Assembly: GCA_003244055.1 (NCBI GenBank)
Contig: QHBZ01000254.1
Span: forward strand, 1 to 48,940
Source of the DNA: Pseudonocardiales bacterium
GTDB taxonomy: Bacteria > Actinomycetota > Actinomycetes > Mycobacteriales > Pseudonocardiaceae
Length of the DNA: 48,940 nucleotides
Direction of reading: 5' to 3'
In this document: piece by piece, positions 1-48,940 of the stretch
Numbering within the stretch: the first letter of the stretch is position 1
Layout: every line of letters starts with the position of its first letter
The notes under the pieces: generated by a model
The model's database searches: none
What the model saw: only the letters and a program-made list of their open reading frames with translations
What the model was told of the DNA's origin: nothing
Program-made: the position numbers and the translations under genes

Positions 1-226
1 CACTCACTACTTGACACCAAGCTCATAATTGGAAGACGCCCTCCGAGATATTCGCCGAACTCGTCGAGGCGAATGCTTCCACTGGCTGAATCTGCCAATT
101 CGTCAATGTCGAGGTCGAGACCGTACTCGCGTTGTAGGGCATGCAGAAGCACAGGATTGAGGTCTACCTCGTCAGCGGTCTGCACCGTGAAGTCACTTTC
201 TGCAGCCGTACGCGGATGGATGGTGA
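1..226 (-). CDS. Partial gene of unknown function, running off the left edge
   Basis: A minus-strand frame stays open from about 226 to the first base of the window. It reads as an acidic, protein-like sequence with segments such as VLLHALQREYGL, LDIDELADSASG and IRLDEFGEYLGGRLP. It was missed as a full ORF because its stop lies beyond the window. A GTG at 185 could start it. Otherwise the frame was cut upstream by the hairpin at 228-289, since the reading frame loses protein character there. I do not recognise the family. Acyl-carrier-like or chaperone-like small acidic proteins are possible, but no phosphopantetheine DSL motif is seen. It may simply be a fragment. Confidence 0.35.
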
Positions 227-227
227 C

Positions 228-289
228 CGGACGAAGTCGAGTGGTGCCCGCAGCGGAAGAACCGGGCGGACACCACTCGACTTCGTCCG
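228..289. repeat. Perfect 19-bp inverted repeat (long hairpin)
   Basis: CGGACGAAGTCGAGTGGTG at 228-246 is exactly reverse-complementary to 271-289. The 24-nt spacer can extend the stem with CCCG/CGGG pairs. No T-run follows on either strand, so a simple intrinsic terminator is not obvious. It sits between the left partial gene and the IS630 element. Confidence 0.8.
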
Positions 290-388
290 AAGGGTTCGGA
301 CTAGGCCGCAGGCGATCCGACCGACCTCCACCCCCTGTTCCTCCCGGAACCCCGTGATCTTGCGATGCACGTTACTTAAGGAGATCGG

Positions 389-1480
389 AAGTAGGTGGAC
401 TTGATGGCCTACTTGTGGCATAATTCTCCTATGCGAGACAATGATGGCCGAAAGCTCGATCACGCTACATTGGAAGTGATCCGGATTCGCGCGTGTGAGC
501 AAATCGAGAACGGTGCTCGGGCGGAGGATATCGCGGCCAGTCTCGGTTTCAATCGATCGACGATCTTCGGGTGGGTCGCGGCGTACCGACAGGGTGGCGC
601 GGAGGCCTTGCGAGCCAAGCCCGTTCCGGGGCGTCCACCGAAACTAACCCGAGCGCAGATGAGAACGTTGTTCACGATGATCGCCGGCTCGAACCCAGCG
701 CAGTATCAGCTTGGCTTCGCGTTGTGGACCCGCGATCTGGTGAGGCAGGTCATCGCCAAGCAGTTCGGCGTCGAGCTCTCGGTCGGCGCGGTGGGACGGA
801 TCCTCAGAGCACTCGGGATGTCGCCACAGCGCCCGCTGCACCGGGCCACCCAGCAGGACCCCGAGCGGGTGGAGCGCTGGCGTACCGAGGAATACCCCGC
901 TATCCGAGACGAAGCTGCGCAGCTCGGCGCCACCGTGTACTTCGCCGATGAGGCCGGCGTCCGCTCCGACTACCACTCCGGTACCACGTGGGCGCCGGTC
1001 GGCCAGACGCCGATCGTGCAGACCACGGGCACCCGGCACTCGATCAACATGATCTCCGCGGTCACTGCCAAAGGGGCGATGCACTTCACGACCTTCACTG
1101 GAAAGATGAACTCCGACGTGTTCATCACCTACTGCCGCGACCTGCTTCATGATGACGGCGGTATCGTCTTCCTCGTCATCGACGGACACCCGGTCCACCG
1201 CTCCCGCGCAGTCACAGAGTTCGCCGCCTCAACCAAAGGCAGGCTTCTCTTGTTCTTCCTCCCGCCCTACTCGCCGGAACTTAATCCTGATGAATGGGTC
1301 TGGAAGAACGTCAAGCATGACCGTGTCGGTAAGACCGCCACCACGTCCTTCGACGACCTGCGTGACAAAGCCGAATCCGCGCTCCTGCGCCTCCAGCGCT
1401 TACCCGAGCTTGTTCGCGCCTTCTTCAGCGACCCATGCCTCAGCTACATCAAGTAGCCAACTTTATCGGTCTAGCTACTT
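389..1480 (+). mobile_element. IS630-family insertion sequence, approximate limits
   Basis: AAGTAGGTGGAC at 389-400 matches the reverse complement of 1469-1480 (AAGTAGCTAGAC) at 10 of 12 positions. These are the best candidate terminal repeats around the transposase gene. A clean TA duplication was not identified, so the exact ends are uncertain. Confidence 0.45.
431..1456 (+). CDS. IS630-family transposase
   Basis: DDE transposase that cuts and pastes its own insertion sequence, normally at TA dinucleotides. The N-terminal half is a helix-turn-helix region (EDIAASLGFNRSTIFGWVAAY, then RPPKL). The C-terminal half carries the three catalytic acids in the expected settings: FADEAG, VFLVIDGHPVH and SPELNPDEWVW. 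Length (341 aa from ATG 431) fits the family, and the C-terminus looks complete. In-frame GTG 395 and ATG 404 lie upstream. ATG 431 is preferred because the protein similarity begins there, but there is no strong ribosome-binding site. It appears intact and may still be active. Confidence 0.9.
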   Translation: MRDNDGRKLDHATLEVIRIRACEQIENGARAEDIAASLGFNRSTIFGWVAAYRQGGAEALRAKPVPGRPPKLTRAQMRTLFTMIAGSNPAQYQLGFALWTRDLVRQVIAKQFGVELSVGAVGRILRALGMSPQRPLHRATQQDPERVERWRTEEYPAIRDEAAQLGATVYFADEAGVRSDYHSGTTWAPVGQTPIVQTTGTRHSINMISAVTAKGAMHFTTFTGKMNSDVFITYCRDLLHDDGGIVFLVIDGHPVHRSRAVTEFAASTKGRLLLFFLPPYSPELNPDEWVWKNVKHDRVGKTATTSFDDLRDKAESALLRLQRLPELVRAFFSDPCLSYIK

Positions 1481-1500
1481 TCAACCGCCTTATGGTAGAC

Positions 1501-1543
1501 AGGTGGGGCGGGTGGGGATCGAACCCACGACCTGACGGATTAT
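1501..1543 (-). tRNA. 3' half of tRNA-Met (displaced attachment-site fragment)
   Basis: Read on the minus strand this is the anticodon loop CTCATAATCCG, variable region, T arm (GGTCGTGGGTTCGATCCCCAC) and acceptor CCGCCCCACC of a CAU elongator tRNA. The 5' half (D arm, 5' acceptor) is absent: beyond 1543 the sequence diverges from any D arm. A 3' half alone is what an integrative element leaves when it recombines within the anticodon-to-3'-end region of a tRNA gene. A second copy lies at 23010-23047 in the same orientation. Confidence 0.8.
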
Positions 1544-1780
1544 GAGACGGCCATTCACTGTCGCATCAGGCACCTACCTGCGATAACAACTGCAGCGTTG
1601 GCGCCGAAAACCGCATCCTTGGCACTAGTGGACCCCACCTCGCACCCACATGTGCACCCAGGCGATCCACTGTGGACTTGCGATGCGCCCTGATCGGTCA
1701 GGAGCCCGGGGCTCCTCATGTGTGGTGTTGTCAGACGTCGAGACGTCGTTGGAGCTGATGAACGTCGAGATGTCCGAGCT
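1544..1780. other. Gene-free stretch beside the tRNA fragment
   Basis: No convincing coding frame. There is a 17-nt near-palindrome, AGGAGCCC-G-GGGCTCCT, near 1701, which has no loop and is probably of little meaning. The sequence is likely the remnant of an integration boundary. Confidence 0.4.
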
Positions 1781-1784
1781 TGGT

Positions 1785-2700
1785 GTGCACAACTCGGTCA
1801 GTTGCCGTGCCCTTTTCTTCTTCGGATAGCTGCGACGGTTCGGACGGTATGTACGACGGATCGGTTCACTCGCAGTGTCGGCAAACGCCGGCTACGCCCT
1901 CGTACGAAGTGCACACCTCGGACCGTCTCGGTGTCCTCGCGAGCCGGAGTTGTGCGGCCGTGAACATTGCCGAGCAGATGCTCGATCGACTTGAGCCCAA
2001 TCTCGGCGTCCATTCGCACCGCGTTCTTGGCGTGGGTCAGCCAGTTGACGTAACTCCCATGTCTCGATGGCCAGCTTCTTCAGTTAGGAGCGCAGCCTGG
2101 CCGACGAGTCGTCTGGCCCCAGGTCGCTGGCGAGCAGCTCGGTCCAGCCTTTGAAGTCGGTGGCCCTTGGCGGCGTGTGCCCGGCTGGCACGAGTTCGTC
2201 GTTACGGGTCTCCTCGACGAAGGAGACGAGGCACTCTCGGAGCCGGAGGCCGACTGGAAGGCCTCGGCTTCATCGCCGCTGTCGCGCACGCCTCGAATGC
2301 CTGCTGCCAGCGCCGCCAGGAATCCAACAACAGCTCGGCTGACTCGGGGTGACGGACACGTTGCGCTCCTGGGCGTACTCCACGCGCAGCATCAACCCGA
2401 TATGGAAGGTCAGCACCACCTCACGGCTCTTGAAGTCCGCCTGTTCGTAGAGGTAGGTCGGGTTGGTGACGACCCACCAGCGGCTCTCCGGACAGTGCAC
2501 GTCCCAGATGTTATGGCGTACCCGCCCGGCCCTACCATCTCGAACGTCTTTTCCAGGTGACCGACCTTTTCATAGCCTGGCTCGCCACGTACGCGCGGAT
2601 CTCGTCCGTCTCACGCTTGGTTGCGCGCACCTTGGCAACGTCCCTTCGTCCGGACTGGAAGGTGTGGTTCTCAGGCCATTGACGCGCCAGAAGGTTGAGT
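1785..2700 (-). pseudogene. Decayed gene of unknown function, multiple frameshifts
   Basis: Successive minus-strand frames together read like one protein: WWVVTNPTYLYEQADFKSR then VVLTFHIGLMLRVEY (about 2480-2370), AELLLDSWRRWQQAFEAC, CLVSFVEETRNDELVPAGH, TDFKGWTELLASDLGPDDS, and ETWEYVNWLTHAKNAVRMD then AEIGLKSIEHLLG (about 2060-1970). No single frame runs through, so at least three or four frameshifts separate them. The pieces resemble an actinobacterial hypothetical protein whose function I do not know. Lack of protein character in the opposite strand's ORFs supports this reading. Confidence 0.6.
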
Positions 2701-2740
2701 CTGCAGCATTAGTTACTGGTCATGGTGTAACTTTCCCACC

Positions 2741-3544
2741 GTGAGCGAACAGCGGGATGTTGTCGCAGAGCTCGGCGAGGCTAGGGTCCTGGCCAGCGTG
2801 CGCTGGGCGTACCTGTCGGCTACCACCCGGTCGCTGGAGACCTACTCAGAGGCCGACGGTCACGACGCCGCCTGGCTCGGTAATACCAGGTTCACGCTGT
2901 TCCGCAACCGGTTGGATCGTGTGTTCGCCTGTGAGCGCTATGCCGTGCACTCTGGAGATGATGACGCCGACCTCGACCTGCTGTACGCCGAGCTGTCTGA
3001 GCGGGACATAGACACCATGCCGCGGCTGGACGCCGGTCTGGTGCGCCGCTCCAATCTCAACGGCAGCCCCGGCTGGGCGCATGAAGCGACCCGCTTCCTG
3101 CTCGCATCGTGCGTCTTCGGCAAGCTCGACCATCTGCCCTGGCCACAGAAGAGCCCGACAAAGCAGCGGGTGGCCCGCCAGCGTAACCCCGAACCGCCAC
3201 AGCCCTCGTTGTTCGAGGACTTCGCACCGGAGGAGGTCGGTGGCCTGGAGGTCATGCTGGCCGCTGGGCAGGACCTCGACCTCAAGACCTACGTCGTCGC
3301 TCACAGCCTCGACCCGCTTAGCCAGCAGGTCGAGCTGGTCTTGGGCCGTGCCCGTCTGAACTTGGGTGGGGGTCAGGCATGGCATTGGCGCCAGGACCTC
3401 CTGGACACCCCGCCCGCCGATGGCGGACGCCGCACCGACGACGCGCCGATGCCCATCGGGCCGAACACGGTGCCGGATGCCCCGGTGCGTCTGCGTCATA
3501 CGGCAGAAGAGCGGCGTGACGATCGCGCCAGTGATGAGCAGTGA
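2741..3544 (+). CDS. Hypothetical protein coupled to an XRE-ImmA/IrrE gene
   Basis: A 267-aa soluble, acidic protein starting at GTG 2741 (MSEQRDVVAELGEARVLASVRW). No catalytic motif or membrane segment is seen. The middle section has a charged helical character and the C-terminus is proline- and arginine-rich and probably disordered. Its stop overlaps the GTG of the next gene (GTGA), so the two are translationally coupled and probably act together. A pair made of an unknown small protein and an XRE-ImmA/IrrE peptidase can be a stress switch or toxin-antitoxin-like pair. That is inference from the arrangement only. Confidence 0.7.
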   Translation: MSEQRDVVAELGEARVLASVRWAYLSATTRSLETYSEADGHDAAWLGNTRFTLFRNRLDRVFACERYAVHSGDDDADLDLLYAELSERDIDTMPRLDAGLVRRSNLNGSPGWAHEATRFLLASCVFGKLDHLPWPQKSPTKQRVARQRNPEPPQPSLFEDFAPEEVGGLEVMLAAGQDLDLKTYVVAHSLDPLSQQVELVLGRARLNLGGGQAWHWRQDLLDTPPADGGRRTDDAPMPIGPNTVPDAPVRLRHTAEERRDDRASDEQ

Positions 3545-4755
3545 GCCCGCGCACATCACCAGCTGACCGGGCGATGGAAGCCGCCGCCTTCTTCGATGGT
3601 GCTCGTCTGACCCTCGCGAGACATCTAGCCGGGCTGCGTAAGAGCGATCTCGCGAGCCTCGTCGACAAGAGCCCGACCGCCGTAGCGGCGTGGGAGTCCG
3701 AAGCTAAGCGGCCGACGGCCGCCACGGTAGCGCAGTTGGCGCTGAGCTTGTCGGTCGATCCGGGTTTCTTCGCGGTCCGTCCGGAGGACATTGCGGCGCT
3801 GAGCACCACGCCGCACTTCCGCTCGCTGCGTTCCACCAGCCAACTGGCTCGGGACCAGGCGTTCGCCTACGGGCAACTCGCGGTGGACATCGCGACCAGC
3901 CTTGAGCGGCACGTTGAATTCCCCGAGTCCGACGTGCCGACCTCCCCGGTGTCGGTGGACGACCGGGACGGCGATGGCCCGGAGCGGGCCGCGCAGTTTG
4001 TCCGGAAGCAGTGGGGCATCGAGGCTGGACCCGCCGGCCACCTCGTCCGGTTGCTAGAGAACCACGGGATCTTGGTGGTGTTCAGTCCTCCGCATACAGC
4101 CTCGGTGGATGCTTACTCGTTTGATAGTCGCCTGCGACCGGTCGTGATCCTGAACCCGATCAAGTGCGACTACTATCGCCAGCGCTTCGATGTCGCGCAC
4201 GAGCTGGGGCACCTGGTCATGCACAGCGACGCTGAGCCCGGCGGCCGGATTGTCGAGGACCAGGCGCACCGCTTCGCCGCCGAGCTGCTGATGCCTGCGG
4301 ATCAGATCCGGGACTTGCTACCAGCCACCATGGGCGGCAACGTCTGGCGGAGCCTTGCTCGCCTGAAGGAGCAGTGGGGCGTCAGCATGCAGGCTCTGCT
4401 GTATCGCGCTCGCTGGCTCGGGCGACTCAGTGACGTGTCATACCGCAACGCCATGACGACCATCTCGGTCCGAGGCTGGCGCCGGAACGAACCTGGTCTA
4501 GTCAGCGCCATTGAGCAGCCGTCGCTCCTACCGAGGGCCGTGGAGCTGCTGATGCAGGAAGGGATCGAGGGGACGCAGCTGATCGAGCAGTGCCGTGTGC
4601 CGCCGGACCTGTTCCGCACCGTCACGGCCCGTACCCCGGACAACGGTTTGTCCGAGCCGTTCGCGTCGTCGAACAGCAAGCGGCGAACCGGCGGCCGGGT
4701 GGTGTCGCTGCTGGAGCGGCAACGGTCCAAACCCCGTGAAACCGCGCGCGAGTGA
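3541..4755 (+). CDS. XRE-family HTH with ImmA/IrrE-type zinc metallopeptidase domain
   Basis: A 404-aa protein. Residues about 22-80 form an XRE helix-turn-helix (LTLARHLAGLRKSDLASLVD, then SPTAVAAWESEAKRPT). Residues about 205-260 hold the ImmA/IrrE peptidase signature VAHELGHLVMH, with HELGH at 220-224 and a downstream acidic segment (EDQAHRFAAELLMP) supplying the third zinc ligand. Family members cleave or sequester repressors, regulating mobile elements or toxin genes. It starts at GTG 3541 inside the stop of the previous gene. After it comes a 227-nt gap and then the nuclease pseudogene. All key residues are present, so it is probably functional. Confidence 0.88.
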   Translation: MSPRTSPADRAMEAAAFFDGARLTLARHLAGLRKSDLASLVDKSPTAVAAWESEAKRPTAATVAQLALSLSVDPGFFAVRPEDIAALSTTPHFRSLRSTSQLARDQAFAYGQLAVDIATSLERHVEFPESDVPTSPVSVDDRDGDGPERAAQFVRKQWGIEAGPAGHLVRLLENHGILVVFSPPHTASVDAYSFDSRLRPVVILNPIKCDYYRQRFDVAHELGHLVMHSDAEPGGRIVEDQAHRFAAELLMPADQIRDLLPATMGGNVWRSLARLKEQWGVSMQALLYRARWLGRLSDVSYRNAMTTISVRGWRRNEPGLVSAIEQPSLLPRAVELLMQEGIEGTQLIEQCRVPPDLFRTVTARTPDNGLSEPFASSNSKRRTGGRVVSLLERQRSKPRETARE

Positions 4756-4982
4756 TCCCAGTTCTTGGCGCGGATCAAGGATTAGGTAAAGGGATAATTA
4801 TTACTAATCGCCCGAATTAGGGTGGGAGAAGCCATTTTGATCCAGTCGACACTGTTTCGCTATCCAGTTCCGGGCCCCGGATACTACCACGCCCCACAGC
4901 GTCGCCTCTGGGCGCAGGCGCCCGTGTCGATCGGTGTGTTGAGGGTGGTGGAGCCGGTGCCTCCAAGCTGGGAGGAAACGGC

Positions 4983-6238
4983 ATGCCAGGGGTAAGCGAG
5001 TTGAGCTTCAAGACGCTTCGCACCTGGAACGGCGAGCAGAGCCGGGCGTTCGAGGAACTGTCGTTTCAGCTGCTCAAGGATTGGGTGCCGGCTGGTACGC
5101 AAGCGATCCGGACCGGTAACCCTGACGGCGGCGTGGAGTGGTACGCCACTCTGTCGGACGGCACTGAGTGGGGCTGGCAGGTTAAGCATGTTGAGGGCAT
5201 CGACGCTCTCTTGACCGCGATGACCGGTTCGGTCGAGCGCGTCGCCAAGGAACGCCCGGACCTTGACGACCCGTACATCGTGCAGCGCGTTGTGGTCATC
5301 GCCTACGGCTCGGTACTTCGTAGCTCGCAGGAGCAAGCCGATCAGGCGAAGGCGCTCGCCGAGCTGGTGCACAGTCTGGTCTTCACGCGGCCCATCCGAC
5401 CGGATGAACTGCTACTCGATGCGGCGCGCGGCATTGTCCGGTGGGCCGTGGCTCACGAGCTGCTGCCCGCATCGACCCTCGGTTCGTCTCGGCGTCCATA
5501 CGGGCTGAAGGTGCCCGGTCCGCCGCCGTTGGAGGCGACGATCAAGGCAAAGTACGGGTGGCGCAAGGACCAGCCAGCCGATGAGAGCTACTCGTCGATC
5601 GATTTCTCCCTGATGGGTATGGGCGACTTCGCTCGCTACGTTGTGGAGCCGGGCGTTCGTCAGTTCTCGCGTTACCGCATCGGCCAGCCGTATCCCGAGT
5701 GGCAGCGCCGGGAGCCGCGGTTTGTCAAGAGCCGTTGGCAGACGTTGTTGCTTCACTGAGCGGGGAGCAGAAGGTGGCGCTGGCCGACTTGCTGCGCAAC
5801 CCTCAAAAACGAGGCATGAACCCACTTCGGTTCTTGCTCAGGCGCGAAGAAGACCCCCTCAGCGAGGAGCAGCGAACGCTGTGGGACGCCGTCTTTGTGC
5901 ATCCGAAACCGGTTGTCGATGAGTATTCTGCTGATGTCGCCTGCCGCTGGATCTTCCGCCGCACTCTCAGCCTCGGCTGGACACCGAAGCTGTTCGGGAG
6001 CAAGGACCGCGTCATCGGGCATGGGCGCGGGAGGGAAGGGCATAAAGCCGAGCGCTGGGGCAAGAAGTACCAATGGATGGCGTATCACGAGCTGCTAGCC
6101 CGCGTTGCAGACAACTACCAGGCCTCCCGGCGCTTCGGAAACAACGAACCGTACGAGGGATTGCACCAGATCATCGGCGACCGGGACATCGACCCCAGCC
6201 TACCGACGGTGGCACCGAACGACGCCCCCGCGAGGTGA
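4983..6238 (+). pseudogene. Remnant of an Avs-like gene: N-terminal nuclease joined to C-terminal tail, frameshifted
   Basis: The first part (4983-5759, 258 aa, RBS GGGAGG, ATG 4983) opens with an Mrr/PDDEXK-like nuclease: EQSRAFEELSFQLL (E24/E25), NPDGGVEW (D48) and GWQVKH (Q66, K68). From about residue 140 the sequence instead resembles the C-terminal end of very large STAND NTPase defence proteins (LLLDAARGIVRWAVAHELLP, MGDFARYVVEPGVRQFSRYR). That similarity continues in another frame from about 5745 (DVVASLSGEQKVALADLL, SLGWTPKLFGSK, KKYQWMAYHELLARVADNY, RDIDPSLP). So the NTPase and sensor core is deleted, a frameshift lies near 5740, and the end runs into an IS1182-like fragment near 6205. 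Family assignment is from memory of motifs. Confidence 0.55.
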
Positions 6239-6385
6239 ATAGGTCGGCGAACATCTCATCGAGAACAACCGGTCCCGCTCGCGCGCCAGAAACCCGTAAA
6301 TCGAGTTCTCCGGCAGCGACTCCTCACAAAAACGCACCACCTCGTCGAACAAGTCGCCCTGGTGATCAGCCCGCCCCAACGTCAC
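6205..6385 (-). pseudogene. N-terminal fragment of an IS1182-like transposase
   Basis: Minus-strand ATG 6385 gives MTLGRADHQGDLFDEVVRFC then EESLPENSIYGFLARERDRLF, the characteristic opening of IS1182-type (DUF772) transposases. After about 45 residues the frame is lost and the sequence abuts the tail of the nuclease remnant. This insertion probably truncated the last residues of that gene. Confidence 0.6.
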
Positions 6386-6544
6386 GCGATCATTATCCCA
6401 CGCCGCCCACGAGGCGGGTCACCGACACGCGAAAGACACCAACCACCTAGAGCGGGATCTCCGGATCTTGATCTTTAACTGGTCCATGGTCTTGGCGTGA
6501 CGCTCTCGCCTATAGGAGCGGCCAGTAGGGTTCAGTCAGGTAGT
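6386..6544. other. Short gene-free stretch
   Basis: Probably the upstream region of the IS1182-like fragment. A weak inverted AT-rich segment is present but no site can be named. Confidence 0.3.
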
Positions 6545-7468
6545 TCAACGAACCGCTACGCGGTGCGGATCGGGCACTTCTTTCATCGAGAAGTCCGTCT
6601 GCATTTCATATATGCGTTGGTAGGAGTACGTAGCAGATGCTTGGTCGATACGCGGAGCCACGACGTGGAACGGGTGCCCATTGTTATCAATCGTCTGCTG
6701 CTTCTTTTGGCCGTCTATCAGGTACACCACATTAAGAGCGAACAGCGCATCGTAGCGGGCGGTCTCAGCCTTGAAATCAAAAACCTGCTGCTCGCCAGTC
6801 TTCAATGAAACGGTGTAGTAATCAAAGAACGACATACCCTCATCTATGGCCCTTGTCAAGGGCATTGGGTCGTCAAGGTTAATGACGAGCGGTATGCTGT
6901 CATCGATTCCCTGATGTGTCGGCATTAAAAACATCGTCCCATCAAGCGGGGGGTTACGGACCAGACTTACTGGTTCAATGTCGAGGATCCGCAGCAGGGA
7001 ACCGTGCGTGTTGCTTGCGATGATTTTAATCGATATCTCATTCAAGTCTACTCCGCCCGCGGCACGAATTTCCTTGAACATATCCGGATTGGCGATAGCA
7101 TCCGGGACCTTGAGTAGTTGCGCCAATGCAGAGTTCGGCTCATAGTTTCCTGGCACCACCGCTGGGTAGCCCCTGCTTGAAGAGTAGTCTACGCCACCTG
7201 TCAGTGAGAGATCTGATCCAGGTACAGTGCTCCCGCTCGGGAATACTTTCGGCTGCGTTGATGGCGGCGGCGTATACATTGGGCTCACGTACGGCGGCAC
7301 CGAACTCGCGTCGCGATGCGCGACTAGAATCGCGATGATGGCAATCAAAACTCCAACCAACGCACCGGCCGCCGTTATAATCGTCGACTTCCGGACCGAC
7401 CAGTCGCGCTGTTTTGGACCAGGGGTTGGCTGCGCTCGCCCTGGCGCAGCGTTCTTCCGTCTAGCCAC
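6545..7468 (-). CDS. Membrane-anchored extracytoplasmic protein, unknown function
   Basis: A 307-aa protein with a basic N-terminus, one transmembrane helix at about residues 29-49 (STIITAAGALVGVLIAIIAI) and a proline/serine-rich linker, then an external domain of about 230 residues containing SIPLVINLDDPMPLTRAIDE and FDYYTVSLKTGEQQVF. The topology predicts a cytoplasmic N-terminus. It is visibly more AT-rich than the flanking conjugation and PadR regions, a sign of separate acquisition. There is no close neighbour on the same strand except a doubtful 69-codon ORF upstream. No known family is recognised. Confidence 0.75.
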   Translation of the reverse strand: MARRKNAAPGRAQPTPGPKQRDWSVRKSTIITAAGALVGVLIAIIAILVAHRDASSVPPYVSPMYTPPPSTQPKVFPSGSTVPGSDLSLTGGVDYSSSRGYPAVVPGNYEPNSALAQLLKVPDAIANPDMFKEIRAAGGVDLNEISIKIIASNTHGSLLRILDIEPVSLVRNPPLDGTMFLMPTHQGIDDSIPLVINLDDPMPLTRAIDEGMSFFDYYTVSLKTGEQQVFDFKAETARYDALFALNVVYLIDGQKKQQTIDNNGHPFHVVAPRIDQASATYSYQRIYEMQTDFSMKEVPDPHRVAVR

Positions 7469-7478
7469 CCGTCGCAGT

Positions 7479-7688
7479 CTACTCCCTCAGCTCGGTTTTC
7501 GGGGACACTCTGATAAAGCCGAGATCGGCCTCCATTTTCGACCAGATTTGGTTCGGCGGTACCATCAACGTCGGCCCAGGATGTACATGTACCCTTTGCA
7601 TCGTCGAGGCACGCTTTGCTGCTCGTTTGACAGATCGAAGACCGACATCATCCTTTTTTACAACCTGATAGCTCCGATACGCGTACAT
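7479..7688 (-). CDS. Doubtful small ORF upstream of the membrane protein
   Basis: A 69-codon minus-strand frame (MYAYRSYQVVKKDDVG...) ends 11 nt before the membrane protein gene. It has similar low GC, but it has no recognised domain and a weak ribosome-binding site. It could be a short partner gene or chance. Confidence 0.3.
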   Translation of the reverse strand: MYAYRSYQVVKKDDVGLRSVKRAAKRASTMQRVHVHPGPTLMVPPNQIWSKMEADLGFIRVSPKTELRE

Positions 7689-7708
7689 CCAGGGTGGCAG
7701 TACAATAC

Positions 7709-8020
7709 CTATAATGACGTCTCCAGCTGAGTTAGGCTTACTACCGGCGCGCTGATCTTGGCTGTTGCGGCGTCACCGGCGTGTTTGGCAGCGTTCTGCA
7801 GCGCCTCCAGGCAGCAGAAGTACACCGCCGTCTCGGCTTCGAGCGGGTACCGCCCGATCCGGTCGAGGGTGACGCTGGTGGTCACTGCGGCCTTGGCAGC
7901 GGCCGCTGGGATCGCCTGAGCCAGACCACCCGAGGCCAGCAGCGGGGGATAGATCCGGAATGCCATCGCCCAACACGTCACCCTCGCCACCCGGCCGCCG
8001 AAACCCCGGAACCAGCCCAA
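7709..8020 (-). pseudogene. C-terminal fragment of a NarL-type sensor histidine kinase
   Basis: The frame contains RIYPPLLASGGLAQAIPAAA then VTLDRIGRYPLEAETAVYFC and CLEALQNAAKHAGDA. This is the dimerisation-to-N-box stretch of actinobacterial HisKA_3/HATPase kinases, where ALQNAAKHA is the N-box. The sensor part is missing, the histidine region is lost (TCWAMAF precedes RIYPPLL), and the G boxes that should follow are absent. It is a fragment of about 90 residues with no partner response regulator. Confidence 0.7.
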
Positions 8021-8054
8021 GCGATCGGTGCAGTTGTCCCGCTGGGATCAGCGG

Positions 8055-8435
8055 ATGACCGACCGATTGCGGACGAACCTCGCGGAAGTGCTCCGAGACG
8101 TGGAGACTGAATCCGCCCGGCTGAAGGAGCCCACCGTGACGACCGAGGACAGTGCGCGCGAGCAGCTCGTGGCTGCCGTCGACAGCTTCCGGGATCGGGC
8201 GGCGGACAGGGTCGCCAGGGCAGCGGTGGAAATCCAGCGTGCGGAGCCCAGCCGGACGGATCATCTCGCCCGCGCGGCCGAAGGGTTCAGGGCACGCGCC
8301 GCAGAGAAACTGGCTCAGGTGATGCCCGAACGGGTGGCTGAGCAGCAGGCGATCAGCGCCGCATACGCCGAGGCGGAGATCAAACGTCGGATCGAGCAGG
8401 CACGGCGGCAGGCAATGCGTCCGAGCGGTCCCTGA
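8055..8435 (+). CDS. Hypothetical helical protein
   Basis: From ATG 8055 this encodes 126 aa rich in Arg, Ala and Glu, predicted as long amphipathic helices or coiled coil (VDSFRDRAADRVARAAVEIQ, EGFRARAAEKLAQVMPERVA). No motif of known function. Its stop overlaps the ATG of the next gene (TGATG), so the two are coupled. An upstream in-frame start at 8028 overlaps the kinase fragment and is less likely. Confidence 0.6.
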   Translation: MTDRLRTNLAEVLRDVETESARLKEPTVTTEDSAREQLVAAVDSFRDRAADRVARAAVEIQRAEPSRTDHLARAAEGFRARAAEKLAQVMPERVAEQQAISAAYAEAEIKRRIEQARRQAMRPSGP

Positions 8436-8680
8436 TGCCCCACGATGACTTCCAGCTACCCGAGCAACCCCGGCCCTACGTCCAGCCGCCGCTACCACCA
8501 AAGCGTCACGGGACCGGCTGGTGGATCTACGGGTTCTTCGCCGCGTGGATCTGCTTGGGCGCGCTCATTTCCAACGGCTGGAGCATCAACTTCATGGTCA
8601 TCACGATCGTCGTCACCTTCGTCGGCACCCCCTTACTCGGCGCGGCCCTGTTCGCTGCAACGAAGAGCGATCGCCGCTGA
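8435..8680 (+). CDS. Small two-helix membrane protein
   Basis: An 81-aa protein with a proline-rich cytoplasmic start followed by two transmembrane helices (WWIYGFFAAWICLGALISN and FMVITIVVTFVGTPLLGAAL) and a short charged tail. It is coupled to the preceding helical gene by a one-base overlap. Similar small membrane proteins are common in actinomycete integrative elements; the function is unknown. Confidence 0.65.
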   Translation: MPHDDFQLPEQPRPYVQPPLPPKRHGTGWWIYGFFAAWICLGALISNGWSINFMVITIVVTFVGTPLLGAALFAATKSDRR

Positions 8681-8682
8681 AG

Positions 8683-8970
8683 TCAACCCCACTTCATCAG
8701 GATCACCCACACCAGTGCGGCGGGAATAATCAGGATCCCGATCACGGTCCCAGCGGTGCCCATGCCGTTGAGGATTGGTTCCACGATTGGCGGGAGGACG
8801 ATCGCCGCCAGGATGCCTAGGATGATCTTGGCGCCGTTCGACAGGCCCGGACTTGCAGGCCGAGGGACCGGCGCGGGCTCCGGTGGAGTGACCGGTGGAG
8901 GCGTTGACCAGGGATCGTACGGACTCGGTTGCTCCCACGGGGTCGGCGGTGGTGGATCGTTCCAGGCCAT
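8683..8970 (-). CDS. Small proline-rich membrane protein
   Basis: From ATG 8970 (95 aa): a long Pro-rich leader (MAWNDPPPPTPWEQPSPYDP) and then two hydrophobic helices (IILGILAAIVLPPIVEPIL and GTVIGILIIPAALVWVILM). Convergent with the preceding two-gene unit, with stops 2 nt apart. The longer frame to 9087 has no membrane or protein character before MAWN. Function unknown. Confidence 0.65.
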   Translation of the reverse strand: MAWNDPPPPTPWEQPSPYDPWSTPPPVTPPEPAPVPRPASPGLSNGAKIILGILAAIVLPPIVEPILNGMGTAGTVIGILIIPAALVWVILMKWG

Positions 8971-9070
8971 GCGATCGACGCTACCCCCAACGGGTGACGC
9001 TGAACCGCCGCAAACGGGTGAAACGGGCACGAGTTGCAAACGAGCGAACGTATGTGCGCACAATTGGCCG

Positions 9071-9343
9071 ATGCCCGAATTGCTCATCCTGCCTGCCGGG
9101 GCATTGCCCCGCGACCCGGAGATTCCCGTCTACGTCGCCGGAACCCCCGTTGGCCGAATGAACGCGCCAATTGGGCCAAAATGCGTGGGGTGTTCCGCCA
9201 CGGATCGAGCCCGGTTTGATGCCCCTCGGCCGTTCCTGTGCACCCTTTGTGCGCGTTCGTCGCGATCTCACGCATCGACTTCCGAGAGGTTGTACAGTAG
9301 ACAACCCGAGCCGGATGGGCGCATCATTCCGCCCGCTGTATAA
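9071..9343 (+). CDS. Small putative zinc-ribbon protein
   Basis: A 90-aa frame from ATG 9071 (MPELLILPAGALPRDPEIPV). It contains CVGCSATDRARFDAPRPFLC then TLC, a CxxC-x15-CxxC arrangement able to bind one zinc. Divergent from the small membrane gene at 8970. Small zinc-ribbon proteins are frequent in actinomycete mobile elements. Identification rests on the cysteine spacing only. Confidence 0.45.
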   Translation: MPELLILPAGALPRDPEIPVYVAGTPVGRMNAPIGPKCVGCSATDRARFDAPRPFLCTLCARSSRSHASTSERLYSRQPEPDGRIIPPAV

Positions 9344-9390
9344 AAAATCGGCCGGCACCCCCGCCTTGCAAGTAGGGGAACCGGCCAAGA
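9344..9390 (-). terminator. Intrinsic terminator for the PadR operon
   Basis: Read on the minus strand: GGCCGG, a second stem CCCC/GGGG, then CCGGCC, followed by GATTTTTTAT. This is a GC-rich stem closed by a U-tract, about 70 nt beyond the stop of the gene ending at 9457. Confidence 0.7.
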
Positions 9391-9456
9391 GATCTGAATG
9401 CCGAGAGTAGCAACTCCGTACCGCCGTTGTCACGTTTCCAAGCTGACTGCGCCATC

Positions 9457-10293
9457 TCAGATGCGAACCGCCTCTCCTAAGGCCTTGCGTAACTTCCACG
9501 CGCTGGCCAACACCCTCAACGCGTACCCCCACCGCTGCCGACGCGGCAGCTCGACCAACTCAACGCCGAATTCCTCGCGGTAGCGCGGTCGCTGCGCTAC
9601 GGGCAGGAGCCGCACCGCCAGCGCAACCAATCCACTAGCCGCCCGCCCCGGCATCGAACGGGCACCACCAGCGACCACCGCACCTGCCCCAGACGCCGTC
9701 GAGCCGCGGCCGCGGCTGCCCTCGAGGGCGAGAGCGAGTGCGTTGACGAGATCACCGTCGCGGTAGAGGTCGCCGCTGATCTCGGTGGCGAGGTCGCGGG
9801 CGCGGTCGAGGTCGGCAAGGGCGCTGACGCAGGCGCGGTCGAGGGTGTTGACGAGATCACTGTGGCCATAGCTGTCGCGACAGCTGCCGCGCCTGAGGTT
9901 GTTGATGGCGGCGGCGAGGTCGCGGCCGCGGTCGGGATCGAAGTCGGCAAGGGCGCTGACGCGGACGCTGACGAGATTGATGAAGCGGACTATGCCGAGG
10001 TCGGAATCGGCAAGGTCGGTGGAGCGGCTACGGAGAAACGCGCGGGCGAAGGCGCGGGCACTGTAGAGGGAGTTGACGAGATCGAGGGCGCGGGCGAGGT
10101 CGTCACTCCGGTCGAGGTTGCGGTTGAGGGCACGAGCGCGCTTGAGGGCGCGGGCGAGATCGCGAGCGAGGTTTCGGAGGCCGGTGCGGGTGAGCTGGCG
10201 GGCAGTGGCGAGGTCGCGGGTGCTGGTTTGGGCACGGTCGAGGGCGCTGACGAGCTTGCTGGCGTGAGCGTGAGCGCGAGTGGCACGCCGCAT
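9457..10293 (-). CDS. Low-complexity helical-repeat protein paired with PadR
   Basis: From ATG 10293 (278 aa), overlapping the PadR stop as TGATG. Residues about 10-190 are built almost entirely of Ala, Arg, Asp and Leu in a heptad-like rhythm (RDLARDLARALKRARALNRN, DLARALDLVNSLY), predicting a long alpha-solenoid or coiled coil. Residues about 215-278 are a conserved tail (ALAVRLLPVAQRPRYREEFG then VELVELPRRQRWGYALRVLA) that I associate with PadR-linked actinobacterial proteins. PadR probably represses the pair. The role is unknown; membrane or signal-transduction association is only a guess. Confidence 0.7.
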   Translation of the reverse strand: MRRATRAHAHASKLVSALDRAQTSTRDLATARQLTRTGLRNLARDLARALKRARALNRNLDRSDDLARALDLVNSLYSARAFARAFLRSRSTDLADSDLGIVRFINLVSVRVSALADFDPDRGRDLAAAINNLRRGSCRDSYGHSDLVNTLDRACVSALADLDRARDLATEISGDLYRDGDLVNALALALEGSRGRGSTASGAGAVVAGGARSMPGRAASGLVALAVRLLPVAQRPRYREEFGVELVELPRRQRWGYALRVLASAWKLRKALGEAVRI

Positions 10294-10634
10294 CACGACG
10301 TCCCTCCGGCTAGGCCTGGACGCAGCCGGTTCACCAAAGCCTTGGGAGTGTGAACCCGGGCAAGGGCGGTGCGGACACACTGGGCACCCTCGGGGCTGAG
10401 GCGGTAGTAGCGGCGCCGGGGCCGGCCCTCCTTGACCGGGTCGATGTCCTCCCAGCGGCTGTCCAGCCACCCGCAGCCTTCAAGCCGGGCCAGAATGGGG
10501 TGGACAGTGCCGCTGGGCAACTCCGCAGCCTGGCCGATCTGCAGTCCGTACATCTCCTGGGTGGGCTCGGCGAGCAGCACCCGGAGCACCAGCTGCGTCG
10601 GCAACGTCATCCGCGGGCCGAAACCGGTAGCCAT
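10293..10634 (-). CDS. PadR-family transcriptional regulator
   Basis: A 113-aa winged-helix repressor: LPTQLVLRVLLAEPTQEMYG then LQIGQAAELPSGTVHPILAR form the helix-turn-helix, and RPRRRYYRLSPEG is the wing. Complete for the short PadR class. It is the first gene of a two-gene operon with the repeat protein downstream. A perfect operator-like palindrome lies 8 nt upstream of its start (10642-10664), so autoregulation is likely. A terminator at 9344-9390 closes the unit. Confidence 0.9.
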   Translation of the reverse strand: MATGFGPRMTLPTQLVLRVLLAEPTQEMYGLQIGQAAELPSGTVHPILARLEGCGWLDSRWEDIDPVKEGRPRRRYYRLSPEGAQCVRTALARVHTPKALVNRLRPGLAGGTS

Positions 10635-10641
10635 ACTACTA

Positions 10642-10664
10642 CTCTACCTAGCTCCTAGGTAGAG
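10642..10664 (-). promoter_or_regulatory. Probable PadR operator
   Basis: CTCTACCTAG-CTC-CTAGGTAGAG: two 10-bp arms that are exact reverse complements, 3-bp spacer. It begins 8 nt upstream of the padR start codon, where it would overlap the promoter or 5' leader. Confidence 0.75.
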
Positions 10665-10734
10665 AACAACCCCAGGAGTTTGTCATACCGCTGCGGTGGT
10701 GTCAGTGAGGTTCGGTGAACCGGATCCGGTGTGG

Positions 10735-10970
10735 TGTGCTGGGCTGGGTGCCGGTGCTGCGGTTGGCTGAGGGTGCTGCATGCGGCCGCCCAGCAGCGGG
10801 TTTGGCTTGTGGACTGTGTCGGCACTGCCGCTGCGAACGCCGGGGCGATGATCGCTTCGGTGGTAGGGGGCATGGTGGTGGGTGCTGACCCGATCGGTGA
10901 CTTGGGGAGTGATCGGGCGCGGGACATTGCCGGGTCTTGTTCGGTTGGAACGGAGGCTCGCCGGAGCTAG
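10735..10970 (+). pseudogene. Fragment of an IS1380-like transposase
   Basis: The frame contains GTAAANAGAMIASVVGGMVV then GADPIGDLG, which matches the ANAG...AGMxxGADSIDDxxLLR segment of IS1380-type transposases. It breaks off just after this point (SDRARDIAGSC), where the family would continue LLRHG. About 60 of roughly 450 residues remain. Confidence 0.5.
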
Positions 10971-10979
10971 GCGACCTCA

Positions 10980-11716
10980 TTACTTGCAGCTCGACCGATC
11001 ACGGACACAGATGCCCGCGCCAAGAGTGCGCCACCGGGCGCAGCCTTCCAGACTGGCGCTTAACATGATCATCGTCAGCGAGCCGTCAGTGGAAGGAACG
11101 CAACCAGTACGCACGGGTCGATACACACCGGCACGTCGCCGCAGTTCAGCGCACGTAAGGACACTCCCAGGTACGTGCACGCACGGCCAATCCGCGTTCA
11201 CACCGAAGAGCACAACCGATTTAAGATCAACAACGCAGTGCCTCCGGCGGGCCTCGCTCCGGGATGGTTCCCCGCGCCGGCCGTGAGAGTGGTGGGCACC
11301 AGGGTGGCGCGGGTATCCCGTCGCGTCGACGCCGAAGGTGTAGCGGGTCAGGCGCAGGGGTCGACGTCATTCAGCCGTCGGGTGCTCCACCTCGACCCCT
11401 GAGCCTGACCCGCTTCAGGACGAGCCCGCCGACGCGACGGGATACCCGCTTCAGTCCTCACTTTTCTACGAGGGCACAACCATCGTCGTGCTGTCCGCGT
11501 GCTGTAAGGAGCGGTCAATAGCGGGTAGCTGCGGTACCTCAAGGTGCAGCCCATCGGCAGGTCAGCGGGTACCACCTGGCACGGTAGGGAGATTCCCAAG
11601 CTCTAGACGGACCGCAGGTAGGTGACGTAGTTGTCGACTACTGGCCGCGCTGTAGTCCGGGACGTGTCCAGGGAGCACGCCGGTGGGGACGATGAGCAGG
11701 ACGGCAACGCGGCGTA
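10980..11716. other. Non-coding stretch with a large palindrome
   Basis: No credible gene. It holds the nested inverted repeat at 11309-11449 and one copy of a 16-mer (11035-11050) that recurs at 12043-12058. Located between IS debris and the recombinase block, it may carry the element's non-coding cis sites. Confidence 0.5.
11309..11449. repeat. Nested double inverted repeat (141 bp)
   Basis: Outer arms: GCGGGTATCCCGTCGCGTCG at 11309-11328 and its exact reverse complement at 11430-11449 (20 of 20). Inner arms: 11343-11364 and 11392-11413 pair at 21 of 22 positions (GCGGGTCAGGCGCAGGGG...). Both right arms are followed by CTTCAG. No U-tract and no coding frame are present. It could be a single-strand origin, transfer site or defective mobile element. 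Confidence 0.85.
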
Positions 11717-11959
11717 TCAGTCGTTGTCCGGCTGGTATTCGTTTTTCTCGTAATACTCGAGGAGGTCGACGAACGTCGGATAGTCATAGGTGACCAGCTC
11801 GTCGCCCTCCCACTTGGCGCCTAGCTCCTCGGCCCACTCCACCTCGTTAAGACCGAGCGGCGCCTCCTCCGACCAGCGGAACGGCACCATCGTGCTGACC
11901 TTGTTACGCCGACCCAGAACCACCCGTTCGCCCTCTGCTTTTGGCGCTGTCACAGGCAC
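11717..11959 (-). CDS. Small acidic hypothetical protein
   Basis: From GTG 11959 about 80 aa. The C-terminal portion is protein-like and strongly acidic: VSTMVPFRWSEEAPLGLNEV then EWAEELGAKWEGDELVTYDY and FVDLLEYYEKNEYQPDND. The longer frame to 12178 is arginine- and serine-rich and not protein-like, hence the late start. A GTG at 11953 is equally possible. No family is recognised. It lies downstream of the recombinase on the same strand but more than 250 nt away from the small ORF. Confidence 0.55.
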   Translation of the reverse strand: MPVTAPKAEGERVVLGRRNKVSTMVPFRWSEEAPLGLNEVEWAEELGAKWEGDELVTYDYPTFVDLLEYYEKNEYQPDND

Positions 11960-12229
11960 CGATCGTACTCCCGAGGCTCGGTGGTCAACAGCGATTCCCA
12001 GCGGCCCTACTTGACCACGAGGTGAAGCCGCTGACGGCGCAGCGGGCGCAGCCTTCCAAGCTGGGCTCCGGCCGCAAGGAGACAGGTGTTCCCACGGCTG
12101 GCTTGCGCTCCTGGCTGGCTGAACTCGACCGGATCGGGAGACGACTACGACTTGTCTCTGAGCCGGTTCTCTTGCCACCGACGACCAAGCGTGCAGGACC
12201 GAGCCCTGCAGATGGAGCTGACTCGTCGG

Positions 12230-12472
12230 CTATCGATAGTCGTCTTCGTCGAAGGGAAACCGCAGTGACCGCATCGTTGCCTCGTCGCGCTGAGTAGTCA
12301 GATGCTCGCGCTCCGCAGCTCCGTGGTGAACTGCATTGTGGAACAGATTCCGGGATGGTCGCGTAATTGGTCTGGGGTCAGTGCCGTCTGACGCCAGCTG
12401 CCGCTCTTCTGCTTGCCCAGCCGTGCGGAACAACCCATCGTCTTGGCCGTACGGTGTTACCTGATCAGTCAA
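12230..12472 (-). CDS. Small ORF coupled to the serine recombinase
   Basis: An 80-codon frame starting at TTG 12472, which overlaps the recombinase stop as TTGA. The product is hydrophilic (MTDQVTPYGQDDGLFRTAGQ...SLRFPFDEDDYR) with no known motif. The exact overlap suggests translational coupling. The small size and unknown family keep confidence low. An excision or accessory role is possible but unproven. Confidence 0.4.
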   Translation of the reverse strand: MTDQVTPYGQDDGLFRTAGQAEERQLASDGTDPRPITRPSRNLFHNAVHHGAAEREHLTTQRDEATMRSLRFPFDEDDYR

Positions 12473-14178
12473 AGTTCGCGCCTTTCATCCGTCGAGGACG
12501 AGGCGGGTGGATAGTGCGCAAGTCCCCCCTCGGACACAGACACTACGCACACGGATGATGTTGGTCGGGTTTCGGCTAGTACGGTGTGTTCGGTGTGGTT
12601 GTAGGTGAGGCGGACGCCAAGTTCGCGGTAGACCTCCGCTTTGTCTGCCGGGTCGGCGTGGTGCAAGACGTCCAGCAGGCCACCGAGCGTGTTGACCATC
12701 GCGTGGATGTCGTCTCGGCTCATCTGTCGGTTTTCACCGTGGCGACTGGTGAGGGTGGCCAGCCTTGCCTCCGCAACTGTGCGTTGCTGCTGCACTTCTC
12801 GGCTCCATGTCACCACGAGTGCGGGATCGGCGCCTGCTTCGAGAGCTGCTCGATGGCGGGCGAGTTTGCATTCGCATTCGGTGATCGTTCGTCGCGTCGC
12901 CTCGAGGGCGGGAGTGTGGTCAGGTTGTGCGTCCTGTAACGCCGTTAGGGACTGCTCGATGCGATGGGGGGTGAATGCTTCTGCCAGCCAGGTGTCGAGT
13001 GGGTCGAGGACTGCGTTTTCGCGCACGTAGACGGTGAGTGGGTGATCGATGTTGTTTCCCACCGCGTACTCGTTGGGGAAGCGGCATCGGTAATGGGCTC
13101 GTCCGTGGTTCCAGTTGCCCTGCATGCGTCGGCCACAGGCAGCGCAGACCATGAGTCCTTTCAGCGCGTAGTGGTGTCGGGTCCGTAGCGTGCGTCCGGT
13201 CGACCTCGGGCCCCGTGACCCCAGCCGGAGCTGGGCTTCGTGGAAGATCTCTGGACTCACGAGCGCTGGGTGGACCTGCTGATCGGAAAAGATCCACTCC
13301 TCGCGGGGGTTCCAGGCCAGGGCGGTCCGATGCCCGAGGGCGACATCCTCGACATCGATGAGCGATTCCTGTTTGCGTTGTTTGTTCCATACCTGGTACC
13401 CGGTGTAGCGCGGGTTGCCCAAGATGGTGCGGACCGCGCTCTTGGACCACGCCAGGCCACACCGATGGGTGTTGCGGTCCGGGTCATACCCCGACGGGGA
13501 CGGGATGTCATCAGCAGTCAGGCGCTGCGCGAGGGCATAGATGCCAATACCCATCAAGTAGTCGTGGAAGATCCGCTGTACCACGGGTGTGGTGACTGGG
13601 TCCGACTCTAACCGCTTGAGCTGCTTGCCCTCTGCCGCTTTCGCGGGATTGGGATGCGGCCCAGCGTCGACCAACTGGTACCCGTAGGGTGGGCGGCCGC
13701 CCAGGTAGCGGCCTTCCACCTGTGCTTGGGCGGCCATCGCGGAGCGAACGCGGATCTTGATCCGGGTTCGCTCCCCTTTGCTCATCCCCCCGAACACCGA
13801 CATCACCAGGTCATGGGCCTCGGACTCCGGATCGATCATTCCTCCTACCTCGGGAACCCACAGTTGCACGTTGTAGTGGACGAAGACGGGGAAGGTGAGT
13901 CCGTATTGGTTGCCGTAGAAGGCCCGCTGAGGTTCCCCGATCACCACCGCCTCGAACCCCCGCTGCGGGTTCTTCAGCGCGTCGAGCAGCAGGGCTGCTT
14001 GAGGTCGGCGTTTCCAGGGGATCGAGCGCGACTGCCCGACGTCGAAGAACTCGGCCACGATCTCACCGTGACGCTCACTCAGTGCGCGGGCCCGCGCGAT
14101 CTGCCAGTTGCGGGACGCCTCCGGGTCCTGTTGATCCTCCGTGGACACCCGCCCATAGAACGCGAACCGCGCTATCAC
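12469..14178 (-). CDS. Large serine recombinase (integrase) of a mobile element
   Basis: Site-specific integrase of the resolvase/invertase type. GTG 14178 is chosen for its GGGAGG box 8-9 nt upstream, giving 569 aa; the longer frame to 14253 has no such site. Order: resolvase catalytic domain with FYGRVSTEDQQ (Ser12), Recombinase domain (GRPPYGYQLV, ILGNPRYTGYQVW), zinc ribbon (VCAACGRRM...YRCRF), a long coiled coil, and a tail ending EGGLAHY. All expected parts are present. The last codons lie on an AGTCCCCCCTCGGACAC sequence also found at the end of a second recombinase at 48.4 kb. Probably the integrase of the 12-23 kb conjugative block. Confidence 0.93.
   Translation of the reverse strand: MIARFAFYGRVSTEDQQDPEASRNWQIARARALSERHGEIVAEFFDVGQSRSIPWKRRPQAALLLDALKNPQRGFEAVVIGEPQRAFYGNQYGLTFPVFVHYNVQLWVPEVGGMIDPESEAHDLVMSVFGGMSKGERTRIKIRVRSAMAAQAQVEGRYLGGRPPYGYQLVDAGPHPNPAKAAEGKQLKRLESDPVTTPVVQRIFHDYLMGIGIYALAQRLTADDIPSPSGYDPDRNTHRCGLAWSKSAVRTILGNPRYTGYQVWNKQRKQESLIDVEDVALGHRTALAWNPREEWIFSDQQVHPALVSPEIFHEAQLRLGSRGPRSTGRTLRTRHHYALKGLMVCAACGRRMQGNWNHGRAHYRCRFPNEYAVGNNIDHPLTVYVRENAVLDPLDTWLAEAFTPHRIEQSLTALQDAQPDHTPALEATRRTITECECKLARHRAALEAGADPALVVTWSREVQQQRTVAEARLATLTSRHGENRQMSRDDIHAMVNTLGGLLDVLHHADPADKAEVYRELGVRLTYNHTEHTVLAETRPTSSVCVVSVSEGGLAHYPPASSSTDERREL
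12521..12546. repeat. Putative attachment-site sequence at the recombinase 3' end
   Basis: AGTCCCCCCTCGGACAC (12521-12537) plus CACTAC (12541-12546) recur at 48404-48429, 23 of 26 positions equal. The plus strand reads CAAGTCCCCCCTCGGACAC, which resembles the T-arm and acceptor 3' end of a tRNA. Confidence 0.6.
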
Positions 14179-14182
14179 GTCG

Positions 14183-14392
14183 CTAGCCTCCCTTATCGTG
14201 ATCGTCCACACATAGTGATGGTGACCTGTCTGCCTGTCGAGCCTCGCGCCCACGGCTTCGGTGTACGTTGCCCAGCAGCCGTAGCAGCGCTGCGGCAGCT
14301 TGCGGGGTGAGCACCGGTGGGTGTTCTGGGAGCACCACGCTGATCTGTTCGTCGCCGATGTTCCGAGGCCTTCGCCGTCGAGTGGCCTTCAT
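14183..14392 (-). CDS. Small hypothetical protein upstream of the recombinase
   Basis: From ATG 14392 (69 aa): MKATRRRRPRNIGDEQISVV then LPEHPPVLTPQAAAALLRLL, followed by a basic tail. The segment PVLTPQAAAALLRLL is a pattern I associate with small proteins encoded just upstream of integrases in actinomycete elements. The gene ends 4 nt before the recombinase GTG, so co-expression is likely. A control or directionality role is possible, but no excisionase motif can be assigned. Confidence 0.6.
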   Translation of the reverse strand: MKATRRRRPRNIGDEQISVVLPEHPPVLTPQAAAALLRLLGNVHRSRGREARQADRSPSLCVDDHDKGG

Positions 14393-14833
14393 GACCACCC
14401 ATGCCCGCGAGCACGTCGCGGTTGGTGGTGGCCAACGGTCGACTCCAGTGATTCTGCCAGCTGGGTCCACTGGCCCCTGACCAGAACACGGACGTGGGTC
14501 CGGGATACCGCTGTGAGCCCTGCCAGCATGCAGTCAGCGGAGTGCTCGGCGCGAAGCAGATTCCGACCTGCCTCACGCTGGTGCAGATCATCATGGTCGG
14601 CACGGCCGAGGGGCCGGTCGAGGTGGATTTCTCGGCGTGGGTTTCCGCGAACGGTGATGCTGGGTGGTCTCGCTTTCTGTTGGGTTATGTCGGCGGCGTG
14701 GTGCCGCTGCTGGTGACGGGTCGAGTGGTCCTCCTTTCCTCGGCGGGTGTTGGTCCGCGCGGACGTCCGTGGGGCGGGTGCGCCTATGCGTGCAGGCGCG
14801 TGCGAGGCGCGGACGTCCGCGCGGACGAACGGG
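14393..14833. other. Intergenic stretch with a tra-proximal inverted repeat
   Basis: No credible gene. It separates the TraB-like gene from the integrase pair and carries the perfect 17-bp inverted repeat at 14753-14826. Confidence 0.5.
14753..14826. repeat. Perfect 17-bp inverted repeat beside the TraB gene
   Basis: GTCCGCGCGGACGTCCG (14753-14769) and its exact reverse complement (14810-14826). Each arm is itself made of two palindromes, GTCCGCGCGGAC and CGGACGTCCG, the latter holding the GGACGTCC core also seen upstream of both HTH regulators. It begins 8 nt beyond the TraB stop. Candidate transfer (clt-like) site, operator or termination structure. Confidence 0.7.
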
Positions 14834-16663
14834 TCATGGTTCGGGGTGGCTGGCGCGCCAGCGGCCCCGGGAGACCTGGACGGCGCGCCCGTCGGTGGCG
14901 TGGTCTTGGAGTCGGTCGTAGACCCAGGTGCGGCGCATGCCGGTCACCGTCATGAGATCGGGGACCGAACAGCCCTCCGGCGGGGCCTGCCGTAGCGCGG
15001 TCAGCAGCGCTGTGTCCGGGTCCTCACCGTCGGCAGGACCGGCCCCGGCAAGGGTCTCGCTGCTCTGCCTGGGCCGTGGGATGGATGGCTGCTGGTCATC
15101 AGTGCTGGGCGTGCTGTCGGGGGCCGCACGGGAGGCGTCATCAAGTCTGGGCCGGGTGGGGGCGTGGCGGGTGGCCAGGCTGGTGACGTCGGTGTCGGTG
15201 AGCAGGTAGGCGCGGGCTCGGCGTGGCACGGTGTGTTCGGGGGTGGAGATGAGGAATTTGCCGGGGGCGTCGAGGGTGTGGGCGTGCCACCCAGCGGCGA
15301 GCATGCCTTGGCCGAGCACGAGGTCGACGTCCCGGCGTTCCCGGACCCGCAGGCACACCCGGACGTCCATCTGCGAGCGGACCGCGCCAGAACCCATGGC
15401 CTTCTGAGTGGGTCGCTGGGTGGCCACCAGCAGGGTGACGGCCACGGCCCGGCCGCGCCGGGCGGTGGAGTCGGCGTGCCCCACGGCGGCGGGGGCATCA
15501 TCGCTAAGTTCGGCGTACTCGTCGATGACGACGACGAGCGCGGGCTGGGCCGGGCTGGGCTGCCACAGTCGCTGCCCGGCGTCAGCCAACCGGCTGGCGC
15601 GGGCCTCCAAGATAGCCACGGCGTCGGCGAGCAGTTCGGCTGCCTGGGCCGGGGTGGTGGCGAGTCGGTCGAGGCACGGTGCCCATGGCCCGAGTTCCAT
15701 CCCGCCCTTGAGGTCGACCCCCCAGAGCACGACGTCCGGGCAGCCGGTCAGCGAGGCGAGGATGGCGTTGAGGATGCCGCTCTTGCCGGCACCGGCGACC
15801 CCACCCACGAGCATGTGCCGGTGCGTCAGGGTGACGGCGACCGGGGAGGCGTCCTCGAACAGACCGAGCGGGATCGGCGCGGTGATCGTGCGTGGCTCGG
15901 TGCCGGAGGTGCTTGTGGGCCAGGCGATTGCGCGGGCGTGCGGGTCGGTGCTGAGGACTCGGATTAGGCAGTGGTCGGCGCGGGCGGGGTCGGGCTCGAC
16001 CCGGACGGCGCCGGGCCTGGTGCCGAGCCCGGACTCCAACGCGGGCATCTTGGCGATGACGTCGGCGGCTGTCTGCCCGCGGCACAGGCTGACGCGAGCG
16101 CGCCAGCCCCACAAGTCGACCACGGCCGACATGACTCGGGAGCCGTTGAGCCCGACGGCTTCGGCGATGTCGGGCCATGCTTCGAGGGTGCGCTCGACCC
16201 GGACCCGGGCGCGACGGCGTCGGTGCCGCCACCAGGGCATGGCGGCAGCGACGGTGCTGAGGACGAGCAGTGCGGGCAGCGACGCGGTACCGGGGCCGAC
16301 CGCGGTCGCGGCGGCCAGCCACAGCCCGGCCGCGCCGGTGACGGCGGCGGCGTAGGCACGCTCGATCCTGCGCAGGTCCGAGGTCAGCCGCTCCACGCAC
16401 CACAGCACGGCTGACCCCACGAGTGCGAGCAAGGCGATAACGGGTGCCCACCCGGAGAACCGCGGATGCAGGAACGCGGCGGTCAGCCCGGTGGCTGCCC
16501 CGAGGACGAGCGGGGCGAGCTCGGAGCGGTAGCGGTAGATCGCGCGGACCAGGGCTTCAAGGGTCTCGCCGGGGTATCGGTCGTCGACGAGCAGGGTGAG
16601 TGGCTCGCCCCTGACGTCGCGGCGGTGCAGGCGGCGGCGCATCCGCCGGGTTCGGCGGCTCAC
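14834..16663 (-). CDS. FtsK/SpoIIIE-type conjugal DNA translocase (TraB/TraSA-like)
   Basis: A 609-aa membrane ATPase of the class that moves double-stranded DNA between mycelial cells in actinomycete conjugative elements. Two to four transmembrane helices lie at about residues 48-90 and 105-143. The Walker A is GGVAGAGKS (287-295), the Walker B is ALVVVIDEYAEL (D381, E382), and a C-terminal winged helix (VPDLMTVTGMRRTWVYDRLQ) resembles the gamma domain that reads transfer-site repeats. GTG 16663 overlaps the stop of the 79-aa gene upstream (GTGA). Complete in length and motifs. It is the hallmark gene identifying this block as an actinomycete integrative conjugative element. Confidence 0.92.
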   Translation of the reverse strand: MSRRTRRMRRRLHRRDVRGEPLTLLVDDRYPGETLEALVRAIYRYRSELAPLVLGAATGLTAAFLHPRFSGWAPVIALLALVGSAVLWCVERLTSDLRRIERAYAAAVTGAAGLWLAAATAVGPGTASLPALLVLSTVAAAMPWWRHRRRRARVRVERTLEAWPDIAEAVGLNGSRVMSAVVDLWGWRARVSLCRGQTAADVIAKMPALESGLGTRPGAVRVEPDPARADHCLIRVLSTDPHARAIAWPTSTSGTEPRTITAPIPLGLFEDASPVAVTLTHRHMLVGGVAGAGKSGILNAILASLTGCPDVVLWGVDLKGGMELGPWAPCLDRLATTPAQAAELLADAVAILEARASRLADAGQRLWQPSPAQPALVVVIDEYAELSDDAPAAVGHADSTARRGRAVAVTLLVATQRPTQKAMGSGAVRSQMDVRVCLRVRERRDVDLVLGQGMLAAGWHAHTLDAPGKFLISTPEHTVPRRARAYLLTDTDVTSLATRHAPTRPRLDDASRAAPDSTPSTDDQQPSIPRPRQSSETLAGAGPADGEDPDTALLTALRQAPPEGCSVPDLMTVTGMRRTWVYDRLQDHATDGRAVQVSRGRWRASHPEP

Positions 16664-16899
16664 TTGCTGCTCCCGGTGGTACCCACGTCGTCGTGGTGGT
16701 CGGCGTTGGCGGCGGAGCGCGGGGGGTGGTCGGGCAGTTCGTCGTACAGGTATGCCATCGGGTCGGCTTCGCCGTCCTCGTGGGCGGCGACGGCCGCGCG
16801 GACGGCGGCCAGCAGGTTGGCGTATCGGGCGCGGAGGACGGTCATGGTTTGGCGTAGTCGGGTGATCTCGGCGCGCAACGTGGTCAGGTTGGTGGTCAT
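16660..16899 (-). CDS. Small coiled-coil protein of the transfer operon
   Basis: A 79-aa protein: residues 1-40 form a helix with regular Leu/Arg spacing (TTLRAEITRLRQTMTVLRAR), followed by an acidic disordered tail. It overlaps the 45-aa gene upstream (ATGA) and the TraB-like gene downstream (GTGA). The double overlap argues for a fixed-ratio partner of the translocase. Function not known. Confidence 0.75.
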   Translation of the reverse strand: MTTNLTTLRAEITRLRQTMTVLRARYANLLAAVRAAVAAHEDGEADPMAYLYDELPDHPPRSAANADHHDDVGTTGSSK

Positions 16900-17033
16900 C
16901 GAAGGGTCGCGGTCTCCTTTCGGTCGGGTGTGGTGGCGTGGGTGATCAGCCAGGCGAGGACCGCTCGGCGGGTGGGTAGTTGGTCGGTGGTGGCGCAGGC
17001 GGCCAGGTCCCGCACCAGGTGCCTTCCGCTCAC
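16896..17033 (-). CDS. 45-aa protein in the transfer operon
   Basis: GTG 17033 to TGA 16896 encodes 45 residues beginning MSGRHLVRDLAACATTDQLP and ending RKETATLR, a basic helical peptide. It starts 3 nt after the stop of the membrane protein upstream (17037) and ends overlapping the next start as ATGA, so it lies exactly between two good genes with no spare DNA. A GGAAAGGA-type box for the following gene lies inside its 3' end. Small size lowers certainty; the tight fit supports it. Confidence 0.6.
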   Translation of the reverse strand: MSGRHLVRDLAACATTDQLPTRRAVLAWLITHATTPDRKETATLR

Positions 17034-17036
17034 GGG

Positions 17037-17231
17037 TCAGAGGTCGAATCCGGCGAGTAACCGGGCGGCGGCCCGGGTTGCATCGCGGATGTAGGGGCCC
17101 AGTGCGGAGGAGGCGAGGAAGAACCCGAGCAGGATGCAGACGGCGGCGTGCCAGGCGCGCAGCCCCGCGAACCGCCGCAGCAGGAACACCAGCGCCGCGA
17201 GCAGCACCACGGCTGACAGGCTTAGCACCAA
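17037..17231 (-). CDS. Small membrane protein (Spd-like) of the transfer operon
   Basis: A 64-aa protein from an in-frame GTG/ATG near 17231, with two hydrophobic helices (LSLSAVVLLAALVFLLRRF and WHAAVCILLGFFLASSALG). Small membrane proteins next to tra in actinomycete plasmids and elements, often called Spd, help spread the DNA through the mycelium. That role is inferred from size, topology and place in the operon. It begins the run of four overlapping or abutting genes that ends with the translocase. Confidence 0.7.
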   Translation of the reverse strand: MVLSLSAVVLLAALVFLLRRFAGLRAWHAAVCILLGFFLASSALGPYIRDATRAAARLLAGFDL

Positions 17232-17276
17232 CGGAAGTGATCTCCTTTCGTTCGGGACGGGTCTTTCACGGGTGGG

Positions 17277-17606
17277 TCAGCGTTCGGGACGGCGACCACG
17301 GGGCCGCCGCTGGCGAGGACGGTCGGGCTCGGGACGGCGGGACTCGGTGCCTCGGGCACCGGAGCACCGCAGGCGGCGTGGGCCGTTCTCGGGGTCCGGC
17401 CGGTTGCGGTGGGCGCGGCGCTGAGCCCAAGCGGCTCGGGCTCGGCATTTGGCGCACAGTCGCTCTGCCTCAGCGCGTGCACCGCACGGGCATTGGGACT
17501 CCTCGCTGTCCAGCGGCCGGGAAAGGCCGTCGGCCAGACGGTCCTCTATGCGTGCGGCGGGATCGTCGGGTTGGGAGTGGTTGTCGTCGGGTCGGTAGCG
17601 GGCCAT
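17277..17606 (-). CDS. Small zinc-ribbon protein upstream of the transfer operon
   Basis: From ATG 17606, with AAAGGAG at a good distance, 109 aa. The middle holds CPCGARAEAERLCAKC, a CxC-x10-CxxC site. The C-terminal third is Arg/Pro-rich and basic, consistent with nucleic-acid binding. It lies 45 nt before the Spd-like gene on the same strand and heads the transfer transcript. Function unknown. Confidence 0.65.
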   Translation of the reverse strand: MARYRPDDNHSQPDDPAARIEDRLADGLSRPLDSEESQCPCGARAEAERLCAKCRARAAWAQRRAHRNRPDPENGPRRLRCSGARGTESRRPEPDRPRQRRPRGRRPER

Positions 17607-17810
17607 GGTCTGCTCCTTTCGGTCAGCGCCCGGTCCGACTCCATGATCTGGCTGTACATGTTCTGATCATGTTCCCGGCCGCACGTGGGGGGCGGTCGAG
17701 CCGGTTCTGGTGGGGCGCTTGCGGTGGGCCCCGGAGCGGTTCGTCCGGGGCGTGGAACAGAGTGCTGGACGGGAGTGGGACGTGATCACCACGCGATTGG
17801 ACGTAGGCAA

Positions 17811-17848
17811 GACGTCCCCTCTACGGTGTCTGCCGTCCTGGGACGTCC
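17811..17848. promoter_or_regulatory. Inverted GACGTCCC repeats upstream of the first HTH regulator
   Basis: GACGTCCC at 17811-17818 and GGGACGTC at 17840-17847 face each other about 20 bp before the start region of the gene at 17869. The same core occurs twice, 10 bp apart, upstream of the paralogue at 20763. Probable operator for one or both regulators. Confidence 0.55.
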
Positions 17849-17868
17849 TGACACGGAGCATGGTGGGG

Positions 17869-18603
17869 ATGGCGAACGATCGGCTGCGCACGGCGTTGCT
17901 GCAGCGCGGCGTCACCCCGGCCGAGTTGGCGGACGCGGCAGGTGTGGACCCGAAGACTGTCGAGCGGTGGATCGGCGGGCGCATCCCCTACCGGCGCCAC
18001 CGCTACCTCGTCGCCACCCGCCTGCAGGCTGATGAGACCTACCTGTGGCCCGACGCGCTTGCCCCGTCCGAGGTGGCCGACGCCTCGGAAAGCGAGATTC
18101 TCACTGTCTACCCGCACCGCTGGGCGGTCCCCCGCGATGCCTGGGGCCACTTGTTCGGCTCGGCCGAGAAGGAGATCGGGGTCCTCGTTTACAGCGGCTT
18201 GTTCCTCGCTGAGGACACCGGCCTGCACGCGTTGCTGGCCCGCAAAGCGGCCGAGGGGGTCAGCGTGCGTTTCCTGCTCGGAGACCCGGACAGCCCGCAT
18301 GTGGACACCCGCGGGCAGGACGAGGGCATCGACGAGGCGATGGCCGCGAAGATCCGCAACGTGATCGTGCTGTACCGCGCGTTGCGGCAGACAGAGGGGG
18401 TGCAATTCCGGGTGCACTCCACCGTGCTGTACAACTCGATCTACTGGGCCGACGGCGAACTGCTTGTCAACCCCCATGTGTATGGTGCGGCGGCGGCGCA
18501 GGCCCCGGTCATGCACCTTCGTCGGGTAGCCGGCGGCGGTATGGTCAGGACCTACCTGGATAGCTTCGAACAGGTGTGGTCCGGAGCGCGGCCACTGGAC
18601 TGA
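17869..18603 (+). CDS. XRE-type HTH regulator with DUF5919-like PLD-fold domain (copy 1)
   Basis: From ATG 17869 (244 aa). Residues 1-50 are a helix-turn-helix (ALLQRGVTPAELADAAGVDP then KTVERWIGGRIP). Residues about 70-235 are a conserved domain including EIGVLVYSGLFLAEDTGLHA, VRFLLGDPDSP, AAKIRNVIVLY, VLYNSIYWADGELLVNPHVY and DSFEQVW. I match this domain to the DUF5919/phospholipase-D-like fold. The lone HxxxxND-free layout suggests ligand binding rather than catalysis. A longer frame from 17710 is not protein-like before MANDRL. It is divergent from the transfer operon, is preceded by ACGTC repeats and is paralogous to the gene at 20763, so it probably regulates the element. Confidence 0.75.
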   Translation: MANDRLRTALLQRGVTPAELADAAGVDPKTVERWIGGRIPYRRHRYLVATRLQADETYLWPDALAPSEVADASESEILTVYPHRWAVPRDAWGHLFGSAEKEIGVLVYSGLFLAEDTGLHALLARKAAEGVSVRFLLGDPDSPHVDTRGQDEGIDEAMAAKIRNVIVLYRALRQTEGVQFRVHSTVLYNSIYWADGELLVNPHVYGAAAAQAPVMHLRRVAGGGMVRTYLDSFEQVWSGARPLD

Positions 18604-18614
18604 GAGGGCTACCC

Positions 18615-19088
18615 GTGACGCGCATCGACTACTACGACGACCCGCAGGCCCCCGCCGCGAACAGTGTCGTCCCCTCCGCGAACGTGGTCGTGGTCAACGA
18701 CGACGGCACGCTGCTGGTCATCCACCGCACCGACAATGACAACTGGGCCTTCCCGGGTGGCGCCCTGGACCTCGGCGAGTCCCTGGTCACCACGGCCGTT
18801 CGCGAAGTCAAGGAAGAAACTGGAATCGACTGCGAGGTGACGGGTCTCGTTGGTATCTATACCGACCCCAAGCACATCATCTTTTACACCAGTGACGGCG
18901 AGGCCCGGCAGGAGTTCTCCGTCCTGTTCACCGCCCGCCCGACCGGCGGCGCCCCGGCTTCGAGCAGCGAATCCCGTGAGGTGCTCTGGGTGCCCCGGGA
19001 GCAGATCCTCGGGCTGAATATGGACCGCTCAATGCGGATGCGGGTGCAGCACTACCTCGATGCCCGCCCCGAGCCGTATCTCGGCTGA
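18615..19088 (+). CDS. NUDIX hydrolase
   Basis: From GTG 18615 (157 aa), overlapping nothing but only 11 nt after the regulator's stop. It carries a perfect NUDIX box, GALDLGESLVTTAVREVKEE then TGI (Gx5Ex7REUxEExGU). Such enzymes remove nucleoside diphosphate-linked groups, for example from modified NTPs, ADP-ribose or capped RNA; the substrate cannot be read from sequence. Position next to the HTH-DUF5919 gene is recurrent in actinomycete elements, as far as I recall, and suggests a shared signalling or house-cleaning role. Confidence 0.9.
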   Translation: MTRIDYYDDPQAPAANSVVPSANVVVVNDDGTLLVIHRTDNDNWAFPGGALDLGESLVTTAVREVKEETGIDCEVTGLVGIYTDPKHIIFYTSDGEARQEFSVLFTARPTGGAPASSSESREVLWVPREQILGLNMDRSMRMRVQHYLDARPEPYLG

Positions 19089-19091
19089 GCG

Positions 19092-19577
19092 GTGCTGCCC
19101 TCGCCGTGGCTTGACGTCGGAGCCAACCTGTTTTCCTCGGTCGGCACCGTCGGCGCGTTCGCCGTCGCCATGTACCTGCTGCGCAAGGAGCACAAGCGCG
19201 AGGAACTCCACGACCAGGAAGCGCGCCGCTCCCAGGCCGTCAAGGTCAGCGCCTGGATCGAGGCCCGGCCCATCTCCTACGGCGGCAGGGAACTAGCCTT
19301 TCACGTCCACAACGCCTCCGACATGCCCATCTACGAGGTCTCCCTGCCGATGCCCATCCCCACCGGTGACGGCCCGGCCCACGAGGCCGAGTTCATCGGC
19401 CTGGTCCCGCCAGGGCAGACCGTGCAGCGCCCGGCCCCCAAGGAATGGGCCGCGTCTTACTTCTCCCCGGAGCCGGTTGAAATCGAGTTCCTGGACAGCA
19501 GAGGGAAGCACTGGATCCGCGACGAGCAGGGCTTCCTCACCTGTGGTGACCACCGCAGCGAAGCCCCGAGTTCATAG
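19092..19577 (+). CDS. Single-pass membrane protein, unknown function
   Basis: From GTG 19092, 3 nt after the NUDIX stop (161 aa). One N-terminal transmembrane helix (NLFSSVGTVGAFAVAMYLL) is followed by a basic-acidic linker (RKEHKREELHDQEARRSQ) and a beta-rich domain (FHVHNASDMPIYEVSLPMPI, VEIEFLDSRGKHWIRD). The layout is that of actinobacterial proteins with a membrane anchor and an Ig-like cytoplasmic part. Probably in one transcript with the regulator and NUDIX gene. Confidence 0.7.
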   Translation: MLPSPWLDVGANLFSSVGTVGAFAVAMYLLRKEHKREELHDQEARRSQAVKVSAWIEARPISYGGRELAFHVHNASDMPIYEVSLPMPIPTGDGPAHEAEFIGLVPPGQTVQRPAPKEWAASYFSPEPVEIEFLDSRGKHWIRDEQGFLTCGDHRSEAPSS

Positions 19578-19594
19578 CCAGAAGCCCGGGAGGC

Positions 19595-20164
19595 TCAGGC
19601 TCGCTTGCTGGCGCGCAGAGCGGCCGTTACCTCACGGCACTGGCCGAGCAAGCGTGGAGCCGACGCCTGCACGGCGCGGTGTACCGGGCTGTCGGGCTCG
19701 TACCGGGAGAGAATCTCGGTGATCCGTTTCTCAGGGGACAGCCGCTCACCGCCCGGGCCGGTAGTGAAGTCGCAGTACGTGATGGCGATGACCTGATCGC
19801 CCGAGTGGCCGTTGAGCGGGAACTCAGCCAACAGAGGTTCACTCAGGCCGCGTTCGGCGGCCTCGGCCACAGCGCCGGAGTGGTGCGCCACCAGCGTGCA
19901 CACCGCCGGGGCGGCGTTGGTCCGGTCACGCAGATACCGGGCGCCGTCAAGCGGGTGGAGCCCCGTCACGGCCAGTGCGGGGGCGTACCCGATGTCGTGC
20001 AACCACGCGGCGGTCTCGATTAGGTCCGTGTTCCAGCCCAGCAGCGGCCCAACAGCCCGAGCCTGTGCGGCGACACCCTGTGTGTGCACCCACCGGCCCG
20101 GCAGCGCGTCGGCCAATACGTGCCGGGCGATCTCCCGAGCCCAGGCAGGCGACTGGTCTGCCAT
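19595..20164 (-). CDS. HD-domain hydrolase
   Basis: From ATG 20164 (189 aa). It has the HD signature AAWLHDIGYAP with an upstream metal-binding His (GRWVHTQGVAAQA) and later VAHHSG and YCDFTTGPGG. HD proteins of this size act as metal-dependent phosphohydrolases on nucleotides. Convergent with the preceding membrane gene. The frame continues open to 20296, but MADQSPAW is the sensible start. Nothing appears broken. The substrate is unknown. Confidence 0.85.
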   Translation of the reverse strand: MADQSPAWAREIARHVLADALPGRWVHTQGVAAQARAVGPLLGWNTDLIETAAWLHDIGYAPALAVTGLHPLDGARYLRDRTNAAPAVCTLVAHHSGAVAEAAERGLSEPLLAEFPLNGHSGDQVIAITYCDFTTGPGGERLSPEKRITEILSRYEPDSPVHRAVQASAPRLLGQCREVTAALRASKRA

Positions 20165-20201
20165 GCCAGTAACCCTAACCGCCCTTGGGAGACGTGGCAG
20201 C

Positions 20202-20630
20202 TTAAACGAACCGGCCCTTGCCGGGCACGGCCCGGACCAGACCGAGCCTCGCCAGGAACGACAGAGCCTGCCTGGCGGTGCCCCGAGACACCCCATACTC
20301 GCGGGTTGACGGCAAGGGATCTCCTGGCGCGAGCTCGCCAGCGGCGATGGCCCGTTGCAAATCCACCGCGATCCGCCGGTGTGCGAGCAACGTCACCGCA
20401 GGCAGACCCGGCGCGAGTACCACGCTTCCCCGGCCTCGCACCGTGCCGACCAGATCTTCCTCGGCCTACCGGCCAAGCGCCCGGCGCACCGTGTTCCGCG
20501 CGAGACCGAACTCCCCGGACAGGGCCGTCTCAGACTGCCCCGGGGAACCAGGCGGTAGTAGTGCCAGCCGCACACACAGGGCCTCGGCGATCCGTGCATA
20601 GCTGCCCCACTGCATCGAGGTCGGACTCAT
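20202..20630 (-). pseudogene. Tandem GntR-type regulator with an internal amber codon
   Basis: Two winged-helix GntR segments lie in one frame: the first reads YARIAEALCVRLALLPPGSP then SETALSGEFGLARNTVRRAL, the second IAVDLQRAIAAGELAPGDPL then STREYGVSRGTARQALSFLA. An in-frame TAG at 20466-20468 replaces the expected hydrophobic codon between RRALGR and AEEDLVGTVRGRGSVV. The flanking sequence is otherwise continuous, so a single point mutation (or a sequencing error) explains it. It lies upstream of the HD gene on the same strand. Confidence 0.7.
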
Positions 20631-20703
20631 CGACGCCCGCCCTTGTATGGCGGAGGTCGGGGCACCCATCAAGCCTCGCAGGTCACCCCTTCGGACACCC
20701 TTC

Positions 20704-20730
20704 GGGACGTCTAGGGACGTCTTGTGTTAG
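20704..20730 (+). promoter_or_regulatory. Tandem GGGACGTC repeats upstream of the second HTH regulator
   Basis: GGGACGTC at 20704-20711 and 20714-20721, spaced exactly one DNA turn, 40-60 nt before ATG 20763. They share the core of the dyad upstream of the paralogue at 17869. Confidence 0.6.
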
Positions 20731-20762
20731 CGTCACGGCACGAGCATCACGGGGAGGAGCCC

Positions 20763-21518
20763 ATGGCCGTGAAGGTGACACCGCCGATCAGTCCGCTGCG
20801 GCGGGCTCTGGCCGAGTCGCGGCTACGGGAAGTGGACGTCGCCGAGACTCTCGGCGTCGACCCGAAGACGGTGCAGCGCTGGCTCGCCGGGCGTCTGCCT
20901 CAACCCCGGCACCGCTGGGGGCTGGCGGATCTTATTCAGCGACACGAGTACGACCTGTGGCCGCACCTGGCCGGGGGGCTGGCGCCGACGATCAACCGGG
21001 AGATCCTGGCGACCTACACCCATCGGGGGGCGGTGCCTCGGGAGCTCTGGCGGCAGTTCTTCACCGGCGGCGAGAGTGAGATCGGCATCCTCGTCTACGC
21101 GGGACTGTTCCTCGCAGAGGACATCGATCTCGTCCGGATCATGCGCCACAAAGCCGAAGACGCGGTAACCATCCGCATCCTGCTCGGCGATCCCGATAGC
21201 GAGCAGGTCGCCCTGCGCGGAGCCGAAGAAGGCATCGCCGAGGCCATGGCGGCGAAGATCCGCAACGTCATCGTCCTCTACCGGCTGTTGCTGGACATGC
21301 CCACGGTAGAGATCCGCCTGCACACAACCGTGCTGTACAACTCCATCTACCGCGCCGACGACGAGATGCTCGTCAACCCACACGTATACGGCACCGCCGC
21401 AGCACAGGCCCCCGTCCTCCACCTGCAACGCCACGGCGACGGGGACGGCGACCTGTTCGGTACCTACGCCGACAGCTTCGAGCGCGTCTGGACAGCCGCC
21501 AAGCCCCTGCCCTCCTGA
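20763..21518 (+). CDS. XRE-type HTH regulator with DUF5919-like PLD-fold domain (copy 2)
   Basis: From ATG 20763 with GGAGGAG just upstream (251 aa). The same architecture as the gene at 17869, with long shared runs (VDPKTV-RW, EIGILVYAGLFLAED, AEAMAAKIRNVIVLYRLL, TVLYNSIYRADDEMLVNPHV, AAAQAPVLHL, DSFERVW). The N-terminal HTH is the least conserved part, so the copies may read related but not identical sites. Having two copies within 3 kb suggests a duplication or two stacked elements. Tandem GGGACGTC repeats lie upstream. Confidence 0.78.
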   Translation: MAVKVTPPISPLRRALAESRLREVDVAETLGVDPKTVQRWLAGRLPQPRHRWGLADLIQRHEYDLWPHLAGGLAPTINREILATYTHRGAVPRELWRQFFTGGESEIGILVYAGLFLAEDIDLVRIMRHKAEDAVTIRILLGDPDSEQVALRGAEEGIAEAMAAKIRNVIVLYRLLLDMPTVEIRLHTTVLYNSIYRADDEMLVNPHVYGTAAAQAPVLHLQRHGDGDGDLFGTYADSFERVWTAAKPLPS

Positions 21519-21586
21519 CCGGGCTTCAGGCGTTCATCCTATGACCTCACGCACGGACCATCCGCACCCCGATGATCTTGGCATGG

Positions 21587-21850
21587 TCACCACCAGCGTT
21601 CGGCCGGTTCGTTGGGGAGCAGACGCAGGAGTCCAGGTGGCATGCTGATCAACTGACGCTCACCGGCAAAGCGCACATAGAGCACCTCAGGACCGCGGCC
21701 GAGGACCTCGCCCTGCTTGTGCAACCGGGACAACAGCGCCCCGTGCTCCGGGTGCTCGGCGACCTGCTCCACCCAGCAGAACAGCGCAATCCGGGTGCCG
21801 TCAACATCGCACCACCGGTCCCGGGCCGCTTGGGGTGCGTCAGAGGGCAT
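21587..21850 (-). CDS. Small hypothetical protein of a mobile element
   Basis: An 87-aa protein from ATG 21850 with AAAGGGAGG close upstream. Sequence MPSDAPQAARDRWCDVDGTR then IALFCWVEQVAEHPEHGALL, GEVLGRGPEVLYVRFAGERQ and ISMPPGLLRLLP. It reads as a compact beta-rich domain but no family is named. It is last in a minus-strand run (22800 to 21587), separated by 69 nt from the gene before it. Confidence 0.7.
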   Translation of the reverse strand: MPSDAPQAARDRWCDVDGTRIALFCWVEQVAEHPEHGALLSRLHKQGEVLGRGPEVLYVRFAGERQLISMPPGLLRLLPNEPAERWW

Positions 21851-21919
21851 GGTGCACCTCCCTTTCTAGTGACTGTTTGGTGGCCGGCTGGCCGCCGGGA
21901 GCCGAGCGTCGGGGGCCGC

Positions 21920-22456
21920 TCACTCAACCGGCGACCAACCGGGATCTGGCATTCCGCCAGCCATACCGACGCTCACGGCACGATCGCCACGCATCGCGGT
22001 GACGAGCCGGTCCGCCCGCACTACGGCCCGGCCTGGCGAGGGGGGTCGGATTGTCATCGGACGTTGCTGGGCGCGGGGAACGAGCAGACCCGCTGGCGCC
22101 GGATACTCCGCAGTGGGGGCGTCGGGATGAGCTGGGTGGACCAGGTCGAGCAAGGCCTGTAGCGCCTGCTGCGACGGACCCTGGTAGACCCACACCACTA
22201 CCTCGGGCGCGAAGATGTCCACCGCGTCCCGTTTTGGCACCCTTGCCGTGGTGACCCGATCGAAATCCTGGATAGTGAGCAAATCGACGTACTGCTCCCA
22301 CTCATAGGCGGCGACCAACGCATTCGGTGCCGATTTGGGTCCGCAGCAATACAGCGTGAACCCGTCGGTGATCACGTCAACGAGCAGCTCTTCCACGACG
22401 GTGGGCAGGCCCGCCTGCCCACCGTGATGAGGAACTGCGGACGGGAGCCGCCTCAT
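21920..22456 (-). CDS. Hypothetical protein
   Basis: From ATG 22456 (178 aa, overlapping the upstream stop as ATGA). Residues about 20-95 look folded (TVVEELLVDVITDGFTLYCC, AAYEWEQYVDLLTIQDFDRV, DIFAPEVVVWVYQGP). The remainder is Pro/Ala-rich and probably disordered. The region VVWVYQGP followed by a linker is seen in small element-borne proteins, but I cannot assign a role. Confidence 0.65.
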   Translation of the reverse strand: MRRLPSAVPHHGGQAGLPTVVEELLVDVITDGFTLYCCGPKSAPNALVAAYEWEQYVDLLTIQDFDRVTTARVPKRDAVDIFAPEVVVWVYQGPSQQALQALLDLVHPAHPDAPTAEYPAPAGLLVPRAQQRPMTIRPPSPGRAVVRADRLVTAMRGDRAVSVGMAGGMPDPGWSPVE

Positions 22457-22800
22457 GCGTTGCTCCCTGCTCGACCGGAGGGGCCGTCCCACAACGAGCG
22501 GCGGAGCTGGGGATGCAGATGCTGGCCGGGTAAACGGACGGGCAAACTGATGTGCTCGGGTGGGAGAGCGCTCCGGCGCCGCTGATGCTGCGGGGCCGGG
22601 CGGCCATAGTCAAGGTAATGGTTGACCTTGCCCACCACGTGGCGATCCAGCCCATACACCGGCTCTACGCTGCTCAGAGGTAGCCGGACGCGAGACGCAT
22701 CGGCCGCCTTGGTTACCGCGGGGAGGCCCAGCGGCACATCCCCGCCCGAGTGCACAACGCCGGCCGCCAATGGTCGAGTCACTTCTAAGCCCTTCGTCAT
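22453..22800 (-). CDS. Hypothetical protein, first of a three-gene minus-strand unit
   Basis: From ATG 22800 (115 aa). It contains LEVTRPLAAGVVHSGGDVPL and VEPVYGLDRHVVGKVNHYLD, followed by a basic, glutamine-histidine-rich tail. Coupled to the next gene by a 4-nt ATGA overlap. Start codons further upstream (22824) lie in-frame but lack an evident ribosome-binding site. No function recognised. Confidence 0.6.
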   Translation of the reverse strand: MTKGLEVTRPLAAGVVHSGGDVPLGLPAVTKAADASRVRLPLSSVEPVYGLDRHVVGKVNHYLDYGRPAPQHQRRRSALPPEHISLPVRLPGQHLHPQLRRSLWDGPSGRAGSNA

Positions 22801-23009
22801 TCCCCTAGATTCATTCGCGGTCAAGCATCGAAGGAGGGCGGTTCAACGTTCACCACAGCTGCCCCGATGCGGTTATCGAAGGTTGCCAAGCGATGAGGAA
22901 CGCCACGACTGCGGCCGAGTGTCGGCTTCAGGACGCTGTGTTCGTCCCGGATACGTCCTTCGGAGAGGGGGAAGCCTGGCCGACCGGATCCATGTCGCAC
23001 GCAGGATCT

Positions 23010-23047
23010 GACCCGTGGGATTTGAACCCACGACTTGACGGATTATG
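23010..23047 (-). tRNA. Second 3'-half fragment of tRNA-Met
   Basis: Minus strand: CTCATAATCCGTCAAGTCGT then GGGTTCAAATCCCACGGGTC. It matches 1501-1543 over the anticodon loop and T arm (GAACCCACGAC[C/T]TGACGGATTATGAGAC on the plus strand) but has lost the CCGCCCCACC acceptor end. Same orientation as the first copy, and again no 5' half. Confidence 0.75.
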
Positions 23048-23087
23048 AGACTTCGAAATCACCCAGCAGAGGTACACCACATGGGCA

Positions 23088-23369
23088 TTGGGCCGCCCAA
23101 CTTCGCGGCCGGAGGAATCAGCAGACACACAAGGGCGCGAGTTCAAGTCAACGTTGGAGGCGAGGATCGACACCGCGCGCACTCGTGCAGACGTCGCCGC
23201 TCGCCAGCTCCAGGAGCTGAGGGCTGCCGGCCGCCTCGCCTGGGTTCGTGTGGCAGAGTTGGTCACGGAACCGATCACCGACGAGGCAGAAATCAGCGCG
23301 GTGCTGGAGCGTATTCGGCACGCCATCGCCGACCAGATTGCAGAGGGCAAGCAGGTGCGGCTCCGATGA
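23088..23369 (+). pseudogene. C-terminal gene fragment, possibly BREX PglY/BrxC-like
   Basis: The plus frame STLEARIDTARTRADVAARQ then LQELRAAGRLAWVRVAELVT and AVLERIRHAIADQIAEGKQV reads as the coding tail of a larger protein that ends at 23369. The closing pattern (two helices, then ...EGKQVRLR) is what I recall for the C-termini of BREX-type ATPases. It begins right after the tRNA fragment, so its 5' part was lost on integration. The assignment is tentative. Confidence 0.3.
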
Positions 23370-23440
23370 AAGAAGCACTCAACGCCACACAGAGGTCTCG
23401 ACTCGAACACCTGGTTGGCCGAGCTCGGGCGCATCCCAGC
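23366..23440 (+). pseudogene. N-terminal gene stub coupled to the preceding fragment
   Basis: ATG 23366 overlaps the preceding stop (ATGA) and reads MKEALNATQRSRLEHLVGRA before losing protein character. This resembles the opening of DNA methyltransferases of the PglX type, which would fit with a PglY-like neighbour, but 20 residues are too few for more than a suggestion. Confidence 0.25.
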
Positions 23441-23661
23441 GGTCGGGGTGACAGATGGCCTATCGTAGGAGAGGGCATACGCGGCCACGGCCCGCCACGA
23501 TCAGCGCGCATCCGCGCCGTAACCACAGGTCCTGGTCCACTCAGCGGAGCGGGCCGATGTACCCGGACCGGCGAGTGGGACAGTCACAGTGGCAACCGTG
23601 CAGCTAGAGTTCTCGCGCAGCTGCTTACAAGACAAATCGTACACTGAAGGATTCTTGAAGA

Positions 23662-25893
23662 ATGGGCACTTGGGGCTTTCTTCCGCTGGATAATGATACG
23701 GCGGCTGATTGGTGTGGCGAACTTAATGATGCTGCTCCCTCGGAACGGCCGGAGATGGTAGATAACGCCTTGAAATACATCATTGAAACCAAAGATAATA
23801 TGGGGCTGGACAATACCCAAGTAGCCATTGCCGCCGCAGCCGTCGTGGCGTCCCAATTGGAAGACGGGCCACTCATGACGTCAGCGTATGGTCCGGATTT
23901 CATACTCGCAGGTGGTTCTCTTGATGTCGCCCACCTCGCGCCTCTCGCGGCGCAAGCGCTAAACAAAATACTTAACCATCGCGCGTCGGCTTGGCGATCA
24001 GAATTCATCGAAGAGATCGAGAAGCTGCACGACATACTGGCGTCCTCGTGTGGACGCCCTAGGCCTGAAGTGCAGTGGTCTGCCGTTGCCACCAAGGGCT
24101 TCTCGGACCGACCCGCGCAATCTGATTTGCTGCAACGATCATCCCTTATTGAAGTTATCGTGGGTTTGTTATCACCAATGCGTAATTCCAATGCGACAAG
24201 TTCCCCGCACGAGGGGCCGCAGGTAATCTGCATAGAAGGTGCGTGGGGTTCAGGAAAAACAAGCGTCATGCATCTAATTGCTAGCGAGCTAAAATCGCAA
24301 GCATGGGTCGTAGATTATGTTCGACACCCCCTTTTCCGGCCGTGGTCGGCATGGAAGCCTTCGCGGATCACACCATTTATGGCGCATCGCTTATTGGGCA
24401 TATGGCGGTCGCGCCCCATTCCCACGTCGAGCGGAAAGTACACGCCCATTGAAAAATACGAGTCCGAGCCCATGCCCGTAGTGGCCACATTTGAGCCATG
24501 GGCACACCAATCGAGTGAACAAGTCTGGGCCGCGCTCGCCAGGACTATTACACAAGCAGGCACTGAGGCGTTGTATAAGAGTGAGGGGGAGCGGCGGAAA
24601 TACTGGTTAAGTAGAAATGCTGAACGAGTGGACACCACGCCACTACGCCAGGCCCTTTGGCGCGGCATCGCCTCACCACTGTTGCGCGTATCAATTTTTG
24701 CGCTAATCGTTCCCATTGTGGTGCAGCTCCTAAGGCCCGATACCAGGTTCTCGATGCTGGGCATCGGCACTTTCGGACTTGCCTGGCTCCTCCCGGCGCT
24801 TCTCCTAGCTGCCGGTTTGGCACATACGGTTGCGCACTATCTGTTGGGGCGAGCTGATGCCTTTCTTCCGGAGGAAATGTTCATGGGTCCGGTACTGAGT
24901 GGCGTCCTCGCTACATCATACGCGGAGGGAATTCTGCGAGACCCATTGCATCACGCACGTTCAGGCAGCTTGTACCTAGTCCAACATGACGTCAAAGTGG
25001 TACTAGATGAGATGCGGCGAGCCAATCGTGAAATGGTCCTGTTTGTCGATGACCTTGATCGTTGCGCTCCCGATGTCACCGTTGAAGTTCTTCAAGCAAT
25101 CAACCTTTTCATGTCGGGGCAGCTGCACGGATGCCGATTCGTGCTCGGCTTAGATCAAGCGGTCGTGGCAGCTCAGATCAGCGAGGTATACGGGCAGGAA
25201 GAATTAGCCAAGACAATGACCTATGGGGATGACCCTACGCTGGGGTGGAGTTTCCTGCGTAAGATGATCCAACTTCCTGTCATACTACCACGCTTAACGG
25301 ACAATGCGGTAGAGGGCTATGTGCGCGCGTTATTGGGTGATATAGAAACACAAGTCGAGACGATCGAGCGGCTCGATTCCGAAAGCCAGCAAAGTTCAAC
25401 AACCTCAGGTGAGCAAGCGGGAGACATGGCGGCGGAACGGCCAAAAAATATTGGCAGGCGCCCGAGTCTGCTTGAACGGCATCCCGAGGTTCGGGAAGTC
25501 TTGCGCAATCGGCTCGCCGCTAGCAATGGCTCCTCGGGCAGGGAAACGAAGAGATTCCTTACTGTGTGGCAATTCTACCTTCGAGTCACCATCAACTCAT
25601 CGTCCGACATGACGCTGTCTAATGGCGTACTTCTCGCCAGACGGCTTGTTTTCGCGAGCGAGATCATCGTGCGCTGGCCTGCCTACCTTCGCCAGCTATG
25701 CAAGCCGGTTGACGGGAAATCTGCTCTGATCCTCCTGGCTGAGAATGTCGATAACGACTTGGAATGGACATCCACACTTGCCAAAATTGGACTTGACAAA
25801 CCTGCATATTTCTCCGTAGCGAAGAATCTTCGCAGTCTTCTGCGCTGTGACGACTCAAAGGAAATCGCCATACTTACCATGCATCTGATTTAA
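23662..25893 (+). CDS. KAP-family P-loop NTPase with N-terminal DUF4259-like domain
   Basis: A 743-aa protein. Residues 1-130 begin MGTWGFLPLDNDTAADWCGE, the hallmark opening of DUF4259. Residues about 150-740 are a KAP NTPase: Walker A GAWGSGKTS (193-201), two to three inserted transmembrane helices (about 340-357 and 366-395), and Walker B MVLFVDDLDRCAP (458-470) followed by the KAP-type VEVLQAINLFM. KAP NTPases sit at the inner membrane and many belong to phage-defence or signalling loci. The gene is AT-richer than its neighbours and stands alone, so a single-gene system is plausible. ATG 23662 follows GAAGAA; the N-terminus is complete. Confidence 0.88.
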   Translation: MGTWGFLPLDNDTAADWCGELNDAAPSERPEMVDNALKYIIETKDNMGLDNTQVAIAAAAVVASQLEDGPLMTSAYGPDFILAGGSLDVAHLAPLAAQALNKILNHRASAWRSEFIEEIEKLHDILASSCGRPRPEVQWSAVATKGFSDRPAQSDLLQRSSLIEVIVGLLSPMRNSNATSSPHEGPQVICIEGAWGSGKTSVMHLIASELKSQAWVVDYVRHPLFRPWSAWKPSRITPFMAHRLLGIWRSRPIPTSSGKYTPIEKYESEPMPVVATFEPWAHQSSEQVWAALARTITQAGTEALYKSEGERRKYWLSRNAERVDTTPLRQALWRGIASPLLRVSIFALIVPIVVQLLRPDTRFSMLGIGTFGLAWLLPALLLAAGLAHTVAHYLLGRADAFLPEEMFMGPVLSGVLATSYAEGILRDPLHHARSGSLYLVQHDVKVVLDEMRRANREMVLFVDDLDRCAPDVTVEVLQAINLFMSGQLHGCRFVLGLDQAVVAAQISEVYGQEELAKTMTYGDDPTLGWSFLRKMIQLPVILPRLTDNAVEGYVRALLGDIETQVETIERLDSESQQSSTTSGEQAGDMAAERPKNIGRRPSLLERHPEVREVLRNRLAASNGSSGRETKRFLTVWQFYLRVTINSSSDMTLSNGVLLARRLVFASEIIVRWPAYLRQLCKPVDGKSALILLAENVDNDLEWTSTLAKIGLDKPAYFSVAKNLRSLLRCDDSKEIAILTMHLI

Positions 25894-26038
25894 CGACGGG
25901 TGACGCCCACCGGGTCGGCGTGATCCACACCGGCTTCAGGCAGATCTCCACCCCGCTCGCGGTGTGGGTGCCCGAAACTGCGCGCGCAGCCGGTGACCTG
26001 CTGCTTGGTCGGCGGCGGGAGGATGGCATGATCCGCCG
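25894..26038. other. Short junction between the KAP gene and IS debris
   Basis: High-GC sequence with an open plus frame (HRVGVIHTGFRQISTPLAVW) that matches nothing I know. Probably debris from an earlier insertion. Confidence 0.3.
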
Positions 26039-26330
26039 GTGGCGCTTCGGTTGATCTACTTGATGTTCTTCAAACTGGTGGGCTGGATGGTGCTGCGCGC
26101 CTGATCCGACACTACAAACGAGATCGAGATCCTGGTCCTGCGCCACCAGCTCGCCGTGCTCCGACGACGCACGCCGCGGCCGCGGATGAGTTGGACCGAC
26201 CGAGCCGTGATCGCTGCCCTCAGCCGACTGCTACCGGTCCGCCGACGCCTTGGGCTGCTGGTCACACCATCGACGATCCTGCGTTGGCACCGACAACTGG
26301 TTGCCCGCGGCTGGACCACCCAGCCTGCCG
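26039..26330 (+). pseudogene. N-terminal fragment of an integrase-core (IS3/IS481-like) transposase
   Basis: From GTG 26039: [20 protein letters not shown], an in-frame TGA at 26102-26104, then EIEILVLRHQLAVLRRR, MSWTDRAVIAALSRLLP and LVTPSTILRWHRQLVARGW. This is the standard start of a common actinobacterial transposase. It is cut by the left end of the IS6 element at about 26331. A C-terminal fragment that may be of the same family lies at 36462-36585. Confidence 0.7.
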
Positions 26331-27101
26331 GCTCTGTTGCGTTGACGGATGATGGGGTCGGTCCAGGATGGGAGGATGCGTCGTCGCCCTGAACCAGTAG
26401 CACCGCCACGGTCCGGTTTCGCGGGATTCCGGTTCCCACCTGACGTGAACATGGTGGCTGTCCGCTGGTACCTCCGCTACGGGCTGTCCTATAGGGATGT
26501 CGAGGAGTTGCTGACTGAACGCGGCGTCACCGTTGATCATGTGACGATCTATCGGTGGGTGCAGCGGTTCACCCCGCTGCTGATCGATGCGGCACGTCCC
26601 AGCCGGCACGTCCCGGGAGATCGGTGGTTTGTGGATGAGACGTATGTCAAGGTCGTCGGGCGGTGGGTGTATCTGTATCGGGCGATCGACCAGTACGGCC
26701 AGGTCATCGACGTGCTGGTCTCCCCGAAACGGGATCTGGCGGCCACCCGCCGGTTCTTCATCCGCGTCCTCGAGCACGGCCGGTGTCCGACCGAGGTGAT
26801 CACCGACCGGGCAGCGGCCTACCCGCGGGTGATCGAGGAGCTGATACCCGCTGCGTGCCACATCACCGAGCAGTACGCGAATAACACCGTCGAAGCCGAT
26901 CACGGGCGGCTGAAGGCTCGACTCCGGCCGATGCGCGGCCTGAAACGGCTCCGCTCGGCACGAGTGATCAGTACCGGACACGCCTTCGTGCAGAACCTCC
27001 GCCGCGGCCACTACGAACTCGGCGTGGACATCGACCGACAACATCGGCTCACCGCGATCTTCGCGGAACTCGCCCACGCCATCTGATCAACGCAGCACGG
27101 C
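26331..27101 (+). mobile_element. IS6-family insertion sequence (copy 1)
   Basis: The left end GCTCTGTTGCGTTGA (26331-26345) pairs with the reverse complement of 27087-27101 (CCGTGCTGCGTTGA), a diverged IS6-type terminal repeat (GGCACTGTTGC class). It contains one complete transposase gene. Confidence 0.65.
26349..27086 (+). CDS. IS6-family transposase
   Basis: About 236-245 aa. The zinc/HTH start (VRWYLRYGLSYRDVEELLTE then RGVTVDHVTIYRWVQRF) precedes a DDE catalytic domain with FVDETYVKV, VITDRAAAYP and VEADHGRLKARLRPMRGLK. All three acids are in place. It starts at ATG 26349/26352 or 26376; the last has a purine-rich tract almost touching it. IS6 elements move by replicative cointegration and often bracket accessory genes in the same orientation, as here with copy 2 at 36865. 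Confidence 0.9.
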   Translation: MMGSVQDGRMRRRPEPVAPPRSGFAGFRFPPDVNMVAVRWYLRYGLSYRDVEELLTERGVTVDHVTIYRWVQRFTPLLIDAARPSRHVPGDRWFVDETYVKVVGRWVYLYRAIDQYGQVIDVLVSPKRDLAATRRFFIRVLEHGRCPTEVITDRAAAYPRVIEELIPAACHITEQYANNTVEADHGRLKARLRPMRGLKRLRSARVISTGHAFVQNLRRGHYELGVDIDRQHRLTAIFAELAHAI

Positions 27102-27558
27102 GGAAAAATCTCGTCTGCTTCCGGTCTACGCTACAGCCCCCTCTCATATCCGCTGCTCAGACGGGTGCACTGCGATCACCCAGCGTGCACGGCAGCAGGT
27201 CAGTACACGCATCGGTGATTATGGGCGATGGCCGTGACGGACGGCGATCGGCACTAAGCTAAGCGTGGGGATTGACGTGGCATGATCGTGCTCCTCGCGC
27301 TCCAAATTCCAGCATCGCTCGACCGTGATCTATGCTTCCACCAGTCCGAGCGTCGAGGTCGTCGGCTCGCTCTCGTAGGCCCGCAGGGGGTCTGTAACAC
27401 GGTCCACATCCTTGACACCAACGTTTGCGTCGACCGCGCAGGCTTCGGACGGCAGTCGGTCGGCCGCTGGTCACAGTCATGGCATCGCGCCGGGAGTGGA
27501 TGCGTCTACGGTCGCAGTCGCGGCCGCCCCACCGCAATTGTAGAGGTCAAGGAGAATC
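27102..27558. other. Leader region of the hydrolase-caspase-STAND operon
   Basis: No gene. GATTGACGTGGCATGATCGT near 27271 and a TTGACACC near 27414 could serve as promoter parts, and AAGGAG at 27549-27554 is a strong ribosome-binding site for the first gene. The 450-nt length leaves room for regulation, but no clear operator palindrome is seen. Confidence 0.4.
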
Positions 27559-28392
27559 ATGGTCGACGTCCTCGCGATTCACGGGATCAACATGCACCGC
27601 TCACGCCGTGTGGCAACTGCTGAGGCCTGGCGCACCTCAATCGTCGACGGGCTGGTGGACCTCCGAAGCGGCCACGCAGAGTCATTGAGCGTCGAATTCG
27701 CGTTCTACGGTCACCTTTACAACGATGGGAAATCCGACGCCGAAGCCCACTACACCGCTGCCGACGTGGAGCCGGGATTCCAGACCGAACTCATCGAGGC
27801 AGTGGCTGCGGGCGTCCAGAACGAGTCCGAACAACCGGCGGACACGAAGCTGTGGCTCCCCAGTCCGCTACAGCGAGCTCTGGCAGCGCTGCAGCGCAGC
27901 CGGCTATTCGACGGTTGTGACTCGCTGCTGATCTCCTTCGTGAAGCAGGTCGATCGGTACGTGCACGACACCGATTTCCGCGCCGACGTGCTCGACGAGG
28001 TTGCGAAGGCGATGCAGAGCTCTCCCCACGTAGTGATCGCGCATTCGCTTGGCAGCGTCATCGCCTACGACTGGCTCCAGCACAACGAGCCACCGGTCCG
28101 GCCCGGATTGCTGACGCTAGGCTCGCCGCTCGGGTTCGAGGCGATCCGGCGGCGGCTCGACCGTCCAGCAGACCGGTCGCGGTGGCCCGGCACGATTCGT
28201 TCGTGGACGAACATCGCTGCGCACCACGACGCGGTGGCAATGGTGAAGAAGCTTGCCCCGCTCTACCACCCCGACATCGTCGATGAGCCATGCGACAACC
28301 CGCGTCGCTCGGCCCATGCGGCGCTGTGCTATCTCGGGAATATCCGCACTGCCCGAACCATTGACAAAGCACTCGACGCGGCACAAACGTGA
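27559..28392 (+). CDS. Alpha/beta-fold serine hydrolase, first gene of a defence-like operon
   Basis: A 277-aa protein from ATG 27559 with AAGGAG upstream. It opens MVDVLAIHGINMH, giving the HG oxyanion-hole strand, and has the nucleophile elbow HVVIAHSLGSVIAYDW (Ser163), then LLTLGSPLGFEA and a C-terminal histidine region (NIAAHHDAVAMVKK). It has no signal peptide, so it acts in the cytoplasm on lipid, ester or peptide substrates. Its stop overlaps the GTG of the caspase gene (GTGA). In conflict systems such hydrolases commonly act as the lethal effector or as a protease-activated enzyme; that role is inferred from the neighbourhood. Confidence 0.8.
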   Translation: MVDVLAIHGINMHRSRRVATAEAWRTSIVDGLVDLRSGHAESLSVEFAFYGHLYNDGKSDAEAHYTAADVEPGFQTELIEAVAAGVQNESEQPADTKLWLPSPLQRALAALQRSRLFDGCDSLLISFVKQVDRYVHDTDFRADVLDEVAKAMQSSPHVVIAHSLGSVIAYDWLQHNEPPVRPGLLTLGSPLGFEAIRRRLDRPADRSRWPGTIRSWTNIAAHHDAVAMVKKLAPLYHPDIVDEPCDNPRRSAHAALCYLGNIRTARTIDKALDAAQT

Positions 28393-31300
28393 CCGTCCAG
28401 CGGCTGTTTTGCATGTCCGGGGTCGCCACGTACGGCACCGATCGTGAAAATCTCACCCGGGTACCGGAGGAGCTCCGGACCGTGCGCAAAGCCCTCAGCG
28501 GACTGGGCCTCGACGAGCTGTTTCCGTTCGACAAAGACGAGCGCGACCACCAACAACTCCATGATGAATTGTTGCTGTGGTCGACGAAGGACCCGGAGCC
28601 GACCGATGACGCCGCCGACACCACCCTGGTCATCTACTGCACCGGGCACGGACTCGCCGACGGCGGCCGGTTCCGGCTGGCCCGCGCTGGTGGACTTCGG
28701 TTCGATCCCACCGAACTGGTTGCGGCTGTTGAGCGCCGCCGCGATCTCCGTCAGATCGTACTGATCATTGACGCTTGCTTCGCAGAGCAGGGCGTCGACG
28801 ACGTGGTCGCTGAAGCCCGGGTGCCCGGCTCGCGGACGGCGAACATGGATGTCTGGAGTTTCGGCGCCGCCCGGCGGGCGGATGAAGCACAGCAGGGCGC
28901 GTTCGCCCACGCTTTCGCTGACGCCCTCGTCCGGGCCGCGCACCCCTCCTGGGATCATGAGTATCTCGATCTCGCCTCCGTTGAGCTCGACGTCGAACGG
29001 CAGCTGGCCGATCAACCTCAGCGGACCTGGAATGTTCAGGCCAACCAGCGGCCGTGCCGCGCGCTGCCGAATCCGCTGCACCAGCCGAAGACGCTACCGC
29101 AGACGCTCAGTTCGCCCCTTCCGTCGCACTGGATTGCCTTGGCGCGCGGCGTGCACTCCGCCAATCGGCCAGGATGGTTCTTCACGGGGCGCACCGGCGT
29201 ACTCCGCGACGTCGTAAAACATCTGGCAGGCGCCGGGCCAGAGCGCATCCTCGTGGTCACCGGCGGTCCAGGGTCGGGCAAGAGCGCTCTGCTTGGCTAT
29301 CTCGCGCTGATCGGGACGTCATCGAGCCGGATCACCCTTCCGACCGTAGCTCGCGCGCGTCACCTCGTGGGCGAGGACGCGGTGACCGCGGCAGGGCGGT
29401 TCGACCCGATGGATCAGGACGGGGTGACGCGCACGCTCGCGCACGGCTTAGGAGCAGCGGGAAGCACCGCGGACATAGTGCGCGCCGCGCAGGAACGGTG
29501 CGGTTTGACCGGGATCGTCTTGGATCAGCTCGACGACGAGGCGCCAGATTGGCTGTGGACCGAGCTCGTGGGCCCGCTGGCCGCCATCCCTGGGGTGCGC
29601 CTGGTACTGGGCTCGTCCCGGGCCGTGCTGGGCAAGGTGCCGGGGCCCATCCGCCTCGTTGACCTTGACTCAGACGTCGACGGCGCGGGCGATGTGCTCA
29701 ACTACCTCACCTTGCGCGTCCGCCTGGCCCGACAAGGGCTCGGCCTACATGAGGTGGTGCGAACGGCGGCAGCGCTCGCAGGGCAGGCGTGCGACCGATT
29801 CGACGTGGCATCGGCTGCGGCGGACGCCCTGCAAGGGGCGATCCGTTGCGGGGTTTCGTCCTCGAAGGCCGAAGCGGCCGCCGAGACGGCGGCGGCCGAG
29901 ACCGCCCGTACCCTGTGCCTGCGGATCGCACGTCTTCACCTCGGCGACCGGGTCACCGCCGCCGTCGATGCTTTGTCGGTCCTCTGCTCGCACCACGAAT
30001 CGGTCGCGTTATCGGCTGTCGAATGGGCAACGGTCGCGTCCGACCCGCCGGGAATTGCGGTGTCCCCGGATGAGATGGTGGCCACCGCGTTTGCCCTCAA
30101 ATCGTTTCTCGAACAGCGACATTCCCCGGATGGAACGCTCCGCTGGCGTCCGCGCTTCCGGCCCCTGCCGACACAGGACACATCCGAAGCGGAACGTCTC
30201 CTCCTGCGCCTCCCCCAGCTGAACTCCGGCGCTACCGGGGACTGGTCAAGCGTCGACGTCGCGGTATGGCCGCTGCTCGTCGCCGCGGCCCATCTGGAGA
30301 CACCGGCGGGAAAGTTGATTGATTTGCCTGAGTTCCTCCTCGCCTCCCCGGCATCAAGGGTCATGGCAGCGATGCGGAAGATCGGGAACAAACCAGAACA
30401 GGCGCGGCGCGCCCGGATGTGGCGGACAGTGCCGTGTGAAGCCCCTCCCGGAGACCGGGCCCTTCTGCTCGGAATCGGAGCCCGCAGGTATGGAGTCCCA
30501 ACGTTGGCTGGCGCACCGGCGTCGATCGGCTATCGACCCTCCCTGGGCATCCGGTGGGTGCATCCCGACCCGTCGCGTGACAAGCAGTGCACACACCTCG
30601 CCACCGCAGCACCCGGCCCGGCGTCAGCGGCGCTAACCGCGCACGAGGACCGGACATTCGCGATCTGGGACCCGAAGGATGGGACGTGCCTCACGGGTCC
30701 CCAGGCGTTGCCCGGCGCCCCCTACTCGGTTTCGGTCACGGTCGGGAAGACGGGCGTCCTGGCGCTGCTGTCGACGCGGCAACGCGAGGTCTGGGTCATT
30801 CGCCAGAGCGAGGTGGCCGCTCTCCGGTCAGTCGTGCCGGACAACGCCGCGGGTGGGCCTACGCTCGTCGCGCTGCATGCCACCGGACTCGCAGTCACGA
30901 CATCCGGGACGCAGGCCTGGCTGCTCGATGTGGAGGCAGGCGAGTTACCGCGGCAGCTCGCCCGGATGGATTCCACGATTTGGCAGGTACTGCTCGTCGG
31001 GACCGTCCAGGCTCCCGTCGCGTGGCTTGTGTCCGACACCGGCCGTATCCGGCGGGTGCCACTACGCGGCCCGGCCCGGCCGTCACCGGCATCCTTCCCT
31101 GTCCCCCACGGGCCATTGCAGGTGGCCGCAGACGCAACAGGCGACCGGTTGCTCGTCGTCGACCGCAGCGGCACCGTGCACCTTCGCGGGGCCGGCGCGG
31201 CGGCCACACCCCTGATGGGCTTGCACCGGGAGGACGTTCGCGCGGCCGCCGTGAACGGGCGGTGGGCTGCCGTAGCGGGCGTCACGCCCGGACGGGCGGC

Positions 31301-31478
31301 GTGGCTTGACATCTACGACATCACCGACCTTACCGGCCACCGTCGGATACCACTGGACGACACGCCCGTTGGCGTGGACTTCGTCGGGGACGACGAGCTC
31401 ATCGTCGCGCGGTCTTGCGGGCTCATGGTGGTCGACATCGGCGAAACAGATCTCCCGGCGAACCTTAGGTGTAGGTGA
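28389..31478 (+). CDS. Caspase-like protease fused to STAND-type NTPase and probable beta-propeller
   Basis: A 1029-aa protein. Residues 1-220 are a caspase/C14-type protease: DTTLVIYCTGHGLAD places the catalytic His at 87, and VLIIDACFAEQG places Cys at 130. Residues about 260-560 are a P-loop NTPase (FTGRTGVL, Walker A TGGPGSGKSA at 291-300, acidic strand IVLDQLDDEAPDW, sensor-like LVLGSSR). Residues about 690-1029 hold repeated four-strand patterns (DRTFAIWDPKDG, REVWVIRQSE, ATGDRLLVVDRSGTVHL) expected for a beta-propeller sensor. GTG 28389 overlaps the hydrolase stop; ATG 31479 of the next gene follows at once. The layout is that of an NTP-controlled suicide protease. Confidence 0.85.
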   Translation: MTVQRLFCMSGVATYGTDRENLTRVPEELRTVRKALSGLGLDELFPFDKDERDHQQLHDELLLWSTKDPEPTDDAADTTLVIYCTGHGLADGGRFRLARAGGLRFDPTELVAAVERRRDLRQIVLIIDACFAEQGVDDVVAEARVPGSRTANMDVWSFGAARRADEAQQGAFAHAFADALVRAAHPSWDHEYLDLASVELDVERQLADQPQRTWNVQANQRPCRALPNPLHQPKTLPQTLSSPLPSHWIALARGVHSANRPGWFFTGRTGVLRDVVKHLAGAGPERILVVTGGPGSGKSALLGYLALIGTSSSRITLPTVARARHLVGEDAVTAAGRFDPMDQDGVTRTLAHGLGAAGSTADIVRAAQERCGLTGIVLDQLDDEAPDWLWTELVGPLAAIPGVRLVLGSSRAVLGKVPGPIRLVDLDSDVDGAGDVLNYLTLRVRLARQGLGLHEVVRTAAALAGQACDRFDVASAAADALQGAIRCGVSSSKAEAAAETAAAETARTLCLRIARLHLGDRVTAAVDALSVLCSHHESVALSAVEWATVASDPPGIAVSPDEMVATAFALKSFLEQRHSPDGTLRWRPRFRPLPTQDTSEAERLLLRLPQLNSGATGDWSSVDVAVWPLLVAAAHLETPAGKLIDLPEFLLASPASRVMAAMRKIGNKPEQARRARMWRTVPCEAPPGDRALLLGIGARRYGVPTLAGAPASIGYRPSLGIRWVHPDPSRDKQCTHLATAAPGPASAALTAHEDRTFAIWDPKDGTCLTGPQALPGAPYSVSVTVGKTGVLALLSTRQREVWVIRQSEVAALRSVVPDNAAGGPTLVALHATGLAVTTSGTQAWLLDVEAGELPRQLARMDSTIWQVLLVGTVQAPVAWLVSDTGRIRRVPLRGPARPSPASFPVPHGPLQVAADATGDRLLVVDRSGTVHLRGAGAAATPLMGLHREDVRAAAVNGRWAAVAGVTPGRAAWLDIYDITDLTGHRRIPLDDTPVGVDFVGDDELIVARSCGLMVVDIGETDLPANLRCR

Positions 31479-34400
31479 ATGATGAACTCGGACGACCTGT
31501 CGGATGTGGCATGGGGCGACGTCGAGCGTGATCATTTGACGGCTGGTCTCGTGCTGGTCCGCAGCCTCCTCGGCGGCCACATACCTGCGGAGGCCGGCTG
31601 GGCGTACCTCACTGAATTCGACCGCGATGTCATCGGCCGGCTCATCTCAACGGACCCGCTGACGGTGGCCCCCCTGCTGTGGTATTGCTGGTCCCAACAG
31701 GGCGGTGCGGATCTCGATAGACTCGCGACGTCGAGCGCGCCGGAAGGCACCATCGAGTTACTCCTCGACCTGGTGCGCCTCGGCGAGCTGGTGAACAGTG
31801 CGGCCGGATCGCCGGAGCCACGCACGGTAGGCACTAGTCCACAGGTACTTGTCGAGGAATTCAACCGGCGGTGCGTTGTCCTCACAGCGCGCCAGGAGCA
31901 CCCGGGGGAACCTGTCTACCCGTGGTACGACCGGCGTGGCCCGCTCGAGAGAGCTAGTGCGGTGGCCACCGACTCGCTGACCGAGCTACTGAAGGACTTC
32001 CCCTCGCTACAGCGCGCGACACCGGCCGGCGCATGGTACGCGTGGTGGCCACCGAGCGTCCCGTTCCAGGCCCGGACCGCTGCGCTGCCCTTCGCGCTGT
32101 GGCTGCTCGGCCGTAGCACCGGCCTGGGGGCGCCGCCCCTGCTTTCCGACGGCCACCTCGTCGGGGAACGGGTCGAGATCTTGACGGCGGAAGAGATGTC
32201 GGTGCGGACGAAGGCTGCTGAGGAAGCCTGCTGTGACCTCCTGCTCCCCACCGGTTCCGGGTGGCGGAGATTCTCCAGCACCGGCACGGACCGACTCGGG
32301 GGCGAGCTGTCCCTCGACGGCGCGGCCGCCTGCGTGTGGGGCACGAGGTGGGAATCGTGGAAGCGGACGCACCACTTTGTCGAGCTGGCCCGGCTCGGCT
32401 GGTCCCTAGTCGACTGGCGACAACAGCCTGCCAATCAACCGGTGCCCGACACCGACGTTTCCCAAGTTCACTCACTGAGCCGGTTCTGCATAAACACCGC
32501 GGCCCCGGCGGCAATCTCGCTCGGCGGTTCGGCGGGAGGTGGCAAGAGCACGATCGTGCGACGCCTCGCCAATCGGCTTACCGACCCGAGCCTTACCAAG
32601 AAGCGCACCTGGGATGTCACTGTCGTATCGAGGGGAGCTGGCGAACTGCCGGGCCGTGAACTCGCACTCGCTGTCGGACGTCACGTCCTGGGGGCTGTGG
32701 GCCAACCGGCCGACCGTCGGCTGCTGGTCTTCGAAGACATCCAGCCAATCGGCAGCGGTGACGCGGACGCCGTGCTGCATTACGTCGCTGACCAGCTCGG
32801 CATTCTCGTGCTCGGGGTGCTGCAGTACGATGGCAACAACCAGGAGGAGTGGCAAACAGACAGGCTCTCCCCCGTTACCGCACCCATCGGGCCGCTCGCG
32901 CGGCAAGCCTTCATCGAGGAGATCGCAGCGGCCCGTCCCGAGCTGGGGCTCGATCCCGGGCCGGCATTCGCTGAGCAGGCAGCCAACCCCCGCTGCGACT
33001 TGCGCCGGATCACCCAGTTGATGGTGCCCGGAGCGGATCCTCGGGCAGAGCTCGTTGAGCGCTATCGCAGGCTTCCCACTTCGGTGCAGCGGCGCCTGGT
33101 CGCCGCCGCCGCACTCAGCCTGATCTCCGCGGAGATCACCGCAGACGAGCTCGTCGGGCTCGATGCCACCGACCATGCCGTGTTCGGCGTCGAGCCGGGC
33201 CGGACCGCGGCAACTGCCCGCCTGGCAGGGGAAGACGAGTGCCTCGTCCTGATGGACCTGCACCGCGGAGCAGAGCCGGGCGCGCCCAATCGCCAGCGCC
33301 ACGAAATTCTGATGACCCTCGTTGAGGTGCTCGAACCAGAGTTGGCGACGAAGTTCCGCACTGGCGCGGCGATCCTTCCGGACCTGCTCTGCGGCGCGCG
33401 GCTATACCACCCCAAGGCGTGCCGCATGCTGCTAGACAGTGCGAAGTCCGACGACCGGCTTGCGGAATGGGTGTCCTCGGCCTCGGTTGCCAGCATTCAC
33501 GCGCTACTGCGGCTGCGTGAGCAACTCGACGAGGATGACGTCCGCAGGGTGCTCACGCAACTCGTCGACAGATTGCCCGGAGAGGACGGCTGGATGCCCG
33601 CGACGCTTCTGGCAGTCGTGCGAAGCGTCCAGCAGGTCGACTACCTCTTCTCGCCCGAGCAGCGTGACGAGTTCGTGCGTTGGCTGCTGACCGCCACGGG
33701 CAAGGTGATCAGTGACGGGGCCGGGCGGCCCGATGAACGCCTGGCGCTGCTGACCATGATCGAGCGGTTTGACGGTGAGGATGTCAGGAAGCTAATCGCC
33801 GATCGGCTGTATGACGCCCTCGCAGGTCTGTCGGTCGAGCGCGTCGACGACTACCGACTGGTCCGCCGAGCCGACCACTTGCAGCGTCGGATCGGCCAGG
33901 TTATCGAGGGCCAGGACCTCGAAGAGGACATCCCGCTATTCCCGGTAAGCCAAGAGGACGCCGTTCAGAATCTATTGAACCACAAGCCGAGCCAGAGCGA
34001 TGGGGTCGACGGGTTGATCGAGTCGATGATCCTGCGTCTGCAATTCGGATCCATGCGCGATAATTGGGATGCTGTTTTCGACGACCACAAGGACCACCTG
34101 AGTCCGGCCATGCGTCACACCTCGCCGGCACGGCTGACCCAGGCTTTCCACGAGCTGCGTACGTATCAATCGCCATACGCCACATGGCTGATCTCACAGT
34201 GGGTCGGCTTCGCCCCACAGGCCCGCGAGCTGATGAGCCGCTGCAGCCTCGCGGACGGAGCTGGGCTACTGACGGCGATCGGCAGATCCAATGCTGCCGC
34301 AGCATTCGAAGTGCTGAACACGTCACGGGACAGTCCGGCTGTCGTTCTCGCGCAGAGCCTCGCCCAACTGGTGTCCGACAGTAAGGACGCGAAGGGAGCC

Positions 34401-36326
34401 GGCTTGATGCTATCCGCGGCACGTGCCGTCGATGACATGTTCCGCACCGGGCCTGACATATTCTCCACGGTCCTCGCCGAGTCTCTCGGCGAGGACCTGG
34501 TCCGCGTCCTAATCCAGAAGGATCGCCGGCTCTCGTCCCGCTATTACTTGATCAAAGGCGTGTGGGATGCTCAGGCAGGCTACCGAGAGCAGACCCTGGA
34601 CGACGCTCTGACGATCGTGGTGGAAGCCATTCGCGCCGGCCGCAAATACTGGGGACCGGCCATCGCATTGCGACTGGGGCAGGATCCGGAGCTGGGCGTC
34701 CGCGCGCTCACCGAGCTTCGCAGAAGGCTGTCACCTGAGGCACTACTCGTAGGAATGACAGGAGCACCCACGGCCGAAGCGTTGGCAAGTTTCCACCGGC
34801 TCGGCCGGGTATTGCACGAGGAAGTACCGGACCTGTTTCTCCACCGTTGGGACGAGGAGTCTTTTTCGCGGCTGGTCCTCATGTCGGCGCCCACCGCAGC
34901 CATGGATGCCTGCGCTCAGGTCGCCCACACACTCGCCGAGGCCGGGATGCGCAATCCCGGACCAGCCATCGTCGAGGCGACGGGTGGGTACTGCGGGTGG
35001 GCGGGAAGGCTGGAACACGGCCAGCAGCACGAGGGTTTTGCGCAGGCACTGAACAGCTTGCATGACCTCGACAGGTGGGCTGCGAAGGCAATGGTCGAGG
35101 AGCTGCGCTCCCGGCAATCGCGGATACAGATCAACGGCGTACCCGTCGATGCGCTCGTTGCACGGGTGCGCAACGCCCTGTTCGACGAACCGAGCGCCGC
35201 TCCGGCAGTCCTGCACGCTGTTGAAACGGTGGCACCTGGAACTGCCAAGGAACTGTGGAACGAAGCTGTGCAGGACGGGATGGCGTTTCACATCTTCCGG
35301 AACGAGATCAAGCAACTGCAGGATCCGATCGCGCAGTCGATCGCAGCCCGTCACCTCGTGGAGGTGGGCGTAGTGCCCGGAGCAGATACCGCGAACTGGG
35401 TCGAGACGGTCAACCATACCCGATTGCAAGTGATAAGCCGGGCTGCTTCCCCTCGCACCATAGACGCTGTCGTGCGCATGCTGGCGACGTGGGACGTGGG
35501 CTGGGGCGTCGCTGCGGCAAGAAGGATCACGCTTGGACAGGTCGCCCGGCGGTTGCGCCATGGGCTCGTCAACGACTTCCAGCCCACAGTCGGTCTGCTT
35601 CGAACGCTGGGCGCGTTGGGCCTCAGAACCGAGGTCGAGGAACTGATCGACCCCCTGATACAGACGGGCTTCGACCGAATCTGCAGGTATGTGTCGCTCC
35701 ACACAGCGTGCGAACTGCTGGATCTGCTCGCCGAGTTCCGGCCGATTGACGCAGCCCAGGCCTGCACCGCCCTCACCGACGCAGTCGATGCGCAGATCCG
35801 GCTCCCGGTCGTCCTCGACGTCCGCGATCACTGGCTCCAGATCGGACGTGCCTGCCGGGCGCTGCACCGAAACCGACACGTTATGCGCCCTGTCAGTGAT
35901 CCACAGATTCGATCGAACACGGCTCATGCACCAGTGCTGGCCTGGGCGGCAACCGGCGTCGCACAGCCCGGCTGGGGTGGGGATGTGCTAGATCAATGCG
36001 AGCTAGACCTCAATTCCGTCACGCGTTCGGGTGCGACCGACCAGGTGTGCGTGCTGGCCGCGACGAGCAGCGGATGGGCGCCGAGTATTCGAACAGACGG
36101 CCGAGCGTGGCACGTCGAATCTGCTCCCCTATGGCTACTACGAGTTCTATATGACGACGCGGCACATGACCGGATCGTGGCATCCGCCCTCGCCGCGATC
36201 GAACCGGTCATTCGTGCACGACTGGATTCACCGAAGTTCCGCGCGGACTGGGACGCGAAAAAGCTCCGACTGTCGTACGGATCGACAGCCTTTCAGTGGA
36301 GTTCAGGCAAGAACCCCTCAATCTGA
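31479..36326 (+). CDS. Giant STAND-like P-loop protein with long helical-repeat tail
   Basis: A 1615-aa protein, ATG directly after the caspase gene's stop. Residues 1-320 are an unassigned N-terminal region (effector or adaptor) with LLWYCWSQQGGADLD and AWYAWWPPSVPFQARTAALP. A P-loop follows: ISLGGSAGGGKSTIVRRLAN (Walker A 349-357), Walker B RRLLVFEDIQPIGSGD (413-428), and then a winged-helix-like segment near 530-600. From about 620 to the end it is a long all-helical array with no exact repeat unit, of the type used for target recognition. It resembles Avs-type sensors in size and plan but not in recognisable motif. Probably the sensor or scaffold of the operon. Confidence 0.8.
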   Translation: MMNSDDLSDVAWGDVERDHLTAGLVLVRSLLGGHIPAEAGWAYLTEFDRDVIGRLISTDPLTVAPLLWYCWSQQGGADLDRLATSSAPEGTIELLLDLVRLGELVNSAAGSPEPRTVGTSPQVLVEEFNRRCVVLTARQEHPGEPVYPWYDRRGPLERASAVATDSLTELLKDFPSLQRATPAGAWYAWWPPSVPFQARTAALPFALWLLGRSTGLGAPPLLSDGHLVGERVEILTAEEMSVRTKAAEEACCDLLLPTGSGWRRFSSTGTDRLGGELSLDGAAACVWGTRWESWKRTHHFVELARLGWSLVDWRQQPANQPVPDTDVSQVHSLSRFCINTAAPAAISLGGSAGGGKSTIVRRLANRLTDPSLTKKRTWDVTVVSRGAGELPGRELALAVGRHVLGAVGQPADRRLLVFEDIQPIGSGDADAVLHYVADQLGILVLGVLQYDGNNQEEWQTDRLSPVTAPIGPLARQAFIEEIAAARPELGLDPGPAFAEQAANPRCDLRRITQLMVPGADPRAELVERYRRLPTSVQRRLVAAAALSLISAEITADELVGLDATDHAVFGVEPGRTAATARLAGEDECLVLMDLHRGAEPGAPNRQRHEILMTLVEVLEPELATKFRTGAAILPDLLCGARLYHPKACRMLLDSAKSDDRLAEWVSSASVASIHALLRLREQLDEDDVRRVLTQLVDRLPGEDGWMPATLLAVVRSVQQVDYLFSPEQRDEFVRWLLTATGKVISDGAGRPDERLALLTMIERFDGEDVRKLIADRLYDALAGLSVERVDDYRLVRRADHLQRRIGQVIEGQDLEEDIPLFPVSQEDAVQNLLNHKPSQSDGVDGLIESMILRLQFGSMRDNWDAVFDDHKDHLSPAMRHTSPARLTQAFHELRTYQSPYATWLISQWVGFAPQARELMSRCSLADGAGLLTAIGRSNAAAAFEVLNTSRDSPAVVLAQSLAQLVSDSKDAKGAGLMLSAARAVDDMFRTGPDIFSTVLAESLGEDLVRVLIQKDRRLSSRYYLIKGVWDAQAGYREQTLDDALTIVVEAIRAGRKYWGPAIALRLGQDPELGVRALTELRRRLSPEALLVGMTGAPTAEALASFHRLGRVLHEEVPDLFLHRWDEESFSRLVLMSAPTAAMDACAQVAHTLAEAGMRNPGPAIVEATGGYCGWAGRLEHGQQHEGFAQALNSLHDLDRWAAKAMVEELRSRQSRIQINGVPVDALVARVRNALFDEPSAAPAVLHAVETVAPGTAKELWNEAVQDGMAFHIFRNEIKQLQDPIAQSIAARHLVEVGVVPGADTANWVETVNHTRLQVISRAASPRTIDAVVRMLATWDVGWGVAAARRITLGQVARRLRHGLVNDFQPTVGLLRTLGALGLRTEVEELIDPLIQTGFDRICRYVSLHTACELLDLLAEFRPIDAAQACTALTDAVDAQIRLPVVLDVRDHWLQIGRACRALHRNRHVMRPVSDPQIRSNTAHAPVLAWAATGVAQPGWGGDVLDQCELDLNSVTRSGATDQVCVLAATSSGWAPSIRTDGRAWHVESAPLWLLRVLYDDAAHDRIVASALAAIEPVIRARLDSPKFRADWDAKKLRLSYGSTAFQWSSGKNPSI

Positions 36327-36461
36327 ATTCCATTCAATTCTTATATAACCCAGTGTAAGCAGCCAACACCTGCGTTACTGAGGTTGCGATCGGTTTGGTG
36401 TGGTAGCACGGCCTCAACGTGCGGGGTTCCAAAAGGCGGCCAGCTGTGTTGAGCAGCGGTT
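36327..36461. other. Downstream flank of the giant gene
   Basis: No gene and no clear terminator. A short AT-rich stretch (AATTCCATTCAATTCTTATA) follows the stop, after which IS-derived high-GC sequence begins. Confidence 0.35.
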
Positions 36462-36585
36462 TCACGCCGCCCGTTCGTATTCGTTGATCAGGCCACCCAG
36501 AACCGGTCGACGGGTGATGCGTTCACGGCTGAGGTTCATGACTGGGTGGGTCGGCCGTGGTGGGCGAAGATCGCGGGTGCGGTGA
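36462..36585 (-). pseudogene. C-terminal fragment of an integrase-core transposase
   Basis: The minus frame ends VMNLSRERITRRPVLGGLIN then EYERAA and a stop at 36462. This RRPVLGGLINEYxxAA ending is typical of actinobacterial integrase-core transposases. The rest of the gene is missing. It abuts the left terminal repeat of the small IS6-end element at 36588. Confidence 0.6.
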
Positions 36586-36587
36586 GG

Positions 36588-36864
36588 GGCACTGTTGCAT
36601 TAAGGCGAAGGGCGTCCTCACTGTGAGGCTTATGCAAAACCTCTTGAGAACATGATCAAAAATTGCCGTCCTCGCAGGTCGGCGACATGATCGCGGAGCT
36701 CGTCTCCGAGTTTTGCATAAGGCTCTGTGCCCCAAAGCGGCAAGCAAGGCCCTCAGGGACGTTCGAAAACCGTGATAAACCGGGCATTCAAGGGCCTGCC
36801 GCTCGGTCTCTACACCTCCCGCTGGACCAGCTCCGGTAAGCCGATCGCTTAATGCAACAGTGCC
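36588..36864. mobile_element. 277-bp MITE-like element with IS6-type ends
   Basis: GGCACTGTTGCATTAAG at 36588-36604 and its exact reverse complement at 36848-36864 (17 of 17), identical in type to the IS6/IS26 terminal sequence. No transposase lies inside; the interior is unrelated to the transposase and carries a second, smaller inverted-repeat element. A target duplication was not visible. It directly adjoins the truncated IS6 gene. Confidence 0.75.
36621..36730. mobile_element. Nested small inverted-repeat element (about 110 bp)
   Basis: GAGGCTTATGCAAAAC (36625-36640) matches the reverse complement of 36710-36725 at 15 of 16 positions, with weaker pairing continuing outward. It is inserted within the 277-bp element. 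The TTATGCAAAAC end class differs from the IS6 ends, so it belongs to another family. Confidence 0.65.
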
Positions 36865-37261
36865 GTTCGGCCAGGTCATCGATGTTCTGGTGGCGGAGAA
36901 GCGGGACCTGACGGCTACCCGCCGATTCTTCACCCAGGCGCTGAACACCACCACGGTCACCCCGGTCGAGGTCATCACCGACAAAGCGGCGGTCTACCCG
37001 CAGGTCCTTGATGAGCTGGCCCCGGGCGCCTGGCACCATACCGAGCAATACGCCAATAATCGGATCAAAACCGATCACGGCCGATTGAAGTCCCGGCTCC
37101 GGCCGATGCGCGGACTCAAACAGCTCCGCTGCGCACGAGTGATCACCGCAGGGCATGCGTTCGTCCAGAACCTCCGCCGCGGACACTACGAACTCGGGAG
37201 CGAGGAACCCACGACGCTGCAGGTGATGGGCGCCTTCACCGAACTGACCATGGCCATCTGA
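36865..37261 (+). pseudogene. Truncated IS6-family transposase (copy 2)
   Basis: 132 codons covering the second half: FGQVIDVLVAEKRDLTATRR, VEVITDKAAVYP, KTDHGRLKSRLRPMRGLKQL and HAFVQNLRRGHYEL. It aligns with copy 1 (26349) from its YGQVIDVL onward. The first catalytic acid is missing with the N-terminus, and the last is changed (IKTDHG for VEADHG), so it is inactive. The right end is near 37296-37314 (reverse complement of a GGTGTTGCGTTAGGCG end). Same orientation as copy 1. Confidence 0.8.
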
Positions 37262-37412
37262 TCAAACCACCGGAACGACTTCAGACTGCCACCGCTTCGC
37301 CTAACGCAACACCGCCCCTGGGTCCAACCCGGGTGCCCGTCGAGTCGACACCACCCGGGCGCTGATCTTCGATCAGGTGCGGGTTGCTCCCGTAGCGTCG
37401 GCGTATCGGCGC

Positions 37413-38078
37413 TCAGTCCCGCGCGGCGCTGTCGGCGATGGTGTTCCAGAACATCAGCTCATAGGACTGAAACAGCCGACCGTAGGTGAAGGCTTCGTCG
37501 GTCTGCCGGCCCCCGTCGATGCCAGCCTGCAGCGCGGCCACGGCCTGCTCTTCCACCTCCGGAACCGGGGTAGCGAAGAAGTCGAAGAACCCGCACGCCT
37601 CGTCGTCGAAGCCGTAGTGCTCGCGCATCGCACCCGCGATGGTGCCGCAGTAGTCGCCCCATGCGGCGAAGTTGGCGATCAGCGCAACGACGACGTCGGC
37701 TGGTTCGCCGAACAGGCACAGCCAGGCCAGGTAGGCCGGATAGGCCTGGCAGCCGGCCTTGGGCTGGTAGGCGCGCAGGGCGGCTTCGTTCAGCCCGCTC
37801 GCCCGCGCCAGCGGGTCCAGCTTGGCCAATGCGAGACCCTCGCCCGCGGCTAGCCCGGCGAACAGTTCCCTGCTGTTGCGCTCCGTGCAGCGCGCGGCGA
37901 TGGTCAGGAAACTTCGCCAGTCGCTGCGTACGATCCGGATTTCCTCGGCCGCGATCGTGGCGAACACCGACCGGGGCGCCTGACCGGACGCGATCAACGG
38001 CACCAACCGGTTGTCGTTCTCCGCGGGGGCCAGAGCCTTGCGGGCCGAGGCCAACAGTTCACGCGCTAGACCGGTCAT
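37413..38078 (-). CDS. TenA-like (thiaminase II / haem-oxygenase-like fold) protein
   Basis: From ATG 38078 (221 aa). All-helical, with segments LVPLIASGQAPRSVFATIAA, EEIRIVRSDWRSFLTIAARC, AYPAYLAWLCLFG, ANFAAWGDYCGTIAGAMREH and FEFFATPVPEVEEQAVAALQ, the pattern of TenA/PqqC-fold proteins. TenA enzymes hydrolyse thiamine breakdown products; other members of the fold are redox enzymes. The typical TenA Cys/Glu pair cannot be placed with certainty. The longer frame to 38366 overlaps the G6PDH remnant and is not protein-like. It looks like an ordinary metabolic gene stranded among mobile DNA. Confidence 0.65.
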   Translation of the reverse strand: MTGLARELLASARKALAPAENDNRLVPLIASGQAPRSVFATIAAEEIRIVRSDWRSFLTIAARCTERNSRELFAGLAAGEGLALAKLDPLARASGLNEAALRAYQPKAGCQAYPAYLAWLCLFGEPADVVVALIANFAAWGDYCGTIAGAMREHYGFDDEACGFFDFFATPVPEVEEQAVAALQAGIDGGRQTDEAFTYGRLFQSYELMFWNTIADSAARD

Positions 38079-38209
38079 GGGCGGGTACTCCACCAACTTC
38101 TTGTCTCGCTGTCTACGGTTTCGGTGGCCAGCCCAAGCCCGGCAGATCGCCGATCGGGCGCCGCGGCTGGCCATTTCGACCAGTGCAGCGTAGATCACCC
38201 AGCCAGCAA

Positions 38210-38660
38210 TCACGCCTCGACGGCCGGCAAGCCGGCTGACGGCGCGCTGGCCTGGCAGGGACGCGAGGAGGACGGGGTCGCGCCCGACCCCGAGACCGAG
38301 ACGTTCATTGCGCTCAAGGCCGGCCTGGACAACTGGCGCTGGGCCGACGTGCCGTTCTACCTGCACACCGGCAAACGCATGGCCGAGGGCCTACGGATCA
38401 TCTCGATCACCTTCAAAGAGACGCCCTGGACCATGTTCCTGGCCGGGTCCGGGTGGGTACCTAGGGGCCGACCACCTCACCTTCGGCCTCGCCGATGCCT
38501 CACGGATCTGCTGTCGTTCTACGGCAAGTGCTCCGGACCCGGAAATGCGGCTGGAGAAGCGCTCCATGCAGTTCTCCACCCAGGAGACCGACTCGGCGGG
38601 CGACGCGATGGAGGCCTACGCGATCCGCATCCCGCTCGCGCCGCATGAGCGACGATGTCC
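38210..38660 (+). pseudogene. C-terminal fragment of glucose-6-phosphate dehydrogenase
   Basis: The plus frame has GVAPDPETETFIALKAGLDN then WRWADVPFYLHTGKRMAEGL and IISITFKETPWTMF, unmistakable for the Zwf substrate-binding domain. A shift near 38460 is needed to continue into LTFGLADAS, then a further shift to reach MRLEKRSMQFSTQETDSAGD. No N-terminal NADP-binding part is present. A decayed remnant with at least two frameshifts. Confidence 0.75.
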
Positions 38661-38767
38661 GCTCATGGCGGATAGCGCACAACGAATGCTCGTGTTGTTG
38701 ATCAGCGCAGAGCACTAGCCCAGCCTGCCCGCTCGCGGTGATCTGCCGATGCATCAGTGCCACCCAA

Positions 38768-39510
38768 TCAAGATGAGTATGACATCGTGGCGGAGTCATG
38801 AGCTGCTTGCTCGATGAACCGAGCCACCTCCTTTGGGTGCGATAGCACGGAGGCGTGGCTGGACTTAATCGAAATGATGCGGCTGGGTTGGGCAGCTCGC
38901 TGGCCATCATTTTCTGCGCATCTGGATGGAGTATTTCGTCATCCTGAGAAATCTGGTACCGCGTTGGAAACTGCTGCCAGGCGGGGCACCCTTGGATCTG
39001 CGCAGTCAAGAGAGTGGCTGAAGTTGGTACTTCCGTCGCAGCCAGCGTCCTGGCTTTCTTCAGCTCAACGTCCGGGCAGAAGAACTGGTGGACCTTGTCA
39101 CGCTGGAGGATGAGGAACGGCGGAGTCTCGGCCGGGTCGACGGGCACCAAATACTGTGCCGAGGCAAGCGGGTACTGCGCAAATATGCTGGCTATAGTTT
39201 CGCCGGTATCTGGAGCAACCGCAGCGATGTAGACCAGGCTGGCGATATTGGTCGCTCCCGAGGCGGCCTGTGTGATCACGACGCCTCCATACGAGTGACC
39301 CACCACGACCGTCGGGCCGTGGAAGGCACCCAGATCCCGCTGCACCGCCCTGACATCATCAGCGAAGGAAGTGAGGGGCATCTGGCTGGCGACCACGTTG
39401 AAACGCTTATGTTGAAGATTCTGGATCACCTGTTCCCAGAGCGAACCGTCCGCCAACCCACCGTGCACCAGCAGAACATTCGGCTTTTGCTTCTGATGAG
39501 TCGGTTCCAT
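38768..39510 (-). pseudogene. Alpha/beta hydrolase with a C-terminal frameshift
   Basis: From ATG 39510 (GGAGAAA upstream). NVLLVHGGLADGSLWEQVIQ gives the oxyanion strand, VVVGHSYGGVVITQAA the nucleophile elbow, and FFCPDVELKKARTLAATEVP the cap. Near 38875 the frame shifts by one base: the expected catalytic-His segment SIKSSHASVLSHPKEVARFI then EQAAHDSATMSYSS is read in the next frame, ending at 38768. In the original frame translation runs on into the G6PDH remnant. Related to secreted-type esterases that act on small substrates. A recent single-base deletion or sequencing error. Confidence 0.75.
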
Positions 39511-39866
39511 GGTTTCTCCGTGACCGTTGCAGGACGTCCGGTGGTGTCCCACCGACCAGTAGGACAGCACCGCAGCTTTAACGTGCTTCCCTGGAAGTTC
39601 ACGTGGTTGCCGTTCGGCCATCACGGTAAAGAGCAACGGCGGCCGATGGTTGATACGTTCGAAGTCTGGCTAAAGCGCACCTTGGGCCATATCGGCCCAC
39701 ACGGCCCGCCGCCGCTCTCCGGCTAGGTGCTCGCTGCTGCTTTGCATGGCCCGCATCCGTCGGCAGGCGTAGAACCATGGTTGCGCCTGACCCTGCACAT
39801 CAAGAACCAGCCTGCACAAAAAGCGGGTGGCGATCATGAGTGGAGTGGCCCCAGTACTGCGGATCG
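39511..39866. other. Gene-free stretch with a possible coding remnant
   Basis: A plus frame ending at 39726 reads FNVLPWKFTWLPFGHHGKEQ then RRPMVDTFEVWLKRTLGHIG, which looks coding but is not recognised. The rest shows nothing. Confidence 0.3.
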
Positions 39867-39873
39867 ATCAAGG

Positions 39874-40008
39874 GACAACCACGCCGCCGTGCGGTGGGTT
39901 TCGTTAACGTACCTTGACCTTCTCGATGATCAGTACCTTCAGTCACCAAGGCTTGAGATCTCGTTGCGGTGCGTCAGTACCCAGGCGTTCGTCTATGTAC
40001 CTTGAAGC
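39874..40008. repeat. 135-bp dispersed repeat, copy A
   Basis: Collinear with 42345-42479 without gaps, about 128 of 135 bases equal (shared core TCGTTAACGTACCTTGACC). Its left flank (ATCAAGGGACA, 39867-39877) and right end (TCTATGTACCTT) are shared instead with the shorter site at 44953-45011. Confidence 0.85.
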
Positions 40009-40072
40009 GGCGGCTGACAGTACATATCTGGGCCGCCCCACCACACCGGCTAAGGAGATACACCGCCGACGC

Positions 40073-41302
40073 TCAGCTCGCCGGTTGCAGGAGAGGCTTC
40101 AGCCAGGTGATGAGGTGGGGCAGGTCGTGGTTGATGGTGGCGAAGTGAACGCCGAGTTGGGCGTCGGGGGTGACCTCACCCTCGGGGTAGCGCTGGTAGA
40201 TCAGTGGCTGTCCGGTGCTGCTGTTTTTGTCTTGCAGTTCGGTGATCAGTTGGTCGGTGCCTTTGAGCGGGGCGGGGGGATTGGCTTGGACGCGCTTGTC
40301 GTCGGCGGCCTGGGTAATGCGGGCGGGGACGGTGAGGCTGACAGCGGGGTTCGTGGCGTCCAATTGGGCGTCGAAGCGGCGCTGGCCGTCGTTGGGCAAG
40401 TTCGGGTAGGTGCCCTTGAACTGCTGGATACCGAGTAGTCCTCCCCACGAGTCGTCTTGGCTGAGCCCGGCTCGGCACCGCTGGTCGACCTGCGGCCAGT
40501 ACTGGGTGAAGGCCGTGTCGGACAGGACTTGGTCAGGCCGGATCTGTGGATCGCCGCCGATGGCGCCGCAGAGCAGTAGCGGCGTGAACGCGTATCCCTC
40601 GTTCTTGACCGCAAGCAGCGCGCCAGTTCGGACTGCTCCCAGGACATGGTTGGCCGGTGCGATCGCGGCAACGCCGACGAGATCGAGGTCGTCCCAGGCG
40701 GGGGCGTGGGAGGCGGCGAACAGGGCGGCCTGGCCTCCTTGGGAGTGGCCCACGATCGCGAAACGAGGTGAGAGCCGGGTGCCGAACAGGCGCCGGGCGG
40801 CGCGGACGATGTCCAGGACACCGGCGGCTTCGGACACGCCGAGCAGGTACGGGTGGCGCCGGTCGGTGGTACCCAGGCCCTCATAGTCGGTCATCACCAC
40901 GGCCCAGCCTTCGCGCAGGAACGCGTTGAGCAGGGCGTGGGGGTAGATGTTCATCGGATGGGCCTGCGAGGCGAGCTGATCGCGGGAGGGAGCGCACAAG
41001 TCAGCGACCCCGACGGTGCCATGTGCCCAACTGATCACCGGGAACCCACCGACGGGCGGCTCGGTTCGCGGCACGGCGATGATCCCCGAGGTGGCCACGG
41101 CGTTGCCGTGCGCGTCCTGCGACCGGTACAGCACCAACCAGTTGTCACCATCGTCGAGCGCTGCGACCGCGTCGTCATCCAGTCGGCGCTGGTAGATCGG
41201 GTCTCCTCGGTCACCCTCCGGCACCGGAACAGGCGGGCTGTAGAACGCGTCCCCCGCCGGAGCGTTGTCCACGGGGTCGGCAAGCACCGACGGATCAGTC
41301 AT
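40073..41302 (-). CDS. Secretory-lipase-type alpha/beta hydrolase
   Basis: From ATG 41302 with GGAGGA just upstream (409 aa). It shows FPVISWAHGTVG, GWAVVMTDYEGLG, the nucleophile elbow AIVGHSQGGQAALFA (Ser187), and a late VHFATINHDLPHLITWL with the likely catalytic His. This is the LIP (secretory lipase) pattern. No signal peptide or lipobox precedes it (MTDPSVLADPVDNAPAGDAF), so it may be cytoplasmic or exported by another route. It lies between repeat copies A and B as cargo. Substrates of the family are triglycerides and esters. Confidence 0.85.
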   Translation of the reverse strand: MTDPSVLADPVDNAPAGDAFYSPPVPVPEGDRGDPIYQRRLDDDAVAALDDGDNWLVLYRSQDAHGNAVATSGIIAVPRTEPPVGGFPVISWAHGTVGVADLCAPSRDQLASQAHPMNIYPHALLNAFLREGWAVVMTDYEGLGTTDRRHPYLLGVSEAAGVLDIVRAARRLFGTRLSPRFAIVGHSQGGQAALFAASHAPAWDDLDLVGVAAIAPANHVLGAVRTGALLAVKNEGYAFTPLLLCGAIGGDPQIRPDQVLSDTAFTQYWPQVDQRCRAGLSQDDSWGGLLGIQQFKGTYPNLPNDGQRRFDAQLDATNPAVSLTVPARITQAADDKRVQANPPAPLKGTDQLITELQDKNSSTGQPLIYQRYPEGEVTPDAQLGVHFATINHDLPHLITWLKPLLQPAS

Positions 41303-41546
41303 GAACTCCTCCATCCTTCCTTCCCCCACCCCGTCGGAACGTCACCAAAACAGCGCACGACCAGCTAACACGGTGCGGTTGTGGCCGGTTCCTGCGGGAC
41401 GACGCTGCACGTACCCGGCCAACGTGCTCAACTATCAATGGCCTTGCACCGCTACCCGAAACGCCGCACCTCCCGTGACCGCACCCGGTCCGCCATCGCG
41501 ACCCACCGGCCCGCCAGCATGGCTCCTGACACAGCGCCTGTCTGTG

Positions 41547-41891
41547 TCAGCGTTGGTCGTTGACGAAACCCTTGGACACCGCCCAGTCGTAGACCTGCGC
41601 TTCGTCGACGGCCTGAGGCCAGTCGCAGACGTTCAACAACGGGTTGAACACCAGGCCCGTCGGGCACGGCTGGAAGTAGGGCACTCCGTCCTTCACCTGA
41701 TAGAAGGACCCTTCGTCCTCAGCGTTGAGGCGGTATCCGCTGGTCTCTTCCGACACGTCGCCCACTGCGTCGGTCCAGTCCCAGGTCCCGCGATCATTGA
41801 TGTCGAACGTGCCGGACACGACTCCCCCTCCACGCCCGAGACCCTCTCGGGTGACTCGAATGATCCGCCACGCCCTGTCGTCTGTCACCAC
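41547..41891 (-). CDS. Small protein with a CBM14 (chitin-binding type 2) motif
   Basis: A 114-aa protein ending CPTGLVFNPLLNVCDWPQAV, the core of the CBM14/peritrophin chitin-binding fold (CPxGLxFNPxxxxCDWP). Only two of the usual six cysteines are obvious. The N-terminal half (WRIIRVTREGLG, TFDINDRGTWDWTDAVG) is a separate beta-rich stretch. No signal peptide, which is odd for a chitin binder. Minus strand, between the lipase gene and the divergent 61-aa gene. Confidence 0.65.
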   Translation of the reverse strand: MVTDDRAWRIIRVTREGLGRGGGVVSGTFDINDRGTWDWTDAVGDVSEETSGYRLNAEDEGSFYQVKDGVPYFQPCPTGLVFNPLLNVCDWPQAVDEAQVYDWAVSKGFVNDQR

Positions 41892-41960
41892 CCATCCCTG
41901 ACCCGGGGGTACTCAACCCCCGGCCGGTCCGGAGACTCCAACCCGCGCGGAAAGGAAGGT

Positions 41961-42146
41961 ATGGACTTAATCGACCCCGATACCGGGCAGGACATTCAGG
42001 TCGACTCTCGTCGCTGGCTCTTGATCACCTGGGCAGACATCGTGGCTCACCCCGACCCTGAAGAACGCCGCACACACCGCCTGGCCGGCACCGAAGTGGA
42101 CTACGCCGGAGGCATCAAACTCACCGACCGGCCTAGGCATCGATAA
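41961..42146 (+). CDS. Small hypothetical protein
   Basis: From ATG 41961 with AAGGAAGG upstream: 61 aa, MDLIDPDTGQDIQVDSRRWL then LITWADIVAHPDPEERRTHR, ending KLTDRPRHR. Charged and soluble. The good ribosome-binding site and coding look favour a real gene, but no family is known. Confidence 0.55.
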   Translation: MDLIDPDTGQDIQVDSRRWLLITWADIVAHPDPEERRTHRLAGTEVDYAGGIKLTDRPRHR

Positions 42147-42321
42147 CCGGACCGTGGTGCACGCCCTGGATTCGGCTGTGACAGTACACAACCCATATTT
42201 GAGTGAGGAGTCGCTGCGAGCTGCGTGGATGGGCCACGGGGGCTCTGGGCAACGTTGCGACTGCGCTGAGCGAGGATCGGGGCAGCGCCGACGGTGCGGC
42301 CCGCTTCAGACGGCTCAGAGA

Positions 42322-42340
42322 TTAGGCTAGGCTAAGCTCC
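42322..42340. promoter_or_regulatory. IdeR/DtxR-like iron box beside repeat B
   Basis: TTAGGCTAGGCTAAGCTCC matches the IdeR/DtxR consensus TTAGGTTAGGCTAACCTAA at 15 of 19 positions. The same context recurs at 48231-48249 beside repeat D. No siderophore or iron gene adjoins. Confidence 0.4.
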
Positions 42341-42344
42341 TAGA

Positions 42345-42479
42345 GACAATCACTCCGCCGTGCGGTGGGTTTCGTTAACGTACCTTGACCTTCTCGATGA
42401 TCAGTACCTTCAGTCACCAAGGCTTGAGATCTCGTTGCGATGCGTCAGTACCCAGGCGTTCGTTCATGTAGCTAGAAGC
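42345..42479. repeat. 135-bp dispersed repeat, copy B
   Basis: Near-identical to 39874-40008. Its left flank (GGCTAAGCTCCTAGAGACAATCAC) is shared with copy D at 48239-48262, not with copy A. Confidence 0.85.
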
Positions 42480-43229
42480 TGCGCTCTCCGATGATCCCCT
42501 GGCGTCAATGTCTATATAGGGCGGTGTAGCCGTGTCCTGGCGGCCGGTTGGCTCCGCTGCCAAGTCGATGGCAAGGGTCCGCGACACTATCCCTCCCGTC
42601 GAGGCCACCTCACGATCCCTTCGATCCTCAGGAAGGCCTGACTGGTACGGGCCTCGATCTACACGAGCATCCCATCGGCGCCATGCAACGCCGTCGCCCA
42701 CGCATGGGAGCGACATCCAAAACGCACCCGTGACGTTGGTCCACGGTGACCGGCTCATCCTGTCGACACGGCATCACGAGCACCACGAACGTAAATCAAT
42801 GTCACGGCCCTGGTGGGTCACCAAGATCTAGGTTCCGCCGCCACACTTCGATGATCAGCTGATGACGCTCGCCGTCCGGCTCAAGCCCTTCACCTCGACG
42901 GACCCGGCGATGGTGCGGTCCAGACTCTCAGCAGTGCGGCTCCGGACAACCCTCCGCACGAGCGAGACGGCGAGATAGATCAACCAGGACGACCATATGC
43001 ACTCGTTGACCGCCTGCACGACCGGCAAGATCGACCTCCTGAGGACAGAGCCCGCCATTCAGCGGATCCGTCTCTCCGAGGTCGCCCCCTGACGGGGGTT
43101 GTAGGTCATGATCTAGACAGCTGTCAACGTTCCGCGATTCCGCGATTCCTTCCGGTCCTACACGCTCGGTGTCAGCACCTGGCGTGCCCGACCAGCCTGA
43201 ACGTCGGGGCGTCGGTTATCGTGCCGCCC

Positions 43230-43346
43230 GTGGACATCCTGAGTCGTCTGGCCACCAGCGCTGGCTCCATCGTGGGTGGTTTGATCGGCAGCGTTGCCAC
43301 GCTCGTGGGTGCGCTAATCACCCGGGGCATCGCCCGTAGGGTGTGA
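43230..43346 (+). CDS. 38-aa hydrophobic peptide upstream of the TIR gene
   Basis: GTG 43230 to TGA 43346: VDILSRLATSAGSIVGGLIG then SVATLVGALITRGIARRV. One transmembrane helix with a basic end, as in small membrane toxins or regulatory peptides. It ends 100 nt before the TIR start on the same strand. The GTG lacks a strong ribosome-binding site. It could be a degraded end of a larger membrane protein. Confidence 0.4.
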   Translation: MDILSRLATSAGSIVGGLIGSVATLVGALITRGIARRV

Positions 43347-43446
43347 CCGGTGGGCGAAGGTGGACAGTGTGATCGCGAACCCGCGCGGGGATCTTGGCTC
43401 CACATGTCGTCGCCTCGGCATCCAACATGAGTTAGGCTCCCCGTTC

Positions 43447-44430
43447 GTGAAGGTCTTTCTCAGTTGGTCTGGTGATAGAAGTCGACTAGTAGCTACCGCT
43501 CTTAATAGTTGGCTACCATACGTGCTAAACGATGTTTCGCCGTTCGTCTCGTCAAACATTGACGCTGGTGCACGCTGGCAAACTGAGATTGCAAATGAAC
43601 TTGAGGAAACAAATTTCGGAATTGTTTGTGTCACCGCGGAAAACCAACATGCACCGTGGCTGAACTTCGAGGCAGGCGCGCTCGCGAAGACGGTTGATGC
43701 AAGTAGGGTCATTCCTCTTGCGATCAATCTTAGACCAGCAGAAATCGCTAATCCGCTAGGTCAATTTCAATCTCAGAAAATGGATCAAGAAGGCGTGGGA
43801 AAGGTTGTTTCAGCGATTAATCGGGCTCTGCCGAAGCCGCTGTCTGCTGATCATATAAATAAGGCTACCGGCACGTTGTGGCCGGAGTTCGAAAAATACA
43901 TTCAGGCAATCGATCAGCGGTTGGATGAAGATCTAACAGACAGGCATCCGCGTCGCACTGATCGCGAGTTGATAGAAGACATCCTCAACTCTATTCGCAG
44001 TATGGCTAGAGCTGGAGATAACATTTTGGCTGTTCCACTTTTAGGGCGTGGTGCATACTCTCGCCGCGCTAGGAGCGCTCTTCGGGAGCACCTCAACCAA
44101 CTGGACGCAGCCGCTGAGGGTGAGATCACCATCGAGATGCGCGACGAGAACGGGCGCGAGTGGAGTGAGGCGTTCCGCGGACGGTGGTTGATCGAACCCG
44201 ATGACGCCAACCGCTTCGGATCGGACGCCGGGGCGTGTTACGGGATCGCGCAGACGGCCACGGGCAAGATTGCAGTGTACGTGCACCACGTCAACGACCG
44301 GTGGCCCCCCGCCTTGAGGGTTTATAACGACCTCGACGAAGCGCAGGACGACCTCCACCTGGACGACAGAGCGCTGGCAATGGCGGCGTCCGCGATGGGC
44401 CAGCATCGCGTGATCCACCGCGACATCTAA
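43447..44430 (+). CDS. TIR-domain protein fused to an EXLDI-like C-terminal domain
   Basis: From GTG 43447 (327 aa). Residues 1-145 are a TIR_2-type domain: VKVFLSWSGDRSRLVATALN, SPFVSSNIDAGARWQTEIAN, NFGIVCVTAENQHAPWLNFE (Glu75, likely catalytic), AGALAKTVDASRVIPLAINL. Such domains hydrolyse NAD or make cyclic ADP-ribose signals in phage defence. Residues about 205-327 are another family (FRGRWLIEPDD, GIAQTATGKIAVYVHHVNDR, LRVYNDLDEAQ, RVIHRDI), resembling EXLDI proteins. Base composition changes sharply near 44050, between the parts: the TIR half is AT-rich, the tail strongly GC-rich. Starts upstream (43360) precede the family's usual first residues. Confidence 0.8.
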   Translation: MKVFLSWSGDRSRLVATALNSWLPYVLNDVSPFVSSNIDAGARWQTEIANELEETNFGIVCVTAENQHAPWLNFEAGALAKTVDASRVIPLAINLRPAEIANPLGQFQSQKMDQEGVGKVVSAINRALPKPLSADHINKATGTLWPEFEKYIQAIDQRLDEDLTDRHPRRTDRELIEDILNSIRSMARAGDNILAVPLLGRGAYSRRARSALREHLNQLDAAAEGEITIEMRDENGREWSEAFRGRWLIEPDDANRFGSDAGACYGIAQTATGKIAVYVHHVNDRWPPALRVYNDLDEAQDDLHLDDRALAMAASAMGQHRVIHRDI

Positions 44431-44952
44431 CAGGCCGAGGAGAGCCACCGCGAGATCGGCCAAGAGGGGCTGGCACTATTGCAGCCGGCGCACACCTGCT
44501 TGATCGAGGCCTCGCCGAATTCCCCGAGCACGCAGTCGTCCACCTGGAGCCGGCTGCTCACGATCCTCGCCGGACCCAGGCCCACGTTGCTTAGCAGCAG
44601 GCCCGCTTGCTCTCCCGGGTGGAATGGTGTCGCCGATCTGAAGGACGGGGCGGACGGACTTCCGGTTGTCGGTCTGGGTCCGTCACCTGTACCTCGACGA
44701 TCGTCACGACGAACGACCGCAGCGCGATGACCACCGCGCACGTGTCCACAAACGCACCCTGGGTCCAGCACTGACTTCCGTCCGATCACACGGTCGTGAG
44801 CGCCCGGAATCCTACGGCGACCGCCGCAGCTCACACCGTGGCTAGACACCGCAGTAGTAGTCGCGCTGGACCAGCTGAGCCGCTCGTTGTCCGGTGTCAT
44901 CTGCACTGTGGAGACGCTGACGGAAACCGGGTGCTGCGGCAGACTGGGCTCA
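44431..44952 (-). pseudogene. Decayed membrane-type hypothetical gene
   Basis: On the minus strand TDNRKSVRPVLQI in one frame is followed in another by PFHPGEQAGLLLSNVGLGPA then RIVSSRLQVDDCVLGEFGEA. This is the order of an actinobacterial protein with an N-terminal membrane helix and an NxGLGPA domain, split by frameshifts near 44650. It occupies roughly 44480-44790. The remainder to 44952 holds nothing supported. Confidence 0.45.
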
Positions 44953-45011
44953 ATCAAGGGACACTCATCCCGCGTGTCGCGGGGTACCTCTATGTACCTA
45001 GAGCTGCTGAC
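44953..45011. repeat. Short dispersed site, copy C
   Basis: ATCAAGGGACACTCATCCCGC at the left and TCTATGTACCTAGAGCTGCT at the right match the two outer edges of copy A (39867-40003) but lack its 100-bp interior. A short-form site of the same recombination system is a reasonable reading. Confidence 0.5.
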
Positions 45012-45253
45012 CTCACCGCACCCTTATGTATGACTGGCTGGGCTGAGGAGCATCTGCTCATCGCGAGGCGGTCGCGCAAGAGATGCACCAACTCCGCATC
45101 GCTCTTCCTAGCGTAGTCGTCGACGCTCAGCAGGAACCGTAGGTAGTCGACGGCAAGGACGGCACCGGACCGGAATGTCGTCGCCCGCCGTGCGGGTGAT
45201 GATGATCTCGCCCTCGGCAGCCGGACCCGAAGCCCGTCGTCGAAATCGGTCTC

Positions 45254-45488
45254 AGAGCCTGTTTGTAAATGGTCACGCGGCTTGTTGATCTTGTCCTTGG
45301 GGTGCCGACGCTACGGCGCGGGGTCCGCCCCATCGAGAAGGAAGCGGTTTGCTGACTGTAGCTGGTTACTCCTCCAGCACCAGGAGCCCCCTCTCGCGCC
45401 CGGCACGACACGCCACCGTGACCAAATCGCTACCAGCTGTCACCCCGAGTGAACACCACCAACAGCATTTTGCCAACAGGCTCTCACA
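45254..45488. mobile_element. Small inverted-repeat element (about 235 bp)
   Basis: CAGAGCCTGTTTGTAAATG (45253-45271) pairs with the reverse complement of 45468-45490 (GAGCCTGTTGGCAAAATG), an IS5-type end. No transposase is inside; a shorter GGTCAC/GTGACC pair sits within. It may carry the start region of the following long frame. Confidence 0.5.
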
Positions 45489-45724
45489 GATGCATGGGCG
45501 TATCGCTGGCTATGCAGCTGTTGGGAGCGCTGATCGCAGTGGTGGCTGCAAACGCGCACTTGATCGTCAGGCCGGCGATGTCGCAGCGTGATCAGGCTGG
45601 ACTGCCTGGGTGCATAGCGTCTGCACCGTGGATCGATCTTCGGTGCTTGTCCCTCGCGCGACGCTATCGTGCTCCCAGCGACACAGGCGTTCAAAACCTA
45701 CTCACCGGAGACTCAGGGGTCAAC

Positions 45725-47038
45725 GTGACGCTTGCGAGGCTGAAGACGGCATTCATGTGCATAGCTAAGGAGGCGCACAGCTCAGCTTCAGGCGGGAGTG
45801 GCGAACTCGCCATCGGCCGACCTGGGGCGGCGACGTTTAATGAATCGCGGGACAGCGCGATAGCTGGACTAAGCCACTTTGAGGCCTGTGTTGAAGAAGT
45901 CAGAAAGCTTGAAGAATTCTCTAGATTCGCGCGACCACAGGATGCTCAGCGTATCGTGCTTCAATTCGTCTATGATTTCTTGGAGGCTAGTTCTGATCTC
46001 GAGTTCGCAACGTCTACTTTCGACGGCGCGTGGGCTTCTTTCCAATCCGAACTGGAGTCCGATTCATGGACATACCTCGCGACCTGTTATCTGGAGAACT
46101 TTGCAAGCAACTTAGAACATCAAGCGCTCGTGGACGGGATCTCGATACACCATCGATCTAACTACGATTTCCGCGGCATGGGTTGGTCTGACTTCCAGCT
46201 TGAGAAGCTACACGAGAACTGGCACGGCCGTGGTATGCATGTTGTGGTTGCCGAAGATAGGATCGCGAAGTCGCCCGATAATTTAATTCTGATGGGTACC
46301 GGAGTGCCTGAACAAAAGATCATCAAGATGCTTTGCGCGCTGCGCTTGACAAAGGAGGGCGACGTTGGCATCGGCCAAGACGGACCATTGTGGAGCATTT
46401 TCAACCATAGGCGGTCTGGGAGCGGCTTCCCTCCGCCAAGCGGAGTTTCTAGGTCGAGTCGCTCAACGGGTATTCAGTTCGGCCAGCCGTACACGCTCGA
46501 TCCAGCGGACGTGCCAGAAGTTGCGCATCGTTACACACAGCTCGGCATTATCGAAGCCTACAGTGGCAAGAGTATATTCAACATCGATCTCGCAATAAAA
46601 TACTTTGAGTCAAGTTACGACAGAGTCCCACTAAGAAGTGATGCGTGCGTTGTAGATTTGGCAACTTCCGCCGAGGCCCTGCTTGGCACCAAGCTTGAAA
46701 GTGCATTCCGACTCGCCTCACGCGCGGCGGGACTACTCGGCGGTTCGGACGATGAGAGAAAACGCATCTTCGAGCTGATGCGCAGCTGCTATGACGCTCG
46801 TAGCACCATCGTGCATGGATCCGAATTGAAGCCGAAACATGCGGCGATCTTGGAGGACTATCGAGAATTTCGCAGTTTGGTGAGGCGACTAATCTCCGCG
46901 TTTCTGTATCTGATCGAGCATCCACATAACCGTTACACCAAGAAATACTTCGCCGAAACAGACGTTGATATCGATCTCCAGAGTTCTCGCGATCGGACGG
47001 CGCTTCGGGAGGCCATGGGACTCCGGGACGCAAGTTAG
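45725..47038 (+). CDS. HEPN-domain protein (Apea-like), probable abortive-infection RNase
   Basis: Using GTG 45725 this is 437 aa. The frame is open from 45449 but the first 90 codons overlie the IS-like repeat and lack protein character; ATG 45755 is also possible. The C-terminal 110 residues are a HEPN domain: CVVDLATSAEALLGTKLESA then FRLASRAAGLLG and ELMRSCYDARSTIVHGSEL, with the RNase motif R-x4-H (R359, H364 in this numbering). The N-terminal 300 residues, including HENWHGRGMHVVVAEDRIAK, have no known match and may sense the trigger. HEPN RNases kill or arrest infected cells. The gene is AT-richer than its flanks. Confidence 0.75.
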   Translation: MTLARLKTAFMCIAKEAHSSASGGSGELAIGRPGAATFNESRDSAIAGLSHFEACVEEVRKLEEFSRFARPQDAQRIVLQFVYDFLEASSDLEFATSTFDGAWASFQSELESDSWTYLATCYLENFASNLEHQALVDGISIHHRSNYDFRGMGWSDFQLEKLHENWHGRGMHVVVAEDRIAKSPDNLILMGTGVPEQKIIKMLCALRLTKEGDVGIGQDGPLWSIFNHRRSGSGFPPPSGVSRSSRSTGIQFGQPYTLDPADVPEVAHRYTQLGIIEAYSGKSIFNIDLAIKYFESSYDRVPLRSDACVVDLATSAEALLGTKLESAFRLASRAAGLLGGSDDERKRIFELMRSCYDARSTIVHGSELKPKHAAILEDYREFRSLVRRLISAFLYLIEHPHNRYTKKYFAETDVDIDLQSSRDRTALREAMGLRDAS

Positions 47039-47250
47039 CAGGGATCCTCAAGACCGGGCAGAATCTACAGGTCCCCAGGTGTGCACCCTCGTCCTCAATC
47101 AGCGCCTCGGGGGAGCTGCAACATAGATCTACCGACTTCCAGTTATGCTCCTTTGATTCGGCGGCGGCGCCGAGAACGCCAGAAGTCGGGCAAGGTCACT
47201 GTCCGATGGAGTTGACCGCGACCGCTCGCCCGACTCCTGCGCCTCCGTTG
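47039..47250. other. Short gene-free gap
   Basis: No supported gene. It separates the HEPN gene and the convergent Lsr2 gene. Weak GC-rich dyads occur but no U-tract. Confidence 0.35.
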
Positions 47251-47609
47251 TCACCCCACGGTCGCTAGTCCATGGTGAGCGTCCTCGAACGCCTTCGCCA
47301 CCTTCAGCGGGATACGGCCACGGTCGGAGATGTTATGCCCGCCCGCGCCCACTCACGGATCGCGGCGGTCTGCTCCCGGCTCTGCTGGTGGCCGCTGGCC
47401 GTGCGCCTCGAAGTGTTCGATACAGCGGTGCGCTTTCCCACTTTACGCGCCTTCGCTAGGTACCGTGCCAAGTTGTCGCGAAGCTCCCCAGCGTGATCGC
47501 GGGACAAATCAATCTCAAACTCTCGGCCGTCGATACCAAAGACGACCGTCTCGTCAGCCTTATCGCCGGTAAGGTCGTCGATCAACTCAACTTTGGTTTG
47601 GGTCGCCAC
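47251..47609 (-). pseudogene. lsr2: Lsr2-like nucleoid protein gene with a frameshift before the RGR motif
   Basis: GTG 47609, with GGGAGTGAAC upstream, reads MATQTKVELIDDLTGDKADE then TVVFGIDGREFEIDLSRDHA, the Lsr2 dimerisation domain. The linker and EQTAAIREWARA follow. At about 47345 the frame shifts by one base: the next frame gives GHNISDRGRIPLKVAKAFED, the DNA-binding end with its RGR minor-groove hook, stopping at 47251. In the original frame the protein ends at 47304 without RGR. Lsr2 silences foreign AT-rich DNA in actinobacteria, and short copies ride on mobile elements. A one-base deletion in a G-rich run, or a sequencing error, is the cause. Confidence 0.8.
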
Positions 47610-48230
47610 AGTTCACTCCCATAAGCTCGCAGACGGATTGTCCGTGGCAGGATAGACCATTAGCCGGACCGGACAAAACTCGGGTAGCTTGTCGACTTCG
47701 CCAGTGGTGTAAAGCCAGCGGACACAGTCCCGACCAGCGTGGCCTCAACGGCAACCCCAAGGCCTCGGGAAACGACAATGCCACATAGTCTCAAGCACGC
47801 CCATCGGTGGAGTGAGAGACACAGATGCAAGTCCCCTCTGGCAACCGCTAGGAACCGGTGCTCCCACACCGGTCCTAGCCCGAGCAGATCCGATGGCAAG
47901 GATCGCACCCGCCAGCACGGCTGGCCGAACCAGCTGACCTTCCACCACGTCTTGCAGCCCGATGCCGATTGCTACGTTGATCTTGAAACAGGAACATCTT
48001 CTGCATGGTTCATGTCGGGGCGCCACCCGCCCGATCCCGCCGCCACCTTCCCCGCCGCTCGTGGTGGTTAGATCGGCGTGCGCCTGCGCTCAGGCTGATG
48101 TAGCTGTGCCATGTCGATCATCGGGATGCTGTATGCGATCTTCGTCGGCTGGCGCTGGAACGATGATGGAGGAACATGTTGAACGTTGAAGTGTCCAGTA
48201 CGGAGCTGTCATCGATTTTCATACCGGAGA
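47610..48230. other. 620-bp stretch without a supported gene
   Basis: Several short overlapping frames on both strands, none with a convincing start or motif. A small plus frame near 48110 (MSIIGMLYAIFVGWRWNDDG) has membrane character and may be a remnant. Confidence 0.4.
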
Positions 48231-48275
48231 TAAGGTTAGGCTAAGTTCCTAGAGACAATCACCCCGCCGTGCCCT
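48231..48275. repeat. Dispersed site, copy D, with iron-box-like sequence
   Basis: TAAGGTTAGGCTAAGTTCCT (14 of 19 matches to the IdeR/DtxR box) followed by AGAGACAATCACCCCGCCGT. It matches the left part of copy B over about 35 bp and then diverges. It lies at the 3' end of the truncated serine recombinase frame. Confidence 0.6.
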
Positions 48276-48940
48276 GGGGTGACGCCACCGGGTCTGATCA
48301 TCGCGCTGGCGTGCCAAATCGACAGGCATCCGCAGGCGTCGAAGCCTGGGACTACCCCACTACCAGCAGTTTGTGTTGGTTGAGGGCGTGTGCGTAGTGG
48401 TCGAGTCCCCCCTCGGACACGTGCACTACCCCTACCGGCTGGTCGGATGGTCACGTTGACGGTCTTCGCACTGGCGTCGTAGAGCATTTCCAGCCTGAGG
48501 GCGGAGTACAGATCTTCTATGCTGGCGGGGTCGGCCCGATTGAGGGCCTGTCCCACGTCGCCTAGTTCGTCGATCATCGCGGCGACGTCGGCAACGCTCA
48601 GCACACGGCTGGTGGGAATCCGATCAAGGTCGGCGCGGGCCGCTTGCCGTTCATCTTCTGCCCTGTTGAGCGCATCCACGAGAGCCACGGGGTTCGCGCC
48701 GGCCTCGATCGCGTTCTGCAGCCGGTGTATGCGCGTTTCGGCGCCGGCCAGCTTATTCCGGGCCTGTTCCATCCGAACGTTGTCGCTGGTCGAGTCGCCC
48801 ACAGCAGCAAGTTGCTCGACTGTCGCCGTCCGATGATCGTTGTCGAACAGACCGCCAATCCAGGCATTGACTGGAGCAAGCACCGCTCGCTCGGGCAGGT
48901 ACACGTTCTTGGGATGGTCATTGAGCAGGGGTGAGCCGGG
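48236..48940 (-). CDS. Second large serine recombinase, C-terminal part, cut by the window edge
   Basis: The frame is open to the last base, reading LLNDHPKNVYLPERAVLAPV then NAWIGGLFDNDHRTATVEQL, the post-zinc-ribbon region and coiled coil (VDALNRAEDERQAARADLDR) of an actinobacterial serine integrase. The catalytic domain lies beyond 48940. The tail passes through VTIRPAGRGSARVRGGT and then continues some 50 residues in low-complexity sequence. In the next frame the tail would read VHVSEGGLDHY, like the EGGLAHY end of the recombinase at 12469, so either the frame or the end has changed. It is the likely integrase for the repeat sites A to D. Confidence 0.85.
   Translation of the reverse strand, partial: PGSPLLNDHPKNVYLPERAVLAPVNAWIGGLFDNDHRTATVEQLAAVGDSTSDNVRMEQARNKLAGAETRIHRLQNAIEAGANPVALVDALNRAEDERQAARADLDRIPTSRVLSVADVAAMIDELGDVGQALNRADPASIEDLYSALRLEMLYDASAKTVNVTIRPAGRGSARVRGGTRPLRTRPQPTQTAGSGVVPGFDACGCLSIWHASAMIRPGGVTPGHGGVIVSRNLA
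48404..48429. repeat. Second copy of the recombinase-end sequence
   Basis: AGTCCCCCCTCGGACAC (48404-48420) plus CACTAC (48424-48429), 23 of 26 positions equal to 12521-12546, again at the 3' end of a large serine recombinase gene. Confidence 0.6.

Follow-up and report, generated by a model that had tools for sequence, protein, structure and literature searches.

When DUF4259 is found at the front of a membrane KAP NTPase, is the joint protein real, how rare is it, and what might it do? The question is raised by a gene in a 48,940-nucleotide stretch of Pseudonocardiales DNA (contig QHBZ01000254.1; hereafter the window). The gene lies at 23662-25893 on the + strand and was recovered from the ORF listing as one 743-residue reading frame without interruption, in which both Pfam domains exceed their curated cut-offs. 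Residues 2-118 match PF14078 (DUF4259; E 1.5e-18, 68.3 bits against a cut-off of 22.8) and residues 184-611 match PF07693 (KAP_NTPase; E about 5.1e-26, 92 bits against a cut-off of 20). With these significant matches and with intact Walker motifs, the fusion of DUF4259 to a complete KAP NTPase with membrane helices, proposed in a preliminary description of this DNA, is confirmed.

The fusion gene and its surroundings

The protein can be divided into three parts. The DUF4259 head (residues 1-118; 23662-24015, +), delimited by the Pfam match, alignment A2, the structural model and the start-codon rule described below, is all-helical in the model and carries MGTW at its exact N-terminus. A linker (residues 119-140; 24016-24081, +) follows, bounded by the onset of core homology near residue 141 and coinciding with low pLDDT at residues 126-139. 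The remainder is the KAP core (residues 141-743; 24082-25890, +), which is common to relatives bearing other heads and was delimited by identity to them. Base composition by codon position is nearly equal in the DUF4259 part (0.63/0.43/0.56) and the core (0.60/0.45/0.57), so that nothing points to a recent junction or an assembly chimera. The gene as a whole is AT-rich, as first described, with about 55% GC against about 65% around it.

The KAP core has an intact Walker A motif, GAWGSGKT (residues 193-200; 24238-24261, +), and an intact Walker B motif, VLFVDDLDRC (residues 459-468; 25036-25065, +), the latter holding the D-D-L-D-R of KAP NTPases. G193, G198, K199 and D463-R467 are invariant in the 16 KAP members of alignment A4. 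Between the two motifs sit two predicted transmembrane helices, at residues ~336-354 (24667-24723, +; Kyte-Doolittle 19-residue mean 2.28) and ~365-383 (24754-24810, +; mean 1.94); the full-length model shows both as long helices (339-357 and 370-395, respectively). Membrane segments inserted into the P-loop domain are a hallmark of KAP proteins, and the hydrophobic insertion matches it, the membrane location being predicted. The C-terminal region (residues 612-743; 25495-25890, +) is helical in the model and conserved, with RETKRFLTVWQ and RWPAYL among the invariant columns of A4. The full-length model is of only moderate confidence (pLDDT 72.5, pTM 0.62). Its top fold match in the PDB is RdrA, a ring ATPase of RADAR (E 2.5e-4, with a low TM-score of 0.34), in line with a possible ring-forming ATPase. 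Assignment of the fusion to the STAND/nSTAND NTPases failed, the nSTAND_NTPase5 profile reaching 24.5 bits against a cut-off of 34.

The fusion gene stands directly upstream of a DDE_Tnp_IS240-type transposase gene (26349-27086; Pfam). On the - strand of the window lie an XisF-like serine recombinase gene (12469-14253), a gene for a TraB/FtsK-like transfer protein (14834-16663) and, by eye, a C-terminal piece of a second recombinase (48236-48904). The recombinase and TraB/FtsK-like genes are parts of an integrative-conjugative element around the fusion locus.

Just past the transposase gene, three tightly packed genes (27559-36326, +) look like a separate conflict operon. One product is alpha/beta hydrolase-like. 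Another, of 1029 residues, has a caspase-like region at its N-terminus (NCBIfam caspase_w_EACC1, 1.6e-6, under the cut-off) and a P-loop, and by eye its C-terminus resembles a propeller. The third is a P-loop protein of 1615 residues without family. The N-terminal part of another product (43360-44430, +) is TIR-like by eye and gave no NCBIfam match. An overlapping gene pair at 2741-4755 (+) is a possible toxin-antitoxin system, in which the second gene matches the spr1629 repressor/antitoxin family with 2.7e-38 without reaching the equivalog cut-off. Two genes about 3 kb apart (17710-18603 and 20724-21518, +) resemble each other by eye and are apparent paralogues: both start with a helix-turn-helix, which is BldC-like in the first gene, and they share a longer domain.

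Exchange of heads on the KAP core

In a whole-genome search with the fusion protein, strong matches begin at residue ~141 and extend to the end; the open frames of these relatives are longer than the matched part, which allowed their N-termini to be read. The 94 gene copies of the core reduce to 74 non-redundant loci in Pseudonocardiaceae, Micromonosporaceae, Streptosporangiaceae, Streptomyces and one Rhodococcus record, and in two families the core occurs in about 10% of the sampled genomes (34/351 and 36/299). The A1 scans yielded 47 genome loci and 10 weak viral matches. The closest relative, encoded in Micromonospora mirobrigensis (L031, which is also L147), is a Ser/Thr kinase-KAP protein that shares 46.6% identity across residues 141-743 and has the same motifs and membrane hairpin. 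In a quick maximum-likelihood tree of 69 cores it is the sister of the window core (SH-aLRT 100), yet it bears a protein kinase at its N-terminus in place of DUF4259. Many other cores are 35-41% identical to that of the window, and those with caspase, TIR, subtilase or WD40 heads 27-41%.

The heads in this position are diverse. Kinase heads were found at L031 (8e-45) and L185 (4.5e-43), caspase heads by Pfam at L128 (7e-11) and L192 (1e-13), TIR heads at L107, L131 and L133, a subtilase head at L145 and WD40 propellers at L033, L034, L036, L109, L140, L143 and L172. The heads of L032 and L108 match the NCBIfam EACC1-associated caspase model with scores below its cut-off, and that of L111 has a TCAD9-like region, also below its cut-off. 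Heads that looked by eye like a nucleoside phosphorylase (L142) and a cyclase (L144) could not be confirmed on checking and count as unassigned, and several N-termini, mainly from Streptosporangiaceae, gave no domain match. The caspase-, TIR-, subtilase- and WD40-KAP proteins of Actinomycetota (L128, L131, L145 and L034, for example) thus share the core and its position with the window protein and differ in their heads, none of which is DUF4259. WD40 is the commonest class, at 36 of the 69 tree rows, some of these rows being labelled by BLAST linkage of their N-termini and not by a per-row profile scan. On the core tree the head type changes at least nine times among assigned rows. The KAP core has therefore swapped heads repeatedly, and the closest pair differs in exactly the head.

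Across families no conserved partner gene adjoins the core; conserved neighbours are lineage-specific. In Lentzea (L148, L151-L159, L161, L163 and L167), the WD40-KAP gene adjoins a conserved block of genes of 548, 315 and ~290 residues and in many assemblies lies ~1-2 kb from the contig end, as if a repeat came after the gene. At L035 (8409-9047, +) a stand-alone 212-residue KAP C-terminal piece, 52% identical to that of the window, appears to be a remnant of a close relative. The TIR-KAP gene of L107 (4625-7681, +) shows by eye a trypsin-type peptidase before the TIR domain, perhaps giving two effector-like domains on one core. The literature searched holds just brief mentions of an actinobacterial KAP family with exchangeable heads.

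The DUF4259 domain and the rarity of the fusion

DUF4259 is strictly N-terminal in our sample, and the fusion preserves this front position. In 58/58 non-identical, independent DUF4259 genes (L008-L030, L194-L233) the codon before the invariant glycine is a start codon (47 ATG, 9 GTG and 2 TTG), and in this same set Gly2 is present in 58/58 and Trp4 in 57/58. So strict an opening of start codon and glycine is unusual for a domain without assigned function. The hallmark noted at the start of the window protein is there: it opens with MGTW, although the consensus G7 and F9 are replaced by Leu (alignment A2). Stand-alone actinobacterial DUF4259 proteins share the domain (up to 45% identity) and the MG-x-W start with the fusion; unlike it, they have about 123-156 residues and no KAP domain.

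The domain was modelled as five helices (pLDDT 88.4), the first residues being of low confidence; alignment A3, which combined cores and stand-alone DUF4259, misplaced the DUF4259 rows and was left out of modelling. It has no match among PDB sequences (best E 0.28), and a search with its model found no similar fold at E <= 0.001 in the PDB or among viral folds. A Csx1 profile matched DUF4259 relatives marginally (E 0.002-0.07) and the window domain not at all. Enzyme and known-fold assignments were rejected, since neither sequence nor fold led to a relative of known structure and no catalytic motif is evident. A small helical domain of this kind speaks for a binding or recruitment role.

The fusion itself is very rare, a single case here. 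When the DUF4259 profile was run over the loci fetched by that point, the window was the sole match among the ~74 KAP loci, and no DUF4259 gene lay near any other of them. DUF4259 was further sampled in the phylum, the order and two families, in nearly 2,000 genome searches partly covering the same genomes; it occurs in 148/331 genomes of one family, and no second DUF4259-KAP fusion was seen among the matches listed. The longest other DUF4259 frames (685, 627 and 566 residues) reach a stop at most 146 codons past the DUF4259 start, and the remaining listed frames are too short for DUF4259 and a 600-residue core, so that none is such a fusion. Apparent C-terminal fusions at L008, L009, L011, L013, L020 and L024 are read-through of high-GC frames, since DUF4259 has its own start codon and a stop 123-156 codons on in 58/58 cases. 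No plasmid record covers 80% of the fusion protein, no phage record matches it, and a single-sequence scan of genome contigs gave no close relative, so the fusion may be a private accident of one genome. The literature searched mentions DUF4259 in one paper, whose subject is a lanthipeptide, and does not describe the DUF4259-KAP architecture; on the architecture and its rarity the earlier description is borne out. This suggests that DUF4259 has not been reported before as a head; modular KAP conflict NTPases are already known.

A candidate membrane switch and its alternatives

That effectors are displaced again and again while the architecture is preserved is a stated hallmark of conflict systems (Kaur et al., PMC7159879), and the repeated exchange of heads on one core is what leads us to a conflict reading. 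KAP has been reported as a replacement for STAND NTPases in conflict proteins (PMC8195603) and as a STAND stand-in among diversified sensors (PMC10907252). The RdrA fold match, the PADLOC similarities given below, and the integrative-element genes and the caspase-like/P-loop gene in the same window also count in favour. The earlier idea of a one-gene conflict module is strengthened by relatives that carry the same core with kinase, caspase, TIR, protease and WD40 heads. Its companion claim, that DUF4259 orphans occur beside immunity-type genes, found no support: at the five stand-alone loci tested there is no defence neighbourhood, and the nearest neighbours are mostly ordinary metabolic, regulatory and transport genes (glutathione peroxidase, LysR regulator, lipase, ABC transporter, methyltransferase, phosphodiesterase). 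This counts against the conflict reading, as does the report that QatA is largely dispensable for qat defence (PMC12424860).

Using PADLOC, we observed similarity of the fusion protein to QatA, PDC-S20 and PifA. PifA of plasmid F is a KAP NTPase linked to phage exclusion; it shares the KAP NTPase with the fusion in a weak match, and differs in its low similarity and the absence of DUF4259. QatA of the anti-phage qatABCD system is likewise a KAP NTPase with a weak profile match (85.7 bits), but the fusion falls far short of the 600-bit equivalog cut-off, QatA lacks DUF4259, and no qat partner was found among the locus proteins scanned, which were part of the neighbouring genes. The KAP variants of EAD/STAND conflict proteins (PMC8195603) resemble the fusion in a central KAP NTPase with an exchangeable N-terminal domain and differ in that no effector-associated domain was recognised here. 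Further adaptor copies on separate effectors, as in EAD systems, were not found: DUF4259 matched once (2.8e-19) in the window's 94%-complete genome, and hence no same-domain partner was seen in the host.

Fusion, motifs, homology and repeated head exchange are observed directly. Going beyond these, we propose that the gene by itself encodes a membrane-anchored, NTP-regulated conflict switch, probably anti-phage or anti-mobile-element, with DUF4259 as an exchangeable head; we give this proposal about an even chance of being right. In the scheme that we infer for topology, oligomerisation, trigger, signalling direction and defence role, the KAP core would be anchored in the inner membrane via the helical hairpin between Walker A and B and would sense a perturbation, NTP binding then leading to an oligomer, probably an RdrA-like ring. 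Assembly would cluster the N-terminal heads, which are enzymes or scaffolds in the relatives, on the cytoplasmic side, where the DUF4259 head, probably non-enzymatic, would most likely recruit, or be modified by, a partner delivering the output.

A bolder form of the last step would make DUF4259 an immune head or effector of a new class, with its exposed N-terminal glycine as a site of modification or conjugation, the modified glycine being the output of an NTP-switched membrane complex with the KAP ATPase. The analogy is with QatB of qatABCD, whose N-terminal glycine in an MGTS motif is essential and proposed to be modified, and with type IV CBASS CD-NTases, in which modification of the N-terminal glycine was shown (PMC12424860). 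A QueC search gave a partial 22-bit match in the window's genome and none in the ten genes scanned beside stand-alone DUF4259 loci; since no QueC linkage was found, we consider this form quite improbable.

The opposite assignment would make DUF4259 a sensor, or else a WD40-like binding module, and leave actuation to the core and its C-terminal region, which might for instance perturb the membrane once assembled. This assignment draws on the predominance of WD40 heads in the family, which are usually binding and not effector domains, on the lack of an evident catalytic motif or enzyme fold match in DUF4259, and on the location of the membrane insertion in the core. We find it possible but somewhat unlikely, because the kinases, caspases, TIR domains and subtilase found in this slot are outputs and not sensors, and because the core is the conserved part, while sensors usually diversify. 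Greater doubt attaches to a chance fusion or decaying acquired gene, a DUF4259 gene having joined a KAP gene in one lineage with no selected unit function or defence role. Such an event would fit a fusion seen once, with foreign composition and a transposase gene directly downstream; against it, no damage is seen in the reading frame, the Walker motifs, the membrane helices or the C-terminal motifs, DUF4259 retains its invariant residues and exact N-terminal position, and the two halves are so nearly equal in composition that the join has no look of newness. A membrane ATPase with a housekeeping or developmental task, acting in signalling or division and unrelated to conflict, could be imagined because the eukaryotic neuronal scaffold Kidins220/ARMS is a KAP protein too and because kinase and WD40 signalling proteins are numerous in multicellular actinobacteria. 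The patchy distribution of the core in the two families, the repeated exchange of heads with immune-type effectors, the foreign base composition and the mobile-element setting make it a poor candidate.

DUF4259 is widespread in actinobacteria and has no assigned function. Its placement in the slot of kinase, caspase, TIR and protease heads provides a first functional hypothesis for this domain, and its strict MG-x-W start singles out one specific residue. The fusion further delineates a family of actinobacterial KAP proteins whose heads are exchangeable.
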